IMG/VR virus record: IMGVR_UViG_3300017917_001914
Coordinates: 1-64,000 of that record
Strand: one strand, 5' to 3'
Origin: a virus
DNA: 64,000 bases
How positions within the stretch are numbered: position 1 is the first letter of the stretch; each line of letters begins with the position of its first letter. Positions 1 to 64,000 of this stretch are shown one piece after another. The notes under the pieces were generated by a model. The model was not told the DNA's origin. It worked only from the letters and a program-made list of their open reading frames with translations, and did no database searches. A program made the translations under genes and the position numbers.

Positions 1-75
1 GAATTAAAAGATGAGGATATTGTTCCGACTAATAAATCAGGATTACAATACTATCTTGAATTAAATAAAAAATAA
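1..75 (+). CDS. C-terminal end of an unidentified protein (partial)
   Basis: Frame 1 is open from the first base and ends in TAA at 73-75, giving a 24-residue tail that finishes LQYYLELNKK. The start lies outside the window and too little is visible to assign a family. It runs the same way as the Pro-Thr protein that follows after 31 bases, so the two could be co-transcribed. Confidence 0.6.
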   Translation, partial: ELKDEDIVPTNKSGLQYYLELNKK

Positions 76-106
76 AATTATTGGGTGATTTACCAATATT
101 GTAATT

Positions 107-529
107 ATGCAACAATCTATAACAATCAATAGTGTTAACTATGATGGGGAAATCGCTAACATCATTTTTAAACCGGACATTGAAGATATTACGATAAATT
201 TGGGGGAACAAATTCTCCCATTTTTATTTAGACCTTATTTGTTAACACCTCCAAGAGATGTTTATGGGGTCTACACTATTATAGTTAAGTTTAACGGGAT
301 TGAATGTCCGAACATTTTAAATGTTCCAAGACCAACCCCCACACCAACACCAACCCCAACAATGACAAGTACTCCGACACCAACATCAACATCAACACCT
401 ACTCCGACACCAACCGAAACAAAATGTGTTCCATTTCCAACACCAACACCGACAACAACCTCAACCTCAACACCTACTCCAACACCCACACCAACAACGA
501 CTTGTACCAACCCTTGTGGTTGTCCATAA
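107..529 (+). CDS. Pro-Thr repeat surface protein, short
   Basis: This 140-residue protein has two parts. Residues 1-75 look like a small beta-rich domain, ending in IIVKFNGIECPNIL. Residues 76-134 are a [16 protein letters not shown] low-complexity tract with one internal Cys, and the protein closes with a Cys-rich CTNPCGCP tail. I do not recognise the family. Its domain-then-PT-tract plan and the IIVK...C...P junction match the larger protein at 19274-20350. It precedes the giant fibre gene, and a strong terminator follows it. No signal peptide is visible. I infer an exposed, rod-like and possibly O-glycosylated virion component. The opposite-strand and +2-frame reading frames here are by-products of the repeat. 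Confidence 0.75.
   Translation: MQQSITINSVNYDGEIANIIFKPDIEDITINLGEQILPFLFRPYLLTPPRDVYGVYTIIVKFNGIECPNILNVPRPTPTPTPTPTMTSTPTPTSTSTPTPTPTETKCVPFPTPTPTTTSTSTPTPTPTPTTTCTNPCGCP
329..520 (+). repeat. ACACCAACNCC-type microsatellite encoding Pro-Thr
   Basis: Near-tandem 6-bp units (ACACCA, ACTCCG, ACATCA) encode the PT/ST tract. Codon third positions vary, so selection seems to act on the peptide rather than on exact DNA repeats. Confidence 0.8.
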
Positions 530-537
530 TAAAATTA

Positions 538-568
538 AATCCTCCAATAAAATGGGGGATTTTTTTTT
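538..568 (+). terminator. rho-independent terminator
   Basis: AATCCTCC, an 8-base A/T loop, then GGGGGATT (one T-G wobble) is followed by a run of T. It lies right after the stop of the short Pro-Thr gene. Confidence 0.8.
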
Positions 569-626
569 ACATAAGAAAAAAAAATATTGTTTTTAGTATT
601 GATGGGGCAAATACTCATTTCACAAG

Positions 627-634
627 TATTTATA
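627..634 (+). promoter_or_regulatory. TATTTATA element before the fibre gene
   Basis: AGTATTTATA sits 24 bases upstream of the fibre ATG at 659 and directly follows a terminator, so a new transcript probably begins here. Confidence 0.35.
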
Positions 635-658
635 GGATAAATAAGTTTATACATATAG

Positions 659-3600
659 ATGGCAAATATACCTATTTCACAGTTACCACAAGCATTTTCG
701 GCATATCCGGAATCCTTATTAGTCATAGTAAACTATGACCTGGTGACTACAGGACAAACAAATTACATATATTATTCAGCCTTAACCGCTCAATTTAGTG
801 CCGGTACATCGGGTACGTCAGGTACATCGGGCACATCCGGTACAAGTGGAAAAAGTTTTACTTGGAAAGGTGTTTGGTCGGCTTCAATTAATTATATTGA
901 AGGCGATGTGGTATACTATAATGGTAGTTCATATGTTGCGACAACAACAATACCTTCAGGTGGTTCTTCTCCTGATACTAATTTTAGTTGGGGTCTAATT
1001 GCTCAAGCGGGAACAAGTGGTACTGATGGTACGTCAGGAACAAGTGGTGATGACGGAACTTCAGGAACTAGTGGAGCAGATGGTACTTCCGGTACTAGCG
1101 GTGTAAATGGGACAAGTGGTTCTTCTGGTACATCGGGAGCAGGGGTTGCAAACTATTATGCAACATATAGTAGTTCCCAAACTCAATACGCAACATCGGC
1201 AAATACCGAATATATTGCGACTTATGATACAGTTGAAATTGAAAATGGGATTTCAATTATTGATGGGTCAAAAATCACGGTTCAATATAGTGGTATTTAC
1301 GAAATTGGGTACTCACCAATGGTTGAAAAAAAATTATTTAATGGTGACTTAGACGTTAATATTTGGTTAAAAGTAAATGGGAATAATGTTGATAGGTCAA
1401 ATAGTGTTGAAGGTTTTATAAATCCGGATATTAAAGCGTTACCGTATGTACAAACAATACTTCAATTAAATCAAGGAGATTATATTGAAATCGCCTATTC
1501 TGCAACTAAAACAGGAGTACAATTAACAGCTGTTAGTGGGCAGACATCTCCATTAATACCGGCAGCACCATCAATAATTGTTGATATTAAAAATGTTGGT
1601 GTGGCTGCGGTCGCATATACTTCAACATCAGGTACTTCAGGTACTCGAGGAACGTCAGGTACAAGTGGTTCGTCAGGTACAAGTGGTTCGTCAGGTATTA
1701 ACGGTACAAGTGGAACATCAGGTACAAGTGGTTCAGATGGTACTTCAGGCACAAGTGGAACATCAGGTACAAGTGGTTCAGATGGTACTTCAGGCACAAG
1801 TGGAACATCGGGAACAAGTGCGACATCAGGTACAAGTGGTTCTTCAGGTATTAATGGTACTTCAGGTACTAGCGGAACAAGTGGAACTTCAGGGACAAGT
1901 GGAACAACCGGAACATCAGGAACGAGTGGAACAACCGGAACATCAGGAACGAGTGGTACTTCAGGTTCAGATGGTACATCAGGTACTAGCGGAACATCAG
2001 GTACGGATGGTACATCAGGTACTAGCGGGACGGATGGAACTTCAGGGTCTAGTGGAACATCAGGTACGGACGGAACATCAGGTACTAGCGGTACTGACGG
2101 GACTTCAGGGACAAGTGGAACAGATGGTACGTCAGGTACATCAGGAACTGGTGGTTTAAATGGTACATCAGGTACGAGCGGTTCAGACGGAACTTCAGGT
2201 ACGAGTGGAACAGATGGAACTTCAGGTACAAGCGGTACGGATGGTACTTCAGGAACTAGCGGTACGGATGGAACTTCAGGAACTTCAGGTACAAGCGGTT
2301 CAGATGGAACTTCAGGAACAAGCGGTACGGATGGAACTTCAGGAACAAGCGGCACAGATGGTACTTCGGGAACTAGCGGAACAGATGGAACTTCAGGAAC
2401 TAGTGGTTCAGATGGGACTTCGGGTACGGATGGAACTTCAGGTACTAGTGGTACAGACGGAACTTCAGGTACTAGTGGAACGGATGGTACTTCGGGAACT
2501 AGCGGAACAGATGGTACTTCAGGTACGTCAGGAACTAGTGGTTCAGATGGTACATCAGGAACTAGTGGTACTTCAGGAACAAGCGGTACAGATGGTACTT
2601 CGGGTACATCAGGAACTAGTGGTACTTCAGGAACAGATGGTACTTCGGGTACTTCGGGTACGGACGGAACTTCAGGAACAAGCGGTACAGATGGTACTTC
2701 GGGTACTTCGGGTACGGACGGAACTTCAGGAACAAGTGGTACAGATGGTACATCAGGTACTAGTGGAACAGATGGTACTTCAGGAACAAGCGGTACGGAT
2801 GGTACTTCGGGAACTAGTGGTTCAGATGGTACTTCAGGTACTAGCGGGACAGATGGTACATCAGGTACTAGTGGAACAGATGGTACTTCGGGAACTAGCG
2901 GAACAGATGGAACTTCAGGAACTAGTGGTTCAGATGGGACTTCGGGTACAAGTGGAACTTCAGGAACAAGTGGTACAGATGGGACTTCAGGAACAAGCGG
3001 GACAACAGGTACTTCAGGTACAAGCGGTACGGACGGAACTTCAGGAACTAGTGGAACTTCAGGAACAGATGGTACTTCAGGTACTAGTGGAACTGATGGG
3101 ACTTCGGGTACAAGTGGAACTAGCGGAACAGATGGTACTTCAGGTACAGATGGTACTTCAGGGACTAGTGGAACAGATGGTACTTCAGGTACTAGTGGAA
3201 CAGATGGTACTTCAGGTACTAGTGGAACTGATGGGACTTCGGGTACAAGTGGTACTAGCGGAACAGATGGTACTTCGGGAACTAGCGGAACAGATGGAAC
3301 TTCAGGAACTAGCGGAACAGATGGGACTTCAGGAACTAGCGGGACAGATGGAACATCAGGAACTAGCGGTACTGATGGGACTTCAGGTACGAGTGGAACA
3401 AATGGTACATCAGGAACAAGCGGTACAGACGGAACTTCAGGAACTAGCGGTACGGATGGTACATCAGGAACTAGCGGTACGGATGGTACATCAGGTACTT
3501 CAGGAACGAGTGGTTCAGATGGTACATCGGGCAGTTCAGGTACGTCAGGAACTAGTGGTACATCAGGTTCAAGTGGAACAGATGGTACATCAGGAACTAG

Positions 3601-6600
3601 CGGTACATCAGGAACTAGCGGTACATCAGGAACAACAGGAACTTCTGGCACTAGTGGTTTAAGTGGTATCTCAGCGGGACTAACTTATTATTTCAATGAA
3701 AGTCAAAATTCTGATGTTTCAGGTTATAAAGTATTATCAACAATTCCTTCAAGTGCCACAACACAAACAGTTACAACGAATTTAACAGGAAGCCAACAAA
3801 ATGTATTGGTTTCCGATTATATAACACCTCAACTAGGTTTTGCAACAATACCTGCCGGTGTACAAAGATTTCATTTGCATTTCTTAAAACAAGCGAGTAA
3901 TGACGATATCGACGCTTATGTTGAAATACAATTAGCGGATTCAACAGGAACACCTATTGGGTCAACAATTACATCTAATGTTGCGTTAATTGGTTGGGTT
4001 AGTGCCGTAATACCGGTTGAACTTGTTGTTGATATTGTATTACCAACAACAACTATTGACCCAACAAATAGAATGATTGTTAGATTATATCTTAACAATA
4101 ATGATGCTGTTGCACATTCAGTGGTTTATTACACTGAAGGTAATTCGTATTATTCATTTGTTACAACATCAGTTGGTTCGGTCGCTGGAAGTGCGGGTAC
4201 AAGTGGTAGTTCAGGTACAAGTGGTTCAGACGGTACTTCGGGAACTAGTGGAACAGATGGTACTTCAGGCACAAGCGGAACAGATGGTACTTCAGGAACT
4301 TCAGGTACAACGGGTACATCAGGAACGAGTGGTTCAGACGGAACATCAGGAACTAGTGGTACATCAGGTACATCAGGAACTAGCGGAACAGATGGGACAT
4401 CAGGGACTAGTGGAACAGATGGAACATCAGGTACAACAGGTACTTCAGGAACTAGTGGTACAAGTGGTACAGATGGGACATCTGGTACGAGCGGAACTAC
4501 AGGTACTTCAGGTACTTCAGGTACAAGTGGTTCAGACGGAACATCAGGAACTAGCGGTACATCAGGTACATCAGGCTCAAGTGCAACATCAGGAACTTCA
4601 GGTTCAAGTGCGACATCAGGAACTTCAGGTACAAGTGCAACGTCAGGAACATCGGGTACAAGTGCAACGTCAGGAACATCTGGTACGAGCGGAACTACAG
4701 GTACTTCAGGTACTTCAGGTTCGAGTGCGACATCAGGTACTTCAGGTTCGAGTGCGACATCAGGAACTTCAGGTACAAGTGCAACTTCAGGAACATCGGG
4801 TTCTTCAGGTGTTAATGGAACATCAGGAACAAGTGGAACATCAGGTACATCAGGTACATCAGGAACATCAGGTTCGAGTGGTATTTCTCCAACAGGTTTA
4901 GTTGCCTCTAATTATGTTGCTAAAGGTTACAAAAACGGAAGTGCTCAAACTATTCCAAACAACACGGATACAGTTGTAACATTTATAGATGATTTTGACC
5001 CTCAAGGTTGGATTACATCTAATAAATTTCAACCAACAATTGAAGGGTATTACCATATTCAAGTTGCAGTATGGTGGGATGCAGGTTCTGTTACTAATAA
5101 CCAAAATAATATTCAAGTTAGAAAAAATGGTAGTACTCAAGTTGCTATTCAACAAGCTCAAATTTTAACAGGTTCTGGATATGGTCAAGAAATTGATATT
5201 ATAATATATTTTAATGGTACTACAGATTACATTGAAGTAACAGCATTTACTGGTAACCCAACATCTCAAAATATAAATGGTGCTAGTTCAGGTACTTGGA
5301 TTACCGGAGCATTGATTGTGGGTGGTGGTTCATCAGGTACATCGGGAACATCAGGAAGTAGTGGTACAACAGGTACAAGTGGAACTTCAGGTTCATCAGG
5401 AGCCAATGGTTCTTCAGGTACAAGCGGAACAACAGGTACTTCAGGAACTTCAGGTTCAAGTGCTACTTCAGGAACTTCAGGTACAACAGGTACTTCGGGA
5501 ACAAGTGGTTCGTCAGGTGTTAACGGAACTTCAGGTACATCAGGAACTACGGGTACAAGTGGAACTTCAGGTTCTTCTGCAACAAGTGGAACTTCAGGTT
5601 CATCAGGAGCTAATGGTTCTTCAGGAACTAGTGGAACAACCGGTACATCAGGTACAAGCGGTTCGTCAGGTGCTAATGGTTCTTCAGGAACTAGCGGAAC
5701 AACCGGTACAAGTGGAACATCAGGTTCAAGTGCGACTTCGGGGACATCAGGTTCTTCAGGAGCGAATGGTAGTTCAGGAACTAGCGGTACAACCGGTACA
5801 AGTGGAACATCGGGTTCAAGTGCAACATCAGGAACGTCAGGTTCATCAGGAGCCAATGGTAGTTCAGGAACTAGTGGAACAACGGGTACTTCGGGAACGA
5901 GCGGGTCAAGTGGAACATCCGGTTCATCAGGAGCCAATGGTTCTTCAGGAACAACAGGTACTTCGGGTACAAGTGGTTCAAGTGCAACTTCGGGAACATC
6001 AGGTTCTTCAGGAGCGAATGGTTCTTCGGGAACTAGCGGAACAACAGGAACAAGTGGTACGTCAGGTTCTTCAGGTACAAGTGGTTCTTCGGGAGCAAAT
6101 GGTTCTTCAGGAACTTCAGGTTCATCAGGAGCAAATGGTTCAAGTGGTACTTCAGGTTCTTCAGGAGCAAATGGTAGTTCAGGAACTAGCGGGACAACCG
6201 GTACTTCAGGAACATCAGGAGCGAATGGTAGTTCAGGTACTAGCGGAACAACAGGTACTTCAGGTACTAGAGGTACAAGTGGGACTTCAGGTTCATCGGG
6301 GGCAAATGGTAGTTCAGGAACATCAGGTTCGTCGGGAGCGAATGGTTCAAGTGGTACTTCAGGAACTAGAGGAACTAGTGGTACATCAGGTTCATCAGGT
6401 GCTAATGGTAGTTCAGGAACAAGTGGAACATCAGGTACTTCAGGTTCGTCAGGTGTTAATGGTAGTTCAGGAACATCAGGTACTTCAGGAGCTAATGGTA
6501 GTTCAGGAACATCAGGTACTTCAGGAACAAGTGGAACTACAGGAACATCCGGAACAAGTGGTTTATCAGGTGTTAACGGAACTAGTGGTACTTCAGGTGC

Positions 6601-8680
6601 TAATGGTGCAAATGGTAGTTCAGGTACAAGCGGAACATCAGGTTCATCAGGTACAAGTCCGGGTGGTTCTCCAGCAGTTATTATCTTAGGTGGTGGTACA
6701 TTATCATCAGTTAGATGTGGTGTAAGTAATGCTTCAACAGGAAACTGTTCCGCATCTTTAGGTGGTACTCTAAATAGTAGTGTTGGTAATTTTAGTGTTG
6801 TTGTTGGTGGTTGTTCTAATACTGCCAACGCCGGTTATTCGGTTGTTGTTGGTGGTAGACAAAATACTTCTTGTTGTTTTGGATTTATTGGTGGTGGATG
6901 TTTAAACGTACTTGTGAGTTCACCAAATTACTCATCAATTGTTGGAGGATGTAAAAATACTATTAATGCTGCTTGTTCTGTTATTGTTGGTGGTGTAGTA
7001 AATACTGTGGCTATATCTCATTCATTTATAGGTGGAGGGCAAGACCATCAAATTACAACTCAAGCACATTCAACAATTGGTGGAGGTCGAAAAAATTGTA
7101 TAACAAGTTGTGCTGGATTTATTGGAGGTGGTTTTTGTAATACAATTTCTAACAAATACTCAACAATTGGTGGTGGTATTTCTAATACATTATCAGGTTA
7201 TCAAGCGTCTATTTTAGGTGGTGCTGGTAACACATCTTCAGGTCAACAATCGGTTATTGGAGGTGGATGTTCTAATATAGTATCAGGTACTCGTTCAGTT
7301 ATTGGTGGTGGTTCTTCAAATTGTGTGACTGATACAGCATCCTCAATATTAGGTGGCGAATCTAACTGTGTTACAGGTAAAAATGGGAATGCTATTATTG
7401 GTGGATGTAAGAATTCTATTAATCAAAGTTCAGGTAATTCTAATATTGGCGGAGGTGTTTCTAATACGATAGCCGCTTCTTATAGTAGTTTAATTGGTGG
7501 TGGTTATAAAAATTATATAGCGGCAAGTCTTTGTTCTCTTATTGTTGGTGGTCGAAATCATTATATCAAAGCAAATTGTTCATTTATTGGTGGTGGTTGT
7601 GGAAACAATGTAACTGGTAACTTATCAACAATTGTTGGTGGTAGGAAAAATTTTATAAATACGACTAATTCTGTAATTGTCGGAGGTGCAGTAAATTGTG
7701 TATGTTACACTTATTCATTCATTGGTGGTGGTTATCAAAATATTGTTAATTCCTCTTGTAGTACTATTGGTGGTGGATATAGAGCATGTATTATTGGAGG
7801 TGGTTATTCAAAATTTGGAACAATTGGTGGTGGTGGGGCTAACTATATAGCAAATAGTTATTCGTCTATTATTGGTGGTGGGATTCTTAATTGTATTTGG
7901 TTAACTAGTGGTAGTAATCCGGGTAATACAGCGTGTAATAATTCAATATTAGGTGGTAAAGGTAATCATATTAAAGAAACAAATGGTTATTCTTATGTAC
8001 GTTTAAGACATAATACTATTACAGGTGGTGAAGCAAATTGTATTCGAAATATTGCGGCTAGTACCGATGTTGATGGTAATTTTATTGGTGGTGGTACTAA
8101 TAATCTTATAGAAGCAACAAGATGTTCAGTTATTGTTGGTGGTTATAAAAATATTATTAACGGAAAGAACGCTTATAACTTTAATAGTATTTTAGGTGGT
8201 AGTTATAATATAATATCAGGTAATTACTATAACTCACATATTATTGGTAGTAATCGTACTGCAAATGCTAGTAACACAACTTTCGTTAACTATTTAGATA
8301 AACAAGGTGGAACATTTAGTATTGACCACCCAAATCCGAGTTTAAGTTGTACTTTAAGATTAAATCACTCATTTGTTGAATCCCCAACTGCCGGTGATAA
8401 CTTATATAGATATATTGTTGTTACTTCAGGAGGAACAGCAACAATTGAATTACCGGATTATTTCCAATATCTGAATAAAGATGTTCAAATATGGGTAACA
8501 CCAACTGATAGTTTTGCGATTGGTTATGGTAAAATAAATGAAAGTTATACTGAAGTTACAATTTATGGTAATCAAGATGTTGAATTTAATGTTTTAATTG
8601 TTGGTACAAGAAAAGATAAAAACACTAAATTTTGGAAAGGTGTTGAAACACCTCAACCGAATAAATGTAATGATGTTTAA
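659..8680 (+). CDS. giant collagen-like / beta-roll tail fibre
   Basis: This is a 2673-residue virion fibre. Residues 1-48 form a short N-terminal segment, possibly for virion attachment. Residues 66-117 contain a carbohydrate-binding-like WKGVW...Y..GDVVYYNGSSYVA motif, as in CBM5/12-type modules. Residues 161-318 and about 1410-1557 look like C1q/TNF-type jelly rolls, and 1006-1180 is another globular insert. Between these lie long GTSGTDGTSG/GSSGANGSSG tracts (about 322-1004, 1180-1410 and 1557-2001), which are Gly-X-X and so collagen-like but use Thr/Ser/Asp instead of Pro. Residues 2001-2544 are repeated I-I/V-GGG-x-x-N units of about 20 residues, resembling YadA-type trimeric beta-roll heads and rich in Cys (about 28). 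Residues 2545-2673 form a C-terminal knob. A trimeric receptor-binding fibre is inferred. The Ser/Thr-rich tracts are candidate acceptors for the glycosyltransferases encoded downstream. A terminator follows. Confidence 0.9.
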   Translation: MANIPISQLPQAFSAYPESLLVIVNYDLVTTGQTNYIYYSALTAQFSAGTSGTSGTSGTSGTSGKSFTWKGVWSASINYIEGDVVYYNGSSYVATTTIPSGGSSPDTNFSWGLIAQAGTSGTDGTSGTSGDDGTSGTSGADGTSGTSGVNGTSGSSGTSGAGVANYYATYSSSQTQYATSANTEYIATYDTVEIENGISIIDGSKITVQYSGIYEIGYSPMVEKKLFNGDLDVNIWLKVNGNNVDRSNSVEGFINPDIKALPYVQTILQLNQGDYIEIAYSATKTGVQLTAVSGQTSPLIPAAPSIIVDIKNVGVAAVAYTSTSGTSGTRGTSGTSGSSGTSGSSGINGTSGTSGTSGSDGTSGTSGTSGTSGSDGTSGTSGTSGTSATSGTSGSSGINGTSGTSGTSGTSGTSGTTGTSGTSGTTGTSGTSGTSGSDGTSGTSGTSGTDGTSGTSGTDGTSGSSGTSGTDGTSGTSGTDGTSGTSGTDGTSGTSGTGGLNGTSGTSGSDGTSGTSGTDGTSGTSGTDGTSGTSGTDGTSGTSGTSGSDGTSGTSGTDGTSGTSGTDGTSGTSGTDGTSGTSGSDGTSGTDGTSGTSGTDGTSGTSGTDGTSGTSGTDGTSGTSGTSGSDGTSGTSGTSGTSGTDGTSGTSGTSGTSGTDGTSGTSGTDGTSGTSGTDGTSGTSGTDGTSGTSGTDGTSGTSGTDGTSGTSGTDGTSGTSGSDGTSGTSGTDGTSGTSGTDGTSGTSGTDGTSGTSGSDGTSGTSGTSGTSGTDGTSGTSGTTGTSGTSGTDGTSGTSGTSGTDGTSGTSGTDGTSGTSGTSGTDGTSGTDGTSGTSGTDGTSGTSGTDGTSGTSGTDGTSGTSGTSGTDGTSGTSGTDGTSGTSGTDGTSGTSGTDGTSGTSGTDGTSGTSGTNGTSGTSGTDGTSGTSGTDGTSGTSGTDGTSGTSGTSGSDGTSGSSGTSGTSGTSGSSGTDGTSGTSGTSGTSGTSGTTGTSGTSGLSGISAGLTYYFNESQNSDVSGYKVLSTIPSSATTQTVTTNLTGSQQNVLVSDYITPQLGFATIPAGVQRFHLHFLKQASNDDIDAYVEIQLADSTGTPIGSTITSNVALIGWVSAVIPVELVVDIVLPTTTIDPTNRMIVRLYLNNNDAVAHSVVYYTEGNSYYSFVTTSVGSVAGSAGTSGSSGTSGSDGTSGTSGTDGTSGTSGTDGTSGTSGTTGTSGTSGSDGTSGTSGTSGTSGTSGTDGTSGTSGTDGTSGTTGTSGTSGTSGTDGTSGTSGTTGTSGTSGTSGSDGTSGTSGTSGTSGSSATSGTSGSSATSGTSGTSATSGTSGTSATSGTSGTSGTTGTSGTSGSSATSGTSGSSATSGTSGTSATSGTSGSSGVNGTSGTSGTSGTSGTSGTSGSSGISPTGLVASNYVAKGYKNGSAQTIPNNTDTVVTFIDDFDPQGWITSNKFQPTIEGYYHIQVAVWWDAGSVTNNQNNIQVRKNGSTQVAIQQAQILTGSGYGQEIDIIIYFNGTTDYIEVTAFTGNPTSQNINGASSGTWITGALIVGGGSSGTSGTSGSSGTTGTSGTSGSSGANGSSGTSGTTGTSGTSGSSATSGTSGTTGTSGTSGSSGVNGTSGTSGTTGTSGTSGSSATSGTSGSSGANGSSGTSGTTGTSGTSGSSGANGSSGTSGTTGTSGTSGSSATSGTSGSSGANGSSGTSGTTGTSGTSGSSATSGTSGSSGANGSSGTSGTTGTSGTSGSSGTSGSSGANGSSGTTGTSGTSGSSATSGTSGSSGANGSSGTSGTTGTSGTSGSSGTSGSSGANGSSGTSGSSGANGSSGTSGSSGANGSSGTSGTTGTSGTSGANGSSGTSGTTGTSGTRGTSGTSGSSGANGSSGTSGSSGANGSSGTSGTRGTSGTSGSSGANGSSGTSGTSGTSGSSGVNGSSGTSGTSGANGSSGTSGTSGTSGTTGTSGTSGLSGVNGTSGTSGANGANGSSGTSGTSGSSGTSPGGSPAVIILGGGTLSSVRCGVSNASTGNCSASLGGTLNSSVGNFSVVVGGCSNTANAGYSVVVGGRQNTSCCFGFIGGGCLNVLVSSPNYSSIVGGCKNTINAACSVIVGGVVNTVAISHSFIGGGQDHQITTQAHSTIGGGRKNCITSCAGFIGGGFCNTISNKYSTIGGGISNTLSGYQASILGGAGNTSSGQQSVIGGGCSNIVSGTRSVIGGGSSNCVTDTASSILGGESNCVTGKNGNAIIGGCKNSINQSSGNSNIGGGVSNTIAASYSSLIGGGYKNYIAASLCSLIVGGRNHYIKANCSFIGGGCGNNVTGNLSTIVGGRKNFINTTNSVIVGGAVNCVCYTYSFIGGGYQNIVNSSCSTIGGGYRACIIGGGYSKFGTIGGGGANYIANSYSSIIGGGILNCIWLTSGSNPGNTACNNSILGGKGNHIKETNGYSYVRLRHNTITGGEANCIRNIAASTDVDGNFIGGGTNNLIEATRCSVIVGGYKNIINGKNAYNFNSILGGSYNIISGNYYNSHIIGSNRTANASNTTFVNYLDKQGGTFSIDHPNPSLSCTLRLNHSFVESPTAGDNLYRYIVVTSGGTATIELPDYFQYLNKDVQIWVTPTDSFAIGYGKINESYTEVTIYGNQDVEFNVLIVGTRKDKNTKFWKGVETPQPNKCNDV
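1622..3672 (+). repeat. collagen-like GTSGTDGTSG-coding repeat tract 1
   Basis: The tract is built of 9-bp units of the type GGTACTTCA, GGAACTAGC and GGTACGGAT, coding Gly-Thr-Ser or Gly-Thr-Asp. Higher-order 18- to 27-bp blocks are copied many times with drifting synonymous bases. It is a likely hotspot for recombinational length change and for assembly collapse. Confidence 0.95.
4194..4888 (+). repeat. collagen-like repeat tract 2
   Basis: It uses the same 9-bp Gly-Thr-Ser units as tract 1. Asp-bearing units fade out and GSSATSGTS units appear towards the 3' half. Confidence 0.93.
5328..6660 (+). repeat. collagen-like repeat tract 3 (GSSGANGSSG type)
   Basis: The dominant unit is GSSGANGSSGTSGTTGTSGT, repeated about a dozen times. 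Asn has replaced the Asp of tract 1, so each tract expanded from its own founder unit. Confidence 0.93.
6690..8290 (+). repeat. Cys-rich IGGGxxN beta-roll repeats
   Basis: There are more than 20 imperfect units of about 60 bp. Each encodes a hydrophobic strand, then GG or GGG, then two variable residues and Asn. The pattern resembles trimeric-autotransporter head repeats. The many Cys residues at unit boundaries are unusual for a tail fibre. Confidence 0.85.
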
Positions 8681-8689
8681 TAATAATTT

Positions 8690-8719
8690 AATCCCCTCCG
8701 ATATAGAGGGGATTTTTAT
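8690..8719 (+). terminator. rho-independent terminator after the fibre gene
   Basis: AATCCCCTC, a 7-base loop, then GAGGGGATT (a 9-bp perfect stem) is followed by TTTATTT. Confidence 0.85.
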
Positions 8720-8761
8720 TTACAACTAACATAAAATTATTATTTTTTAGGAAAAACTATA

Positions 8762-9796
8762 ATGAAATTATGTGTTATAACTAATTACCAAAATAAAGGG
8801 TATATTAATGAAATTATTGCTTTTGATAAAATTTTAAATTCTTTGAGTATACCTCATAACGATGTTTATAATTTTAACTTACCTAATATAACTTACCAAA
8901 TAAATAAAACCTACACACACGCTTTAATATTTTTAGATTACAAAATTAGTAGTATTGAACTTTACAAACAATTTTTTAAAGAACTACAAATACCAAAAAT
9001 TTTTATAATAGATTCAATACCTCATCATAATAAAGAACTTAATGATGAGTTTATTAAGATAAACGTTAATGGGATGGTAAATAACTTTTGTGGATTACCA
9101 ATTAACTATCAGTTATTAATTTACGACAATTATGCCGATGGGTTTATATTTTTTAATGATAATGATGTAAATTTATTTCAAAGTTATTATCAATTAACCA
9201 AACCCAAACCCGCTTTAGTAATATCCCCACCTTTAGGTGATATTAAGGATATTAAAATAAATTTTGATAATATGACACCCAATAAAAATATTGGGTTTAA
9301 TGGGTATCCTTCATATCAATCCGGAATGTTTAATTTATTAAATCTAATTAAATTTAACCCAAAATATAATTTAAATTTATATGGTGCACATGGAAGAGAT
9401 GAGGTTTTAAATGAAATGATAGCTAACCATTTAACCTCAACAAGTAATAGGATTAGATTTAAAGGTAGATTGAAAAACGATGAAAAATTCTTTAAAGAAA
9501 ACTACATATATTCTAACTTATCAATATATGATACTTTTGATTATTATACTTTTTTTAGTTTATTAAATGGGTCAGTTCCAATTATTAGTAATACTTCGGG
9601 AACATCTTTATTTTTTAAATCGTATCCATTCATTGTTAATAATACGGTGGACTCAATGTCTAATGTGTTAGAAGTGATTAATACAACTTCTGTTAATGAC
9701 ATGAAAGAAATTTTAAATAATGCTCTTGAGGGTATTAAACATTTAAACAATGACAATGTTAGTCAACAATATATAAAATTTATAAATTCATTGTGA
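8762..9796 (+). CDS. GT-B-type glycosyltransferase (GT4-like)
   Basis: This is a 344-residue protein whose C-terminal half has the look of a GT4/GT-B donor-binding domain. There is an NIGFNGYPSY stretch, then strand-turn segments (LNLYGAHGRDE, RIRFKGRLKNDEKF) and SIYDTFDYYTFFSLLNGSVPIISN, which matches the place in GT4 enzymes where the acidic/Gly region contacts the nucleotide-sugar. The N-terminal half is less conserved. It is probably cytoplasmic and transfers a hexose-like sugar to an unknown acceptor. It lies between the fibre gene and a GT25-type gene, with its stop overlapping the next start (TGATG), so the two should be translationally coupled. Family level is moderately sure; donor and acceptor are unknown. 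Confidence 0.65.
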   Translation: MKLCVITNYQNKGYINEIIAFDKILNSLSIPHNDVYNFNLPNITYQINKTYTHALIFLDYKISSIELYKQFFKELQIPKIFIIDSIPHHNKELNDEFIKINVNGMVNNFCGLPINYQLLIYDNYADGFIFFNDNDVNLFQSYYQLTKPKPALVISPPLGDIKDIKINFDNMTPNKNIGFNGYPSYQSGMFNLLNLIKFNPKYNLNLYGAHGRDEVLNEMIANHLTSTSNRIRFKGRLKNDEKFFKENYIYSNLSIYDTFDYYTFFSLLNGSVPIISNTSGTSLFFKSYPFIVNNTVDSMSNVLEVINTTSVNDMKEILNNALEGIKHLNNDNVSQQYIKFINSL

Positions 9797-11127
9797 TGAA
9801 TAAACAATCAACATTAGGATTTGATAAGATATACGTAATAAATTTAAAACGTAGACCTGATAGAAAAGAGAACTTAATTAAAACCCTTCCGGGTCTTGAT
9901 TTAACATTTATTGAAGCGGTCGACGGTAATGAATTATCCGTTGAACAGTTAATAAAAGAAAAAAAACTTAACAAGTCATTTTTTGACCCTTGGGGTAAAG
10001 TGACTATGGGAATTTTTGCTTGTGCATTATCCCACAAAAAAGCGTGGGAACAAGCTTTAACAGATGGTGTTGAGACGGCATTGTTTTTAGAGGATGATGT
10101 GTATTTGACAATTCCTGTTTTAGAAAATGGTAATTTTACCCCTGAATATCAATCTATATTTGATGATATTCAAGAATACGATTGGGACTTGGTTCATTTA
10201 GGTAAAAAGACATCAGGACAAAGTGGTATTGATGTTAGTAAACATTTGGTGATTCCAAAATATAATACAAATTATAATGGTGCTCATTCGTATATTGCAA
10301 CAAGAGATATGATAAAAACAATGTCGGAAGAATATTGTCCAATTAGATATGCTGCAGACATTTATTTAGAACAATTTTACAATACTCATAATACTTTCAC
10401 ATTAAGTAAAAATTTGTTTAAACAGATTAGTGATAACTTTAGTGCGGAAAACGCTGACTCTGACACATATTACAATGAATATAGAGAAGGTGGTGGACGT
10501 GTTGGTCTTTCATTTGATGAAAATGGTAATGTTTTAAATAAGAAAATTGTGAACTACCTAAAACAACCTAAAGATATTATTGATAGATATGTTGAGTTAG
10601 TTTTAGATAAACCAAACTTTGGTATACAAAAATTTAACAAACCAAACTTTTTTGGAATAACAAAATTATTAACTTTTCTTTCTACTGAATTAGGTGATAA
10701 TGAAACGATGGTAGAGATTTATTCCCATTTTGGTGAACTAACTTTTTTCTTTGGTAGTTGTGGATTATTTAACAATATCTACGCAATTGACCCTTTATGT
10801 GGTGAAGATAGATTTAATATTGAAACCGAGACTACTTGGGACGATGTTAGAGTTGGATTCCACAGCAATACATATCATTTTAGAAACATATCTCATATTG
10901 AGAAAACTCCGGATGAGGTCTCTGAAGATTTTAGTAATGTCTCGTTTTTATTTATTAATAATCGAAACAATGGTGATGTAACATCATTAATTTCTCAATA
11001 TTATGATAAGATTAAAGATGACGGATATATTGGGGGTGATTGTTATGAAAAAATCAACATACCTAACGCTAAAGTATTTGATAACGGATATTGGGTCATT
11101 AAAAAAAATGAACTCTATTTAAATTAA
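9796..11127 (+). CDS. GT25-type glycosyltransferase fused to a class I methyltransferase-like domain
   Basis: The N-terminal ~200 residues match the GT25 (LPS/collagen glycosyltransferase) family: DKIYVINLKRRPDRKENLIKTL at the start, a conserved ALSHKKAWEQAL segment and ALFLEDDV as the acidic metal/nucleotide motif. Residues about 280-440 look like a Rossmann methyltransferase of the FkbM or Methyltransf_24 type (TMVEIYSHFGELTFFF, NIYAIDPLCGE, VSFLFINN, YYDKIKDDGYIGGDC). In that domain the usual Gly-rich SAM loop is altered to YSHFGE, so activity is uncertain. The ATG at 9796 overlaps the preceding stop; a GTG one codon upstream is possible but less likely. Some GT25 members glycosylate collagen hydroxylysine. 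The neighbouring collagen-like fibre makes it a plausible acceptor, but this is inference. Confidence 0.75.
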   Translation: MNKQSTLGFDKIYVINLKRRPDRKENLIKTLPGLDLTFIEAVDGNELSVEQLIKEKKLNKSFFDPWGKVTMGIFACALSHKKAWEQALTDGVETALFLEDDVYLTIPVLENGNFTPEYQSIFDDIQEYDWDLVHLGKKTSGQSGIDVSKHLVIPKYNTNYNGAHSYIATRDMIKTMSEEYCPIRYAADIYLEQFYNTHNTFTLSKNLFKQISDNFSAENADSDTYYNEYREGGGRVGLSFDENGNVLNKKIVNYLKQPKDIIDRYVELVLDKPNFGIQKFNKPNFFGITKLLTFLSTELGDNETMVEIYSHFGELTFFFGSCGLFNNIYAIDPLCGEDRFNIETETTWDDVRVGFHSNTYHFRNISHIEKTPDEVSEDFSNVSFLFINNRNNGDVTSLISQYYDKIKDDGYIGGDCYEKINIPNAKVFDNGYWVIKKNELYLN

Positions 11128-11153
11128 AAAACCCTCATACGAGGGTTTTTTTT
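11126..11153. terminator. bidirectional terminator between convergent genes
   Basis: AAAAACCCTC, loop ATAC, GAGGGTTTTT lies exactly between the convergent stops at 11127 (+) and 11152 (-). A/T runs on both sides allow it to act on both strands. Confidence 0.85.
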
Positions 11154-12027
11154 ATTGTTGGTCTATTGCGTCTACTATTTTCTGAATATCAAAAACTTCG
11201 TATAAGTCATTATAAGGTATTGAACTGATGTCTTGGAATAAAAGATATTTAGAATAATGTGGATGATTTAAATCAGGTGTTTTTGTTGGTTCATTTGCCA
11301 TAATATTATTATGAATATCAAATCCAAATACTTTAGGATTAGTCCCAACCCAAGTAACAACTGATGGTAAATTTAAAGCTGTGGCGATGTGCATTACACT
11401 ACTATCAATCAATAATCTTTTTGTTGACATACTTAACAACACCGCAATACTTCTGAAAGAATCTAACGCTTGGAATGTGTTTTCATAAGTAATTTGGTCT
11501 TCTCTCTTAACGTGTAAGATTGCATAATCTTTAGCATAATGATTAATAATATCTTGCATTATTGGTTGAGGAATATCTCTTGTCCAACTATACTTTAAAG
11601 GTTGATTAAATGCCCCACCATGTGGTTGAATAACCATAATTGGTTTGTCTAATTTGTAAAACGATTCAAAGTATTGTTTTTCAGCTTTAGTAATAAACAA
11701 CTCCGGTTTTTCTCCATCATAATTTAAACCATACATTTCACACCATAATTGAATAAGATGTTTTTCTTCGGTAATATAACTTGAGGTTGTGTATGGGTCA
11801 GACACAAATACTTTAGCTTCTTTACCCATAATGTATTTTTCATATATTCCACTCATTGTTTCATGAGTTAATACTTTATTAACATTTGGATTACCAATAA
11901 AGACATCCGGATAACTACTAACAACAATTATGTTAGCTTTACTATATTGTTTTTTTATAGATTTTAATACTGCGGTTGCCATGATATTCTTACCAAGTCC
12001 CCCATCGATTTGAAATATTACATTCAT
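11152..12027 (-). CDS. GT9-like (heptosyltransferase-family) glycosyltransferase
   Basis: This 291-residue protein has the GT-B plan of ADP-heptose:LPS heptosyltransferases. FQIDGGLGKNIMATAVLKSIKKQ is the N-terminal Gly-rich acceptor-side loop, PDVFIGNPNVNKVL follows, and the donor-side half ends in LLIDSSVMHIATALNLPSVVTWVGTNP, the S-G/S-x-x-H-x-A region of the family. It is the last gene of the minus-strand operon, starting one base after the DUF2061 stop. The donor may be ADP-heptose or another nucleotide sugar taken from the host. It is at or slightly under the usual length for the family (about 320-350). Confidence 0.75.
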   Translation of the reverse strand: MNVIFQIDGGLGKNIMATAVLKSIKKQYSKANIIVVSSYPDVFIGNPNVNKVLTHETMSGIYEKYIMGKEAKVFVSDPYTTSSYITEEKHLIQLWCEMYGLNYDGEKPELFITKAEKQYFESFYKLDKPIMVIQPHGGAFNQPLKYSWTRDIPQPIMQDIINHYAKDYAILHVKREDQITYENTFQALDSFRSIAVLLSMSTKRLLIDSSVMHIATALNLPSVVTWVGTNPKVFGFDIHNNIMANEPTKTPDLNHPHYSKYLLFQDISSIPYNDLYEVFDIQKIVDAIDQQ

Positions 12028-12028
12028 A

Positions 12029-12247
12029 TTATTCTTTATTTTCTTTTAATCCAAATTTTATCCATTTATACCACACTCTTTCATGTAGGAAATATATTAA
12101 TGGTTTTATACATAATTCTGTCAATCCAATACTACCTGAAACCCAAAAATTACCTGTAAATAGGTAAGAGATTAAACAGGTTTGTAATGTCCCTAACATT
12201 CTATAACTTATGGCTTTACCTACGTGTCTTTTTACTTCTACTTTCAT
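12029..12247 (-). CDS. DUF2061 small membrane protein
   Basis: A 72-residue protein matches DUF2061: a basic N-terminus (KRHVGKAISYRMLGT), a hydrophobic segment TCLISYLFTGNFWVSGSIG, a second hydrophobic stretch and the ending ERVWYKW. In bacteria this family is often found beside or fused to APS kinase, and here cysC lies two genes upstream. A role in holding the sulfate-activation enzymes at the membrane is possible but unproven. Its start abuts the stop of the upstream gene. Confidence 0.8.
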   Translation of the reverse strand: MKVEVKRHVGKAISYRMLGTLQTCLISYLFTGNFWVSGSIGLTELCIKPLIYFLHERVWYKWIKFGLKENKE

Positions 12248-12480
12248 TATCTAACAATTACTACATCACCTTTCCAAATTACCTCATTTGCTGTACAGCT
12301 AAGGTGGTGTTTATCCACATCTGTGTTTCTTGATGGGTCATATACAATATCTCTTGTTGTATGTGGTGGTATTTCAAAAATTACATTTGATGCAACGTTT
12401 TCAACACCATCAATTAATATTCTCCAAAACAAGTGATTATCATCACAAAGTGTATTATATCTTAATTTAACATCAATCAT
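12247..12480 (-). CDS. small unknown protein of the sulfation operon
   Basis: A 77-residue protein that I cannot assign. It is predicted to be beta-rich (LFWRILIDGVENV, NVIFEIPPHTTRDIVYD, CTANEVIWKGDVVIV), with a DKHHLSC stretch that could bind metal. It overlaps the nucleotidyltransferase stop by four bases and ends where the DUF2061 gene begins, so it is co-translated with them. Its tight coupling suggests an accessory to the adjacent nucleotidyltransferase or APS kinase. Confidence 0.6.
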   Translation of the reverse strand: MIDVKLRYNTLCDDNHLFWRILIDGVENVASNVIFEIPPHTTRDIVYDPSRNTDVDKHHLSCTANEVIWKGDVVIVR

Positions 12481-12887
12481 AACTTACCTTCTTTTTTCAT
12501 TTGTTCTCTAATCTTTGTTGCTGATATATCGTGAATTTCTTGTGGTGGAATATGTTCGATAATATCATATCCAACACCTCTACCAAACTCAATTGAACAA
12601 ATATCAGGAATAACCATCACTTTAACTCTTTCTTCTTCTGAATAAAAGTTTGAGATGTTCTCTCTAACTTGTTCTGCGGTAAACGGATTTTTCTCGTCCG
12701 GTTGTATATCTCTTATACAGATTAAAACATTCTTACCCTCATCCATTGCTCTTTTAAACAATTCTTGGTGTCCCAAATGTAATGGTTGCCATCTACCAAC
12801 AAACATCGCAAATTGACCATCCTTTGATGGTAATGATGAACCTACGTGTATTTTTTTACTCCAATTTTCCATTTTGTTTATATTCAT
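12477..12887 (-). CDS. NadM/cytidylyltransferase-like nucleotidyltransferase
   Basis: This 136-residue protein belongs to the HxGH nucleotidyltransferase superfamily. It shows FVGRWQPLHLGHQELFKRA (the GRFQPxHxGH motif), then NPFTAEQVRENI, close to the NPFTxGER of NadM-type NMN adenylyltransferases, and near the C-terminus ISATKIREQ (the ISxTxxR motif). It is shorter than cellular NadM (about 170). The reaction is transfer of an AMP or CMP moiety from NTP, with an unknown acceptor here. Its 32-base overlap with the APS kinase start region shows tight coupling, so a sulfate or sugar adenylylation role must be considered. It lacks the ATP-sulfurylase core motifs I would expect. Confidence 0.75.
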   Translation of the reverse strand: MNINKMENWSKKIHVGSSLPSKDGQFAMFVGRWQPLHLGHQELFKRAMDEGKNVLICIRDIQPDEKNPFTAEQVRENISNFYSEEERVKVMVIPDICSIEFGRGVGYDIIEHIPPQEIHDISATKIREQMKKEGKL

Positions 12888-13314
12888 AAATTTTTTGAGT
12901 TATTTTTCCTATTGAAATTTGTTCTATAACATTTGTTGTATCCACATCCACAAAGTTTTCTGTTGGTGGTTCATAGTTAGATACGTGATAATCTTCTCTA
13001 CCTCTAATATCTTGGGTGTGAACATAAAACTCTAAAACATTATGTTTGTTTTTAAATTCATCACGTTGGTCTTTATAAGGTGATACTAATGAAACTATCA
13101 CATCAAAACCTTTAGAATCTAAAAATAATGAGATATCTTGAGCTTTCTCAATATTTTTTCTTCTTCCGGCTTCAGAGTAATCTTTGTTTTGAAAGACATC
13201 TCTAATATCGTCCCCATCTACAAGTATTGTATTACTTGGGTGTAGATAATCTTTAAGTTGTTTTGCTAATGTGGTCTTACCTGCTCCGGGTTGACCTGTA
13301 AACCAATATATCAT
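12856..13314 (-). CDS. cysC: adenylylsulfate (APS) kinase
   Basis: This 152-residue kinase would phosphorylate APS with ATP to give PAPS, the sulfate donor of sulfotransferases. The Walker A loop is FTGQPGAGKTT (residues 5-15), LVDGDDIRD follows at 31-39, then YSEAGRRKNIEKAQ at 46-59 (the family's FSxxDRxENIRR region) and VIVSLVSPYKDQRDEF. The C-terminal lid after HTQDIRGRED is shorter than in bacterial CysC, and the FTGID segment is diverged to YHVSNYEPP. The gene sits between the sulfotransferase and the nucleotidyltransferase in one operon, which supports local PAPS supply for sulfation. No obvious ATP sulfurylase is in the window, so APS would come from the host. Confidence 0.85.
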   Translation of the reverse strand: MIYWFTGQPGAGKTTLAKQLKDYLHPSNTILVDGDDIRDVFQNKDYSEAGRRKNIEKAQDISLFLDSKGFDVIVSLVSPYKDQRDEFKNKHNVLEFYVHTQDIRGREDYHVSNYEPPTENFVDVDTTNVIEQISIGKITQKIYEYKQNGKLE

Positions 13315-13326
13315 AATTAAAATTTT

Positions 13327-14148
13327 TTATACATATCCAAAATAATCATAAAACCATTTATAATGATTTTTAATGTTCATTGAAATTTCATAACCTAACA
13401 CTTCCATATAATCATCCGGTTTTCTTTCAAATTTAGGTCTTAATTGATGGTCACCAAATATACCATGTATCCTATCATCTTCATGTGTTAATTGAGAAAT
13501 ATTCTCAAAGTCATGTCCTTCATAATATGGTAATTCTAAATAATTGTAAATTCTACTCATTTCTTCTTCCGGATTACTCATTAAATCTTCATAACGAATG
13601 AATAACATTTTTTCGGCAATACCTTGTTGTATAATGTCCTGTAATCGGTCAATTGCAACACCAACAGGAATACCACTCGCCCAAATATCAACACGTTTGT
13701 TTAAGGTTGTGCCAACTAATTGAGATGGGTTTTGAATCCCATTTTCTCTATGAGGATTTTTACGGAAATTTTTTTCCATAGAAGAATAGATGGCTCTAAT
13801 GTCTCTAACCATACAAATAATTTTTGGTTCAAAGTCTAACATTTCTAATAAACCATAATTAATACCCCACTCTCTACTTTTATCCATAACGATTGGTTTA
13901 TCTGTTAATCGTTTGAAATACCCTTGCATTCCGTCTTTACAGAAATCAACAAACGCTTTGGTCATTTCATCTTGGTCTTGGGCTTGAAAAGCTTGAGAAT
14001 GATTGTAGTTGTTTTTACATGCAATAACAAAATCAACTAAACCGGATGTTGGTGTAGAATAAATTTCAGGGTTTTGTGCTAACAAGTTTTGTATAAGTGT
14101 ACTACCACTTCTTGGTAGTGATGAGTTAAAAAATATTTTTTTCATCAA
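13327..14148 (-). CDS. PAPS-dependent sulfotransferase
   Basis: This 273-residue enzyme would transfer sulfate from PAPS to a hydroxyl or amine acceptor. The N-terminal FFNSSLPRSGSTLIQNLLAQNP is the 5'-phosphosulfate loop of the sulfotransferase superfamily (SxPRSGST). Around residues 115-130 the segment MVRDIRAIYSSMEKNFR is the 3'-phosphate-binding RDxRxxxxS motif, and VMDKSREW fits the preceding strand. LFIRYEDLMSNPEEEMSRIYNYLELP is the usual RYEDL region. The length is normal. It lies 12 bases upstream of cysC in the same operon. Likely substrates are sugars placed by the neighbouring glycosyltransferases, either on virion proteins or on a host surface glycan. Confidence 0.88.
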   Translation of the reverse strand: MMKKIFFNSSLPRSGSTLIQNLLAQNPEIYSTPTSGLVDFVIACKNNYNHSQAFQAQDQDEMTKAFVDFCKDGMQGYFKRLTDKPIVMDKSREWGINYGLLEMLDFEPKIICMVRDIRAIYSSMEKNFRKNPHRENGIQNPSQLVGTTLNKRVDIWASGIPVGVAIDRLQDIIQQGIAEKMLFIRYEDLMSNPEEEMSRIYNYLELPYYEGHDFENISQLTHEDDRIHGIFGDHQLRPKFERKPDDYMEVLGYEISMNIKNHYKWFYDYFGYV

Positions 14149-14149
14149 A

Positions 14150-14827
14150 TTAAATATTATATATGTGTATTATTACTTCTGTGTAATGTTCTATGAATTC
14201 ATCTGTCATTAAATTCCATTTAATGTTTACACCATCAATAGAGTATACCTCAACATTTATAAAATATTGTAAGTAAGTATTTCTAAAGTGTTTGAATTTT
14301 TCTTTTAAAATAGGGTCACCTAAATGCCATTCTCCGGCAATTTTTTTAACATTATTTTTAATGAATTCAAAATTTTCATCGTTAAAAATATCATATTCAC
14401 CACCTTCACAATCTGTTTTTAAAAAATTGATAGTTTCAAGATTGTATAGTTCACAAAGTTTTTTAAAGGTTATACCTTCCATTTGTTTTGCACCACCATA
14501 AATGTAATCACCATCAGTATATGTGTCGGTATTTGAAATACCTTTCAATATTGGTGTAACCGGATAACCGATTGTATTTTTAACTAATGTTGGAAATTCA
14601 TATTCACTTGGTTCAATACAATAAACGTGTTTTGGTTTTTTGGATAAAATACTATAAGTAAATGGCCCAACACTTGCACCAAAATCAACAACAATATCAC
14701 CTTCAGAAACTTCAAAGAATTTTTCATAAATTCTTTCAACAAATGTTTCTTGTGTAATTAGTTCTTTATGAAAGAGACCTTCTTCGGTCTGTCCCATCCA
14801 ACCCCAATCAAAATTATTGTAATCCAT
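14150..14827 (-). CDS. FkbM-family methyltransferase
   Basis: A 225-residue SAM-dependent O-methyltransferase. VVDFGASVGPFTYSIL is motif I, VYCIEPSEYEFPTLVKN is the acidic end of strand 2, and NFLKTDCEGGEYDIF is the FkbM-typical LKID-x-EG-x-E motif (here TDCEGGE). FkbM enzymes often methylate sugar hydroxyls. Its ATG overlaps the stop of the 1447-residue gene by one base, and its stop is one base from the sulfotransferase start. Capping of glycans by methylation is the likely role. Confidence 0.85.
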   Translation of the reverse strand: MDYNNFDWGWMGQTEEGLFHKELITQETFVERIYEKFFEVSEGDIVVDFGASVGPFTYSILSKKPKHVYCIEPSEYEFPTLVKNTIGYPVTPILKGISNTDTYTDGDYIYGGAKQMEGITFKKLCELYNLETINFLKTDCEGGEYDIFNDENFEFIKNNVKKIAGEWHLGDPILKEKFKHFRNTYLQYFINVEVYSIDGVNIKWNLMTDEFIEHYTEVIIHIYNI

Positions 14828-17800
14828 TATAGTAAATGTTGAATTTGTTGTATTACCATTTCAGGTGTTATTGATTTATGACATTCAAATTGTTTTTCAG
14901 TTCCTTTATTAACAGGACACCAATTCCAATCACCCTTATCAAAGGTAAACTCAGGTTTATTCCAACATCCGTTACAAACTGAATGATTTACAATTCTAGT
15001 ACAATTAAACATAAACTCATGCTCCTCATTTGTAAAGTTAGAAATCATAACAACTTGTTTACCTAATCCCCAAGCTAACCAAGATAAACCGCTGGATAAT
15101 CCGATAAAAAATTCACTATGGTGAATAACATTCATTGTATGATGAATTGATGTATTTTTAATCTTGTTTGCATTTTCAAACGGATTATCTTCTTTGGATA
15201 CGTTTATTACTTTATATCCTAAACCATGAAGATAGTTGATTAATACTTGCCAACCTTCTCTTGTCCAAAATTTACAACCTGCCGTTGAATTAGTTGCTAT
15301 GGTAACATATTTCTTTTGATAAGGTCTTGGGTGAATAGTGTTATGTATATTAGGTTTAATCTCTTTAAATTCTAATCCTAATATGTTGGTAATTGTCTGT
15401 TGTAATGGGATTGTGTTTGGTAATACAGGTTCTTTATCGGTATTGTAAAACCATCCGATAGTATACATAGCATAAAGATTATGTACTGTTGTTCCCGGAA
15501 CAACAAATTCAATTTCAGAATATTCATTTTCAAATAAATGATTCCAAAAAGTGGATACAATAACTTTACAATTATGTTTCTTTTTAAATTCTAAAACATA
15601 TGGAATCCAAGCAATTGAATCCCCTAAAGATTTACTATCGAAAGATATGTAAACTCTTTTATTTGTTAAGTCCATCGTGTTATCATAGATTACCTCATTA
15701 TCTCGAGTAACAACTGCTCTCCATTTGGTGTAATAACTTCTATTTAATTTAACCCAATGATTTGGTTTTATGGTATTTTCATAATGACAAACACCTTTTT
15801 CATCAAAGAATTTTACATTATAATCTTTGTCTCCCGTTCCTTTTATTTCTAAGAATGGTTCTTTAACAAAATGTTGAAATATTTGTACTTCATTATCTAT
15901 CATCGTTTGTTTTTTAATTGGTTCGTTTAATATTTTTTGGTATAACTCGTAATTTTTTTCTGCAAACTCTTTTATGGTATATTTTGGAAATTCATAATAA
16001 ATTTCATCTTTAATTAAATCCAAAAGTTGGTTTTTCATATCAAAAATATCTCCGGATATTTGTTTAATGTAAGGTGTGAACATATCCATATATTGAGGTA
16101 AGTTTCTTGCTAAAATTTTTAGTCCATAAGAAATTCCTTCTCTTAATACCAGTGGATTACATTCCCAAGTTGAGTTAAACATTAGAACATCAGCAGCACA
16201 CATAAATTCACTAACATTATCCTTTTCACCCCATACTCTAACATTGCTTGGTAAATCATTCATAATTGGCTCCCAATATTCTTGGAAGTTAGGTGCTTGA
16301 TTTCCTATGAAATGAAATTCTAATTCTGGGTAAATACCCTCAACCAATCTTGCAATTTCAACACCTTCACCTTGATTTTTACCTGATGTCCACAATCCAA
16401 CATTTATGATGTGAATTTTGTTTGGGTCTAAACCTAACTTTTCTTTATTGGTTTCTTTAGATATTACTATTGTTGGGTTATATGGAAATTCAATTACTTC
16501 ACCATATGATGGCATGTTCATAAAGGTCACTTCTTTATGGAAAGGAGAACAAAACGCATATGCTTCAGGATGGAATATTTTTTCACTATCCGGTTGAAAT
16601 ATTACATTATGACAAGTTTCAACAACTCTCCATGTTCGGTCATTTTTATAAATAAAATTCATTAAGTCATTTGATAGTTTGTTGTGAGCGTCAAACGCCT
16701 CAATCATTTCATCTAAGTGAATTACATCAAAATAATTCTCTTCAATAATTTTCTTTAACTCATTTTTATCTTGACCTAATGTCCAATAATGTGTTGGTGG
16801 TATTAGTTCTTTGATTTTATTTCTTTGTACCACATAATGGTCACTATGGTTTGAATATTCAACAACAAATAGTTCTACCTTCTCACTATATAAACCTAAT
16901 AATGATTCGATTCGTTTTAATAAGAATGATGGCATTCCTCCGGTTGATAGGTGTGGTGCCAAAAATAAAACTCTAATTTTTTCTTTATGATGATTTTTTA
17001 TTTTAGATATTATTTTACCCATTTCTAAAATGTTTTTTTCACCGTGAATAAATAATAAGTCATCTTTTTTATTTGGTATTTTAACCCATAAACTTTCTTC
17101 ATTAATATTATAGTTTGAATAGATTTTATCTATCAATTCTAAATTTCCATTAGCATAAATGTAAGGTAATCCATCAAATATTAATTTTTTCCATAATAAA
17201 ACATTTAAGATAGTTTCTTCATTATATGCCGCATAATATGGAATATCATTTAATACTTCAGGGTGAATACACATTTGATACCACTCATAAAGAAAATCAG
17301 TACATTTTTCATTGGCAACATAATAACCTGTCTGTCTATATTTTTGTCTAACATATTGATTAACATTAAATAATTCACACGCCGGATGTTCTAATGTTGT
17401 CGACATATCTTCTCTAGTCATTGCACCACCTCTTTCACCTATGTGTAGAAAATCATAAATTCCCTCAACAAAATATGGATAATCTTTTGTGTTATCATAT
17501 AAGTCAAAAATTTTATCAACATATGGTGTTGCAATGGAATCACAATCAACAAATGCAACCATTTTAGAGTATTTAGACAATACATCTTTAGTGATTAAAG
17601 GTTTTTGTACTAAAATATTATATATGGTTTTGTTAGTTCTATTAATGTAAAAATTATCACCCTCTTGAATATATCGTTCCGTGTTATCGTCGACTAAATT
17701 TAAATTCCACATTATGGTTGCAACATCTTTAATTCCAACCATTTTGTTTGAGTTAATAAGGTATAAAAATATTGGTAAGTCACTATATTCTCGGATTGAT

Positions 17801-19170
17801 TTAATACACATTTTAGCAACATCAAAATAATTTTCTGTGGCATATAGAACATAAGCTTTCTCTACCTTGTCTTTAATGATTAAAGGTTCTCTTTTTGGGT
17901 ACGAAGTATTAATAAGATTATGGTGGTGTATTTGAGTTGACATATATTGTAACCCAATTTCGTTTTCTAATAATAATTCTCTAACCGGTGAATTAAATTG
18001 GTTTGTTTTGTATTTTGATAATAATTCAATAATACCTTTGCTATAAGCAATTGGGCCGGTAACCCTCAATACGGTTTCTTTATCTGACCCCCCAATATAA
18101 TTTTTAATATTTTCTTTAACAATTTCAATTACTCGATGTAAAAATGGATGTTTTGGTCGACATATTATATGCCAATTTTGAAACTCACCAAACTGATATT
18201 TTAATTCATCCGCCCAATCCAAACCTTCCCAATGTGTTAACAGATACTCATCGGTCGGTAATAATGTTTCTTCCAATGGAATTGTGGTACAACTTTTAAT
18301 ATCTAAATAAACACCACCAACCTTATACATTAAAAGGTATCTAAAAAAATCAGATTTTGCTGACCCATAATTTGGATTAATACTTAAATAAAGATTTAAA
18401 GTTTCTTCATCATAATTTTCTTTAATAAAATTAAGACAATCTTCATCATTATAAAACCTGTATTCAAAAGTAGGGTTCATATCTTTTAACCTTTGAACCA
18501 CCTCACTTATTTCAGTTGGTAAATCATTAGTTTTATATGTTTGATGTATTACTCTAGGTATTAGAGGTTTCATTAATGTAATATCACTAATGTGTTTAAT
18601 AATTTGATATTCAGGTAATTCCGATATTAATTTATCAATTTCAACTTTGTTTGAAACACCATCGTGATATTCTAATGTTATTTTGTTTGGGATTGGAAAT
18701 GAATGTTCTTTACAATAGTTTAAAAAATCTCTAAAGATGATGTGGTCATGACCTTCAGTGTCAATTTTTAAATAATCTACCGACCCAACATTATAGGTGT
18801 CAATTAATGTTTTCCAACTAATTGTTGGTACGTTTTCTATGGTAACCAAACTATTGTATAATTCTTCACCTAATTCTTTAATTGCAAAAGGGTGGGGATT
18901 ATTGATTGAGTTACTTCCTCTAACCCACCAAGGTAAATTATTTTCCTCTATTTTCCAATCATCAATGTAGTAGACATCTACTTCACCATCTGTAGTAGAT
19001 AACGCCGCTTGGACTTTAATTACATTCTGTTTATTGGGTAATCTATTTATGTAATATTTTATTGGTTCAATACTAATACCGATTGTATCGTCATTTGCGG
19101 TTTCAATTAATGTATCAAAATCTGAAGTACCTATTTCAATAAAATCGTAATGTTTGAGGTTTAACGACAT
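14827..19170 (-). CDS. multi-domain glycosyltransferase: FkbM-like, GT32, GT-A, GT4 and Aah/TibC-type heptosyltransferase
   Basis: This 1447-residue protein looks like five enzymes in one chain. Residues 1-200 are FkbM-like (GISIEPIKYY, VDYLKIDTEGHDHIIF). Residues about 203-430 are GT32 (IPRVIHQTYKTNDLP, GSAKSDFFRYLLMYKVGGVYLD); the second Asp of the usual DxD is Lys (DIK). Residues about 440-700 form a second GT-A domain with AFVDCDSIATPYVDKIFDL. Residues about 730-1085 are GT4-like (VLFLAPHLSTGGMPSFLLKR, HIINVGLWTSGKNQGEGVE, FNSTWECNPLVLREGISYG). Residues about 1150-1447 resemble autotransporter strand-loop-strand O-heptosyltransferases: EFFIGLSSGLSWLAWGLGKQ, then CxxC-x15-C-x11-C, like the cysteine metal site of TibC, and KQFECHKSIT. 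It is first in the minus-strand operon. A processive assembly of one glycan on a protein is inferred. Confidence 0.8.
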   Translation of the reverse strand: MSLNLKHYDFIEIGTSDFDTLIETANDDTIGISIEPIKYYINRLPNKQNVIKVQAALSTTDGEVDVYYIDDWKIEENNLPWWVRGSNSINNPHPFAIKELGEELYNSLVTIENVPTISWKTLIDTYNVGSVDYLKIDTEGHDHIIFRDFLNYCKEHSFPIPNKITLEYHDGVSNKVEIDKLISELPEYQIIKHISDITLMKPLIPRVIHQTYKTNDLPTEISEVVQRLKDMNPTFEYRFYNDEDCLNFIKENYDEETLNLYLSINPNYGSAKSDFFRYLLMYKVGGVYLDIKSCTTIPLEETLLPTDEYLLTHWEGLDWADELKYQFGEFQNWHIICRPKHPFLHRVIEIVKENIKNYIGGSDKETVLRVTGPIAYSKGIIELLSKYKTNQFNSPVRELLLENEIGLQYMSTQIHHHNLINTSYPKREPLIIKDKVEKAYVLYATENYFDVAKMCIKSIREYSDLPIFLYLINSNKMVGIKDVATIMWNLNLVDDNTERYIQEGDNFYINRTNKTIYNILVQKPLITKDVLSKYSKMVAFVDCDSIATPYVDKIFDLYDNTKDYPYFVEGIYDFLHIGERGGAMTREDMSTTLEHPACELFNVNQYVRQKYRQTGYYVANEKCTDFLYEWYQMCIHPEVLNDIPYYAAYNEETILNVLLWKKLIFDGLPYIYANGNLELIDKIYSNYNINEESLWVKIPNKKDDLLFIHGEKNILEMGKIISKIKNHHKEKIRVLFLAPHLSTGGMPSFLLKRIESLLGLYSEKVELFVVEYSNHSDHYVVQRNKIKELIPPTHYWTLGQDKNELKKIIEENYFDVIHLDEMIEAFDAHNKLSNDLMNFIYKNDRTWRVVETCHNVIFQPDSEKIFHPEAYAFCSPFHKEVTFMNMPSYGEVIEFPYNPTIVISKETNKEKLGLDPNKIHIINVGLWTSGKNQGEGVEIARLVEGIYPELEFHFIGNQAPNFQEYWEPIMNDLPSNVRVWGEKDNVSEFMCAADVLMFNSTWECNPLVLREGISYGLKILARNLPQYMDMFTPYIKQISGDIFDMKNQLLDLIKDEIYYEFPKYTIKEFAEKNYELYQKILNEPIKKQTMIDNEVQIFQHFVKEPFLEIKGTGDKDYNVKFFDEKGVCHYENTIKPNHWVKLNRSYYTKWRAVVTRDNEVIYDNTMDLTNKRVYISFDSKSLGDSIAWIPYVLEFKKKHNCKVIVSTFWNHLFENEYSEIEFVVPGTTVHNLYAMYTIGWFYNTDKEPVLPNTIPLQQTITNILGLEFKEIKPNIHNTIHPRPYQKKYVTIATNSTAGCKFWTREGWQVLINYLHGLGYKVINVSKEDNPFENANKIKNTSIHHTMNVIHHSEFFIGLSSGLSWLAWGLGKQVVMISNFTNEEHEFMFNCTRIVNHSVCNGCWNKPEFTFDKGDWNWCPVNKGTEKQFECHKSITPEMVIQQIQHLL

Positions 19171-19200
19171 ATTTTTTTTATTACAAAAATAATAAATTCT

Positions 19201-19223
19201 TACTAAACTTCCATACTAAACTT
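19201..19223. repeat. tandem TACTAAACTT pair in a divergent promoter region
   Basis: TACTAAACTT occurs at 19201-19210 and again at 19214-19223, a 13-bp period. The site lies between the divergent multi-glycosyltransferase operon and the Pro-Thr gene, and is operator-like. Confidence 0.5.
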
Positions 19224-19236
19224 TAAAATAATTAAG

Positions 19237-19244
19237 TATTTATG
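19237..19244 (+). promoter_or_regulatory. TATTTATG element before the second Pro-Thr gene
   Basis: AGTATTTATG lies 29 bases before the ATG at 19274. A second copy, TATTTATA, lies at 19263-19270, only three bases from the start codon. Confidence 0.3.
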
Positions 19245-19273
19245 GTAAAATAATTCTACTTATATTTATAGTA

Positions 19274-20350
19274 ATGCAAGTAATTGAAATAACAAGTTTA
19301 TCCGGTCATTCCCCATTTAATATCTCAATATGTGATATAACATTAACTTATTGTTATGTGGTAGCAACCGGTGTTGTATCAGTTCCTCCTATATTAGAAT
19401 TACCGATACCGGTTCAATTAGAAGGTGCTCAACAAATTATAGTTAAAGTTGTTGACTCAATTGGTTGTCAAGAATTACTTTTACAGAGTTGTCCGGGAAC
19501 TCCAACTCCAACACCAACTCAAACCCCAACCCCAACACCTACAAATGTAATCATCTGTAATTGTATTTCATTCAAAAATACAACTTCAGGTAATTTAAAT
19601 TTTAGTTATACTCAGTGTGATGGTACAATATTTAATGGAGATGTTCAATCAGGAACTACCTTATATTATTGTGGTAGATTACCATCAGCGGATGTTGGTG
19701 TTGATATAACAATTTATGAGGTATGTTTTGATAATACTTGTCCTGATTCAGTTTTAACTCCAACACCAACACCTACTCAAACATCAACTCCGACACCAAC
19801 TCCAACACAAACATCAACTCCAACGACAACACCTACGCAAACACCAACGCCTACTGAAACTCCAACATCAACACCAACTGAAACTCCAACATCAACACCA
19901 ACTGAAACTCCAACATCAACTCCGACACCAACACCTACGCAAACACCAACATCAACGCCAACTGAAACTCCAACGTCAACACCAACTGAAACACCAACAT
20001 CAACACCAACTGAAACTCCAACATCAACGCCAACTGAAACTCCAACGTCAACACCTACACCAACACCAACGTCGACACCAAATCCAAATTGTTATTATTA
20101 TGACGTAACAATAAGTGGTACAGATTTAGCGGCGTCAACAGGTAATTCTTCATACCCTAATAATACTGTTTTCGTTAATTATACGGATTGTTTTGGTGGT
20201 TCTGTGTCAACACCTTATACTGTTGCGGGGACTTATTTTAATGATATTTGTGCTGATGATACACAACCAATAGTTGTCTTATATTATCAAAATGATTTGG
20301 CTTATTTAACTATAAGTAGTTTTGTGACCCAACAAGGTAATTGTCCGTAA
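19274..20350 (+). CDS. Pro-Thr repeat surface protein, long
   Basis: This 358-residue protein starts with a ~75-residue beta domain ending [22 protein letters not shown], which lines up with the same point in the 140-residue protein near the left end. A short PT linker follows. Next is a Cys-bearing domain of about 70 residues ([12 protein letters not shown]...[13 protein letters not shown]...YYCGRLPS). A ~110-residue PTPTET/STPTPT rod follows, and last comes a second Cys-containing domain ([12 protein letters not shown]...[10 protein letters not shown]...NDICADD). The two Cys domains resemble each other and may be a duplication. No membrane segment is seen. It lies between the glycosyltransferase operon and a GT60-like gene. 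An exposed rod or fibre decoration, perhaps glycosylated on Thr, is inferred. Confidence 0.78.
19755..20085 (+). repeat. ACNCCAACNGAAACNCCAACNTCA tandem repeat (Pro-Thr rod)
   Basis: Units of about 24 bp encode TPTETPTS and are repeated at least eight times with only synonymous drift (ACACCAACTGAAACTCCAAC). Confidence 0.85.
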
Positions 20351-20364
20351 TAATTAACTAATAA

Positions 20365-20372
20365 TATTTATC
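20365..20372 (+). promoter_or_regulatory. TATTTATC element before the GT60-like gene
   Basis: AATATTTATC is 43 bases upstream of the ATG at 20416 and just after the stop of the Pro-Thr gene. Confidence 0.3.
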
Positions 20373-20415
20373 TTTCAATTCAAATCATTATATTTTGTGT
20401 AAAAACAAGAGATAA

Positions 20416-21663
20416 ATGAAAATATTTGTACAGATAGCTTCCTATCGTGACCCCCAACTTATACCAACACTTGATAGTATGTTGGCAAACGCAAAAAGAC
20501 CAAATAATTTAAGAATAGGTATATGTCGTCAATATCATCCTGAAGACGGGTTTGATAATTTAGATAACTTTAAAAAAGATAAAAGATTTAGAATTAAAGA
20601 TGTTTTATATTCTGAATCCAAAGGAGTTTGTTGGGCACGTAATCAAGTACAACAATTATATGATGGTGAGGAGTACACCCTTCAAATAGATTCTCATATG
20701 AGATTTGAAAAAGATTGGGACACTACCTTAATCAAAATGATTAAACAACTTCAAAAGAAAGGATTTAAGAAACCATTATTAACCGGTTATGTTTCGTCAT
20801 TTGACCCTGAAAATGACCCGGCAGGTAGAGTTAAAGAACCATGGAGAATGGTATTTGATAGATTCATTCCTGAAGGTGCGGTATTCTTTTTACCTGAAAC
20901 AATTCCTGGTTGGGAAAAACTAAAACAACCAATTACATCTCGTTTTTATTCTGCTCATATGGCATTCACATTAGGTCAATTTAGTGTGGAGGTTCAACAC
21001 GACCCTGAATTTTATTTTCATGGGGAAGAAATTTCTATTGCCGTTAGAGCGTTCACTCACGGATATGATTTATTTCACCCACATAAAACAGTAATTTGGC
21101 ACGAATATACTCGTAAGAATAGAACCAAACAATGGGATGATGATAAAGAGTGGGGTAAAAAGAATGAATTATCACACAAGAAAAATAGACAATTGTTTGG
21201 AATGGATGGTGAAGAAGTTACTATGGATTTTAGTAAGTATGGATTTGGTACTGAAAGAACTTTACGTGATTATGAAATTTATTCAGGTCTTAAATTTTCA
21301 AATAGAGCCGTCCAACAATATACATTAGACAAAAAATATGCACCAAACCCTACAATTTACGAAACTGAAGAAGAATGGTTAGAAAGTTTTGCAAGAGTAT
21401 TTAAACATTGTATCGATATATCATTTAATCAAGTACCTGAAAAAGATTATGAATTTTGGGTGGTTGCATTTCATGACGAAAATGATTTAACGTTATATAG
21501 AAAAGATGCGGACATCAATGAGATAAATAGAATGATGAAAGACCCTGATGGGTATTGTAAAGTTTGGAGAGATTTTCAAACAACATCAAAACCAAAATAT
21601 TGGGTTGTATGGCCATATAGTACATCAAAAGGGTGGTGTGATAGAATAATTGGTGATTTATAA
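20416..21663 (+). CDS. GT60-like polypeptide GlcNAc-transferase (GlcNAc domain)
   Basis: This 415-residue protein matches the GlcNAc family (PF11397/GT60), whose characterised eukaryotic member puts GlcNAc on hydroxyproline of Skp1. Visible signatures are IFVQIASYRDPQLIPTLDSM at the N-terminus, GICRQYHPEDG, GVCWARNQVQQLY and YTLQIDSHMRFEKDWD, where DSH takes the place of DxD for metal binding. Further on are YSAHMAFTLGQFSVEVQHDP and FHGEEISIAVRAFTHGYD. The C-terminal ~140 residues are a less familiar extension. It follows the long Pro-Thr protein and heads a run of five tightly spaced glycosyltransferase-like genes. A protein acceptor is plausible given the family and position. Confidence 0.8.
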   Translation: MKIFVQIASYRDPQLIPTLDSMLANAKRPNNLRIGICRQYHPEDGFDNLDNFKKDKRFRIKDVLYSESKGVCWARNQVQQLYDGEEYTLQIDSHMRFEKDWDTTLIKMIKQLQKKGFKKPLLTGYVSSFDPENDPAGRVKEPWRMVFDRFIPEGAVFFLPETIPGWEKLKQPITSRFYSAHMAFTLGQFSVEVQHDPEFYFHGEEISIAVRAFTHGYDLFHPHKTVIWHEYTRKNRTKQWDDDKEWGKKNELSHKKNRQLFGMDGEEVTMDFSKYGFGTERTLRDYEIYSGLKFSNRAVQQYTLDKKYAPNPTIYETEEEWLESFARVFKHCIDISFNQVPEKDYEFWVVAFHDENDLTLYRKDADINEINRMMKDPDGYCKVWRDFQTTSKPKYWVVWPYSTSKGWCDRIIGDL

Positions 21664-21666
21664 TTT

Positions 21667-22227
21667 ATGGTTGTTGTTATATGTCATTTTAAAGAAAATC
21701 TTGATTGGGTTAAAAATTTAAAACATAAATACATAATCTACAATAAAAATTCTGAAGAACAACATTTATATGATATAAATTTACCAAATGTTGGATTTGA
21801 CACTATTGTGTATTTGAGTTATATAATTGATAACTATGATAATTTACCTGATTATGTTTGTTTTTCACAAGATGACCCATTTTTCCATTGTCCTTCGTTT
21901 CTAAATAAAGTTAATGAATTTGATTTTACAAAAAAATTTCAGCCGTTAGGAAAAACTTACATTAGAGACACCTTTGAATTAGACCTTACAATAGAATATG
22001 CAAATAAGAATGAAATAATTTATGAATTACCAATTAAATTTATTAATTCTGCACAATGTATTGTATCAAAAGAATTAATATTAAAAAGAACTAAAGAATC
22101 GTATCAACAAATAAAAGATTCAATTCCGTTGGAAGTTATTTCCAACATAAATTATTTAATAGAGTACTTGTGGCCCACAATATTAGGGTTTAACAATGAA
22201 CTAATGTTAAGTTTAAATAATTGTTAA
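21667..22227 (+). CDS. DUF3431-like protein, glycosyltransferase-associated
   Basis: This 186-residue protein resembles DUF3431, seen in fungal and bacterial glycan loci: VVVICHFKENLDWVKNL at the start, PNVGFDTIVYLSYIIDNYDNLPDYVCFSQDDPFFHCPSF in the centre and a C-terminal YLWPTILGF. The GxDTxxYLxYIIDNYDNLPD pattern is the core of the family. Catalysis is not proven, but the fold is probably GT-A-like and the FSQDD could bind metal. It starts three bases after the GT60-like stop. Confidence 0.65.
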   Translation: MVVVICHFKENLDWVKNLKHKYIIYNKNSEEQHLYDINLPNVGFDTIVYLSYIIDNYDNLPDYVCFSQDDPFFHCPSFLNKVNEFDFTKKFQPLGKTYIRDTFELDLTIEYANKNEIIYELPIKFINSAQCIVSKELILKRTKESYQQIKDSIPLEVISNINYLIEYLWPTILGFNNELMLSLNNC

Positions 22228-22229
22228 TT

Positions 22230-23045
22230 ATGAAAAAAGCGTTACTAGGAGTTTCAAACAATATAAATCAACACATCTCAAAAATTAAAGTGTGGTCGGA
22301 TAGTTTTAAAAAATTTGTCGATGGGGATGTTATTTTATTATGTGCTAACTCAACAGAAGATGAGTTGAAAAAGTGTGAAGATATGGGTATTATACCAATA
22401 CCGGTTAATATTCAAGACACTTGGAGAATAAACCATAAACGACTTGAAAAAACTTTTGAATTTTTAGAGAAGTCGGATATTGAATTATTTTTAATAACAG
22501 ATGTTTTTGATGTTGTATTTCAATCAAACCCATTTGATAAAATGGATTTAAAATATGATGTATTTGTTGGAGGTGAAGGGGTATTAGTAAATGAAGAACC
22601 TTGGAATTCAGATTGGATTAATAAATTATTCCCTAATGATTATAATGAATGTAGAAGTCAAGAAGTAATATGTTCTGGTGTTATTGGTGGAAAAAGGTTA
22701 CCGTTAATTAATTTGTATAAAAGAATGTTTGAATTATGTGAAAATAGCACAAATCTTACGAATATTCAAGACCAAGCGGCATTAATTGTTATGGTTAAAA
22801 ATAAAGAGATTAATAATTTAAAAATTTTTAATCTTACGGATGGATGGGTTGTTCATTGTGCAATTGCTGGGCCAACTCAATTTTTTGAAAGTTTTGGATT
22901 TAAGGGTAATATTGAAAATAGATATGGAATTCCTAAATTAATTACTGATAAAATATGTACAAAGGCTGGTAACCCCTATGATATAGTACATCAATTTAAT
23001 AGAATTCCTGAATGGAATGAACTTTTAACTAAAAAATATGAATAA
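22230..23045 (+). CDS. GT-A-like glycosyltransferase
   Basis: This 271-residue protein has a nucleotide-diphospho-sugar transferase look. KALLGVSNNINQHISKIKVWSDSFKKF opens it, GDVILLCANSTEDELKKCEDMGI follows, and LFLITDVFDVVFQSNPFD carries the acidic motif (TDVFDVVF) in place of a classical DxD. QEVICSGVIGGKRLPL fits the second half of the fold. The ATG at 22230 is preferred over an upstream in-frame TTG because it follows the previous stop by two bases. Its last bases overlap the next gene. Donor and acceptor are unknown. Confidence 0.65.
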   Translation: MKKALLGVSNNINQHISKIKVWSDSFKKFVDGDVILLCANSTEDELKKCEDMGIIPIPVNIQDTWRINHKRLEKTFEFLEKSDIELFLITDVFDVVFQSNPFDKMDLKYDVFVGGEGVLVNEEPWNSDWINKLFPNDYNECRSQEVICSGVIGGKRLPLINLYKRMFELCENSTNLTNIQDQAALIVMVKNKEINNLKIFNLTDGWVVHCAIAGPTQFFESFGFKGNIENRYGIPKLITDKICTKAGNPYDIVHQFNRIPEWNELLTKKYE

Positions 23046-23793
23046 CATACATTGTATTTGCACAACACCTGACGTTTTTCCTGTTTACGTTAATAATTGG
23101 AATAATTTTCCAAAAGATAAAAAAGAGTTTGTTTGGTTGTCAGATGTTACAAGAGACCCCTCATTTGAGGTTGGATTTAAATTTACGGAACAAGACATTA
23201 GAAAAGAATTTAATTTTAATATTGATGTTAGTAAAAAAAATTTTTGGAATTCCCATGGTAATAGAAATATTGTTTGGTTTTTTGCCCATTTAAGAATGTT
23301 ATATTTTTATGTTAAAAATCCAAATTATGATTTTTATTGGTTTTTTGATGATGATATTAAGATGGAAAATTGGGATGAATTTTTTACTAACACCGATAAA
23401 GACAATTCGGATTTCCTATCATATTTTTGTTTTAAAAAAAATGGAGTAATTTCTCAAGAGAATGTTCCAACTATTGATGATAGAACTTTTTCAAAAAATG
23501 GATGGTTTGATAGATTTCCGGGGGATGGTGATATATTACCCGAACATATTAATGATATGTTTGGTTCATTTTTTCCAACAACAAGATTTTCTAATAGAGC
23601 ACTTTCAAAGTTATTAGAAATACATAAAAATGGATATTATGGTTATCATGAGGGATTTGTTCCTACAGTTTTAAATAAATATGGTTTTAAGTTAAGTTCA
23701 CTAATAAATTCAGACAACACTTCAAATTATTTTAACGTAAATGAAGTGAATATTCAACATAAAAATATTAAAGTAAATTGGGAATGGATATAA
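23038..23793 (+). CDS. glycosyltransferase-like protein with a DDD motif
   Basis: This 251-residue protein probably has a GT-A-type fold. HCICTTPDVFPVYVNNW begins it, FVWLSDVTRDP follows, and YDFYWFFDDDIKMENWDEFF carries a triple Asp at the place expected for metal binding. Farther on, PTTRFSNRALSKLLEIHKNGYYGYHEGFVPT resembles an acceptor-side helix. It overlaps the genes on both sides (eight bases upstream, ten downstream), showing translational coupling. I do not recognise a named family. Confidence 0.6.
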   Translation: MNNIHCICTTPDVFPVYVNNWNNFPKDKKEFVWLSDVTRDPSFEVGFKFTEQDIRKEFNFNIDVSKKNFWNSHGNRNIVWFFAHLRMLYFYVKNPNYDFYWFFDDDIKMENWDEFFTNTDKDNSDFLSYFCFKKNGVISQENVPTIDDRTFSKNGWFDRFPGDGDILPEHINDMFGSFFPTTRFSNRALSKLLEIHKNGYYGYHEGFVPTVLNKYGFKLSSLINSDNTSNYFNVNEVNIQHKNIKVNWEWI

Positions 23794-24587
23794 ATAACCC
23801 TGTTATAGTAATGGCTCTATATGATATAGGTAGAGAAAATTGGAATAATTTTAGAATGTCTTACCATACTTATGGTTGGTGGATGAGAAATACATTATCG
23901 TTAGATAGTAATATTGTAGTATATACAGAATTTAAATTTATGGATGAACTTATTCGATATAGACAAGAATTTGACCCAAATTTAGAAAAAACAATTTTTA
24001 TTGATTTACCATTAAATGAATTACCAATTTATCAGAAATATTTTAATTCATTATCAAATTTGATGAATTCAGAATCTTTTAAAAATAAAGTAAGTTTTCA
24101 CGATGTTCCTGAAATGTGTCAACCATTGTATAATATTATAATGTTTAACAAAGTTTATTTTCTTAAAGATACTATTGATAAACAATATTTTAATAATGAT
24201 ATGGTTATATGGGCGGATGCCGGTGGTTTAAGAGAAGATGTTCAAAACTATCGTGGTCACAAATGGCCAAATATTGAAAAAATAAAATCTTTAGATAATT
24301 CTAAAATAACTTTTTTTAGTCATAATTCTGATTTTGATATCAAAATTGAGGATAGAGAATTTTATTCACTATCTCAAATTAGAAACATACAAGGGACTTC
24401 ATTTTTATTACCAAGTAATTTAATTGATAAATTTTTAAATATGATGTTAGAAACAATCGAAGAATGTATTGATAATAATTACATTGGAAGTGATGAAAAA
24501 ATATTTGATATTACTTATACAAAAAACAAAAACTTTTTTAATTTAATTAAATGTACTTGGAGAGAATACTTTGATATACTAAAATAA
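23784..24587 (+). CDS. HtrL/YibB-family protein
   Basis: This 267-residue protein resembles the HtrL/YibB family found in LPS and capsule loci: VIVMALYDIGRENWNNFRMSYHTYGWWMRNTL, TIFIDLPLNELPIYQKYFNSL, PEMCQPLYNIIMFNKVYFLKD and MVIWADAGGLRE. The WADAG segment gives the Asp of a GT-A-like site. The function of the family is not established, but it is treated as a probable glycosyltransferase. The start at ATG 23784 is chosen over the upstream TTG at 23778. It is the last gene of the plus-strand glycan cluster. Confidence 0.72.
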   Translation: MDINNPVIVMALYDIGRENWNNFRMSYHTYGWWMRNTLSLDSNIVVYTEFKFMDELIRYRQEFDPNLEKTIFIDLPLNELPIYQKYFNSLSNLMNSESFKNKVSFHDVPEMCQPLYNIIMFNKVYFLKDTIDKQYFNNDMVIWADAGGLREDVQNYRGHKWPNIEKIKSLDNSKITFFSHNSDFDIKIEDREFYSLSQIRNIQGTSFLLPSNLIDKFLNMMLETIEECIDNNYIGSDEKIFDITYTKNKNFFNLIKCTWREYFDILK

Positions 24588-24599
24588 CAAATTACGTAG

Positions 24600-24607
24600 T
24601 ATTTATA
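24600..24607 (+). promoter_or_regulatory. TATTTATA element before the Thr-rich virion gene
   Basis: GTAGTATTTATA is 12 bases before the ATG at 24620. The same GTAGTATTTAT stretch recurs before the helicase gene near 60780. Confidence 0.35.
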
Positions 24608-24619
24608 ATTAAAAAGAGT

Positions 24620-25465
24620 ATGGATTTTTTTATAAAGAAAAACGCAACTTTACCGGTATTAAAGTTACAAGTAGTTAAAGACGGAAGAAGTGACTACAAC
24701 AAGTTTATGGATATGATTGAAGAATCTGCCATTTTCTTTTCAATGGTTGACGTAGAAACAGGTATTCCAAAAATAAGTTCAAGACCTGCCGGGTTTGTTG
24801 AAAAAACTTTTGTTGATTTAAATGCCGAACCGGAATATTATATATACTATCAATTTACCCCAAGAGATACAAATAGAATCGGTAGGTATGCCGGTCAATT
24901 TATGTTAAGAAATTCCGATGGAGTTCTTATTTTGCCAATACGTGAAGAATTATTTATAAATGTTCAAGATTCTTTTATTGCCGATGATTTAGTTTATGAT
25001 AGTTGTTATGTGTCTGAATTTCCATGCTGTATTAATGGCCCATATACAACTACTACTACCACAGAATGTTGTCCTTGTACAACAACTACAACAACAATTA
25101 ATCACACAACAACAACTACTACGATTGTACCTGTATTAACAGAAATTACTTTAAACTTCGGTATTTTTGACGATATTGGTCATTTATTTATTAATTTTAG
25201 TGCTGACGGAGCACAATTAATTAAATGTATTGTTGAAGATTACGTATTAGCCCCACCATTTTATATTCTTGGTGGTACAAATTACTATGTTTATTCACCA
25301 TTCCAAGTAGGTAGTGTTTTTTACTCAGACCCAAATGGTCAAACAATCGCAATAATAAACAACGGAAACTATGTTATTAACGTAAACGGTTATCAAATAA
25401 TTAATGTTAATAATTCCACAATTAGTTCTATTGTTAATTTTAGTAATTTATTACCATGTCGTTAA
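24620..25465 (+). CDS. Thr-rich linker protein, probable virion component
   Basis: This 281-residue protein has an N-terminal beta-rich domain of about 140 residues (FFIKKNATLPVLKLQVVKDGR, IFFSMVDVETGIPKISSRPAG, EYYIYYQFTPRDTNRIGRYAGQFML) with the feel of an upper-baseplate (BppU-like) N-domain. A YTTTTTTECCPCTTTTTT linker with Cys pairs follows, and then a ~110-residue C-terminal beta domain (ITLNFGIFDDIGHLFINFSADGAQ...VYSPFQVGSVFYSDPNGQTIAI). The same Thr-run linker style occurs inside the tail sheath. A structural role and possible Thr glycosylation are inferred. Confidence 0.65.
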   Translation: MDFFIKKNATLPVLKLQVVKDGRSDYNKFMDMIEESAIFFSMVDVETGIPKISSRPAGFVEKTFVDLNAEPEYYIYYQFTPRDTNRIGRYAGQFMLRNSDGVLILPIREELFINVQDSFIADDLVYDSCYVSEFPCCINGPYTTTTTTECCPCTTTTTTINHTTTTTTIVPVLTEITLNFGIFDDIGHLFINFSADGAQLIKCIVEDYVLAPPFYILGGTNYYVYSPFQVGSVFYSDPNGQTIAIINNGNYVINVNGYQIINVNNSTISSIVNFSNLLPCR

Positions 25466-25497
25466 TCTAAAATTGATTTATTAATTATTATCATTTA

Positions 25498-25505
25498 TAT
25501 TTATA
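25498..25505 (+). promoter_or_regulatory. TATTTATA element before the DNA polymerase gene
   Basis: This element lies 57 bases upstream of the polymerase ATG. It leaves a leader that contains the small hairpin at 25520-25533. Confidence 0.3.
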
Positions 25506-25519
25506 GAAACAAGACAAAT

Positions 25520-25533
25520 CTGATTCAAATCAG
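25520..25533 (+). promoter_or_regulatory. leader hairpin before the DNA polymerase gene
   Basis: CTGAT-TCAA-ATCAG forms a 5-bp stem with a 4-base loop about 30 bases before the ATG. T4 gp43 represses its own translation by binding a leader hairpin. A parallel here is only suggested by position. Confidence 0.3.
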
Positions 25534-25562
25534 AGCTAATATGTCATTCTAAAAAATATAAT

Positions 25563-28490
25563 ATGGTAACACAAGAAGAAATTAAAGCATTCCTTGAGGG
25601 GAATGACCCCGAAGAGCACATAGTTGCTATCGAGTATGATTACGTCACCGACGCAATTTACAAAATCAAAGAAATCCCAGGTCAGGGAAAAATAATCAAA
25701 AAAGATACATTTACAGCTTTTGCTTGGGTTGGAGACCTTAAAGATTTGAATTTCTATTCAAAATCAAAAGACCTTCAAAAAGAAGCAATGAAAAAACACG
25801 GAATCATAATTGAGAAATTAGAAACCAAAGGTAATGAGAGATTAGAAAAAGGTCTTAAATTCTTGGTTAAATCAATGAAGGGTTATCGTTCACTTATCCA
25901 ATTCTTTAAAGAAGGTGGTGTTGACCCGTGGGGTGAAAAAACAAGAGGTAAATTAACAGTACTTCCTCCGGTGGAACAATTTTTAATTTCAAGAGAGAAA
26001 AGATTGTTTAAGGGTTATGAAGAATACAACGACATCACTAGACTCGGATTTGACTTGGAGACGACCGCTCTTGAACCTAAAGACGGTCGTATATTTATGA
26101 TTGGAATCAAAACCAATAAAGGATACCAAAAAGTTATTGAGTGTGCTGATGAAGACCAAGAAAGAAGAGGGTTGGTGGAATTTTTCAATATTATTGATGA
26201 AATTAAACCTTCAATCATTGGTGGATACAATTCAGCAAACTTCGACTGGTTTTGGATATTTGAAAGATGTAAAGCACTTAACTTAGACATTAAAAAGATT
26301 GCCAAATCTTTAAATCCTGCAAGACCTATATCACAAAAAGATGGAATGTTAAAACTAGCAAATGAGGTGGAGAGATATTCTCAAACTCAATTGTGGGGTT
26401 ATAACATCATTGATATTATTCACTCTGTTCGTAGAGCTCAAGCAATCAACTCAAGTATTAAATCTGCGGGATTAAAGTATATAACCCAATACATTAAAGC
26501 TGAATCTCCTGACCGTGTTTATATCGACCACTTAGATATTGGGCCGATGTATGCTAAAAAAGAGGAATATTGGTTAAATGTTGAGAATGGAAAATATAAG
26601 AAAGCCGACAATCCGGCATTTGATAATTTAGATACAAGATTCCCCGGTAAATATATAAAGGTAACCGGTGATAATATTGTTGAGAGATATCTCGACGATG
26701 ACTTGGAAGAAACGTTAACGGTTGATGATGAATTCAATCAGGGAACGTTTCTATTAGCGTCAATGGTGCCAACAACCTATGAGAGAGTTTCTACCATGGG
26801 TACTGCAACTTTATGGAGAATGATTATGTTGGCGTGGTCATATAAAAACAAATTAGCTATTCCACAAAAAGAAGAGAAAACCGACTTCGTAGGAGGACTT
26901 TCAAGACTACTTAAAGTTGGTTATTCAACCAATGTACTTAAACTTGACTACTCTTCTCTATACCCATCAATTCAGTTGGTACACGATGTGTTTCCTGAGT
27001 GTGATGTTATGGGTGGAATGAAAGGTATGTTAGCTTACTTCCGTAATGCTCGTATTATGTACAAAAACTTGGCGGCTGAGTATTATGATAAAGACCCTAA
27101 GAAGTCCCTATCATACGACCGAAAACAATTACCAATTAAAATTTTTATTAATAGTATGTTTGGTGCGTTATCTGCACCACACGTTTATGAATGGGGAGAT
27201 ATGTTTATGGGAGAACAGATTACTTGTACCGGAAGACAATATCTTCGTCAGATGATTAAATTCTTTATGAAGAAAGGTTATACACCACTAGTAATGGATA
27301 CCGATGGTGTGAACTTTTCAAAACCTGAAGGGTGGGAAAACAGAAGATACATTGGTAAAGGTTTGAATTGGAAAGTTAAAGAAGGTAAAGAATACACAGG
27401 TGATGATGCCGACGTTGCGGAGTTTAACGATATGTTTATGAGAGGTGAGATGGCGTTGGATACTGATGGTACTTGGCCTTCTTGTATTAACTTGGCTCGT
27501 AAGAACTACGCGGTTATGGAGGCAAGTGGTAAAATTAAACTTACCGGGAACACCATCAAATCAAAGAAACTTCCATTATATATTGAGGACTTCTTAGATA
27601 AAGGTGTAAAATTACTATTGGAAGGTAAAGGACAAGAATTTATTGAGTGGTATTATGAATACTTACAAAGAATTTATGATAAAGATATCCCTCTTATGAA
27701 AATTGCTCAAAGAGCAAAAGTTAAGTTATCTATTGATGATTATAAAAAACGTTGTACACAAAAGACAAAAGGTGGTTCGTTAATGAGTAGAATGGCTCAT
27801 ATGGAACTTGCAATTAAACACAACCTAAAAGTATCATTAGGTGATGTGATTAGTTATGTAAATAATGGTGTCAGAGCTTCACACGGAGATGTTCAAAAAG
27901 TAAATAAACCAAAAAAAGGGTGGAATGAAAGTCAAATTGATATGTTCTATTCTAATGGTGAGAGTTATAAAGAAAAGTCAAAGTATTTGAAAGAAAATGG
28001 TTGGGAACAATCTTGGGGTGACGATAACTGGGTTCGTAGTGATGCTGAAAATAAAGAAGCTAATACCGGTATTCCAACTGATGTGGCGTATAGAATTGCA
28101 TCATCGGATAATACAGATTCATTAATACAACTTAATTGTTATATGTTAGACCCTACCGAAATTGAAAACAATCCTGATATGAAAGGTGATTATAATGTGG
28201 CCCGAGCAATCTCAACATTTAATAAAAGAATTGGGCCGTTATTGGTTGTGTTTAAAGAAGAAGTTAGAGAACAATTAATTGTGGATAACCCTGAAAATAG
28301 GGGATTCTTCACTAAAGAACAATCTGAACTTATAAATGGTGTTCCATTTAAAGAGGGTGACCAAGATAGATTAAAAGAAGATGTGTTAGATATTAGTGAA
28401 GGTGAAATTAAATATTGGGAAAAACGAGGAATGAGTCCTGATTATATTTATGATTTAGCATCTGAAGGATGGGAAGAGTTTATTAATTAA
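25563..28490 (+). CDS. family B DNA polymerase (T4 gp43-like)
   Basis: This 975-residue replicative polymerase has an N-terminal 3'-5' exonuclease and a C-terminal polymerase. Exo I is RLGFDLETTALEP near residue 164, and Exo II is the GGYNSANFDWFWIFERCK region. Motif A is VLKLDYSSLYPSIQ (about 457-470), motif B is LPIKIFINSMFGALSAP (about 525-540), and motif C is VMDTDGVNF (about 578-586), with DTD as the catalytic pair. It is slightly longer than T4 gp43 (about 900). No C-terminal clamp-binding motif is clear. It lies apart from the other replication genes, followed by a bidirectional terminator. Confidence 0.95.
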   Translation: MVTQEEIKAFLEGNDPEEHIVAIEYDYVTDAIYKIKEIPGQGKIIKKDTFTAFAWVGDLKDLNFYSKSKDLQKEAMKKHGIIIEKLETKGNERLEKGLKFLVKSMKGYRSLIQFFKEGGVDPWGEKTRGKLTVLPPVEQFLISREKRLFKGYEEYNDITRLGFDLETTALEPKDGRIFMIGIKTNKGYQKVIECADEDQERRGLVEFFNIIDEIKPSIIGGYNSANFDWFWIFERCKALNLDIKKIAKSLNPARPISQKDGMLKLANEVERYSQTQLWGYNIIDIIHSVRRAQAINSSIKSAGLKYITQYIKAESPDRVYIDHLDIGPMYAKKEEYWLNVENGKYKKADNPAFDNLDTRFPGKYIKVTGDNIVERYLDDDLEETLTVDDEFNQGTFLLASMVPTTYERVSTMGTATLWRMIMLAWSYKNKLAIPQKEEKTDFVGGLSRLLKVGYSTNVLKLDYSSLYPSIQLVHDVFPECDVMGGMKGMLAYFRNARIMYKNLAAEYYDKDPKKSLSYDRKQLPIKIFINSMFGALSAPHVYEWGDMFMGEQITCTGRQYLRQMIKFFMKKGYTPLVMDTDGVNFSKPEGWENRRYIGKGLNWKVKEGKEYTGDDADVAEFNDMFMRGEMALDTDGTWPSCINLARKNYAVMEASGKIKLTGNTIKSKKLPLYIEDFLDKGVKLLLEGKGQEFIEWYYEYLQRIYDKDIPLMKIAQRAKVKLSIDDYKKRCTQKTKGGSLMSRMAHMELAIKHNLKVSLGDVISYVNNGVRASHGDVQKVNKPKKGWNESQIDMFYSNGESYKEKSKYLKENGWEQSWGDDNWVRSDAENKEANTGIPTDVAYRIASSDNTDSLIQLNCYMLDPTEIENNPDMKGDYNVARAISTFNKRIGPLLVVFKEEVREQLIVDNPENRGFFTKEQSELINGVPFKEGDQDRLKEDVLDISEGEIKYWEKRGMSPDYIYDLASEGWEEFIN

Positions 28491-28495
28491 AACAG

Positions 28496-28522
28496 AAAAG
28501 GTGTCTAATGACACCTTTTTTT
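28496..28522. terminator. bidirectional terminator
   Basis: AAAAGGTGTC, loop TAAT, GACACCTTTT lies between the convergent polymerase (+) and 123-residue (-) genes. Confidence 0.88.
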
Positions 28523-28892
28523 ATTCTAATTTTAATCCGTCTGATGATACTATGTACCAATTACCGTCTAATAAGTAAAATTCAACACATGCTCCCCAAT
28601 CAATAAAAATTTCATCATAAAATTCATCAATTTTACCTGAACTAGGTCTTATAAAAACTTTCGTTAATGCTTTAATAATAATATGTTCAGTTGTATTAGA
28701 ATCTAACGTAATGTTACAAGATTCAACATCTTTAACTACGATTAAAACTTCTCCATTTGTTTTATATTCAGTATTAGTTATTATTTTTTTCATTGATATA
28801 ATTTCAGGTTCTTCTATCTCGATTAAAGTATTGCCTAAGAATCGTTTTTCGTTAATTGTTTTTCTTGTAAATCTATCGGATATCTTATTCAT
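28521..28892 (-). CDS. small beta-rich virion-like protein
   Basis: This 123-residue protein has alternating beta strands (EVLIVVKDVESCNITLD, HIIIKALTKVFIRPSSGKID, IFIDWGACVEFYLLDGNWYIVSSDGLKLE). The closing ACVEFYLLDGNWYIVSSDGLK segment is like the C-terminal knobs I recall from phage fibre and head-decoration proteins. The knob of the giant fibre in this window has a comparable strand plan. It starts three bases after the gp13-like gene stop and is therefore in the same operon. Function is not established. Confidence 0.6.
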   Translation of the reverse strand: MNKISDRFTRKTINEKRFLGNTLIEIEEPEIISMKKIITNTEYKTNGEVLIVVKDVESCNITLDSNTTEHIIIKALTKVFIRPSSGKIDEFYDEIFIDWGACVEFYLLDGNWYIVSSDGLKLE

Positions 28893-28895
28893 AAG

Positions 28896-30038
28896 TTATA
28901 TTACATAAATTTGTCTCGGCATTGCTCGGAACTTAAGTTGTTTATTTAAATTTTCAGCAAGTAGAGCTTCTCTTTCCATCATTTTTTCAGGACGTAATCG
29001 TTCTAATCTTAATTTTAATTCTTCTTCAAGTTTTACTTTTTCATCTTTACCCTCAGTAGCTAAAGTTGCGTAATCCATTGTTAATTCACTATCAGGTGTT
29101 TTAATATTACCACTAAATTTACCTCTAACTCTTGCTAATGTTTCTTTACAATACGCGGTAAAATATCTTCTAACCCATTGTTGTGACGGATTATTTAAAT
29201 CAATCCAAGACATTGCGTCAATTGGAACATCAGATGGTAATTTTATAATATCCGGATTGTCTTTTAAACAATTATCTCTATCAGCAGGGCCAACATCATA
29301 GTACCAATACCAAACTTTACCTTGAGCCATTTCTCTATTACCAAAGTCAAATTTACCCCCCGGTGTATTCATTAAATGTAACGCCTTTTTACCATCAGGT
29401 AATGCAGTAATAGTATATGTTAAATCACCAGCAATAATTCTTCTTTGAATGTTAATTTCTTGCATTCTTAATAACATATCAAATGCTGGCATCATGAAAT
29501 AAGAACCTGATGCACCCATTTGAGCAAAACCACCCGGGCCACCAAAACCACCACCACCTAAACCACCAAAAGTCCAAGGGTCAAATAAAAGACCGTTTAA
29601 TGTTGATGGTGTGAACCATAAAACTTCATTAATTTCTCTATTTGCCGGAATCTCATAAATTTGTTGATTAGGAACTAATTGAACAAAATCTTTTTTCAAT
29701 ACCCAATCACCACCGGCTTGTAATCCAACAATTTTAGAATAAGCGTAAGTATATCTTGTTTCCCAATCTAAACTTTTTGTAACAAATGCTCTCGATAGTG
29801 ATTCTGTATCTAAATTTAGATTGTATAATGATGTCCATTGTGATTCAATTAACCAATCTTGTATGTATTGAGAATAATCTCCAATAGAAAGTTCTAATAA
29901 ACTATCCATTTGTTCATCTTCTAACTCAATACTTCTTAATGGTGCACCTAATAGATGTTTAATTCTAGTATATAGTTTAGTTCTATCCGGTTCTGGTATA
30001 ATTGCGGTTTGGTTTGTTGCTCCTGTTAATATTGCCAT
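28896..30038 (-). CDS. neck / head-completion protein (T4 gp13-like)
   Basis: This 380-residue protein would sit in the neck joining head and tail. Its start LYTRIKHLLGAPLRSIELEDEQMDSLLELSIGDY parallels T4 gp13 (LRRLGAPIINVELTPDQI). The middle PTSTLNGLLFDPW region is followed by a Gly-rich loop, FGGLGGGGFGGPGGFAQMG, in the place of the gp13 variable loop. The C-terminal QQWVRRYFTAYCKETLARVRGKFSG and the EKVKLEEELKLRLERLRP helix match the gp13 ending. It is somewhat longer than T4 gp13 (309). Location next to gp14- and gp15-like genes supports the call. It is on the minus strand, unlike the rest of the neck and tail genes. Confidence 0.72.
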   Translation of the reverse strand: MAILTGATNQTAIIPEPDRTKLYTRIKHLLGAPLRSIELEDEQMDSLLELSIGDYSQYIQDWLIESQWTSLYNLNLDTESLSRAFVTKSLDWETRYTYAYSKIVGLQAGGDWVLKKDFVQLVPNQQIYEIPANREINEVLWFTPSTLNGLLFDPWTFGGLGGGGFGGPGGFAQMGASGSYFMMPAFDMLLRMQEINIQRRIIAGDLTYTITALPDGKKALHLMNTPGGKFDFGNREMAQGKVWYWYYDVGPADRDNCLKDNPDIIKLPSDVPIDAMSWIDLNNPSQQWVRRYFTAYCKETLARVRGKFSGNIKTPDSELTMDYATLATEGKDEKVKLEEELKLRLERLRPEKMMEREALLAENLNKQLKFRAMPRQIYVI

Positions 30039-30051
30039 AATGATTTTATTT

Positions 30052-30059
30052 TATAAATA
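30052..30059 (-). promoter_or_regulatory. TATTTATA element (minus strand) before gp13
   Basis: On the minus strand GATATTTATA lies 13 bases upstream of the gp13-like ATG, in the gap after the SOD-fusion stop. Confidence 0.35.
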
Positions 30060-31598
30060 TCAACTTAATGTATAAATCAGGTCTTCTTTAGGGAAAACAT
30101 ATTGACCATCCATTATTTTTGAATGTTTATTGTCGAAGATTAAAACTTCTTTATTATTACGGGTAAAAATTAACCAATCAGTTGAATATCTTTTAACATT
30201 TCCTGTTCCTAAAATCATCACAGAATCTTTAATCTCTTTTTCACCAGTAAATGGTTTAATTTGTGCGGTTTTCTTTTCTCCATTAACAATAACCTCACAA
30301 TCAATACCCCCAATCATATCTTCTTTACTTCCAAGTTTACCAATTGCGGTAACGTTATCGTCACCAAATTGTCTTTTTAGTATTTCAATTGTTTTATCTT
30401 CTCTTGACTGACCCCAACTATTTGTTTGGGTTAATACTTTCATAAGATTTTGGAATGTTGATGATTTTTGTGAGAATATTCTAAATTTATATTCGTCTAA
30501 AACATTTACAAGTTTTTTAACTTCACTGATTTGTTCAAATGGTTTTAAGCCAATCATTTTTATTTCAGGTAATTGTTTGGCCTTTAAAACTTGATTCACA
30601 TCATTAAGTAAAATACAAAAACAACTATAGTTTGTGTTTAATTTATTTATAACTGAACGACCTTCACCTTCTAAATCATATACTCCGGCAACTTCACCTT
30701 CAGCGTATTCGTTATTTCCATAATAGTTATCGGGGAAAACTTCTTTCATTATTTGATTGATACCATCTTTGAAGATTGTCTTAACTTTAGGGTTGATATT
30801 AAACACCATTCGGATTGCTTCATTCATTTCTCTACTACATCTTTCCGACTTACCTTCAGATATTACAGATTTAAGAGCAATACTCTCGTTTAATTTATTA
30901 TTAACTCTCATAGTGTATAATTTGTTAACAAATTCCCAATTCACACATTTCCAAAAGTTTTTAATGTAATCATCTTTTTTGTTTCTGTATTTTAAGTAGT
31001 AAGCGTGTTCCCATAAATCTAATCCTAAAATTGGGTATCCACCATCTTCAACAACATTCATTAGTGGATTGTCTTGGTTTGCGGTAGATACTATTTTTAA
31101 AGTATTTCTTTTTGTTAGAACTAACCAAACCCAACCTGAACCAAACCTATCTTTTGCAACAGTTTCAAATTCTTTTTTAAAGTTGGCGAATGTATTAAAA
31201 TCTTTTTTGATTTGTTTGATTACTTCACCATTTGGGGTTTGAGTTTTAGGTGATAACATTTTCCAAAATAATGCGTGGTTAAACGCTCCACCGGCATTAT
31301 TTCTGATAGTTTTATTAAATCTACTGATAGATTTAACTATTTCTTCAAGTTCTAAATCACCATAATCTTTGTTTTTAAGAGCGGCGTTTAGTTTATCTAC
31401 GTAACCTTTATAATGTTTGTTATAATGGTAGTTCATTGTTTCAGCATCAATAAATTGCTTTAGTGCTGAATAGGAATATGGTAATTTGTCGATTCCTATC
31501 TTTTTCATCTCATTAAGAAAGAGTACTTCATTTTCTTGTTTTTCAACATTTTGAATATCTTCCGTAATGAGTTTGATTTTATTTTCAATATGTTTCAT
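30060..31598 (-). CDS. superoxide dismutase fused to a PD-(D/E)xK-like nuclease domain
   Basis: Residues about 33-230 form a complete Fe/Mn superoxide dismutase. The metal ligands H58 (MNYHYNKHY), H108 (NNAGGAFNHALFW), D194 and H198 (LGLDLWEHAYY) are all present, and Q175 in STANQDNPLM points to the Mn-type subgroup. The enzyme would convert superoxide to O2 and H2O2. Residues about 235-512 are unrelated. Near the end, SREDKTIEILKRQFG is followed by GGIDCEVIVNGEKKTAQIKPF, with the spacing of a PD-(D/E)xK nuclease core in which Gln replaces Glu (QIK). The first ~30 residues (MKHIENKIKLITE) extend beyond a normal SOD and resemble leaders of other proteins here. I know of no such fusion. The role could be protection of virion DNA or host takeover. 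Confidence 0.82.
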   Translation of the reverse strand: MKHIENKIKLITEDIQNVEKQENEVLFLNEMKKIGIDKLPYSYSALKQFIDAETMNYHYNKHYKGYVDKLNAALKNKDYGDLELEEIVKSISRFNKTIRNNAGGAFNHALFWKMLSPKTQTPNGEVIKQIKKDFNTFANFKKEFETVAKDRFGSGWVWLVLTKRNTLKIVSTANQDNPLMNVVEDGGYPILGLDLWEHAYYLKYRNKKDDYIKNFWKCVNWEFVNKLYTMRVNNKLNESIALKSVISEGKSERCSREMNEAIRMVFNINPKVKTIFKDGINQIMKEVFPDNYYGNNEYAEGEVAGVYDLEGEGRSVINKLNTNYSCFCILLNDVNQVLKAKQLPEIKMIGLKPFEQISEVKKLVNVLDEYKFRIFSQKSSTFQNLMKVLTQTNSWGQSREDKTIEILKRQFGDDNVTAIGKLGSKEDMIGGIDCEVIVNGEKKTAQIKPFTGEKEIKDSVMILGTGNVKRYSTDWLIFTRNNKEVLIFDNKHSKIMDGQYVFPKEDLIYTLS

Positions 31599-31618
31599 TC
31601 GGCTTGTTATTTATATCT

Positions 31619-31626
31619 TATAAATA
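31619..31626 (-). promoter_or_regulatory. TATTTATA element (minus strand) before the SOD fusion
   Basis: On the minus strand AGATATTTATA is 20 bases upstream of the SOD-fusion ATG. Confidence 0.35.
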
Positions 31627-31640
31627 TCTCAACAAACAGA

Positions 31641-33416
31641 TTATCTCCGAGTGTTGATTTTATTCATAAGTTCCTCAATGAAATCACCACTTTCACCAAT
31701 ATTGTCTCCCATTACAGTTCCAATGTTTTGTTTTTTCATGTTAACCATGTCGTATATTATCCCTTCAATAGTGTTGTCGAATATTGGGTAATAAACTGAA
31801 ACTGAATTTTTTTGACCATATCTGTAAGCTCTATCTTCGGCTTGAGATAAATCTCCCGGAACAAATGATAGGTCATTTATAATAACAGCTTCAGCGGCGG
31901 TCAATGTAATTCCGACACCGGCAGCTTTAACATTTCCAACAAATACTTTAATCTTTTCATTTTCTTGAAATTGGTCAACAGCATATTGTCTTTGAGGTTT
32001 ACCTGTTGAACCATCTAATTTGACAGCAGTTTTACCGAAGTGTTCTGCAATCCTATTTAAAGTTTCAGTAAAGTTAGTAAAAATAATAACCTTCTTACCT
32101 TGTTCTATAATATTTTCAGCAAGTTCAATAGTGTCTTTAATTTTTTCTTCAGCAATTACTTGACGAACTTTCATTAATTTACTGAATTGAACTGTTAGTG
32201 AAGTACTTTCATCCGGATTCTTATCGTACCAATCGTAATACTCACCCATCAAACCTTCATACATTTTAGATTTTAATCTTAAGTATATAGGTGTAATTAT
32301 TTTTTCAGGTAAATCTAATACATCGGTTTTTAATCTTCTTAAAACTTGTCTTGATGTTCTATCTCTTAACTCTTCCAAATTCGATGCTCCGGTTACATTC
32401 CATATTTTACGATTACCGGCAGTGAATTGATATCCCTGACAATATCTGATAGCATACGCCATCCAATTTTGTGCGACAGGACTTTCAATTAATGAAAGTA
32501 AATTAAAATAATTCATTGGACGATTGGTCATAGGTGTACCTGTTAATAACCAAAGTCTATCAACTTTTTTACAAAAACTATTAACTAATTTGGTTCTTGC
32601 CGCTTGACCATTACTAACATAGTGTGCCTCATCTAAAATTATAAGGTCAAAATTACCTTGAGTAATTAAAGAATTTTCTTTGTCTTTTAAATCATAAAAG
32701 TTTTTAAGAATATCGTAATTAACAATAACAAAATCGTGTTCGGTTGAAAAGTTTTTACCTTCAGCAATAAATACACTTCTTTCTGTATAATTAGCAATTT
32801 CTCTTTGCCAGTTAATTTTTAATGATGCTGGACAAACAATTAATATTTTTTTGGCACCACTTTCTAATGCGGCAATAACCGTAATAGTTGTTTTACCAAG
32901 TCCCATATCATCCGCCAATATAAATCGTTTTGAACCTACTAATTTTTCGATGGCAATTGGTTGATGTTCAAGAGGAGGTCTATGACTATATTTACTATAA
33001 TCTATTTTAACATCCTTAATAACGTGAGTTTTAATTAAAGCACCTTTTGGTAACCAAAAATCATGGATAGTATCGTTCTCCAATACTTTTCCCCAAACAT
33101 GATAGGATTTGTCTTTTTCAACTAATAGCTTTTCAACCCATATTTGTTCAGGAATTTTGGTTAGTAATTTTTCATCGGCAATTTTTTTTGCAAAGTAAGG
33201 GTCTAAATCAACCCATCTTTTGGCTACCTTTGGTGTAACTTCGTAATAATTTATAATGTAATCAGATTGTGCTCGGGTAGGGTAAAATCTTTTGTTGGTG
33301 TCCTTTTGTAGTTTTAATTTAAGGATATAGTTATTTGCCCCTTGATAAGTTTCAAGGAGATTTAACGCTCGTTGCTCTAGCGTAAGATTACTATTTTCAG
33401 ATATATTGTTTTCCAA
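31641..33416 (-). CDS. SNF2-family DNA helicase/translocase
   Basis: This 591-residue SF2 ATPase has the usual ordered motifs: Q-like LEHQPIAIEKL, motif I ADDMGLGKTTITV (about 171-183), Ia ILIVCPASLKINWQ, II LIILDEAHYVSNG (DEAH), III WLLTGTPMTNRPMNYFNLL, V GVGITLTAAEAVIINDL and VI QAEDRAYRYGQKNSV. The RYGQ ending of motif VI is typical of SNF2 rather than UvsW-type helicases. The ~150-residue N-terminus is compatible with a HARP-like annealing domain but is unclear. Likely roles are replication-fork remodelling or clearing DNA-bound proteins. It is first in a minus-strand group and diverges from the neck genes. Confidence 0.9.
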   Translation of the reverse strand: MENNISENSNLTLEQRALNLLETYQGANNYILKLKLQKDTNKRFYPTRAQSDYIINYYEVTPKVAKRWVDLDPYFAKKIADEKLLTKIPEQIWVEKLLVEKDKSYHVWGKVLENDTIHDFWLPKGALIKTHVIKDVKIDYSKYSHRPPLEHQPIAIEKLVGSKRFILADDMGLGKTTITVIAALESGAKKILIVCPASLKINWQREIANYTERSVFIAEGKNFSTEHDFVIVNYDILKNFYDLKDKENSLITQGNFDLIILDEAHYVSNGQAARTKLVNSFCKKVDRLWLLTGTPMTNRPMNYFNLLSLIESPVAQNWMAYAIRYCQGYQFTAGNRKIWNVTGASNLEELRDRTSRQVLRRLKTDVLDLPEKIITPIYLRLKSKMYEGLMGEYYDWYDKNPDESTSLTVQFSKLMKVRQVIAEEKIKDTIELAENIIEQGKKVIIFTNFTETLNRIAEHFGKTAVKLDGSTGKPQRQYAVDQFQENEKIKVFVGNVKAAGVGITLTAAEAVIINDLSFVPGDLSQAEDRAYRYGQKNSVSVYYPIFDNTIEGIIYDMVNMKKQNIGTVMGDNIGESGDFIEELMNKINTRR

Positions 33417-33453
33417 ATTTAATCTTTTAATAGAAATATAATAAATTATTTAA

Positions 33454-33461
33454 TATTTATC
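33454..33461 (+). promoter_or_regulatory. TATTTATC element abutting the gp14-like gene
   Basis: AATATTTATCAAT ends three bases before the ATG. At this distance it cannot be a conventional -10 for that start codon, so it warns that the motif may also have another role. Confidence 0.2.
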
Positions 33462-33464
33462 AAT

Positions 33465-33980
33465 ATGAGTAGAAATTTAGTGCCAATTACAAGGATAGGT
33501 AAGTTCTTCGGAGCGGAGGATTACGATTTAGACATCTCTATAGGTGAGGAATGGTTATATGGTGATATGAACTTTACATTAGTGCTATATAAAATAGATA
33601 GATTAAAAACCAAAACAGATGATGTTTATGGTGAGGTAATGACTGATGGTATAAAATATTTACCACCAATTGAGTTTAAAGCTTATGTTCAAATACTTCC
33701 ACCGGAAAACAAATACTTGGGTAATTCAAAAATTACACAATCAGAACCTGGTAATATGAAGTTTGCGGTTTACGCGGCACAACTTAATGATTTAGGGATT
33801 CAAATTAATTATGGTGATTATATTGGGTACTACGAAACAGAAACAAAAGTTAGATATTACGTGGTTAGTGATGACGGAAGAATTAACTCTGATAATAAAC
33901 ACACATATGGTGGTTATAAACCATTCTATAAATCATATGTTGCAACTCCGGTAACGGAAAATGAATTTAGAGGATTATAA
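33465..33980 (+). CDS. probable neck protein (T4 gp14 position)
   Basis: This 171-residue beta-rich protein contains DDVYGEVMTDGIKYLPPIEFKAYVQI, which recalls the YGED...F segment of cyanophage gp14-type neck proteins, and a C-terminal YVVSDDGRINSDNKHTYGGYKPFYKSYVATPV. Gene order gp13 - this - gp15-like - sheath - tube follows T4. It is shorter than T4 gp14 (256), and direct similarity to that protein is weak. The assignment rests mainly on position. Its stop overlaps the next ATG (TAATGG). Confidence 0.5.
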   Translation: MSRNLVPITRIGKFFGAEDYDLDISIGEEWLYGDMNFTLVLYKIDRLKTKTDDVYGEVMTDGIKYLPPIEFKAYVQILPPENKYLGNSKITQSEPGNMKFAVYAAQLNDLGIQINYGDYIGYYETETKVRYYVVSDDGRINSDNKHTYGGYKPFYKSYVATPVTENEFRGL

Positions 33981-34393
33981 TGGAAGTAAAAATAACAGAA
34001 AATAAACTATTCAATTCAATATACAATTATATTGATAAAACATTTAATCCAAGTGAAATGTCTTGGGTTTATGGTTCTAATGAAGATGATGAGTATGGTT
34101 ATCCTGATATTGATAGTGAAAATGAAAATTTTTTAATGTTCTATAAAGGAGATTGGGAAGGTGAGTATGATTCTGATGTAGTGTTTCATTATTTTGATAT
34201 TGATTATTATAATGAACCATCAAGTAAATCTTTTAGAGACCAAGCACCAGTTTTAGAAGTTATTGGAGATTATGGTGAACATTTAGTTGAAATGTTTCAA
34301 GGTTATTGGGGTGAACCTATGAAAAAATGGTTTCAAGATAAATTTAATTTACCGGTTAAAACCGTATCAGCTTATTACAATTATGAAGATTAA
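33980..34393 (+). CDS. unknown acidic protein with a capsid-leader-like N-terminus
   Basis: This 137-residue acidic protein is rich in Asp, Glu, Tyr and Trp (GSNEDDEYGYPDIDSENENF, GDWEGEYDSDVVFHYFDIDYY). I do not recognise a family. It begins MEVKITENKLFNSIYNYI, close in style to MKIKINESQYRRLLE of the next gene. Its stop overlaps the start of that gene, so the two are co-expressed within the neck block. A virion-packaged or assembly role is possible. Confidence 0.65.
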   Translation: MEVKITENKLFNSIYNYIDKTFNPSEMSWVYGSNEDDEYGYPDIDSENENFLMFYKGDWEGEYDSDVVFHYFDIDYYNEPSSKSFRDQAPVLEVIGDYGEHLVEMFQGYWGEPMKKWFQDKFNLPVKTVSAYYNYED

Positions 34394-34919
34394 AATTAAT
34401 GAAAGTCAATATAGAAGACTATTAGAAACTATAACTGATTCCAAAGTAATTTGTGATGAGTGTGGTTGGTCATGGGATTTAGCCGATGGTGGTGACGACC
34501 CATACATTTGTCATAAGTGTGGTCACAATAATTCTGAAGAAGATTATATTGGAAAAAGGGTTATGGTTTATTATAACCTACATAAACACACTTTTTCAGT
34601 TAGATATAATAATAAAATAATTCTTCATGCTGATTATGTTAAATTAGGTGATGTTGAATTTAGAGTTAGAAAAGGTGGAAAAGAACGTGTTCGTTCTGAA
34701 AAACAAAAAAATGTTCATGCGTTTGTAATAGGGAATTTAATGGGTTATTGTGAATATCCTTGTGATGATATTCCAAACCCAACATCTGATATGGTCGTAA
34801 CTTATAATCCGTATAAATACGATTCGTTTGTTTATAAAAATACAGAAGAGCCGGTATATAACGCAACTGAAGTTGATATGATAAACTCACAAAATAAATT
34901 ATTTGTAGTTAAAAAATAA
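34383..34919 (+). CDS. zinc-ribbon protein with a capsid-leader-like N-terminus
   Basis: This 178-residue protein begins MKIKINESQYRRLLETITDSK. Residues about 22-48 then hold a CxxC...CxxC zinc ribbon (VICDECGWSW...YICHKCGHNN). The remaining ~130 residues, with HTFSVRYNNKIILHADYVKL and a Tyr-rich ending, are of unknown fold. The L-L-E at residues 13-15 could be a prohead-protease type cleavage site ([IL]xE), as in T4 internal proteins. Lying between neck genes, it may be a packaged DNA-binding protein. The function is unproven. Confidence 0.65.
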   Translation: MKIKINESQYRRLLETITDSKVICDECGWSWDLADGGDDPYICHKCGHNNSEEDYIGKRVMVYYNLHKHTFSVRYNNKIILHADYVKLGDVEFRVRKGGKERVRSEKQKNVHAFVIGNLMGYCEYPCDDIPNPTSDMVVTYNPYKYDSFVYKNTEEPVYNATEVDMINSQNKLFVVKK

Positions 34920-34920
34920 T

Positions 34921-35958
34921 ATGGCATTACCAAACAAAATAAAAAAAACAATACCTTTAACATTTCCAAAAACTCTTTATCCAAGAAGAGAAGAATTATT
35001 GGAAAAAATTAATAAGGATGGAACTTATTTGCCTAAATCTATTTTACATGCTGATTTGGATGGTGGAATGTTAAATTTTGTTCAAAATGAATTACAAACA
35101 ATTGTTGAGGGTAAAATTATTCCTACGGTTGATATTATTATTACAACACAAAACTGGTCTCAATTTACTGAAACTTGGAACTTTCAAGATTTAGATTCAA
35201 ACGTTTCCCCTCCGTTTATTACCATTGTAAGAAATCCTGAAGTTAAATTCGGAACTAATCCTGCATTACTTTATAACATTCCAAATAGAAAACAATATTT
35301 TTATGCTCAAGTACCTACTTGGGATGGAAATAGAAATGGTATGGACATATATAAAATACCTCAACCTGTTCCGGTAGACATTACATATTCTGTTAAAATT
35401 ATTTGTAATAGAATGAGGGAATTAAATGCTTTCAATAAAAACATTCTTGAAATGTTTGCATCTCGTCAAGCCTACACAACAATCAAAGGTCATTATATTC
35501 CAATCATAATGAATAACATTACTGACGAATCAGTTATGAATATTGATAAAAGAAAATATTATATTCAAAGTTATGATTTTACAATGTTAGGATTTTTAAT
35601 TGATGAAAATGAATTTGAAGTTACACCGGCAGTTTCAAGAGTTTTAACTGTTATTGAATTTGAAAAAGAATCCTTTATGAAAGGACGAAGAAAAAATATT
35701 ACAGATGAAGGGACTGAAACAAATATTTTATTTGTTGTTGGTAACAATACTATTTCACAAGTTTTTGATTATACCGTTGATTTAAATTTAGGTGAAACAA
35801 CTAATATTGAATCATTTGATGTGTACTTAAATAATCAATATTATGGGTCTGATTTATATCAAATACAAATCAACACCAATGATGTTTTGAAAATTGTTGT
35901 GGTTAAAAATGATGATACTTTAGAAGGTTCTATTGTGTTACAAAACCAATTAGTTTAA
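34921..35958 (+). CDS. tail terminator (T4 gp15-like)
   Basis: This 345-residue protein follows the plan of T4 gp15, the ring that ends the tail tube and sheath. PPFITIVRNPEVKFGTNP parallels the early strand region. PVPVDITYSVKIICNRMRELNAFNKNILEMFASRQ matches the S/P-I-x-M-x-Y-E-L-x-I...QIVEQIL helix region, and KRKYYIQSYDFTMLGFLIDENEFEVTPAVSRVL matches the R-RIEWSLTFEVNGWMYPP strand. A ~80-residue C-terminal beta extension (NILFVVGNNTISQVFDYTVDL) is extra. Position directly before the sheath gene agrees. Its stop overlaps the convergent ribbon-helix-helix gene stop. Confidence 0.6.
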   Translation: MALPNKIKKTIPLTFPKTLYPRREELLEKINKDGTYLPKSILHADLDGGMLNFVQNELQTIVEGKIIPTVDIIITTQNWSQFTETWNFQDLDSNVSPPFITIVRNPEVKFGTNPALLYNIPNRKQYFYAQVPTWDGNRNGMDIYKIPQPVPVDITYSVKIICNRMRELNAFNKNILEMFASRQAYTTIKGHYIPIIMNNITDESVMNIDKRKYYIQSYDFTMLGFLIDENEFEVTPAVSRVLTVIEFEKESFMKGRRKNITDEGTETNILFVVGNNTISQVFDYTVDLNLGETTNIESFDVYLNNQYYGSDLYQIQINTNDVLKIVVVKNDDTLEGSIVLQNQLV

Positions 35959-36119
35959 TCCTCACCGTAGATATCCTTCTTTTCCTTACATTTATCAATA
36001 ATCATTCTTTCTAAAAAACGATACATTTTAATCCCCCTCTTTTCACAATAGGTCTTTAGGATATTATGAACCTCAATTGATATCTTTAGGTTCTTTATTT
36101 TTTTTTCGTTATCTGCCAT
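35955..36119 (-). CDS. ribbon-helix-helix transcriptional regulator, 54 residues
   Basis: This short minus-strand gene fills what would otherwise be an intergenic gap. The protein MADNEKKIKNLKISIEV... has the Arc/CopG plan: a basic N-terminus, one beta strand (KNLKISIEV), helix 1 (HNILKTYCEKRG) and helix 2 (MYRFLERMIIDKCKEKK). As a dimer it would bind DNA with the strand. Its ATG abuts a perfect 11-bp inverted repeat, which suggests autoregulation. A TATTTATA element lies upstream. Its last codons overlap the stop of the gp15-like gene. It diverges from the tail sheath gene and might control it. Confidence 0.75.
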   Translation of the reverse strand: MADNEKKIKNLKISIEVHNILKTYCEKRGIKMYRFLERMIIDKCKEKKDIYGED

Positions 36120-36148
36120 GGTAGAATAAAGGCAGAATTTATTCTACC
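36120..36148. promoter_or_regulatory. perfect dyad at the start of the RHH gene (probable operator)
   Basis: GGTAGAATAAA at 36120-36130 and its exact complement TTTATTCTACC at 36138-36148 flank a 7-base spacer. The dyad begins right next to the RHH start codon. Confidence 0.6.
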
Positions 36149-36153
36149 TAATT

Positions 36154-36161
36154 TATAAATA
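36154..36161 (-). promoter_or_regulatory. TATTTATA element (minus strand) before the RHH gene
   Basis: AAGTATTTATAAA on the minus strand lies 34 bases before the RHH ATG and just upstream of the 11-bp dyad, so a bound repressor would block elongation or opening. Confidence 0.4.
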
Positions 36162-36175
36162 CTTCTTACGAAGTA
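36160..36175. promoter_or_regulatory. second dyad between the RHH and tail sheath genes
   Basis: TACTTC-TTAC-GAAGTA is a 6-bp stem with a 4-base centre. It overlaps the minus-strand TATTTATA element and faces the sheath promoter. Confidence 0.4.
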
Positions 36176-36198
36176 AAGTATTTTGGTTTTTTTTATAA

Positions 36199-36206
36199 TA
36201 TTTATC
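36199..36206 (+). promoter_or_regulatory. TATTTATC element before the tail sheath gene
   Basis: AATATTTATCAATA lies 36 bases upstream of the preferred sheath ATG at 36243. Confidence 0.35.
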
Positions 36207-36242
36207 AATAAAAATAAATTTACAAATAAAAAAGACAAACTA

Positions 36243-39200
36243 ATGGCATCAAATCAAAAAGTATTCGTATCTCCTGGAGTATATACTTCTGAAGTTGATT
36301 TAAGTTTCGTAGCACAAAGTGTGGGGGTTACCACATTGGGAATTGTAGGTGAGACCTTAAAAGGTCCAGCTTTCGAACCTATCTTTATACGAAATTTTGA
36401 TGAATTCACAAATTTCTTCGGTGGAACTTCTCCAGAAAAATTTATAAATACACAAATTCCAAAGTACGAAGCGGCTTACATTGCCAAATCCTACTTACAA
36501 CAATCTAACCAATTATTCGTAACGAGAGTGTTAGGATTATCTGGTTATGATGCAGGCCCATCTTGGTCTATAACAACTAAAGCTAATGTTAACCCAACAA
36601 CGGTTGATTTCTTTTGTGAAAGTGCAACTACAGTTAATTGTGTTAATGAATGTGTTGACTTTAAAACTATAAACTATTCTGTTGATTTCTCGGCATGTAC
36701 AAATAGTGTTGATAGTGTAATATTCACAAACACATCTAACTTACCGGCAGAAATATCTACAATTTTATATGAACCTTACGAACAATTTGATGGTTCTACA
36801 AGTTCATTATATCAAGATATGTCTAAACAAATTTTTGATATTGTTTCAACACCGGCGAAAGAAGATACTTCAATCTATTACTACGGAGCAATACCAACTA
36901 GTGTATATTCAGGATTAAGTGAGGTATATACAGGTGAAACTAATGTTTATGAGGTTGATAATGTAAGTGCTAACTTATGTAATTATTCAGCACCTCAAAA
37001 TGACCCTTGGTATTATTCATTATTTGATAATGTGGGTAATGCTGTTTATACAGGATATTCGTTTTGGTCAGTTGTAACAGGTTTAACATTAACACCTATT
37101 ATTACAACAACAACATCAACATCAACTACTACTACAACTACAGACCCTTGTACGACAACTACTTCAACCTCAACTACTTCAACAACAACGGCAAAACCGG
37201 TTAATTGTTATACAGGTACATTGATTGGGGTAATTTATGTTTATTCAGGAACTGCATATACTGATTATGATGATTTAGTAATTGCAACACTTCGTTCAAG
37301 AGGTTTATCAACATATGGTCTTGATGATGGCCCTGTTTATGAAGTACCGGGTGGTGTTGATGGATATGGTAATTTTGATGGTTCAGCGGTTACTTTAGAT
37401 TGTACAGGAACATATTCAGGAGTTACTAAGAATCCATTCTCAACTTTTGGAGTTAATATAACAAGTAAAGATGGTGACCAATATTTCTTTGAAACATCAT
37501 TCTCTAATTCTGATTCAAAATACATTAGTAAAGTATTTGGTTCAACTAACTTCTCTAAACCAAGAACTGTAGTTCCATTATTTGTTGAAGAAAGATTCCA
37601 AGCTTTATTAACAAATGCTTGGAGAATGGGTTATATTAGAGGTTTAAATTGTGAATTAACGGCATTACCTGATGCTAGACAAGCTAAAGACCCTACGTCA
37701 ATTGCGTTTTACTTAGAAAAATATCAATCTCCGGTATCTCCATGGGTTGTATCTGAATTAAGAGGTAATAAAGTTTATAACTTATTTAAATTTACTACAA
37801 TTGCTGATGGTGATTCTGCGAATGTTGATATTAAAATATCGTTAGCTAACATGTCATTTAATAATGGTACGTTTGATGTATTAGTAAGAGATTTCTTCGA
37901 TACTGATTCGGCACCTGTTGTTCTTGAAAAATATACTAATTGTAGTATGAACCCTCAAGACAATTCATTTATTGGTAAGAAAATTGGTAGTTTAGATGGA
38001 GAATATCCATTATTATCAAGTTATATTATGGTTGAAATGAATGAGGATGCACCGATAGACGCACTTCCTTGTGGATTCTTAGGTTATGATTATAGAGAAT
38101 ATGCTGGTGTAAGACCACCATTCCCATTAATCAAAACTAAATATTACTATCCTGGTGAAGTTGTTTACAACCCACCATTTGGATTAGCATCAGGAGCGGA
38201 TGACGCAACAACAAGTGCAGGTGATAATGTAAGAAGAACTTACTTAGGTATTTCAGATACTGAAGGTATAGATGTTGATTTCTTCCAATATAAAGGAACA
38301 CAACTTCCATTAGACATTTGTAATGATACAGAAGGATTACCTTGGAACTTTAGAACAAGAGGTTTCCACATGGATAAAAATGCGAGTGGTATTACTATTC
38401 CAAATATATTTGTAACTAGTGGTACACCGGCATTCTTTGTTGGTGATGCAACATTTACCTCAGACCCTGATAGTGAAGAAAATCCTTACTACAGAATTTT
38501 CGCACGTAAATTTACATTATTAGTTAAAGGTGGTTTTGACGGATGGGATATCTATAGAGAATTTAGAACCAATAAAGATGAGTTTATGTTAGGTAGAAGA
38601 GGTTACTTGAAAGGTGCTTGTCCTACTATCAAATATCCAACAGCTACAGGTTGGGGAGCATTTAAACAAATCATTGTTGCTGATAATACTCAAGATTACG
38701 CTAACACAGATTATTACGCATATTTATTAGGTCAACAAACATTTGCAAACCCTGAGGCGGTAAATATTAACGTATTTGTAACACCTGGTATTGATTATGT
38801 AAATAACTCTAATTTAGTTGAAAATGCAATTGATATGATTGAATATAGTAGAGCGGATTCATTGTACATATGTACTACTCCTGACTACAATATGTATGTT
38901 CCATCAAATAGTAATCAATTAGATTTTATTTACCCTCAAGAGGCTGTAGATAATTTAGCTAATTCAGGTATTGACTCTAACTACACAGCTACTTATTACC
39001 CTTGGGTATTAATGAGAGATACGGTTAATAATACACAAATTTATATACCGGCAACGGCTGAAGTTACAAGAAACTTAGCGTTAACCGACAACATTGCGTT
39101 CCCTTGGTTCGCTGCGGCGGGTTATACAAGAGGTATTGTAAACGCGGTTAAAGCGAGAGTTAAATTGACTCAAGAGAATAGAGATACTCTATATCAAGGT

Positions 39201-39596
39201 CGTTTAAATCCAATCGCAACTTTCTCTGATGTTGGAACAGTAATTTGGGGTAACAAAACTCTTCAAATTAGACAATCGGCTCTTGACAGAATCAACGTAA
39301 GAAGATTATTACTTCAAGCACGTAAATTAATATCTGCAGTTTCTGTTAGATTATTATTTGAACAAAACGATGCTAAAGTAAGACAAGATTTCTTAGATTC
39401 AGTTAACCCAATATTAGATTCGATAAGAAGAGATAGAGGTCTTTATGATTTCCGTGTAACAGTTTCGTCTGACCCAGCTGATTTAGACAGAAATCAAATG
39501 ACAGGTAAGATTTATATCAAACCAACCAAATCGTTAGAATTTATAGATATTACGTTCTATATTACTCCAACCGGAGCGTCTTTCGAGAATATATAA
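36243..39596 (+). CDS. tail sheath protein (T4 gp18-like) with a Thr-rich insertion
   Basis: This contractile sheath subunit is 1117 residues from the ATG at 36243; an in-frame upstream ATG at 36183 adds only an unlikely 20-residue Phe/Lys-rich stretch. The N-terminal KVFVSPGVYTSEVDLSFVAQSVGVTTLGIVGETLKGPAFEP is the hallmark of gp18. The C-terminal half contains RLNPIATFSDVGTVIWGNKTLQ, NVRRLLLQARKLIS and FRVTVSSDPADLDRNQMTGKIYIKPTKSLEFIDITFYITP, the conserved sheath core. T4 gp18 is 659 residues, so much of the extra length lies in an insertion that includes Thr runs at about residues 288-322 (TTTTTTDPCTTTT) and a Cys-bearing small domain. The insertion should project outward from the tail. 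Confidence 0.93.
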   Translation: MASNQKVFVSPGVYTSEVDLSFVAQSVGVTTLGIVGETLKGPAFEPIFIRNFDEFTNFFGGTSPEKFINTQIPKYEAAYIAKSYLQQSNQLFVTRVLGLSGYDAGPSWSITTKANVNPTTVDFFCESATTVNCVNECVDFKTINYSVDFSACTNSVDSVIFTNTSNLPAEISTILYEPYEQFDGSTSSLYQDMSKQIFDIVSTPAKEDTSIYYYGAIPTSVYSGLSEVYTGETNVYEVDNVSANLCNYSAPQNDPWYYSLFDNVGNAVYTGYSFWSVVTGLTLTPIITTTTSTSTTTTTTDPCTTTTSTSTTSTTTAKPVNCYTGTLIGVIYVYSGTAYTDYDDLVIATLRSRGLSTYGLDDGPVYEVPGGVDGYGNFDGSAVTLDCTGTYSGVTKNPFSTFGVNITSKDGDQYFFETSFSNSDSKYISKVFGSTNFSKPRTVVPLFVEERFQALLTNAWRMGYIRGLNCELTALPDARQAKDPTSIAFYLEKYQSPVSPWVVSELRGNKVYNLFKFTTIADGDSANVDIKISLANMSFNNGTFDVLVRDFFDTDSAPVVLEKYTNCSMNPQDNSFIGKKIGSLDGEYPLLSSYIMVEMNEDAPIDALPCGFLGYDYREYAGVRPPFPLIKTKYYYPGEVVYNPPFGLASGADDATTSAGDNVRRTYLGISDTEGIDVDFFQYKGTQLPLDICNDTEGLPWNFRTRGFHMDKNASGITIPNIFVTSGTPAFFVGDATFTSDPDSEENPYYRIFARKFTLLVKGGFDGWDIYREFRTNKDEFMLGRRGYLKGACPTIKYPTATGWGAFKQIIVADNTQDYANTDYYAYLLGQQTFANPEAVNINVFVTPGIDYVNNSNLVENAIDMIEYSRADSLYICTTPDYNMYVPSNSNQLDFIYPQEAVDNLANSGIDSNYTATYYPWVLMRDTVNNTQIYIPATAEVTRNLALTDNIAFPWFAAAGYTRGIVNAVKARVKLTQENRDTLYQGRLNPIATFSDVGTVIWGNKTLQIRQSALDRINVRRLLLQARKLISAVSVRLLFEQNDAKVRQDFLDSVNPILDSIRRDRGLYDFRVTVSSDPADLDRNQMTGKIYIKPTKSLEFIDITFYITPTGASFENI

Positions 39597-39603
39597 TAAA
39601 TAA

Positions 39604-39636
39604 AATTATGACCCATTGTAATAGTGGGTCATAATT
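39604..39636 (+). terminator. strong hairpin after the tail sheath gene
   Basis: AATTATGACCCA and TGGGTCATAATT form a perfect 12-bp stem with a 9-base loop. There is no long T run after it, so it may be a processing or stabilising hairpin rather than a classical terminator. Confidence 0.65.
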
Positions 39637-39652
39637 AAGCCAAATAACAATT

Positions 39653-40474
39653 ATGTTAAAGAATAAAATTTTAAGAGAAGGTATTGATGAGGTGGGAGCA
39701 CCTGATGAAAAATACTACGCATTTGATTGGGATGATAATATTGTTACTATGCCAACCAAAATTATTTTAAAAGATGATGGAGGACGTGAAGTAGGTATGT
39801 CAACTGAAGATTTTGCGGACTATAGAACTGAGATTGGGAAAGAACCTTTCGAGTATGAAGGACATACTATAGTAGGTTTTGCAGATGAACCATTCAGATA
39901 TTTTAGAGATAAAGGAGACAAACAATTTATTGTTGATGCTATGTTAGCAAAACCAGGGCCGGCTTGGCCTGATTTTGTTGAGGCGATAAACAATGGGTCT
40001 ATTTTTTCGATAGTGACTGCAAGAGGTCATAACCCTAATGTCCTTAAACAAGGAGTTTATAATTATATTGTTTCAAATACCAATGGTATTGATTCAAATG
40101 AATTAGTTAAAAATTTAGAAAAATATAGAGATTTGGCGGATGAGGAAGAAATATCTAAATCTGAAATGATTAAAGAATATCTTGATATGTGTCGTTTTTA
40201 TCCGGTGTCTTTTGGTGAGGGTTCTGCGACTAACCCTGAAGAAGGTAAGATTAATGCTTTAAAAGAATTTGTTAGTTATGTTAAAGATGTTTCAAAAAAA
40301 ATTCAAAAGAAGGCTTTCTTAAAAAATAAGATAAGTAATTATTTTGTACCAAAAATAGGTTTTTCTGATGACGATTTAAGAAATGTGGACGTAGTTAAAA
40401 AACATTTTGAGCAAGACCCAGAAAATATTATTAAAACTTATTCAACAGCAGGAGGAATAAAAAAAGAATATTAA
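39653..40474 (+). CDS. HAD-superfamily phosphatase-like protein
   Basis: This 273-residue protein has HAD motifs: FDWDDNIVTMPT (D25 and D27, motif I), SIFSIVTARGHN (motif II Thr), a Lys in KINALKEFVSY as a motif III candidate, and KIGFSDDDLRNV (motif IV acidic pair). A helical cap lies between motifs I and II. Substrate is unknown; HAD enzymes of phages include polynucleotide and nucleotide phosphatases. The N-terminal MLKNKILREG is a leader not needed for the fold and ends with an L-x-E. It sits between the sheath and tube genes, an odd location for an enzyme, which may hint at a virion-linked role. Confidence 0.78.
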   Translation: MLKNKILREGIDEVGAPDEKYYAFDWDDNIVTMPTKIILKDDGGREVGMSTEDFADYRTEIGKEPFEYEGHTIVGFADEPFRYFRDKGDKQFIVDAMLAKPGPAWPDFVEAINNGSIFSIVTARGHNPNVLKQGVYNYIVSNTNGIDSNELVKNLEKYRDLADEEEISKSEMIKEYLDMCRFYPVSFGEGSATNPEEGKINALKEFVSYVKDVSKKIQKKAFLKNKISNYFVPKIGFSDDDLRNVDVVKKHFEQDPENIIKTYSTAGGIKKEY

Positions 40475-40495
40475 ATACTTATAATAAAATAGAAT

Positions 40496-40532
40496 AAACT
40501 AGTAATAAAAAAACTAGTATTAAATAAACTAG
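40496..40532. repeat. three AAACTAG repeats at an exact 15-bp period
   Basis: AAACTAG begins at 40496, 40511 and 40526 in the 169-base gap before the tail tube gene. The rest of the gap is A/T-rich with no gene seen. Confidence 0.6.
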
Positions 40533-40596
40533 ACTGGATTATAATGATAATAAATTAAAATCTAAAAGTCAATAAAAAATATTTTTTAAATAGAGA

Positions 40597-40604
40597 TATT
40601 TATT
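40597..40604 (+). promoter_or_regulatory. TATTTATT element before the tail tube gene
   Basis: AGATATTTATTAAA lies 39 bases before the ATG at 40644. Confidence 0.3.
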
Positions 40605-40643
40605 AAATAAAGATAATAAAAATAAAATTAAAAACAATTTGAA

Positions 40644-41132
40644 ATGGCTGATTTATTAATGAAAATGCCCATACCTTACGAACCTAAAAGACAAAATAGG
40701 TTTATTTTACGTTTTCCTTCAACATTAGGGATTAATGAATGGTTCGTAGAATCGGCTGCAAGACCAAAAATAACAATTAATCCGGTAGCAATTCCTTTCT
40801 TAAATACTGAAACTTATGTTGCAGGACGTTTTACGTGGGGAACTATTAGTGTTAAATTCCGTGACCCAATTGGGCCTTCGGCGTCTCAAGCTCTTATGGA
40901 GTGGGTACGTTTATGTGCTGAATCAGTTACAGGTCGTATGGGGTACGCTGCGGGTTATAAAAAAAATATTGACCTTGAGATGTTAGACCCAACAGGTGTT
41001 GTTGTGGAAAAATGGATATTAGAGGGAACTTTCTTATCTGATGTTAACTTTGATTCTTTGGGGTATAGTACAGATGCGTTAGCAACAATTTCTGCAACAC
41101 TTCGTATGGATAGATGTATATTAGTTTACTAA
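40644..41132 (+). CDS. tail tube protein (T4 gp19-like)
   Basis: This 162-residue tube subunit matches T4 gp19 (163 residues) in length. KRQNRFILRFPSTLGINEWFVESAARPKI is the start typical of the family, followed by PFLNTETYVAGRFTWGTISVKFRDPIGPSASQALMEWVR and, at the end, LDPTGVVVEKWILEGTFLSDVNFDSLGYSTDALATISATLRMDRC. It stacks in hexameric rings inside the sheath. It has its own promoter-like element and terminator, consistent with high-level separate expression. Confidence 0.93.
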   Translation: MADLLMKMPIPYEPKRQNRFILRFPSTLGINEWFVESAARPKITINPVAIPFLNTETYVAGRFTWGTISVKFRDPIGPSASQALMEWVRLCAESVTGRMGYAAGYKKNIDLEMLDPTGVVVEKWILEGTFLSDVNFDSLGYSTDALATISATLRMDRCILVY

Positions 41133-41156
41133 AATTATAATTTATATTTAAAATTA

Positions 41157-41189
41157 AAAGTCCACATATCAAAAATATGTGGATTTTTT
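41157..41189 (+). terminator. rho-independent terminator after the tail tube gene
   Basis: TCCACATAT, a 5-base loop, then ATATGTGGA and TTTTTT; flanking A and T residues extend the stem. Confidence 0.88.
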
Positions 41190-41195
41190 ATTAAC

Positions 41196-41203
41196 TATTT
41201 ATA
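41196..41203 (+). promoter_or_regulatory. TATTTATA element before the tail chaperone gene
   Basis: CTATTTATAAAA lies 43 bases before the ATG at 41247 and seven bases after a terminator. Confidence 0.35.
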
Positions 41204-41246
41204 AAAAACCATTTAAGATTATATTTTATAATAAAAACAAATTAAT

Positions 41247-42002
41247 ATGGATGAGAGTTTAATTAACGCAGGAACGGAAAATTTCACATTACCACATGAT
41301 GTGGTATCATTACCAAGTGGTGGGATTTTTTATAAATCTAAAAAAAAGTCGGTTAAAGTTGGTTATTTAACGGCATCTGATGAAAATTATTTAATTGGTG
41401 CAATATCAGGTAAAGAAAATGTTGTTTTAACATTATTAAGAAATAAATTATATGAACATGATTTACGTCCTGAAGAATTGTTAGATGGTGATGTTGAAGC
41501 TATTTTAATCTTTTTGAGAAATACTTCTTTTGGCCCGGAATATATAATTAATTTAGTTGACCCACAAACTAATAAAACATTTAGTCATACTGTTATATTG
41601 GATGAATTAAATATTAAAAAATCTCAAAATCAACCAGATGAAAATGGTTTTTTCACTACAATGTTACCTAAAACAGGTGTTACTGTTAAATTAAGACCAA
41701 CAACTTTTTATGATACTGTTGAATTAGATAAGATGGTTGAACAATATCCGGTTGGAAGACAGGCACCAAGAATTACTTGGAAATTACAAAAACAAATTGT
41801 AGAAATTGATGGTGATAATGATAAAGGTAAAATAGCTATGTTTGTAGATACGTTACCAATTATGGATTCTAAATATATAAGAACATTTTTAAGAGAAAAT
41901 GAACCATCGTTAGACCTTAAAAGAACTGCAATCGCCCCATCAGGAGAAATGGTATCTTTCGAGATAACCTTTGGGGTGGAGTTTTTTCGGCCTTTCTTTT
42001 GA
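41247..42002 (+). CDS. gp26-like baseplate/tail assembly protein (short product)
   Basis: This 251-residue protein resembles the T4_baseplate family (PF12322, gp26-type), which occupies the tail-assembly-chaperone position. HDVVSLPSGGIFYKSKKKSVKVGYLTASDENYLIGA is the family's LPSxGxxY opening, then LDGDVEAILIFLRNTSFGPEYIINLVDP, and VKLRPTTFYDTVELDKM later. The zero-frame product ends FEITFGVEFFRPFF at a TGA in the sequence TTT-TGA-T. The +1 frame stays open from there for 47 more residues. The gene is directly upstream of the tape measure, the classic place for frameshifted tail chaperones. Confidence 0.72.
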   Translation: MDESLINAGTENFTLPHDVVSLPSGGIFYKSKKKSVKVGYLTASDENYLIGAISGKENVVLTLLRNKLYEHDLRPEELLDGDVEAILIFLRNTSFGPEYIINLVDPQTNKTFSHTVILDELNIKKSQNQPDENGFFTTMLPKTGVTVKLRPTTFYDTVELDKMVEQYPVGRQAPRITWKLQKQIVEIDGDNDKGKIAMFVDTLPIMDSKYIRTFLRENEPSLDLKRTAIAPSGEMVSFEITFGVEFFRPFF

Positions 42003-42003
42003 T
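41997..42003 (+). other. candidate programmed +1 frameshift site (TTT TGA T)
   Basis: The zero-frame codons are TTC TTT TGA. A Phe tRNA on UUU can re-pair on the overlapping UUU after slipping +1, then read GAU. The arrangement equals the prfB (RF2) site CUU UGA C, but no SD-like stimulator is visible upstream. Confidence 0.55.
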
Positions 42004-42144
42004 TACCGACAACTTCTAATTGAGGAATATTATTTGATGGCTAGATTTTTAAGAACATCATATAATGACTTCAACGGGATGCCTACATATGTTAGAAAAT
42101 TTTTAATAAACAGAATAATAGACGATAATACACCAAAGACGTAA
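42001..42144 (+). CDS. +1-frame C-terminal extension of the tail chaperone
   Basis: From the shift site the +1 frame reads DYRQLLIEEYYLMARFLR and continues through MPTYVRKFLINRII to a TAA at 42142-42144, adding 47 residues for a 298-residue fusion. It could instead be a separate 35-residue protein from the ATG at 42037 (MARFLRTSYNDFNGMPTYVR...). The helical, basic content with an MP-x-YVR motif is like the T half of frameshifted chaperones that contacts the tape measure. The stop sits in the stem of a terminator. Confidence 0.55.
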   Translation, partial: DYRQLLIEEYYLMARFLRTSYNDFNGMPTYVRKFLINRIIDDNTPKT

Positions 42145-42172
42145 ATTAAAATATGTCTTTGGTGTATTTATT
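42127..42172 (+). terminator. rho-independent terminator after the chaperone extension
   Basis: AATACACCAAAGAC (42127-42140) and GTCTTTGGTGTATT (42155-42168) form a perfect 14-bp stem, which overlaps the stop of the extension ORF. Confidence 0.85.
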
Positions 42173-42176
42173 TATA
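42169..42176 (+). promoter_or_regulatory. TATTTATA element before the tape measure gene
   Basis: Two overlapping copies (TATTTATTTATA, 42165-42176) end 13 bases before the ATG at 42190. Confidence 0.35.
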
Positions 42177-42189
42177 AAACAAATTTAAT

Positions 42190-44070
42190 ATGCAAGACGC
42201 GGGAAGTAATTTAGATTCTAGTGCCAATAAAGGTAAGGACATTCTTAATGAGTTAGGTAAAGCATTAAAAAGTAATTTTAGTGTTGAGGCCATTGGTATG
42301 GTTGTTGCAGAACTTGATACTGGTGCTAGTCTACTATTAAAACAATTTGGTGTTGGTCAAGAAATGGCTCAAACATTAAGAGCAACCATGGCGGATGCTG
42401 TTAGTAATGTTAGAGCTTTAGGTGGTGATATATCGGACGTTATTAAAACTCAAGAGGCTGCATCAAAAGCGTTAAGTAGAAATGTTATTTTATCTGCCGA
42501 AGTTACTAAAGACCTTTATGCAACATTTAAAGTAACCGGAATAGAAGCTGGTAGAGTTGTTACGGCTATGAAAGATGTTGGTATTGGTTCAGGAAAGGCG
42601 GCTGAAGAGATGAAAAAAGTTGTTGATATTGCGGTACAATCAGGTGTAAATGCTCAGGCGGTATCTGAAAAAGTTGTCGCAAATATGGATGCACTTAATA
42701 AATATAATTTTGAAGGTGGTGTATCAGGATTGGCTAAAATGGCGGCACAAGCGACAATGTTAAGAATTGATATGGGTCAAACTTTAGCTTTTGCTGAAAA
42801 AGTATTTGACCCTGAAGGTGCTATTGAAATGGCCGCGGCGATGCAAAGATTAGGGGTATCTCAAAGTAGTTTACTTGACCCATTAAAAATGATGGATTTA
42901 GCTCAAAATGACCCTGCTGAGTTACAAAATCAATTGGCTGAAATGGGTAAACAATTTGTTCAGTTAAATGAAAAAGGCGATTTTGAAATTATGCCGGGGG
43001 CAAAACGTCAATTAAGAGAAATATCCAAAGCTATGGGTATTCCTTATGAACAATTAACAAAAATGGCGTTAGGTAGTGCTGAGTTGGAAGATAAAATGAG
43101 TAAAATTCGTTTTCCTGATTTAGATATAGATGAGGACAAACAGAAGATGATAGCCAATATGGCTGAAATGGGTAAAGGTGGTAAGTATGAAGTACAAGTT
43201 AAAGATGAGGAAACAGGTCAAACAATAACAAAGGCTATTGATGAATTAACTAAAAAAGATGTTGAAAATCTTGAGAAAATGGCTAACACTGCTCCAAAAA
43301 CTATGGAGGAATTGGCTAAAGACCAATTAAGTGCTTTAGAATCTATTGCTGCGGATATTAAATCAATGGCTGATAAAACAGGATTGGCTGCTGCAAGAAC
43401 TAAAGCGATGGGAACTACTTTAAGTTATGGTAGAGATTTATCAAAAAGTGTTGCAAAAACTCTTTCACCAAAACAATTAGAAACTAAAACTCTTGCTGCA
43501 ACTATTGACGCAGGAATTGATAAAAATTTAAACGTTCTTCAAAGATTAACTGATGGTGAAATAACAGCATCTCAAGCAAGAAAAGAAGTTGGTGAAAATT
43601 TAACAAAATTGAATTCATTACTAAAGGCTGCGTATAATGAAGGTCTTGATAGTGCTAAAGAGGAACAAAAAAAATTAAATGAAAAATATCCTGTTCCTGA
43701 GCAACTTATGAGACTTGCAACAGGTGATTTACGTGGGGTTAAAAGTAGTGAAAAACCTCGAACTAATATTACTAGAGAAATTGGAAATGTTAGAAATACA
43801 TCTTCAATACCGACAAATAATACTCAACCTCAATCAAGTAACGTATCTACTGAAAAACCAATTGAAATTACGTTGAATCATAATATTGATTTAAAAACAA
43901 ATGGTAATATTGATACTAATCAAGTTGTTATGGCTCTTAAGAATACAGATGTTCAACAAGGTATGGTTAGTGCCTTAAAAGAAGCTATGTATAATAATGG
44001 ATTATTAGCACCAACTTCAAATAAAACACAACTAATGAATCCTAACTTATCTCAAAATTTAGTTGGATAA
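42190..44070 (+). CDS. tape measure protein
   Basis: This 626-residue, mostly helical protein sets tail length and probably carries DNA-ejection functions. Ala/Lys/Met-rich amphipathic helices run almost end to end (ALKSNFSVEAIGMVVAELDTG, GQEMAQTLRATMADAVSNVRALGGD, EEMKKVVDIAVQSGVNAQAVSEKV, MAAAMQRLGVSQSSLLDPLKMMDLA). Residues about 520-570 are a disordered Asn/Ser/Thr segment, and the C-terminus carries a small domain (IEITLNHNIDLKTNGNIDTNQVVMALKNTDVQQGMVSALKEAM). Position directly after the gp26-like chaperone is diagnostic. It equals T4 gp29 in role (590 residues). Confidence 0.82.
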   Translation: MQDAGSNLDSSANKGKDILNELGKALKSNFSVEAIGMVVAELDTGASLLLKQFGVGQEMAQTLRATMADAVSNVRALGGDISDVIKTQEAASKALSRNVILSAEVTKDLYATFKVTGIEAGRVVTAMKDVGIGSGKAAEEMKKVVDIAVQSGVNAQAVSEKVVANMDALNKYNFEGGVSGLAKMAAQATMLRIDMGQTLAFAEKVFDPEGAIEMAAAMQRLGVSQSSLLDPLKMMDLAQNDPAELQNQLAEMGKQFVQLNEKGDFEIMPGAKRQLREISKAMGIPYEQLTKMALGSAELEDKMSKIRFPDLDIDEDKQKMIANMAEMGKGGKYEVQVKDEETGQTITKAIDELTKKDVENLEKMANTAPKTMEELAKDQLSALESIAADIKSMADKTGLAAARTKAMGTTLSYGRDLSKSVAKTLSPKQLETKTLAATIDAGIDKNLNVLQRLTDGEITASQARKEVGENLTKLNSLLKAAYNEGLDSAKEEQKKLNEKYPVPEQLMRLATGDLRGVKSSEKPRTNITREIGNVRNTSSIPTNNTQPQSSNVSTEKPIEITLNHNIDLKTNGNIDTNQVVMALKNTDVQQGMVSALKEAMYNNGLLAPTSNKTQLMNPNLSQNLVG

Positions 44071-44084
44071 AATAAAGTACAATC

Positions 44085-44092
44085 TATTTATA
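44085..44092 (+). promoter_or_regulatory. TATTTATA element before the large baseplate gene
   Basis: TCTATTTATAGATAAATA lies 15 bases before the ATG at 44108 and includes a partial palindrome. Confidence 0.35.
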
Positions 44093-44107
44093 GATAAATA
44101 ATAATAT

Positions 44108-47100
44108 ATGTCAGACAGTCCATTATCATTTGCATCCACGGCATCCTTTAGAAATTCTCTAATGGCGAAAAACTTGGCCCCATATAGTGTCCAAGGGGTT
44201 TATACACCACCAGCAAATCAAGTTAATTACGAAACTGTTTTAGGTGTTAGTAATGTTATTGATTCACCTGGTGAATTAATTACAGGTGACCCGTATGCAA
44301 ATTTATTATATCCATTAAATGAATATGGGCCAAATGGAGGTTATAATTTACAAATAAATTATAACGGGCCTCCATTACCTGTTAATTCTAATCAAGGAGA
44401 ATACAACCCTAATGATACTGTGTTAGATTTAGTTAATGAGTTTTTTATTGACGCTGCGTACATTCAAAACAGATATGGGCCTGCCGGTAGTTTTAACGAT
44501 ATGGTTATTATTACTGATGTTGAGAATAACAATAAGATTTATCAACCTTATTGGGAGCCACCAAGTTTTGCACCCTCTTCATATTCACCATATAATATTT
44601 TATTATCACCAAATCCTATTGGTAGTAATGGTTTATTATCTCAAGATTCATTTATCGCGAGATTTGGGGCATCAGAATTAAACTCTTTATTGAAAAAAAG
44701 AATTGACGCTGAATTATTCCAAAACACATTAGGTCAAATCAACTTACAATCTCTACAAGACCCTTTTGAGATTAGTATGATGTTGTCAGGACAACAACCT
44801 TTAGTTTATAAAAATTGGAAGATTACAGTGCCTGAAAACCCTGTTGTTGCGGCTGCCGACTTCTTAACAAGATTAGCGGGGGCTTATTGGCCTGTTTCCT
44901 TAATACCGGGGGATTACTTTAATGATAATAACGAAAATAGTCAAACACAACAAACATCAAACGCCTTAAATACTGTAAATCAATTAACAGGTGGTTTATT
45001 AGGCCCAATATTAAATTTTAATAGAAGTGGTTCTCAAATATTTTTGGCTAACACCGGTAACGGACAAAGGTCTGTTTTATTTGCAAATATAAATTACAAT
45101 AGATATCAACCATCTTATGATAAAGATTATGGTTTATTATTTGGTGTTGCACAAGGACTTGTTAATTTATTAGTTCCAAATATTAATCCGGGTAATGGTA
45201 CACTAGTTGGTGGTTATTATGTTGGTAATAGAACATCAGAACCTTCTTACATTACATCACCCCCAAATCAAATACCGGTTAACGCCTTTGGTCAACAAGA
45301 CCCTTCACCTGTTTATGGCCCATCTGAGATGGGTATTTTATATGAAGGTAATGAATCAACACTTAGTAATTTTGGTTTAGGAGGTAAGTCCTATAGTGAT
45401 GGTGGTGGTATTGACGGAGGATTTGTTTGGGTATCTCCAAAATATAAAGCCAATGCAGGATTCCGAGCAATACCGGGAGGTGGTTCGGGAACAATGGATG
45501 AAGATTATCAATTGGTTAGTGGAAACATTACAAGAGATGAATCTACAAATATTGAATTTAAAGAAACATCAATATTAGACCAAACTCAAAGATTAATTGA
45601 TTCGGCGGATGGTGTTACAGGTATTGCCCGATTAAAACATGTGGGTAATGCGATGAACCAAATTAGTAAAGTATTCAATGATGGATATAAAGAAATTACT
45701 AAAGGTTCTCAAGTGTTGTCGTATACAGATAATACAACCGGTGGTGCTGCGGGAATTGAATATTGTAGAGTTTTTACAAAAGACAATCCTTATTACACAT
45801 ATAATGATTTACAAAAAACAGATGGTATAACAACTTCAGGAAGAAGGTTTACTCACTCTGTGTTAGATAATACATATAACTTAAACATAGTACCATTAAG
45901 AAATCCGGGGTCAACAAACATTATTGCTAATAATGTTAATGGAACGGGGGGTTATGCTAAAAAATATATGTTTTCTATTGAAAATTTAGCATGGAGAACT
46001 TCAAGTAGACCTGGGTTTACTTACGATGAATTACCTGTTTGTGAAAAAGGGCCAAATGGTGGTAGAGTTATGTGGTTTCCACCTTATGATTTAAAATTTT
46101 CAGATAGTAGTACTGCAAATTGGAATGATACTTCATTTTTAGGTAGACCTGAACCAATTTATACATATAAAAACACTAGTAGAAGTGGACAATTAAGTTG
46201 GAAGATTATTGTGGATAGTCCTTCGGTTATGAATACTGTTGTTGAAAAACAATTAAAAGGTCAAAATAAAGAAAGAATTAATTCAATTATTGACTCATTC
46301 TTTGCTGGATGTGTTAAATATGACATCTATGATTTAGCATTAAAATTTAATACAATTCCAACTAAGGATTTATATACGTATCAAGAGATTTTAAGTAATC
46401 CAAGATTAACGGATGAAGAGTTAAAGAATGTTAGTGCAAATATTCCAAGAGAAAATTCTGTACCTCAAGGTGGTGCGGGTAGTCCGGCTGATTCTTCAGT
46501 ACAAACGGCAAATCCTGACACATCTATTGATGATTTTAAAAAGAATTATTCACAATTAGCGTTTTATTTTGATAATGATATTCCTGACCCAAAATCAAAT
46601 GGAACAGTTTCTTCTGTACCATATGATGTAACATATGCAGCTTATACAAGTGCCGAAAATAAAAAAACATATGTTGATACTGCAAGTGGAATTTTTAATG
46701 AGGGTAGTATTAATAGAAATGTTGGTGAATTTTTCACAAATATTGTAGAATCTAATTATAAAAAAATTGCTCTTAATGATAATAATTTCATAAAAGATGC
46801 TTATAATATTCTAAAAGAGAAAAAAGGAACTATAAGTATTCAAATGGTTGGTTCGGCATCTGCGACAGCAAGTGTTAAATATAATGAAAATTTGTCTAAA
46901 CGAAGAAATGATTCGGTTATTGACTTTTTAAGAGCGTATCCTGTTGGTGGTGAAACATTGGCACAATTTTTTGATAATAAAACATTACAAGTAACATTAC
47001 AAACAGGTGCTGGTGAACAAATTGTTATTCCTCAAGGAGAATCAGGTACAGGTACACAAGTTAATTGTACTCAAGATGTAAAAGATAAGAATGGTCAAGT

Positions 47101-49111
47101 TACTAAATTTTCTCAAGTATATTCTACTGATGCTATGGCGTGTAGAAGAGTTAAGATTAATAATATTCTTGTAACACCAACGGTAACTACAACAACGACT
47201 ACTTTAAAAGTTGAAATAACTACACCTGAAGTTAGTGCAACAACAATCAATACTATAAAACCTGTTCAAACTGTTGAAATACAACAAAAATTAAAAGAAG
47301 GTATTGGTAAAAGAATTTTAAGACAATTATTAAGTGAATGTGATTATTTTGAAGTTATTAAAGAAAATAATCCTATACTATATGGGTCAATTGCGGATAA
47401 GATTAAATTTTTTAATCCTGCATTTCATTCCATGACACCTGAAGGGTTAAATTCAAGATTAACATTTTTAAATCAATGTGTTAGACCTGGTGAAACAATA
47501 CCGGTTATTGGTACGGACGGTAAACCAAAATACAATGATGCTGTAAATACTTCTTTTGGTGCACCACCGGTTTTAATATTAAGAATTGGTGATTTCTACA
47601 ATGGTAAAATAATACCAAAAACAATTTCATTTTCATATGAACCATTAGTGTTAGATATGAATCCTGAAGGTATAGGTGTTCAACCAATGATTGCAAATGT
47701 TAATTTAAGTTTTGATATGATTGGTGGTATGGGATTAGCTAAACCTGTAGAACAATTACAGAATGCGTTATCATTCAACTACTACGCAAATACTGAAATT
47801 TATGATGAAAGAGCAACATGGACTGAAGACACTTCAGCTTTAGATGCTAAATTAATTCAATCAATATTAGATGCTCAACCACCGGTTACGGTTAACAATG
47901 TTCAAAATGGTGTTGTTAATGATGGTGGAAATACCATTGGGGAAATATTAACTAATATTCCGGTAACTAATGGTCAAACAGGTGAAATAACCTATATGAG
48001 TATAATGGATAAAATATTAGACGCAACTAAAGAATATTATACTAATGTTTTAAATCAAAGTGATAGTATAGTTAAATCGTACAATTATGGTGTGTGGCAA
48101 TTAATTACTCAAGATAGATTATATACTTCGGGAGAAATAAGTTTAAATTCTAGTAGTATATTGGCACCAATTTACGGAAAACCGGAAGGTGTTGAAACTA
48201 AAGTGGATTCATTGTTTAGTACGTTTATTTCAGATATTAATGCTGATAATCCAACAAATAAAAATTATATCATATCACGATTAGTTGGTTTTAAATTTAC
48301 TGATGCGACAATTCAAAGAGTTAAAACTAATATGAATCAATATATTAATACATTAAAAAGTGATTACAGTAGTGGTTTATTTACTAAAATTCAAGAAATA
48401 GTTGTGTTAGAACAAAGTATGGTTCAAATAATTAGAAAAATTAATTTAGTTACAACTAAAACTGATGGTAAGATTTTAGATACGGGAGTTCCAAGAGTTT
48501 ATACAATTTCAGGTACAACTGAAGTTAATAGTGCTAGTCTTGGGTCTCCATTAGATACATATCAAGAGTTATGTGATGATTATCGTTTAGTTGGTCTTAG
48601 ATTAGATGAATTTAATGTATTGATGGAGTCTGAAAAAATAATAACAACTATTACAGTTCCATATGAAGGGCCGGGTGAATTTGAACCAATATCGAAAGAG
48701 TTTGCAACAGCATCAGTTGAAGACAAACGTCAATTTATGGTTATGGCACAAATTTTTAATGATAAAAATAAATTAACGGAATTTAAAAATGCAATTATTA
48801 GTGGTGAGTTAAAGAATGATAATAAATTAGTTAGAAAATTTAATAACATTTGTGATGATTTTGCGGATTTAACTAAAAAAGAATTAATTGCTGAACAAAA
48901 ATTTATTAAAACAATTAGGGATAAAGAATCGTATTCAAAATTTGTAAATCAAACCGCTTATCCTAAAGGTAAGTTAAGAAAATTTACATATACTACTGTT
49001 CCTGACCCTGCAACTGAAACACAACAAAAAACAGATATTGCGAATTTATATAAAACAGTTAATGTGAATAATGATAAATTAACATTTGACGGTAAAATAA
49101 AATTTGATTAA
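44108..49111 (+). CDS. large baseplate/tail-tip protein with an OmpA-like domain
   Basis: This 1667-residue structural protein opens with FASTASFRNSLMAKNLAPYSVQGVYTPP and long Pro/Asn/Tyr-rich regions. Around residues 640-700 the segment GGRVMWFPPYDLKFSDSSTANWNDTSFLGRPEPIYTYKNTSRSG recalls the nested FIGRGE tail-protein domain seen in baseplate LysM proteins. Residues about 865-985 look like an OmpA-type peptidoglycan-binding domain (ISIQMVGSASATASVKYNENLSKRRNDSVIDFL). A short Thr run (VTTTTTTLKVE) comes next. Residues about 1150-1250 hold a second tail domain (PVLILRIGDFYNGKIIPKTISFSYEPLVLDMNPEGIGVQPMIANVNLSFDMIGG). The C-terminus is helical. It lies before the gp53-like gene. The peptidoglycan-binding module may anchor the tail tip during puncture. 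Confidence 0.68.
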   Translation: MSDSPLSFASTASFRNSLMAKNLAPYSVQGVYTPPANQVNYETVLGVSNVIDSPGELITGDPYANLLYPLNEYGPNGGYNLQINYNGPPLPVNSNQGEYNPNDTVLDLVNEFFIDAAYIQNRYGPAGSFNDMVIITDVENNNKIYQPYWEPPSFAPSSYSPYNILLSPNPIGSNGLLSQDSFIARFGASELNSLLKKRIDAELFQNTLGQINLQSLQDPFEISMMLSGQQPLVYKNWKITVPENPVVAAADFLTRLAGAYWPVSLIPGDYFNDNNENSQTQQTSNALNTVNQLTGGLLGPILNFNRSGSQIFLANTGNGQRSVLFANINYNRYQPSYDKDYGLLFGVAQGLVNLLVPNINPGNGTLVGGYYVGNRTSEPSYITSPPNQIPVNAFGQQDPSPVYGPSEMGILYEGNESTLSNFGLGGKSYSDGGGIDGGFVWVSPKYKANAGFRAIPGGGSGTMDEDYQLVSGNITRDESTNIEFKETSILDQTQRLIDSADGVTGIARLKHVGNAMNQISKVFNDGYKEITKGSQVLSYTDNTTGGAAGIEYCRVFTKDNPYYTYNDLQKTDGITTSGRRFTHSVLDNTYNLNIVPLRNPGSTNIIANNVNGTGGYAKKYMFSIENLAWRTSSRPGFTYDELPVCEKGPNGGRVMWFPPYDLKFSDSSTANWNDTSFLGRPEPIYTYKNTSRSGQLSWKIIVDSPSVMNTVVEKQLKGQNKERINSIIDSFFAGCVKYDIYDLALKFNTIPTKDLYTYQEILSNPRLTDEELKNVSANIPRENSVPQGGAGSPADSSVQTANPDTSIDDFKKNYSQLAFYFDNDIPDPKSNGTVSSVPYDVTYAAYTSAENKKTYVDTASGIFNEGSINRNVGEFFTNIVESNYKKIALNDNNFIKDAYNILKEKKGTISIQMVGSASATASVKYNENLSKRRNDSVIDFLRAYPVGGETLAQFFDNKTLQVTLQTGAGEQIVIPQGESGTGTQVNCTQDVKDKNGQVTKFSQVYSTDAMACRRVKINNILVTPTVTTTTTTLKVEITTPEVSATTINTIKPVQTVEIQQKLKEGIGKRILRQLLSECDYFEVIKENNPILYGSIADKIKFFNPAFHSMTPEGLNSRLTFLNQCVRPGETIPVIGTDGKPKYNDAVNTSFGAPPVLILRIGDFYNGKIIPKTISFSYEPLVLDMNPEGIGVQPMIANVNLSFDMIGGMGLAKPVEQLQNALSFNYYANTEIYDERATWTEDTSALDAKLIQSILDAQPPVTVNNVQNGVVNDGGNTIGEILTNIPVTNGQTGEITYMSIMDKILDATKEYYTNVLNQSDSIVKSYNYGVWQLITQDRLYTSGEISLNSSSILAPIYGKPEGVETKVDSLFSTFISDINADNPTNKNYIISRLVGFKFTDATIQRVKTNMNQYINTLKSDYSSGLFTKIQEIVVLEQSMVQIIRKINLVTTKTDGKILDTGVPRVYTISGTTEVNSASLGSPLDTYQELCDDYRLVGLRLDEFNVLMESEKIITTITVPYEGPGEFEPISKEFATASVEDKRQFMVMAQIFNDKNKLTEFKNAIISGELKNDNKLVRKFNNICDDFADLTKKELIAEQKFIKTIRDKESYSKFVNQTAYPKGKLRKFTYTTVPDPATETQQKTDIANLYKTVNVNNDKLTFDGKIKFD

Positions 49112-49113
49112 TT

Positions 49114-49440
49114 ATGGGTACTAGAGATTATTATAATAGATACAATAATTTTATTGTTAATGGACAACAAACTGTTGTTCCATATATTACTCTGCCAAGT
49201 AAAACCACCGATAAAAAATATATTTACAAAGTTGCTCAATCTAGATTAGATAAAGTTTCACAACAATTTTATGGTAGTCCTTATTTTGGTTGGTTAATTT
49301 TACAGGCAAACCCATTATACGCTGGTCAAGAGTGGAATATCCCTGATGGGGCTATCTTGACAATCCCTTATCCTTTAATAGCATCTTTACAGGATTACAA
49401 CAATGACTTAGAAAATTACTTCTTTTATTATGGTAGATAA
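49114..49440 (+). CDS. LysM-like baseplate protein (T4 gp53 / tail protein X type)
   Basis: This 108-residue protein has a LysM-like core, YIYKVAQSRLDKVSQQFYGSPYFGWLILQANPLYAGQEWNIPDGAILTIPYPL, characteristic of gp53 baseplate-wedge proteins and of tail protein X/XkdP-type modules. The start ATG is two bases after the preceding stop, and the last 11 bases overlap the hub gene. It would bridge the hub and wedge, with affinity for peptidoglycan possible. Confidence 0.8.
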   Translation: MGTRDYYNRYNNFIVNGQQTVVPYITLPSKTTDKKYIYKVAQSRLDKVSQQFYGSPYFGWLILQANPLYAGQEWNIPDGAILTIPYPLIASLQDYNNDLENYFFYYGR

Positions 49441-52400
49441 ATCGGAAAATATATTAGTTGAGTTTGATTATAACAACATATCAATCATTGACCCAAATAA
49501 AGTTATAGATAATGACGGAAGAGTACAAGAAAGATATGTAAAACAGGAAAACTTAGTTATGTATGCTAATTTAGAGTGTAAAGTTTTACCACGTACTAAA
49601 TTAGCACTTGGTGTTGCAAACAACGACCAAGTACAAACAGTTTCAATTGCGAGTATTAATTTTTTAAAGCCGGGTGATAAAACATATTTAGATAACTCAT
49701 ATACTGATGAGTTAACCGGTAAAGATACTATTACCGGTAATGGTGTTAATCAACCAAAATTAACATCAGTGTCTAATCCAAACAAAAGTAGTGATTATTA
49801 TATTAAACAAACAATAAATTCAGGTGGTAAACAAGCATCTGTTGATAATGGATTGTTAGGTATAACATCAATTAATATTAGACAAGGATTAGATTTCTTA
49901 CCTTCAATAACAATTGAATTAGAAGATGTTAAAGGTAGAGCAATGTTTGAGGCGGGTGATAATTCACCATACGCAGCTTTCTTTAATTTACCTTATCCGA
50001 TGTTTCAATTAACTATAAAAGGATTTTATGGTAAAGCCGTTAAATTACAATTAATGTTACAAACATTTTCGTCAAGATATGATACATCAAATGGTAATTT
50101 CAAAATTAAATTACATTTCTATACGTACAAATATACTTTATTAAGTGAAGTGCCTATGGCAGCATTAACAGCTGTACCACATATGTATCAATCAAGAGTT
50201 AATATACAAACTGTTAAAGGTAGTTTAACTAATTTTTCAAATGTTCAAGATTCTATTGTATCAAGAGGTTATCAAAAGGTTAGAGAGTTATATAGTGAAT
50301 ACAAATCAAAAGGTATGATTCCTGATGATTTTCCTGAGATTACCGTTGTACAAATGAGGGATAGAATTGAAAATTTTATTAAAAATATTTTAACATCATT
50401 TTCACAACAAAATTTAGACCCATTAACTTATGTTGAAGAATATCAAACATTGTTAGGTAATTTAGATAAAGATGTTTATGTTGGTGCCGGAACTTCTTGG
50501 TTTTCAAAATATATGGATACGGAAAATTATTTGGTAAAAACAGATGGAAATAAGGTATATACGTTCAAACCTGAAATTAATACTTCACAAAAAAGACAAA
50601 ATGCTTTAGCAGAATTACAAGGTATTATTAGTAAAGCTCAAGAAAAAATGGATGCTAATTCTGTTTGTGGAATAAACGGTAAATATACAATTGATGGTAA
50701 AACAAACAATAATTCACACGTCCCATTTAAAATTAAACCGGAAATATTCCCAATAGATTTAAAAGAATCGGATGTTAATGTTAGTGAAACATATAGACAA
50801 AGAAAAAAATTATCAACACAACCAACACCATTACAACTTCAGGAATTTAAAAATCAATTATCAGAAGAAGGTATTTTTAATTCATTAGTTATAACTAATA
50901 AAGGTGGTTCTGAAGAAAAAAAATTCCAATTTTATACTTTTGAAGGTGTGGGTCGATTTGAGGATTTAATAAATCAAATGGGTAAAGATGTTAAAACCGC
51001 TAAAGAAAATATTCAAGAGGGGTTAACTGAAGCTTTAACTAATTTATTACAAAAAAAAGATAATGGTATTGGATTTGTTCCAAATATTAGAAATGTACTT
51101 GCAGTTATTTTTGCAAATGGAGAGGCATTTTTAAGATTAATGGATGATGTACATGTTCAAGCTTGGAATTTAAATGATACTCAAATAAAGGCTCGAAGAA
51201 ATGCAATTTTAAATCCTGAAACCGCGAATGCTTGTGTGGATAATCTATCAACAGGTGATAATAAAACATTACCTATTTATCCTTGGCCTCAAATGTTGGT
51301 TGCAACATCAGGAAAAGATGGTCGTGAACAATTTGAACTTACATATCCTGGAGATAAGAGTGTAATAAATCAAACTAAAGCTTATCTAACTGATTTATGG
51401 CCTGAAGTTGAATTTGTTGAAGAGTTTATAAGAGCAACAACTCAAACAGTTAAACCGCCTGCAGACCCTTTAACCACGACAAATCCATTAACTGATGTTC
51501 AAAGAGTATCGTTAGATGCAATTGAATTTCCAATTAGTAATGCGGTTTATGATAATAAGGAAGAAATTAAATATTTTTATGAAATATTTGAAAGAATATT
51601 TTTAACATCAAATTATTCGGGATTATTAAGAAGTAATGGTAATACTCAAGACCAAGATAAAGTTACTGATGTTATTGCTGAGGCGGAAAGTATTAATATT
51701 CTACAAAGTTTATCAAACGATAATCCTTTTATAATTAAAAAATTAAAAGAGTTTGGTATTAACGCTGGAAATTTTGAGATATTGATGAGACATATTTCTA
51801 ATGACGGTACAGGTGAAAGTTGGCAAAATTTTATTAGAGGTATCTTTAATACATCATATATTAAAAATAAAGTTAATAATTCAAGTTTTGAATTTTTAAG
51901 TCAAAATTTGTTAAATGAATCTAAATCACAACCGTTAGTATCGTTACCAGGTGAAAACAATGTTGTTAATTTTATTTCAAATTCAACGTCAAGTAATATT
52001 TTTAATTTAACGGATACATATCCATTTACAAATTTTACTTGGGTTAAAAACGAGTTAGCGAATGGTAATTCAATATCAGATATTAAATCATCATATAATA
52101 CAACAAAAGTATTAACGTATAATACTAACAAAAAAATAATATCTAATTTTTTAGATATTACAAACAATAATGATAGAAGACCTTTTACTAATTTTTTATT
52201 TAATGATATTAAATCACCAATTTATACTTTTGATTTAAAATTATTTTATGAAAATAGAAGTTTTGATAGACAATTACCAACAGAAGGTAATTTAAGGTAT
52301 AATGATTATTCAGGGTTAGTTACTAGTAATCAAACAGTTTCAATGTTTAATACACCATATTTTGTTAATTCAATTCAAGAAGGTGTTAAGAATTTCAGAA

Positions 52401-55400
52401 ATAATAGTGAGTATCCGTTTGTGGCTTCGGCGTATTTGTTTTTAAATAGTTTACCATTATCAACTCTTAGAGAGAAATATAAAACATATGAATCAAATTC
52501 AGTTACTGATTTAGATTACATTTTTGCTACTCTAAAGAAATTTGGTGCGGTTCATAAATTACCATATCCTTGGATATTAAAAATAGGTTCTGTTTGGAAC
52601 AGATATAAAAACTTTGTTGAAACAGGTCAAGATATTTTAGACACATCATGGTCAGGATTTAGTTATGTACACAATTATGACCCAGTAACTAATTCACCAA
52701 CAAGAAATTACGGGTTAACAATAAATGGTTCTCAAATAGATATTGTATTAGAAAAAAACACAACATTAGGACTTGAAACCTCGTCGTTAATTAATACGGG
52801 ATTTTATCCATTATTGATAAATGATTTTAATGTTTTTTATCAGGGATTCCAAATATATTCAGGTTACACTGATACTGACATTCAAAACGGATTTAGTTCA
52901 GGTGTTACATTAAATTATGTTCCGGAAGCAATTATTAATTTACCTGAAGGTTTTGACCCAAATAACCCAAAAAGAGATTTAAGAGTAATCCCTTGGTCAG
53001 TTTATATTACAACTTTAGACCAAACAGCGTCTTATATTGTGCCATCACAAGGTGCGTTAATTAATCAAACAAGTAATGAATGTATAACTGAAGAAACTAA
53101 TCAATTAAAATATGAAATAACAGGTAATACTGCAATGTACAATGGTTCAGTTAGATTATTTTGGGCGGCACCTAATTATGGTTATTTTGATGTTGATAAA
53201 GTAGTTAAACCTACTCCGTTAAAATATTTAAAACAAGTTTTTAATATTACCGGTGACACTAAACAAGAAAACTTTTCTATTAACGGAAAACAAGACCAAT
53301 ATACTGAAATTAGTGAAATGTTTTCTGTCTTTGAAAAAGAAGTTTTAGATAGTTTTGAGTTAGAGTTTTTAAATTTCTCAAAATCAATATATGATTTTGA
53401 TGATGAATTTATATCAAATACTGATACTGAAACAACAAAATCATTCAAGAATTTCCAAATGTTAATGAGAAGTTTAATGAAAATTCCAAAAGTTACTGGA
53501 ACAAATATTAACACTGAATTAGTTTCTACGGTTTCGGAATCACAATTAAATGTTTTATCTAATATTTTACAATCATTTTTAAATTATGATGTTGTTTTCA
53601 AATATGGTAACCCTGCAAATTTTGATAAAAGATTATTTTATACATTTTCAAATAAATTAATCGCTGACCCATATACTTGGAGTAAGTATTCATTTCAAAC
53701 ACCAACACCATTACCAACATCAGGTGGTACGGTAACTTTATCTCAATCAATTATAAACTATCCAAATGAATGGGAGGCGTTACAACTATATGTTGGTTTT
53801 TCGGAAATACCTCAATTACAATATACAAATAATGGTTCATATATAACCGATTTCTTTGTTGATTGTAATATAGATTTTAGTGTTGATAATATTAAAACAT
53901 TTGCCCCAATTATTAAAATTTATGCGACACAAAAATTAAATGATAATACATTAAATTATAATAAATTTGTAACATTAATGAATCAATACATTGATAGTAC
54001 AGATAAGTTTCAAAATATTATTATTAATAAATTGATGCCTAAATTACAAAAACAATTACCGGATGTTGGTAGTACACCTGACGCTGCTTTAGCAACAGCA
54101 TTAGAAGGGCCTCAAACAAAGTTAGAATATTGGGAGTCATTTAAAGCGTTAAACGATAAATGGATATCAGGAAATGATTTTAAAACTAAAACATTATTTG
54201 AGGATGTTTTATTAATGGATAGGGCAAATAGAAATATTGGGGATAAAATTTTAGTTGATGTTAATAAATTAAAAAATAGATTAAGTAAGATAAATCCAAA
54301 AACAAGTATGTTAACTTTTGTTCAAACAATTTTAGTTGAAAACAACTTTGTTGTTATGAATATACCATCTTACGTTAATTTTTATAATGTACAAGATGCG
54401 GTAAAAAATCCTGTACCAAAACCTGAAGGAAGTCTTGAGTTTGCGAATACAATGTTTGGAACATTCTTAAATGTTGATTATCGAAATTCTTCAGCAAAAA
54501 TGGTTTGTTTTTATGCGGGAAAACCAAGTGAACAACCTGATTTTAAAAATAACGCTAATGTAAGATTTAAAGGTGATTCTTTTGATTTACGAAGAGCATC
54601 GGATAACCCATTAATTGAAGACCAAATAGGTAAAATAGATTGGGATAAATCTAATAAAGTTGTTGGATTTAATGTTGATGTTGGGCCACAAAATCAATCA
54701 ATTTTCCATGGATTCCAAATAGACCAAAGTGCTGGTCAAGCAACAGCCGAATCTTTACAACAAACGGATGAATTGGTTAAACAATCTTCAGGTAAAGTTG
54801 CGGGAACTCAAAATATTTCATTATATAATTTATATAAAAATAGAAGTTATGCTTGTACGGTATCTATGATGGGTAATGCTATGATTCAACCAACGATGTA
54901 TTTTAACTTGAGACATGTGCCTATGTTTAGTGGGGCATATATGATTCAAGAAGTTAATCATAGTATTGGCCCGGGAACTTTTGAAACGGTATTTAAAGGT
55001 ATCAGACAAGCGGTATCAAATTTACCTGAAATTGATAGTTATATTCAAACTTTAAAAACTAATTTATTAACATCTATTATTGAAAAGAATAAACAAGATA
55101 AACAAGCTGCGATAAAAGAAAGTGGTACAAAACAAAATAATGTTATTAGTCAGTCTAATAACACAGTTAAAGATGCTACAACTAAACCGGCAAATACCTC
55201 AACTGATTATCCAAGTTGTACACCAATTAGGAATTATGAGAAATATCAAAAAATAGATTCTCCGACAACAACTAAATCTAAATATAAAGATGTTATTGCA
55301 ACAATTATAAATCAAACTCAAGACCAAAAATTAAGATATTTAGTTTTTGCAACAATCTATTTAGGTTCATCAAACGGAACTGAATTAGAAACAAATGAGA

Positions 55401-56302
55401 ATAACTATTCAGGTGTTGATTTATTACAAAATTGGGGTCAAGCGGGTGTTTCGTACTTTAGTAACGAATTTTATTGTAATTCAAGTAATATACCATATGC
55501 TATTTTTTCAGATTTATCTAAACATGTTGAATTTTTAATTGCAAGATTTAGTGGTAAGATAGGATTATTACCGGCAATTACTGCTAAAGATATTACTAAA
55601 TTCTATACGTTATATTTTTCTGCGGTACAAAAGAATATTGATGTTTATAATAAATTAGTTGAAAATCCAAGTCAATTAAGTGAAATTGAAACTAGTGTTC
55701 AACAATCTATAGATTTATTTAAAACAGGTAGTGGTAACGAAAGTGGTTCATTACCACCTAGTACTCCACCAACCGCTAATACGGATGAAGGTATTTTTAA
55801 AGACGCAAAAGCGTTTAGTACAACTTCATTAAATAATCTTGATATAAAAAATGGGGTTTTAACTGGTAATTTTGTTGTTTATTATGAAGGGGAATTATTA
55901 TCTCAAGATTATCCGGCTAAATTATATATTGCAGGAGGGGTGAATAATAGAGTTGAAATTGGTAGTTTTGTAATAAAACCAACAACAAATAAAAACGTTG
56001 GTTCATTTGTTTCTGTTCCTAAAATTACAGAAATTTTAGATGTGGCAAAAAATGATGAAACATATCGTATTACATTTATAGTTGTAGTTAATGCGTTCCC
56101 CAACATTAGTTATGGGTTTACAAGAGTTTTAGCACCAATAAAATGTCCTGATGAAGATTTTGATTATCGTGATATAATTTCGGTAAGTACTTGGGATTCA
56201 GTTAAGGGTAATATTTGTTGTAATTGTTATAGTGAACCATATGAAGGTTCAGAAATTATTTGGGATGGTAAACGTTGTTCAAAAAATGGAACAACATGTT
56301 AA
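49430..56302 (+). CDS. giant baseplate hub protein (gp27-like) with C-terminal extensions
   Basis: This 2290-residue protein has an N-terminal hub part (GITSINIRQGLDFLPSITIELEDVKGRAMFEAG, PYPMFQLTIKGFYGKAVKLQLMLQTFSSRYD). A late hub part at about residues 1805-1870 (SLYNLYKNRSYACTVSMMGNAMIQPTMYFNLRHVPMFSGAYMIQEVNHSIGPGTFETVFKGIRQ) is the gp27/gpD-type beta domain. Between them lie over 1000 residues I cannot assign. After residue ~1960, KLRYLVFATIYLGSSNGTE...NNYSGVDLLQNWGQAGVSYF...PYAIFSDLSKHVEFLIARFSG has the feel of a glucosaminidase-like cell-wall hydrolase, but no catalytic residue is proven. The protein ends in a beta domain and a Cys-rich tail (GNICCNCYSEP...CSKNGTTC). It is several times longer than T4 gp27 (391). 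Confidence 0.75.
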   Translation: MVDKSENILVEFDYNNISIIDPNKVIDNDGRVQERYVKQENLVMYANLECKVLPRTKLALGVANNDQVQTVSIASINFLKPGDKTYLDNSYTDELTGKDTITGNGVNQPKLTSVSNPNKSSDYYIKQTINSGGKQASVDNGLLGITSINIRQGLDFLPSITIELEDVKGRAMFEAGDNSPYAAFFNLPYPMFQLTIKGFYGKAVKLQLMLQTFSSRYDTSNGNFKIKLHFYTYKYTLLSEVPMAALTAVPHMYQSRVNIQTVKGSLTNFSNVQDSIVSRGYQKVRELYSEYKSKGMIPDDFPEITVVQMRDRIENFIKNILTSFSQQNLDPLTYVEEYQTLLGNLDKDVYVGAGTSWFSKYMDTENYLVKTDGNKVYTFKPEINTSQKRQNALAELQGIISKAQEKMDANSVCGINGKYTIDGKTNNNSHVPFKIKPEIFPIDLKESDVNVSETYRQRKKLSTQPTPLQLQEFKNQLSEEGIFNSLVITNKGGSEEKKFQFYTFEGVGRFEDLINQMGKDVKTAKENIQEGLTEALTNLLQKKDNGIGFVPNIRNVLAVIFANGEAFLRLMDDVHVQAWNLNDTQIKARRNAILNPETANACVDNLSTGDNKTLPIYPWPQMLVATSGKDGREQFELTYPGDKSVINQTKAYLTDLWPEVEFVEEFIRATTQTVKPPADPLTTTNPLTDVQRVSLDAIEFPISNAVYDNKEEIKYFYEIFERIFLTSNYSGLLRSNGNTQDQDKVTDVIAEAESINILQSLSNDNPFIIKKLKEFGINAGNFEILMRHISNDGTGESWQNFIRGIFNTSYIKNKVNNSSFEFLSQNLLNESKSQPLVSLPGENNVVNFISNSTSSNIFNLTDTYPFTNFTWVKNELANGNSISDIKSSYNTTKVLTYNTNKKIISNFLDITNNNDRRPFTNFLFNDIKSPIYTFDLKLFYENRSFDRQLPTEGNLRYNDYSGLVTSNQTVSMFNTPYFVNSIQEGVKNFRNNSEYPFVASAYLFLNSLPLSTLREKYKTYESNSVTDLDYIFATLKKFGAVHKLPYPWILKIGSVWNRYKNFVETGQDILDTSWSGFSYVHNYDPVTNSPTRNYGLTINGSQIDIVLEKNTTLGLETSSLINTGFYPLLINDFNVFYQGFQIYSGYTDTDIQNGFSSGVTLNYVPEAIINLPEGFDPNNPKRDLRVIPWSVYITTLDQTASYIVPSQGALINQTSNECITEETNQLKYEITGNTAMYNGSVRLFWAAPNYGYFDVDKVVKPTPLKYLKQVFNITGDTKQENFSINGKQDQYTEISEMFSVFEKEVLDSFELEFLNFSKSIYDFDDEFISNTDTETTKSFKNFQMLMRSLMKIPKVTGTNINTELVSTVSESQLNVLSNILQSFLNYDVVFKYGNPANFDKRLFYTFSNKLIADPYTWSKYSFQTPTPLPTSGGTVTLSQSIINYPNEWEALQLYVGFSEIPQLQYTNNGSYITDFFVDCNIDFSVDNIKTFAPIIKIYATQKLNDNTLNYNKFVTLMNQYIDSTDKFQNIIINKLMPKLQKQLPDVGSTPDAALATALEGPQTKLEYWESFKALNDKWISGNDFKTKTLFEDVLLMDRANRNIGDKILVDVNKLKNRLSKINPKTSMLTFVQTILVENNFVVMNIPSYVNFYNVQDAVKNPVPKPEGSLEFANTMFGTFLNVDYRNSSAKMVCFYAGKPSEQPDFKNNANVRFKGDSFDLRRASDNPLIEDQIGKIDWDKSNKVVGFNVDVGPQNQSIFHGFQIDQSAGQATAESLQQTDELVKQSSGKVAGTQNISLYNLYKNRSYACTVSMMGNAMIQPTMYFNLRHVPMFSGAYMIQEVNHSIGPGTFETVFKGIRQAVSNLPEIDSYIQTLKTNLLTSIIEKNKQDKQAAIKESGTKQNNVISQSNNTVKDATTKPANTSTDYPSCTPIRNYEKYQKIDSPTTTKSKYKDVIATIINQTQDQKLRYLVFATIYLGSSNGTELETNENNYSGVDLLQNWGQAGVSYFSNEFYCNSSNIPYAIFSDLSKHVEFLIARFSGKIGLLPAITAKDITKFYTLYFSAVQKNIDVYNKLVENPSQLSEIETSVQQSIDLFKTGSGNESGSLPPSTPPTANTDEGIFKDAKAFSTTSLNNLDIKNGVLTGNFVVYYEGELLSQDYPAKLYIAGGVNNRVEIGSFVIKPTTNKNVGSFVSVPKITEILDVAKNDETYRITFIVVVNAFPNISYGFTRVLAPIKCPDEDFDYRDIISVSTWDSVKGNICCNCYSEPYEGSEIIWDGKRCSKNGTTC

Positions 56303-56326
56303 ATTAAGTTTTTTCAAAATAAAAGA

Positions 56327-56334
56327 TATTTATA
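56327..56334 (+). promoter_or_regulatory. TATTTATA element before the 74-residue gene
   Basis: AGATATTTATAAATAA lies 11 bases before the ATG at 56346. Confidence 0.35.
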
Positions 56335-56345
56335 AATAAAAGATT

Positions 56346-56570
56346 ATGGACACAAAATTAATATTAGACAACTATTTAGGTAAAAATACCAGAAGTACCG
56401 AAAAAGATTTGGGAGATGGTTCTAAACAAGTATGTGATTTAGATACAGGAGATTGTTATACTATCAGAATGAAAGATGGTTTAATTGAAAGAGTTGATAA
56501 TACATTAAATAAAAATAAAAAAATTCAAGTTGAAACCTTAACAGGAGTAAAACAACTATTAAACGGTTAA
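56346..56570 (+). CDS. small unknown protein
   Basis: A 74-residue protein, MDTKLILDNYLGKNTRS..., with GSKQVCDLDTGDCYTIRMKDGLIERVDN in the centre, suggestive of a small beta hairpin with two Cys. I do not recognise it. It starts right after a promoter-like element and is four bases from the next ATG, so it is co-transcribed with the 223-residue protein downstream. Confidence 0.65.
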   Translation: MDTKLILDNYLGKNTRSTEKDLGDGSKQVCDLDTGDCYTIRMKDGLIERVDNTLNKNKKIQVETLTGVKQLLNG

Positions 56571-56574
56571 TAAC

Positions 56575-57246
56575 ATGAAAAAAATAGACAATCAAATTTT
56601 AGAAGAGATTGCTAGATATAATTCTATCAATCAATATATTGTTGAACAAGATGCTACATTACCTCCACCACCTGGTGAGGTTGACCCAAACGCCGCTCCG
56701 GCACCTGATGCGGGATTAGCACCACCGGCTGACCCAAACGCGGCACCACCGGCACCGGCAGCACCGGCTGGCCCTCAACCTGTTGATGTTGCTAATGACC
56801 CTGATGTTGAGAAAGTTGGTGAAGATGAAAAATCAGAATCAAAAACTGAAGAAATGGATATTACTGATTTAGTAAAATCTCAGAAAAAAGTTGAAGAAAA
56901 ACAAGAAGAATATTTTAACAACCTATTTCAACATTTAGATAATTTAGAAACTAAATTAGGTGAAATGGATGGTATCATGACTAAATTAAATGACTTGGAG
57001 GCTAAAGTTGAAAAATACAGAGAAAAAACACCTCAAGAAAGATTAGAATTAAGAACATTAGATTCAGGGCCTTTTAATCAAAAATTAAGTCAATTCTTTG
57101 ATGATAAAGAAGAAGATATGGAAAAATCGGGAAAAAATGAATATGTTTTAACCCAAGACGAAGTTGAAGATTATTCACCAAATGAGATTAGAAAAACCTT
57201 CAGAAATTTTGAAGATGAAACAAATCCATTTAGACAAGTAAAATAA
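56575..57246 (+). CDS. Pro/Ala-rich, coiled-coil acidic protein (possible scaffold or internal head protein)
   Basis: This 223-residue protein has three parts. A leader MKKIDNQILEEIARYNSINQYIVEQ comes first. A Pro/Ala linker at about 27-72 follows (PPPPGEVDPNAAPAP, APPADPNAAPPAPAAPAG). Then comes a strongly acidic helical region (VEEKQEEYFNNLFQHLDNLETKLGEMDGIMTKLNDLEAKVEKYREK) that should form a coiled coil. The end (YSPNEIRKTFRNFEDETNPFRQ) is again charged. The composition fits prohead scaffold or internal head proteins, and the L-E-E near residue 9-11 would fit a prohead-protease site. The family is not recognised. A terminator follows immediately. Confidence 0.65.
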   Translation: MKKIDNQILEEIARYNSINQYIVEQDATLPPPPGEVDPNAAPAPDAGLAPPADPNAAPPAPAAPAGPQPVDVANDPDVEKVGEDEKSESKTEEMDITDLVKSQKKVEEKQEEYFNNLFQHLDNLETKLGEMDGIMTKLNDLEAKVEKYREKTPQERLELRTLDSGPFNQKLSQFFDDKEEDMEKSGKNEYVLTQDEVEDYSPNEIRKTFRNFEDETNPFRQVK

Positions 57247-57249
57247 TAT

Positions 57250-57276
57250 AAACGGTCTTAATGACCGTTTTTTTTT
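57250..57276 (+). terminator. rho-independent terminator
   Basis: AAACGGTC, loop TTAAT, GACCGTTT followed by a T run. It separates the structural block from the replication block. Confidence 0.9.
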
Positions 57277-57287
57277 ACTAATATTAT

Positions 57288-57316
57288 TTGACAAACACAC
57301 GGCTGACACTTATACT
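57288..57316 (+). promoter_or_regulatory. consensus sigma-70-type promoter before the ssDNA-binding protein gene
   Basis: TTGACA (57288-57293), a 17-bp spacer and TATACT (57311-57316) give a near-perfect housekeeping promoter, with the ATG 29 bases after the -10. It has no TATTTATA element, consistent with early host-driven transcription. Confidence 0.7.
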
Positions 57317-57345
57317 TTAATAAACCTTTAAATATTTTAAACACT

Positions 57346-58200
57346 ATGGCGACAAATTCATTAGACGCAGTTTTGGCTCAATACGAGCAATCAAAACAAG
57401 GTGGTTCTTCTAACACCTCAAAATTCACACAAGAAGAAAGAATGAAAAAATACTTCGCGGCAATCCTTTCAGATAAGGAAACTCAAGGCCAAAGAAGATT
57501 AAGAATCTTACCAACTAAAGATGGTTCTTCACCATTTAAAGAAGTTTGGTATCACGAGATTCAAGTTGATGGTAAATTCCAAAAATTTTATGACCCGGGT
57601 AAAAATGACAATGAACGTTCACCTTTAAATGAGGTTTACGAAGAACTTCGTTCTACCGGAAAAGAATCTGACAAAGAGTTGGCTAAACAGTACTTATCAC
57701 GTAAGTTTTATATTGTGAAAGTTATTGATAGAGATAACGAGGAAGATGGGGTTAAATTTTGGAGATTTAAACATAACTACAAAAATGAAGGAATTTTAGA
57801 TAAAATTATTCCTATTTGGAGAAATAAAGGTGATATTACCGACCCTGTAACAGGTAGAGATATCATTTTAGAATTAACTAAAGCAAAAACTCCAAAAGGT
57901 GCTCAGTACACTGTAATTCAAACGGTTATGTATGATGATGCGGCTCCGGTTCACGAAGACAAAACAACAGCAGATAGTTGGATTAACGATGAGTTATCTT
58001 GGGAAGATGTTTATTCTAAAAAACCTGTTGAGTATTTAGAAGCTATTGCAAGAGGAGAAACTCCAAAATGGAATTCTGATAAAGGTGGTTACGACTATGG
58101 TAATTCAGATGAGGATGAAACTTCATTTGGTGGAGCAAAACCTTCAGGTTATGAAGACCCACAAGCGGGTGCTGAAGGGGAAGATGATATGCCATTCTAA
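57346..58200 (+). CDS. ssDNA-binding protein (gp32-like)
   Basis: This 284-residue protein corresponds to T4 gp32 in size (301) and neighbourhood. The N-terminal ~30 residues are basic/polar with FTQEERMKKYFAAILS, an OB-fold core follows (RRLRILPTKDGSSPFKEVWYHEIQVDGKFQKFYDPG, KQYLSRKFYIVKVIDRD, KFWRFKHNYKNEGILDKIIPIW), and the tail is disordered and acidic. No Cys is present, so the gp32 zinc site is missing. The tail ends EGEDDMPF, which mimics the DDDIPF tip of cellular SSB that recruits repair enzymes. It precedes uvsX with a promoter of its own, so it is likely an early gene. Confidence 0.82.
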   Translation: MATNSLDAVLAQYEQSKQGGSSNTSKFTQEERMKKYFAAILSDKETQGQRRLRILPTKDGSSPFKEVWYHEIQVDGKFQKFYDPGKNDNERSPLNEVYEELRSTGKESDKELAKQYLSRKFYIVKVIDRDNEEDGVKFWRFKHNYKNEGILDKIIPIWRNKGDITDPVTGRDIILELTKAKTPKGAQYTVIQTVMYDDAAPVHEDKTTADSWINDELSWEDVYSKKPVEYLEAIARGETPKWNSDKGGYDYGNSDEDETSFGGAKPSGYEDPQAGAEGEDDMPF

Positions 58201-58212
58201 TCAATGAAAATA

Positions 58213-58297
58213 ACTTGGACAAATAACTTGGACACGAACTTAGACATCGTGTCCAAGTTGTCTAAAAAACTTACAAAAAATAACATTTACTTGGACA
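58213..58297. repeat. ACTTGGACA iterated and inverted repeats before uvsX
   Basis: ACTTGGACA occurs at 58213, 58226 and 58289. ACTTAGACA, with one change, is at 58238, and the inverse TGTCCAAGT is at 58250-58258. Copies at 58225-58237 and 58247-58259 form a 13-bp hairpin (AACTTGGACACGA / TCGTGTCCAAGTT). The last copy ends one base before the uvsX ATG. It is an operator, RNA element or iteron-like origin candidate. Confidence 0.7.
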
Positions 58298-58298
58298 T

Positions 58299-59297
58299 AT
58301 GGGAATAAAAAAGAAAACCTTCTCTATGGAGGATATAAAAAACAAATACTCTACTAAAACAAAATATAAAGACGAAAGTTATTATAATTGTGGTGAAGCG
58401 TTTATGGAGGCTTGTGGATTACCAGGGCCTATTATGGGTGGAATCAATATGTTTTTAGGTCATTCAAACTCATCAAAAACAACCGCAATGATTTTAGCTG
58501 CGGCTGATGCTCAAAGAAGAGGTGATTTACCGGTTCTTATGATTACAGAAAAAAAATGGAGTTGGACTCACGCTGTTGAGTTAGGATTACAAGCGGAACA
58601 AGATGAAGATGGTAATTGGGATGGTCATTTTATCTTTAATGATAGTTTTGATTATATTGAACAATTAACTGACTATATGAATGATATATTGGATGCTCAA
58701 GAAAGTGGGGAAATTCCTTATAATATTTTATTTTGTTGGGATTCTGTTGGTTCAGTTCCTTGTAAAATGACTTACGAAGGTAAGGGTGGAAAAATGCACA
58801 ACGCTGCGGCACTTGCTGATACAATTGGTATGGGTATTCACTCGAGAATTTCTAAAACCAAAAAAGAAAGTGTTCCATATTACGCAACTATGGTTGTAAT
58901 TAATCAACCTTGGGTTGACTTACCGGACAATCCTTTTGGACAACCTGAGATTAAAGCTAAAGGTGGTGAGGCATTATGGTTAGCATCAAGTTTAGTATTC
59001 TTATTTGGTAATCAGAAGAAAGCGGGTATTAACCACATCACAGCAACTAAGAATGGTAGAACAGTGGCTTACGCTACAAGAACTAAAATATCTGTATTGA
59101 AAAACCACGTTAATGGTATTTCATTCAAAGATGGTAAGATTATTGCAGTACCCCAAGGGTATATTAAAGACGATAAAGTGGCTTTAGACAAATACAAAAA
59201 AGAATATTCAGAATTTTGGAATAAAATCTTATCAGGTGATGGTGACATTATCTTCAAAGATGTTGTAACAAAAGTAGAAGAAGAGGACGAAGACTAG
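58299..59297 (+). CDS. uvsX: UvsX/RecA-like recombinase
   Basis: This 332-residue strand-exchange protein is smaller than T4 UvsX (391). The P-loop is FLGHSNSSKTTAMILAA; as in T4 UvsX (GPSKSFKS) the Gly before Lys is replaced, which favours UvsX over cellular RecA. PVLMITEKKWSWTHAVELGL and ILFCWDSVGSVPCKMTYEGKGGKMHNAAALADTIG hold the Walker B strand and loop. Loop 2 lies in the VVINQPWVDLPDNPFGQPEIKAKGGEALWLASSLVFLF region. The acidic C-terminus is short. It coats ssDNA with ATP and drives strand invasion for recombination-dependent replication. Confidence 0.92.
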   Translation: MGIKKKTFSMEDIKNKYSTKTKYKDESYYNCGEAFMEACGLPGPIMGGINMFLGHSNSSKTTAMILAAADAQRRGDLPVLMITEKKWSWTHAVELGLQAEQDEDGNWDGHFIFNDSFDYIEQLTDYMNDILDAQESGEIPYNILFCWDSVGSVPCKMTYEGKGGKMHNAAALADTIGMGIHSRISKTKKESVPYYATMVVINQPWVDLPDNPFGQPEIKAKGGEALWLASSLVFLFGNQKKAGINHITATKNGRTVAYATRTKISVLKNHVNGISFKDGKIIAVPQGYIKDDKVALDKYKKEYSEFWNKILSGDGDIIFKDVVTKVEEEDED

Positions 59298-59319
59298 TAC
59301 TAATGTAAACAAACAAAAA

Positions 59320-60321
59320 GTGGTTAAAACACTATTAGTGGATGGTAACAATTTAACAAAAATTGGATTCCACGGGGTTAAAGATTTTTTTAATAAAGGT
59401 AAACACATAGGTGCCGTATGGCACTTTGTGAATACCCTTCGTAGACTTATAGACGAAGAAAACTACGACAAAGTAGTTGTGTTTTGGGATGGGGATGATA
59501 ATTCCCTTACCCGAAAAACATTATATCCCCAATATAAAGAAAAAAGACGTACAACCGATGAGTTCAAAGACCAATCTTTTGAAGAACAAAAAGAGAGGAT
59601 TAAGGCGTATTTGGAAGAGTGTTATGTAAGACAAATAAACGTTGAAAAAAATGAGGCGGATGATTTGATTGCTTACTACTGCCAAATCTCGGAGAACGAA
59701 CAAAAGACCATATTCTCGGGAGATAAAGACCTTATTCAACTTATCTCTGATAAGGTATCTTTATATTATCCAAAAACAAAACAAACATTTAGAAATGGAG
59801 ACAAAGTAATGTTGGAATATTATTATTTCCCACATCAAAATGTTCGTACCTATAAAATTTTATCAGGTGATAAATCCGATAATATTGATGGTATTTCCGG
59901 ACTTGGAGAGAAAACTCTTGTAAAGTTTTTTCCTGAGTTACTTGAAAAACCGGTTTCTGTTTCCGATATTTTAGAAAAGGCTGAAATCCTACTAAAAGAG
60001 AATAAAAGTAATAAAACTTTACAAAATCTATTATCCGGAAAAACAAGAACCGGAGTATATGGTAATGAGTTTTTTGAAGTTAACCAAAAGATTGTTGACT
60101 TATCAAATCCTCTGATAACAGAAGAAGGTAAAGAAATGGTCGAATTATATTATAGGGAAACTTTAGACCCTGACGGAAGGGGTCATAGAAACCTAATAAA
60201 GATGATGATGGAAGACGGATTTTTTAAATATCTACCGAAAGGGGATGACACTTGGGTGAATTTTGTTAGACCCTTTTTAAAACTAACAAGAAAAGAAAAA
60301 AGAAATTATAACAACAATTAA
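59320..60321 (+). CDS. 5'-3' exonuclease / RNase H (T4 Rnh-like)
   Basis: This 333-residue flap-nuclease-family enzyme removes lagging-strand primers. KTLLVDGNNLTKIGFHG holds the first catalytic Asp. KVVVFWDGDDNSLTRKTLYPQYKEKR follows, then EADDLIAYYCQISE (E-AD-D), IFSGDKDLIQLI (GDKD) and ILSGDKSDNIDGISGLGEKTLVKFF with the helix-hairpin-helix after SGDKSDN. The length is near T4 Rnh (305). The start is GTG at 59320; no in-frame ATG precedes it. It lies 22 bases after uvsX in the replication cluster. Confidence 0.92.
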   Translation: MVKTLLVDGNNLTKIGFHGVKDFFNKGKHIGAVWHFVNTLRRLIDEENYDKVVVFWDGDDNSLTRKTLYPQYKEKRRTTDEFKDQSFEEQKERIKAYLEECYVRQINVEKNEADDLIAYYCQISENEQKTIFSGDKDLIQLISDKVSLYYPKTKQTFRNGDKVMLEYYYFPHQNVRTYKILSGDKSDNIDGISGLGEKTLVKFFPELLEKPVSVSDILEKAEILLKENKSNKTLQNLLSGKTRTGVYGNEFFEVNQKIVDLSNPLITEEGKEMVELYYRETLDPDGRGHRNLIKMMMEDGFFKYLPKGDDTWVNFVRPFLKLTRKEKRNYNNN

Positions 60322-60329
60322 TTAAAACT

Positions 60330-60782
60330 ATGAAAGACCAAGAATCGGTAAAATTAGAGTTCTTAATGATGGTAAACGACAACATCATTGTACAGAGATT
60401 TTTTAATGTGAGAGAGTTTAACAATGAGGCTAAAAACTCATTAGAACTTTATGAATTACTTCGTGAATTTAAAGACGATATTCAATCACAATTAGCATTG
60501 AAAACCGTAACGTATATGACGGACAATATGTACGAAATTATTAACAATCCGGCGATTTTAGAAACGTCATACACTGACGGCCCGGAGTACTTCAACATCT
60601 TCATCAAACAAAATGATGTGACAATTTGTCATAGACAAGTGGACGCTAAAGTATACCCTCCAAAGATAAGATATACTGTGGATGTACGCCCACACCTAAA
60701 AAACTTATTGATGAACTTGACTGACATTTTTTCATCTAAAAATTTAACAAAAAAATATCTAGAAGTTAACCTAAGTGTGTAG
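60330..60782 (+). CDS. unknown protein of the replication cluster
   Basis: This 150-residue protein begins KLEFLMMVNDNIIVQRFFNVREF, has a helical centre (SLELYELLREFKDDIQSQLALKTVTYMTDNMYEI) and ends ICHRQVDAKVYPPKIRYTVDVRPHLKNLLMNLTDIFS. I do not recognise it. Position between the exonuclease and helicase, in a tight row of replication genes, suggests a replication accessory such as a UvsY-type mediator, which is of similar size (137), or a helicase loader. Sequence evidence for either is lacking. Confidence 0.65.
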   Translation: MKDQESVKLEFLMMVNDNIIVQRFFNVREFNNEAKNSLELYELLREFKDDIQSQLALKTVTYMTDNMYEIINNPAILETSYTDGPEYFNIFIKQNDVTICHRQVDAKVYPPKIRYTVDVRPHLKNLLMNLTDIFSSKNLTKKYLEVNLSV

Positions 60783-60790
60783 TATTTATT
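60783..60790 (+). promoter_or_regulatory. TATTTATT element before the helicase gene
   Basis: GTAGTATTTATTATTA begins at the stop of the upstream gene and lies 22 bases before the helicase ATG. Confidence 0.3.
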
Positions 60791-60812
60791 ATTACACTAA
60801 AAGAAAAAATAT

Positions 60813-62198
60813 ATGGCGTCAAACAAAAATTTCGAGTATCTAGGTAGTACCTTTCAGATACAATTATTAAACCAAATCATTATCGATAAAGATTTCTCAA
60901 GGTCTATTATAGATGTGATTGAAACAAGTTATTTTGAGAATAAATACTTCAAATTAATCATTCAAATGATTAAAGAGTATTACACAAAATACGAACACAC
61001 ACCAACCTTTGACACATTAGAACAAATCACAAAATCTGAGATACAACAACCTCTGGCTGCAAAAATCATTATTGATACCCTTAATAAAGTTAAGGAATCA
61101 ACACTTGAGGGGGCGGAATTTGTACAAGAAAAATCGATGAAGTTTTGTAAACAACAAGAGTTACAAAAAGTTATGGTTAAGGCTCAAAAAATCATCGACA
61201 CGGGTGAATTTGAGAGTTATGACACATTAGAAGAGATGGTTAGTAAAGCTCTTCAAGTGGGTGAACATGATAAGGGAACTGAAAGTGTTTTCAGTAATTT
61301 AGACGACGTTTTAAACGAGGATTATCGTCATCCGATACCGATGGGTATTCCGGGGATAGATAGACTCTTAAAAGGTGGTTTAGCTAAAGGTGAAATTGGT
61401 GTTGTTTTAGCACCAACAGGGGTAGGTAAATCGACTTTACTAACAAAAATCTCAAATCACGCATTTAATTTGGGATACAATGTTTTACAAATTTTCTTTG
61501 AGGATAACCCAAAGATTATCCAACGTAAACACATTACTTTATGGACAAAAATCCACCCGGATGAATTGTCTTTAAGAAAAGATGAAGTTATGGTAAAAGT
61601 TAAAGAGGTTAAAGAAAAAATGACTAATGAACTTATACTTAAAAAACTTCCATCTGATACCGTAACAATGATGCAAATTAAGAATCAAATTAGAAAAATG
61701 ATTTCTGAAGGAAACAAAATTGATATGGTATTATTAGACTACATTGATTGTGTTGTTCCTGATAAAAACTTGGGGGATGAATGGAAATCTGAGGGGTCTG
61801 TGATGAGAGCATTTGAGGCTATGTGTCACGAGTTGGACATCGTTGGGTGGACTGCAACTCAAGGTAATAGAAGTTCAATATCTTCAGATGTAGTAACTAC
61901 CGACCAAATGGGTGGTTCTATCAAAAAAGCTCAGGTTGGACACGTAATCATTTCCGTGGCTAAATCTCTACAACAAAAAGAAATGAAATTAGCAACAATA
62001 GCTATTACAAAATCACGTATTGGTGATGATGGGATAGTATTTGAGAATTGTAAATTTGATAATGGTATGTTAGAGATAGACACAGAAAGTTCAGTAACAT
62101 TCTTGGGTCTTGAAGAACAAACCGAAGAAAGAAACCGTCAAAGAATTAAAGATTTGATGGACAAAAGAAAAGAAAAAAACCAAACACAAAATAATTAA
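60813..62198 (+). CDS. DnaB-type replicative helicase (T4 gp41-like)
   Basis: This 461-residue hexameric helicase has an N-terminal helical domain ([29 protein letters not shown]) and a RecA-like motor: [37 protein letters not shown] (Walker A), [16 protein letters not shown] (H1a), [15 protein letters not shown] (Walker B), [11 protein letters not shown] (motif H3 Gln) and [12 protein letters not shown] (arginine finger region). Its length matches T4 gp41 (475). It unwinds the fork 5'-3' for the polymerase. Confidence 0.92.
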
Positions 62199-62202
62199 AA
62201 AA

Positions 62203-63153
62203 ATGGAAGAAAAAATATTAAAAGAAAATCCGAATAGATTCGTGATTTTCCCAATTGAACATAATGATATTTGGGAATTTTACCAACAACATCAATCGGC
62301 ATTTTGGACGGCAGAAGAAGTAGATTTATCTAATGACATTAGAGATTGGGAAAATTTAACTGATAACGAAAGATTCTTTGTGAAGAATGTATTATCATTT
62401 TTTGCGGCATCTGACGGAATTGTTAACGAAAATCTTGCGGAGAATTTCTTAAAAGAAGTTCAATACCCTGAGGCTAAGTTTTTCTACGGATTCCAACTTA
62501 TGGCTGAGAATATTCACTCTTTAATGTATTCATTATTGATAGATACTTATATTTCAGATGCTAATGAGAAAGACGAATGTTTTCACGCAATTGATAAATT
62601 ACCTGCGGTTCAAAAGAAAGCAAAATGGGCTTTGGATTGGATTGAAAATTCAACATTCCAAGAAAGATTAATCGCGTTCGCGGCTGTTGAAGGTATTTTC
62701 TTTTCTGGTTCGTTCTGTTCAATCTTTTGGTTAAAATCAAGAGGGATTATGCAAGGTTTATGTAATGCTAATTCATTGATATTCAAAGATGAAAACTTAC
62801 ACTGTGATTTTGCAATTCATTTGGTTAATAATCATTTAGAAAACAAACCAAGTGAGAAAAGAATTAGAGAAATTTTATTATCTGCTTTGGAGATTGAAAA
62901 AGAGTTCATTACAGAATCTATACCAGTTTCATTAATCGGTATGAATTCAAATTTAATGAAACAATATCTTGAATTTGTAACCGATGGTTTATTAGTTAAA
63001 TTTGGTTGTAAAAAACAATTTAATGTGGAACAACCATTTAAATTTATGGAACAAATAGCTGTTGAAACAAAAGGTAACTTTTTTGAATCTAGAACTATGG
63101 AATACCAAAAGGCTAAATTAGGTGAGTCATTAACATTTACAGACGATTTTTAA
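62203..63153 (+). CDS. nrdB: class I ribonucleotide reductase small subunit
   Basis: This 316-residue di-iron tyrosyl-radical protein shows the full ligand set: Asp in [11 protein letters not shown] and H in [19 protein letters not shown] (ENIH; the Tyr of MYSLL is the radical position of eukaryote-type R2), Glu in [11 protein letters not shown], and E/H in [12 protein letters not shown]. The C-terminal LTFTDDF is the tail that docks on NrdA. The sequence is more like the eukaryote/Bacteroidota-type R2 than E. coli NrdB. It lies four bases after the helicase and directly before nrdA. It supplies the radical for dNTP synthesis in infected cells. Confidence 0.95.
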
Positions 63154-63154
63154 T

Positions 63155-64000
63155 ATGATGTCATTAAAGATAAAAAAAAGAGGGGGGGACGAAGTTTCGT
63201 TCAACCCCCAAAAAATTTATAATAGAGTTAAACGAGCGGCAAGAGGTTTAAACGTAAATGCTGATGAGGTATTCATTAAGGTGATTACTTCAGTTCCAAC
63301 GGAGGGTGTTATTACAACCAAAGAGTTGGATAAATTGGTTTATGAGATTGCGGCGGCTTATACCGGAAGTCACCACGATTATTCAAGATTGGCGTCTTCA
63401 GTGGCGATTTCTGCATACCACAAAGAAACTGATGATAGTTTTTGTAACACAATGCGTATATTACACGTTAATGGTATCATTAACGATAAATTAATGGAAA
63501 CTATTGAACAATATGGTTCTGAAAATATTGATTCTGTAATTAATCACGATAATGATTACAATTTTGATTATTTTGCATGGAAATCATTACAAGAAATGTA
63601 TTTGTTAAAAACTCCTGAAGGTAGAGTAATTGAAAGACCTCAACACATGTATATGAGAGTGGCTTTGTGGGTGACTAAGTCATTTGAACAAGCGGTTGAG
63701 TATTATCAATCATTATCAAATCAACTTATTTCTCCGGCAACACCAATTATGATTAATGCAGGTACAAGAACACCACAATTGGCTTCTTGTGTATTGAAAT
63801 ATAATCATGGGGATTCAAGAGAAGGTTTATTACAAACATTCAACGATATTTCGACTTATTCATCTGATGCTGCTGGTATTGGATTATGTATGTCTAATGT
63901 TCGTAGTAAAGAGAGTCGTATTAACTCATCAGGAGGATTTGCGGGTGGTTTATTGAAATACCTAAAGATTGTTAATGAAGGATTAAGATTTTTCAACCAA
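63155..64000 (+). CDS. nrdA: class I ribonucleotide reductase large subunit (partial, runs off the end)
   Basis: An open frame from the ATG at 63155 continues through the window end, giving the first 282 residues. SLKIKKRGGDEVSFNPQKIYNRVKRAARGL is an N-terminal ATP-cone. QLISPATPIMINAGTRTPQLASCVLKYN contains the catalytic Cys of the reductase active-site pair, and STYSSDAAGIGLCMSNVRSKESRINSSGGFAGGLLKYLKIVNE follows, typical of class Ia NrdA. A second ATG one codon later is an equal alternative. It starts two bases after the nrdB stop. The missing part should carry the remaining active-site residues and the C-terminal redox Cys pair. Confidence 0.95.
   Translation, partial: MMSLKIKKRGGDEVSFNPQKIYNRVKRAARGLNVNADEVFIKVITSVPTEGVITTKELDKLVYEIAAAYTGSHHDYSRLASSVAISAYHKETDDSFCNTMRILHVNGIINDKLMETIEQYGSENIDSVINHDNDYNFDYFAWKSLQEMYLLKTPEGRVIERPQHMYMRVALWVTKSFEQAVEYYQSLSNQLISPATPIMINAGTRTPQLASCVLKYNHGDSREGLLQTFNDISTYSSDAAGIGLCMSNVRSKESRINSSGGFAGGLLKYLKIVNEGLRFFNQ

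What the first reader, a model, noticed from the sequence alone, without database searches (positions are those of the whole stretch)
14827..15750. Aah/TibC-type autotransporter O-heptosyltransferase domain in a phage, beside a beta-roll fibre
The last ~300 residues of the 1447-residue protein show FFIGLSSGLSWLAWGLGKQ, a CxxC-x15-C-x11-C pattern and KQFEC, which I recognise from the autotransporter strand-loop-strand O-heptosyltransferases. Those enzymes carry a cysteine-bound metal and decorate autotransporter passenger repeats. The phage fibre has YadA-like beta-roll repeats and Ser/Thr tracts, so a parallel substrate is present a few kb away.
Basis: partly seen in the sequence, partly recalled or inferred. 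Interest (0 to 1): 0.75.

Follow-up and report, generated by a model that had tools for sequence, protein, structure and literature searches.

The report
Phage branch of Aah/TibC protein heptosyltransferases
Hundreds of aquatic viruses of bacteria carry their own version of an enzyme that bacteria use to attach the sugar heptose to surface proteins, here fused to further sugar- and methyl-transferring modules next to a very long spike-like fibre gene, which suggests that these viruses coat parts of their own particle with elaborate sugars.

Summary
Residues 1115-1445 of the 1447-aa protein (window 14836-15828, minus strand) hit NCBIfam TIGR04414 (Aah/TibC O-heptosyltransferase) at 272.8 bits (cut-off 200), and TibC itself at E=1.6e-48. 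The iron-finger Cys spacing is identical to TibC's. AlphaFold2 gives a TibC fold (TM 0.91). It is not an isolated oddity: two scans of IMG/VR found 257 and at least 599 relatives. In 132 distinct phage domains the catalytic Asp, Thr/Lys/Trp donor residues and all four Cys are invariant. Two features shared by nine bacterial enzymes differ: the adenine-contacting Arg is kept in only 4/132, and the dodecamer-forming hairpin is 3-10 residues shorter. Phage and bacterial enzymes separate on a fully supported branch. The phage domain is usually fused to a GT4, and often to further GT and methyltransferase modules. In nine loci (eight distinct) it overlaps genes for heptose-1-phosphate adenylyltransferase and, in eight, heptose-7-phosphate kinase. 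Collagen-like fibre genes lie nearby in 24/36 loci, against 0/16 control loci. I found no paper describing it, though one UniProt phage entry is auto-named Aah/TibC. Most likely it starts an O-glycan on virion fibre Ser/Thr that the fused domains extend; substrate and donor are untested. New variant of a known kind.

The parts
14827..19170 (-). 1447-aa five-module enzyme: methyltransferase - GT32 - GT-A fold GT - GT4 - Aah/TibC-like heptosyltransferase
14836..15828 (-). Aah/TibC-type O-heptosyltransferase domain (residues 1115-1445); structural unit with N-terminal beta-barrel extends to about 15885
   Evidence: TIGR04414 272.8 bits; phmmer to TibC 4rb4 E=1.6e-48; AlphaFold2 pLDDT 91.4, Foldseek TM 0.91 to 4rap
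14881..14976 (-). Iron-finger equivalent: Cys1399, Cys1402, Cys1418, Cys1430
   Evidence: one-to-one with TibC Cys339/342/358/370; invariant in 132/132 phage domains
15619..15621 (-). Asp1184, equivalent of TibC catalytic base Asp110
   Evidence: 132/132 phage
15271..15285 (-). Thr1296 and Lys1300, equivalents of TibC phosphate-binding Thr226/Lys230
15079..15081 (-). Trp1364, equivalent of TibC heptose-binding Trp305
15136..15138 (-). Thr1345 where TibC has adenine-contacting Arg286; just upstream in the protein the beta-hairpin thumb is shortened by 10 residues
15922..16968 (-). GT4 domain (residues 735-1083), the commonest fusion partner of the phage TibC domain
   Evidence: Pfam PF00534
16993..17850 (-). 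GT-A fold glycosyltransferase domain with an invariant D-x-D (residues 441-726)
   Evidence: AlphaFold2 pLDDT 88, Foldseek GT6-like E=1.7e-5, TM about 0.5; invariant D102/D104; no Pfam hit
17851..18570 (-). GT32-type DXD sugar-transfer domain
   Evidence: PF04488 E=3e-10
18574..19170 (-). FkbM-type methyltransferase domain
   Evidence: PF05050 E=8e-10
14150..14827 (-). Separate FkbM methyltransferase, start overlaps the end of the big gene
   Evidence: TIGR01444 over cut-off
13327..14148 (-). Sulfotransferase
   Evidence: PF13469 E=2e-18
12029..13314 (-). APS kinase-like, CTP_transf_like nucleotidyltransferase and DUF2061 genes: probable sulfate-activation genes
11152..12027 (-). Separate generic GT9-like protein
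   Evidence: PF01075 22.3 bits, no TIGR04414 hit
9793..11127 (+). GT25-family glycosyltransferase
   Evidence: PF01755 E=2e-21
659..8680 (+). Collagen-like fibre protein, 2673 aa; candidate acceptor
   Evidence: PF01391; 451 GXY triplets with 772 Ser+Thr
19274..20350 (+). Thr-Pro-rich repeat protein, divergent from the big gene; second candidate acceptor
   Evidence: sequence; no family hit

Best explanation
The domain is a phage-lineage Aah/TibC-family protein O-heptosyltransferase. It uses a nucleotide-activated heptose (most likely ADP-heptose, from the host here, phage-activated in some relatives) to put the first heptose on Ser/Thr of a phage protein, most likely the repetitive collagen-like or Thr-Pro-rich fibres encoded beside it. 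The fused GT4, GT-A and GT32 domains then lengthen that glycan and the FkbM domain methylates it, with the neighbouring sulfotransferase/APS kinase possibly sulfating it. Shown: homology, fold, conservation of catalytic and Cys sites, domain fusions, gene linkage. Inferred: heptose as the sugar, donor nucleotide, acceptor, and order of sugar addition.
For: TIGR04414 over cut-off; TibC is the only PDB sequence relative and the best structural match, TM 0.91 against about 0.5 for GT9 enzymes. Asp110, Thr226, Lys230, Trp305 and four Cys equivalents are invariant in 132 phage domains. In nine loci (eight distinct) the TibC gene overlaps by 1-4 bp a gene whose best NCBIfam match is heptose-1-phosphate adenylyltransferase (TIGR02199), followed in eight of them by a TIGR02198-like heptose-7-phosphate kinase; seven more loci have the adenylyltransferase within about 2.1 kb; 0 of 80 control loci have either. 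LR756504, which carries the domain, also has GmhA over its cut-off. Collagen-like genes within the flanks: 24/36 loci against 0/16 UvsX control loci, p=3e-6. The window's cluster also holds GT25, sulfotransferase, APS kinase and a second FkbM gene.
Against: No biochemical data. Arg286 of TibC, whose Ala mutant loses or nearly loses activity, is replaced in 128/132 phage domains, so donor handling differs in some way. The kinase and adenylyltransferase hits are below NCBIfam equivalog cut-offs; adenylyltransferase-like genes also occur in 39 phage records, mostly cyanophages, though only 4 phage records carry the TibC domain. None was found in G000 itself (a fragment). No autotransporter or AIDA repeat is present as acceptor. 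Fibre linkage could reflect only a shared tail-module position.
Confidence: 0.55

Rival explanations
1. Same fold and protein-linked O-glycosylation, but a different donor: another nucleotide (CDP-, UDP- or GDP-heptose) or a different sugar.
For: Arg286, the adenine contact, is lost in 128/132 phage domains and kept in 9/9 bacterial ones; CDP- and UDP-heptose exist and their roles are unknown (PMC11573728).
Against: Heptose-contacting Trp305 and phosphate-contacting Lys230/Thr226 equivalents are invariant; where the phage has its own adenylyltransferase gene, none of the legible motifs has the Arg directly before STT that marks CTP/UTP-using enzymes.
Confidence: 0.2
2. The enzyme modifies a host surface glycan or host surface protein during infection (superinfection exclusion or receptor masking) rather than a virion protein.
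For: Known roles of phage glycosyltransferases include host serotype change (cited in PMC12619734); some relatives carry other polysaccharide genes (G002).
Against: No lipid-carrier or flippase-type gene was recognised among the cluster proteins tested; BAHT enzymes act on proteins; loci are linked to phage fibre genes.
Confidence: 0.15
3. Ordinary GT9 lipopolysaccharide heptosyltransferase acquired from a host.
For: Weak PF01075 hit; a separate GT9-like gene lies at 11152-12027.
Against: TIGR04414 over cut-off, iron-finger Cys, beta-barrel domain, TibC TM 0.91 against about 0.5 for WaaC/WaaF.
Confidence: 0.03
4. Part of a DNA hypermodification pathway that glycosylates modified bases.
For: Phage glycosyltransferases often act on DNA; thymidylate synthase-family genes occur in 6/13 related records, which does not discriminate.
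Against: The solved, characterised homologue (TibC) acts on protein; nothing in the cluster was recognised as making a hydroxymethylated base; position next to fibre genes.
Confidence: 0.04

Closest known systems
TibC / Aah (BAHT family, NCBIfam TIGR04414; PDB 4RAP/4RB4)
   Same: Whole fold including N-terminal beta-barrel, catalytic Asp, phosphate- and heptose-binding residues, four-Cys iron finger with identical spacing
UniProt A0A6J5SVC1 'Glycosyltransferase Aah/TibC' (uncultured Caudovirales phage) and A0A7S9XE01 (Virus NIOZ-UU157)
   Same: Same domain in long phage/virus proteins, TM 0.94-0.96; shows that an automatic name already exists
   Different: Name only; no paper on these was found
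Viral NDP-heptose biosynthetic enzymes (Tang et al., Science 2024, as summarised in PMC11461863 and PMC11573728)
   Same: Viruses encode working heptose-activating enzymes; the phage kinase/adenylyltransferase pairs found here look like them
   Different: That work left the viral role open; here such genes sit in apparent operons with a heptosyltransferase
Mycobacteriophage virion glycosylation (Freeman et al. 2023, cited in PMC12619734)
   Same: Phage virion proteins carrying glycans
   Different: No Aah/TibC-type enzyme is mentioned where it is cited; the paper itself is not held, known here only through PMC12619734

Membership tests
BAHT / Aah-TibC (TIGR04414) | HMM score above curated cut-off (200 bits) | tested here: met
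   272.8 bits for the window; 15/16 records searched over cut-off, the miss being a Clostridium genome; stand-alone L277 protein 273 bits
BAHT / Aah-TibC (TIGR04414) | GT-B catalytic fold with N-terminal beta-barrel as in TibC | tested here: met
   AlphaFold2 pLDDT 91.4; Foldseek TM 0.91/0.82 to 4rap, 370 columns
BAHT / Aah-TibC (TIGR04414) | Catalytic Asp110, Thr226, Lys230, Trp305 | tested here: met
   D1184, T1296, K1300, W1364; 132/132 phage domains
BAHT / Aah-TibC (TIGR04414) | Arg286 contacting the adenine of the donor | tested here: not met
   Thr1345 in the window; Arg in 4/132 phage against 9/9 bacterial domains
BAHT / Aah-TibC (TIGR04414) | Four-Cys iron finger | tested here: met
   Sequence and spacing identical, 132/132; metal content and 3D distances not testable here; pLDDT 70-82 in that loop
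BAHT / Aah-TibC (TIGR04414) | Beta-hairpin thumb giving the dodecamer | tested here: not met
   24 aa in the window against 33-34 in 9 bacterial enzymes; Phe265/Val266 tip absent in the window; other phages 24-25 or 30-31 aa
BAHT / Aah-TibC (TIGR04414) | Autotransporter/AIDA-repeat substrate encoded with the enzyme | tested here: not met
   No PF03797 or PF16168 match in 19 phage records; E. coli control rings
BAHT / Aah-TibC (TIGR04414) | Heptosyl transfer from ADP-heptose to protein Ser | not testable with these tools
   needs enzyme assay or mass spectrometry
GT9 LPS heptosyltransferases (WaaC/WaaF) | Best match to GT9 models/structures | tested here: not met
   PF01075 22.9 bits; WaaC/WaaF TM 0.44-0.57 against TibC 0.91

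The most novel reading that the evidence does not exclude
Aquatic phages have evolved a cytoplasmic, modular protein-glycan assembly line: a conserved heptosyltransferase starts the glycan on virion fibre Ser/Thr, an adjoining GT4 adds the second sugar, and swappable glycosyltransferase, methyltransferase or pyruvyltransferase modules build lineage-specific outer sugars, in some phages fed by phage-encoded heptose activation. The phage enzyme works without the TibC dodecamer and with altered nucleotide recognition.
Probability: 0.35. Interest if true: 0.85.

Novelty: new variant of a known kind. Interest (0 to 1): 0.68.

Why it matters
It would place protein O-heptosylation, known from bacterial adhesins, in a very large set of environmental phages, and offer a testable answer to the open question of what viruses do with the NDP-heptose enzymes reported in 2024. 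The modular architecture suggests that phage surface glycans diversify by domain swapping. The natural loss of the adenine-contacting Arg and the shortened dodecamer hairpin give a comparative set for dissecting how TibC-family enzymes recognise donor and substrate.

Tried and rejected
Genome-contig scan for bacterial relatives returned one short, irrelevant match, and that Clostridium genome has no TIGR04414 hit, so bacterial sampling rests on plasmids. Generic GT9 identity rejected. 'YadA-like' fibre repeats not supported by Pfam. DNA-modification test by thymidylate synthase family uninformative. Idea that loss of Arg286 means CDP/UDP-heptose donor weakened: no legible phage adenylyltransferase motif has the promiscuity Arg. 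GmhB-like phosphatase search negative in 16 records. Whole-record collagen proximity test gave only modest support (Fisher-combined p=0.007, related records not independent); the UvsX control was stronger. Adenylyltransferase-like hit in G002 set aside by reading its sequence and surroundings (more like a glycerol-3-phosphate cytidylyltransferase in a polysaccharide-type gene set). First-pass statement that the domain is always C-terminal dropped after distant relatives showed C-terminal methyltransferases. A few calls failed on bad coordinates or handles.

Full report
OBSERVATION. The ORF at 14827-19170 (-) encodes 1447 aa. hmmscan gives TIGR04414 'autotransporter strand-loop-strand O-heptosyltransferase' over residues 1115-1445 at 272.8 bits against a curated cut-off of 200, while generic GT9 scores 22.9 bits. 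phmmer against the PDB finds only TibC (E=1.6e-48). 102 of the 300 paired residues are identical, and D110, T226, K230, W305 and Cys339/342/358/370 of TibC pair with D1184, T1296, K1300, W1364 and Cys1399/1402/1418/1430. The functional roles of the TibC residues are from PMC4358343. The exact Cys spacing occurs once in the protein and in 0 of 2000 shuffles. An AlphaFold2 model from a 49-sequence alignment (pLDDT 91.4, pTM 0.89) matches TibC at TM 0.91, E=5e-32, with GT9 enzymes far behind. The iron-finger loop is among the least confident parts (pLDDT 70-82), and distances between the Cys could not be measured.

WHERE IT IS. The window belongs to a 99-kb IMG/VR virus record. A relative with a 98% identical domain sits on a 318-kb contig (L004), so this looks like a jumbo phage fragment. 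INPHARED holds only four: LR756501/LR756503/LR756504 and Microcystis phage Mel-JY01, where the protein is labelled 'methyltransferase FkbM'. One UniProt phage protein is auto-named 'Glycosyltransferase Aah/TibC'. Literature searches found no paper describing such phage enzymes; the library lacks most subscription papers. Aquatic jumbo 'moraphages' have four core orthogroups of putative glycosyltransferases whose target their authors leave open (PMC12619734); whether these include this protein was not tested.

WHAT IS CONSERVED AND WHAT IS NOT. In 132 distinct phage domains the Asp, Thr, Lys, Trp and all four Cys are invariant. Arg286 (adenine contact) is Arg in 4/132 (otherwise Thr 67, Val 42, Ile 8, Leu 7, Ala 4), against 9/9 in bacterial enzymes. 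The hairpin region is 24-25 or 30-31 residues in phages and 33-34 in bacteria. A 98-row tree separates bacteria from phages with SH-aLRT 100; the window's type (short hairpin plus Thr) is one group of 33 (SH-aLRT 98). The root is not inferred, it is a quick tree, and bacterial sampling is limited to Proteobacteria plasmids and TibC.

ARCHITECTURE. The window protein reads FkbM methyltransferase - GT32 - GT-A fold - GT4 - TibC. Across relatives the domain occurs alone (about 385 aa), as a GT4-TibC core (about 700 aa), and with added GT-A, GT2, GT32, pyruvyltransferase or several methyltransferase modules; some distant members add a C-terminal methyltransferase and one has two TibC domains. A conserved core with variable outer modules fits a glycan built outward from a conserved first sugar; that reading is inference.

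HEPTOSE SUPPLY. In nine loci (eight or fewer distinct sequences; L261/L262 have the same gene geometry and scores as L255) the TibC gene overlaps by 1-4 bp a gene best matched by heptose-1-phosphate adenylyltransferase. In eight of the nine this is followed by an overlapping heptose-7-phosphate kinase-like gene; in the ninth, L275, no kinase was detected. Seven further loci, including four of the window's own clade, have the adenylyltransferase within about 2.1 kb; no control locus has either (0/80). Counted on distinct domain sequences, 15 of 131 TibC loci carry the adenylyltransferase or the kinase. Scores are 95-108 bits for TIGR02199 (cut-off 181.5), well above the cytidylyltransferase alternative (50-66 bits). 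Further members carry GmhA (LR756504, over cut-off) or a near-complete heptose kinase (LR756501, 306 bits). Similar adenylyltransferase genes occur in cyanophages, nearly all without the TibC domain, so they are not specific to it. Viruses were recently reported to encode functional NDP-heptose enzymes with unknown purpose (PMC11461863, PMC11573728). No such gene was found in the window's own record, so the host would have to supply the donor here.

CANDIDATE ACCEPTOR. The fibre at 659-8680 has 451 Gly-X-Y triplets, 274 of them GTS, with 772 Ser/Thr in those stretches. Collagen-like tracts occur near 24/36 TibC loci of at least 15 kb against 0/16 around the phage recombinase gene (p=3e-6), and collagen matches occur in 15/16 records searched. 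No autotransporter barrel or AIDA repeat was found. Thr-Pro and poly-Thr proteins are alternative acceptors. The same cluster has a GT25, a GlcNAc-type GT, a sulfotransferase, an APS kinase and a second FkbM.

VERDICT. A real, widespread phage branch of the Aah/TibC family. It keeps the catalytic and metal-site core, lacks features tied to adenine recognition and dodecamer assembly, and is embedded in multi-enzyme glycosylation proteins. 'Autotransporter' should not be carried over to its name. The mechanism offered is the best-supported reading but unproven: heptosyltransferase identity about 0.75, virion substrate about 0.6, full scheme 0.55.

Noticed in passing
L241:5926-8202, L251:1802-4081, L255, L263, L264, L277:5923-8199: Overlapping gene triad TibC - heptose-1-phosphate adenylyltransferase-like - heptose kinase-like; kinases are short (about 247 aa) and both enzymes score below the equivalog cut-offs, so they may be a distinct phage subfamily.
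   Followed up: yes
L103:4486-5988, L104:5226-6755, L113:5575-6710: A cupin gene precedes the adenylyltransferase/kinase pair (or the kinase alone in L113); role in sugar metabolism unknown. The cupin identity was tested only in L103; in L104 and L113 it is inferred from position and sequence likeness.
   Followed up: partly
L196:4039-7764: Phage protein with two TibC-like domains around a GT4 domain.
   Followed up: no
window 12029-14148: DUF2061, nucleotidyltransferase, APS kinase and sulfotransferase genes in one run: a possible phage sulfation set beside the glycosyltransferases.
   Followed up: partly
window 6746-8677: C-terminal part of the collagen-like fibre has about 25 GG..N repeats of period 15-16, rich in Cys; weak sub-threshold similarity to an ice-binding beta-roll family.
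   Followed up: partly
window 20416-24587: Further transferase-like genes: PF11397 GlcNAc transferase (related to enzymes acting on hydroxyproline of Skp1, from memory), DUF3431, HtrL_YibB, and two ORFs without family.
   Followed up: no
window 8762-9796: 344-aa ORF between fibre and GT25 gene with no Pfam or PHROG hit; position suggests a glycosyltransferase.
   Followed up: no
L101:8084-8653 (LR756504): Huge phage encodes GmhA above curated cut-off; the next gene is a calcineurin-like phosphoesterase that might stand in for the missing GmhB phosphatase.
   Followed up: partly
L105 (G002 65000-75000): Phage gene run with carbamoyltransferase-like, transketolase-like, purine nucleoside phosphorylase-like and epimerase-like genes (read from sequence, not tested), resembling a polysaccharide or sugar-nucleotide pathway.
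   Followed up: no
L112:12360-12878 (LR756501): RelA/SpoT-like gene in a 735-kb phage.
   Followed up: no
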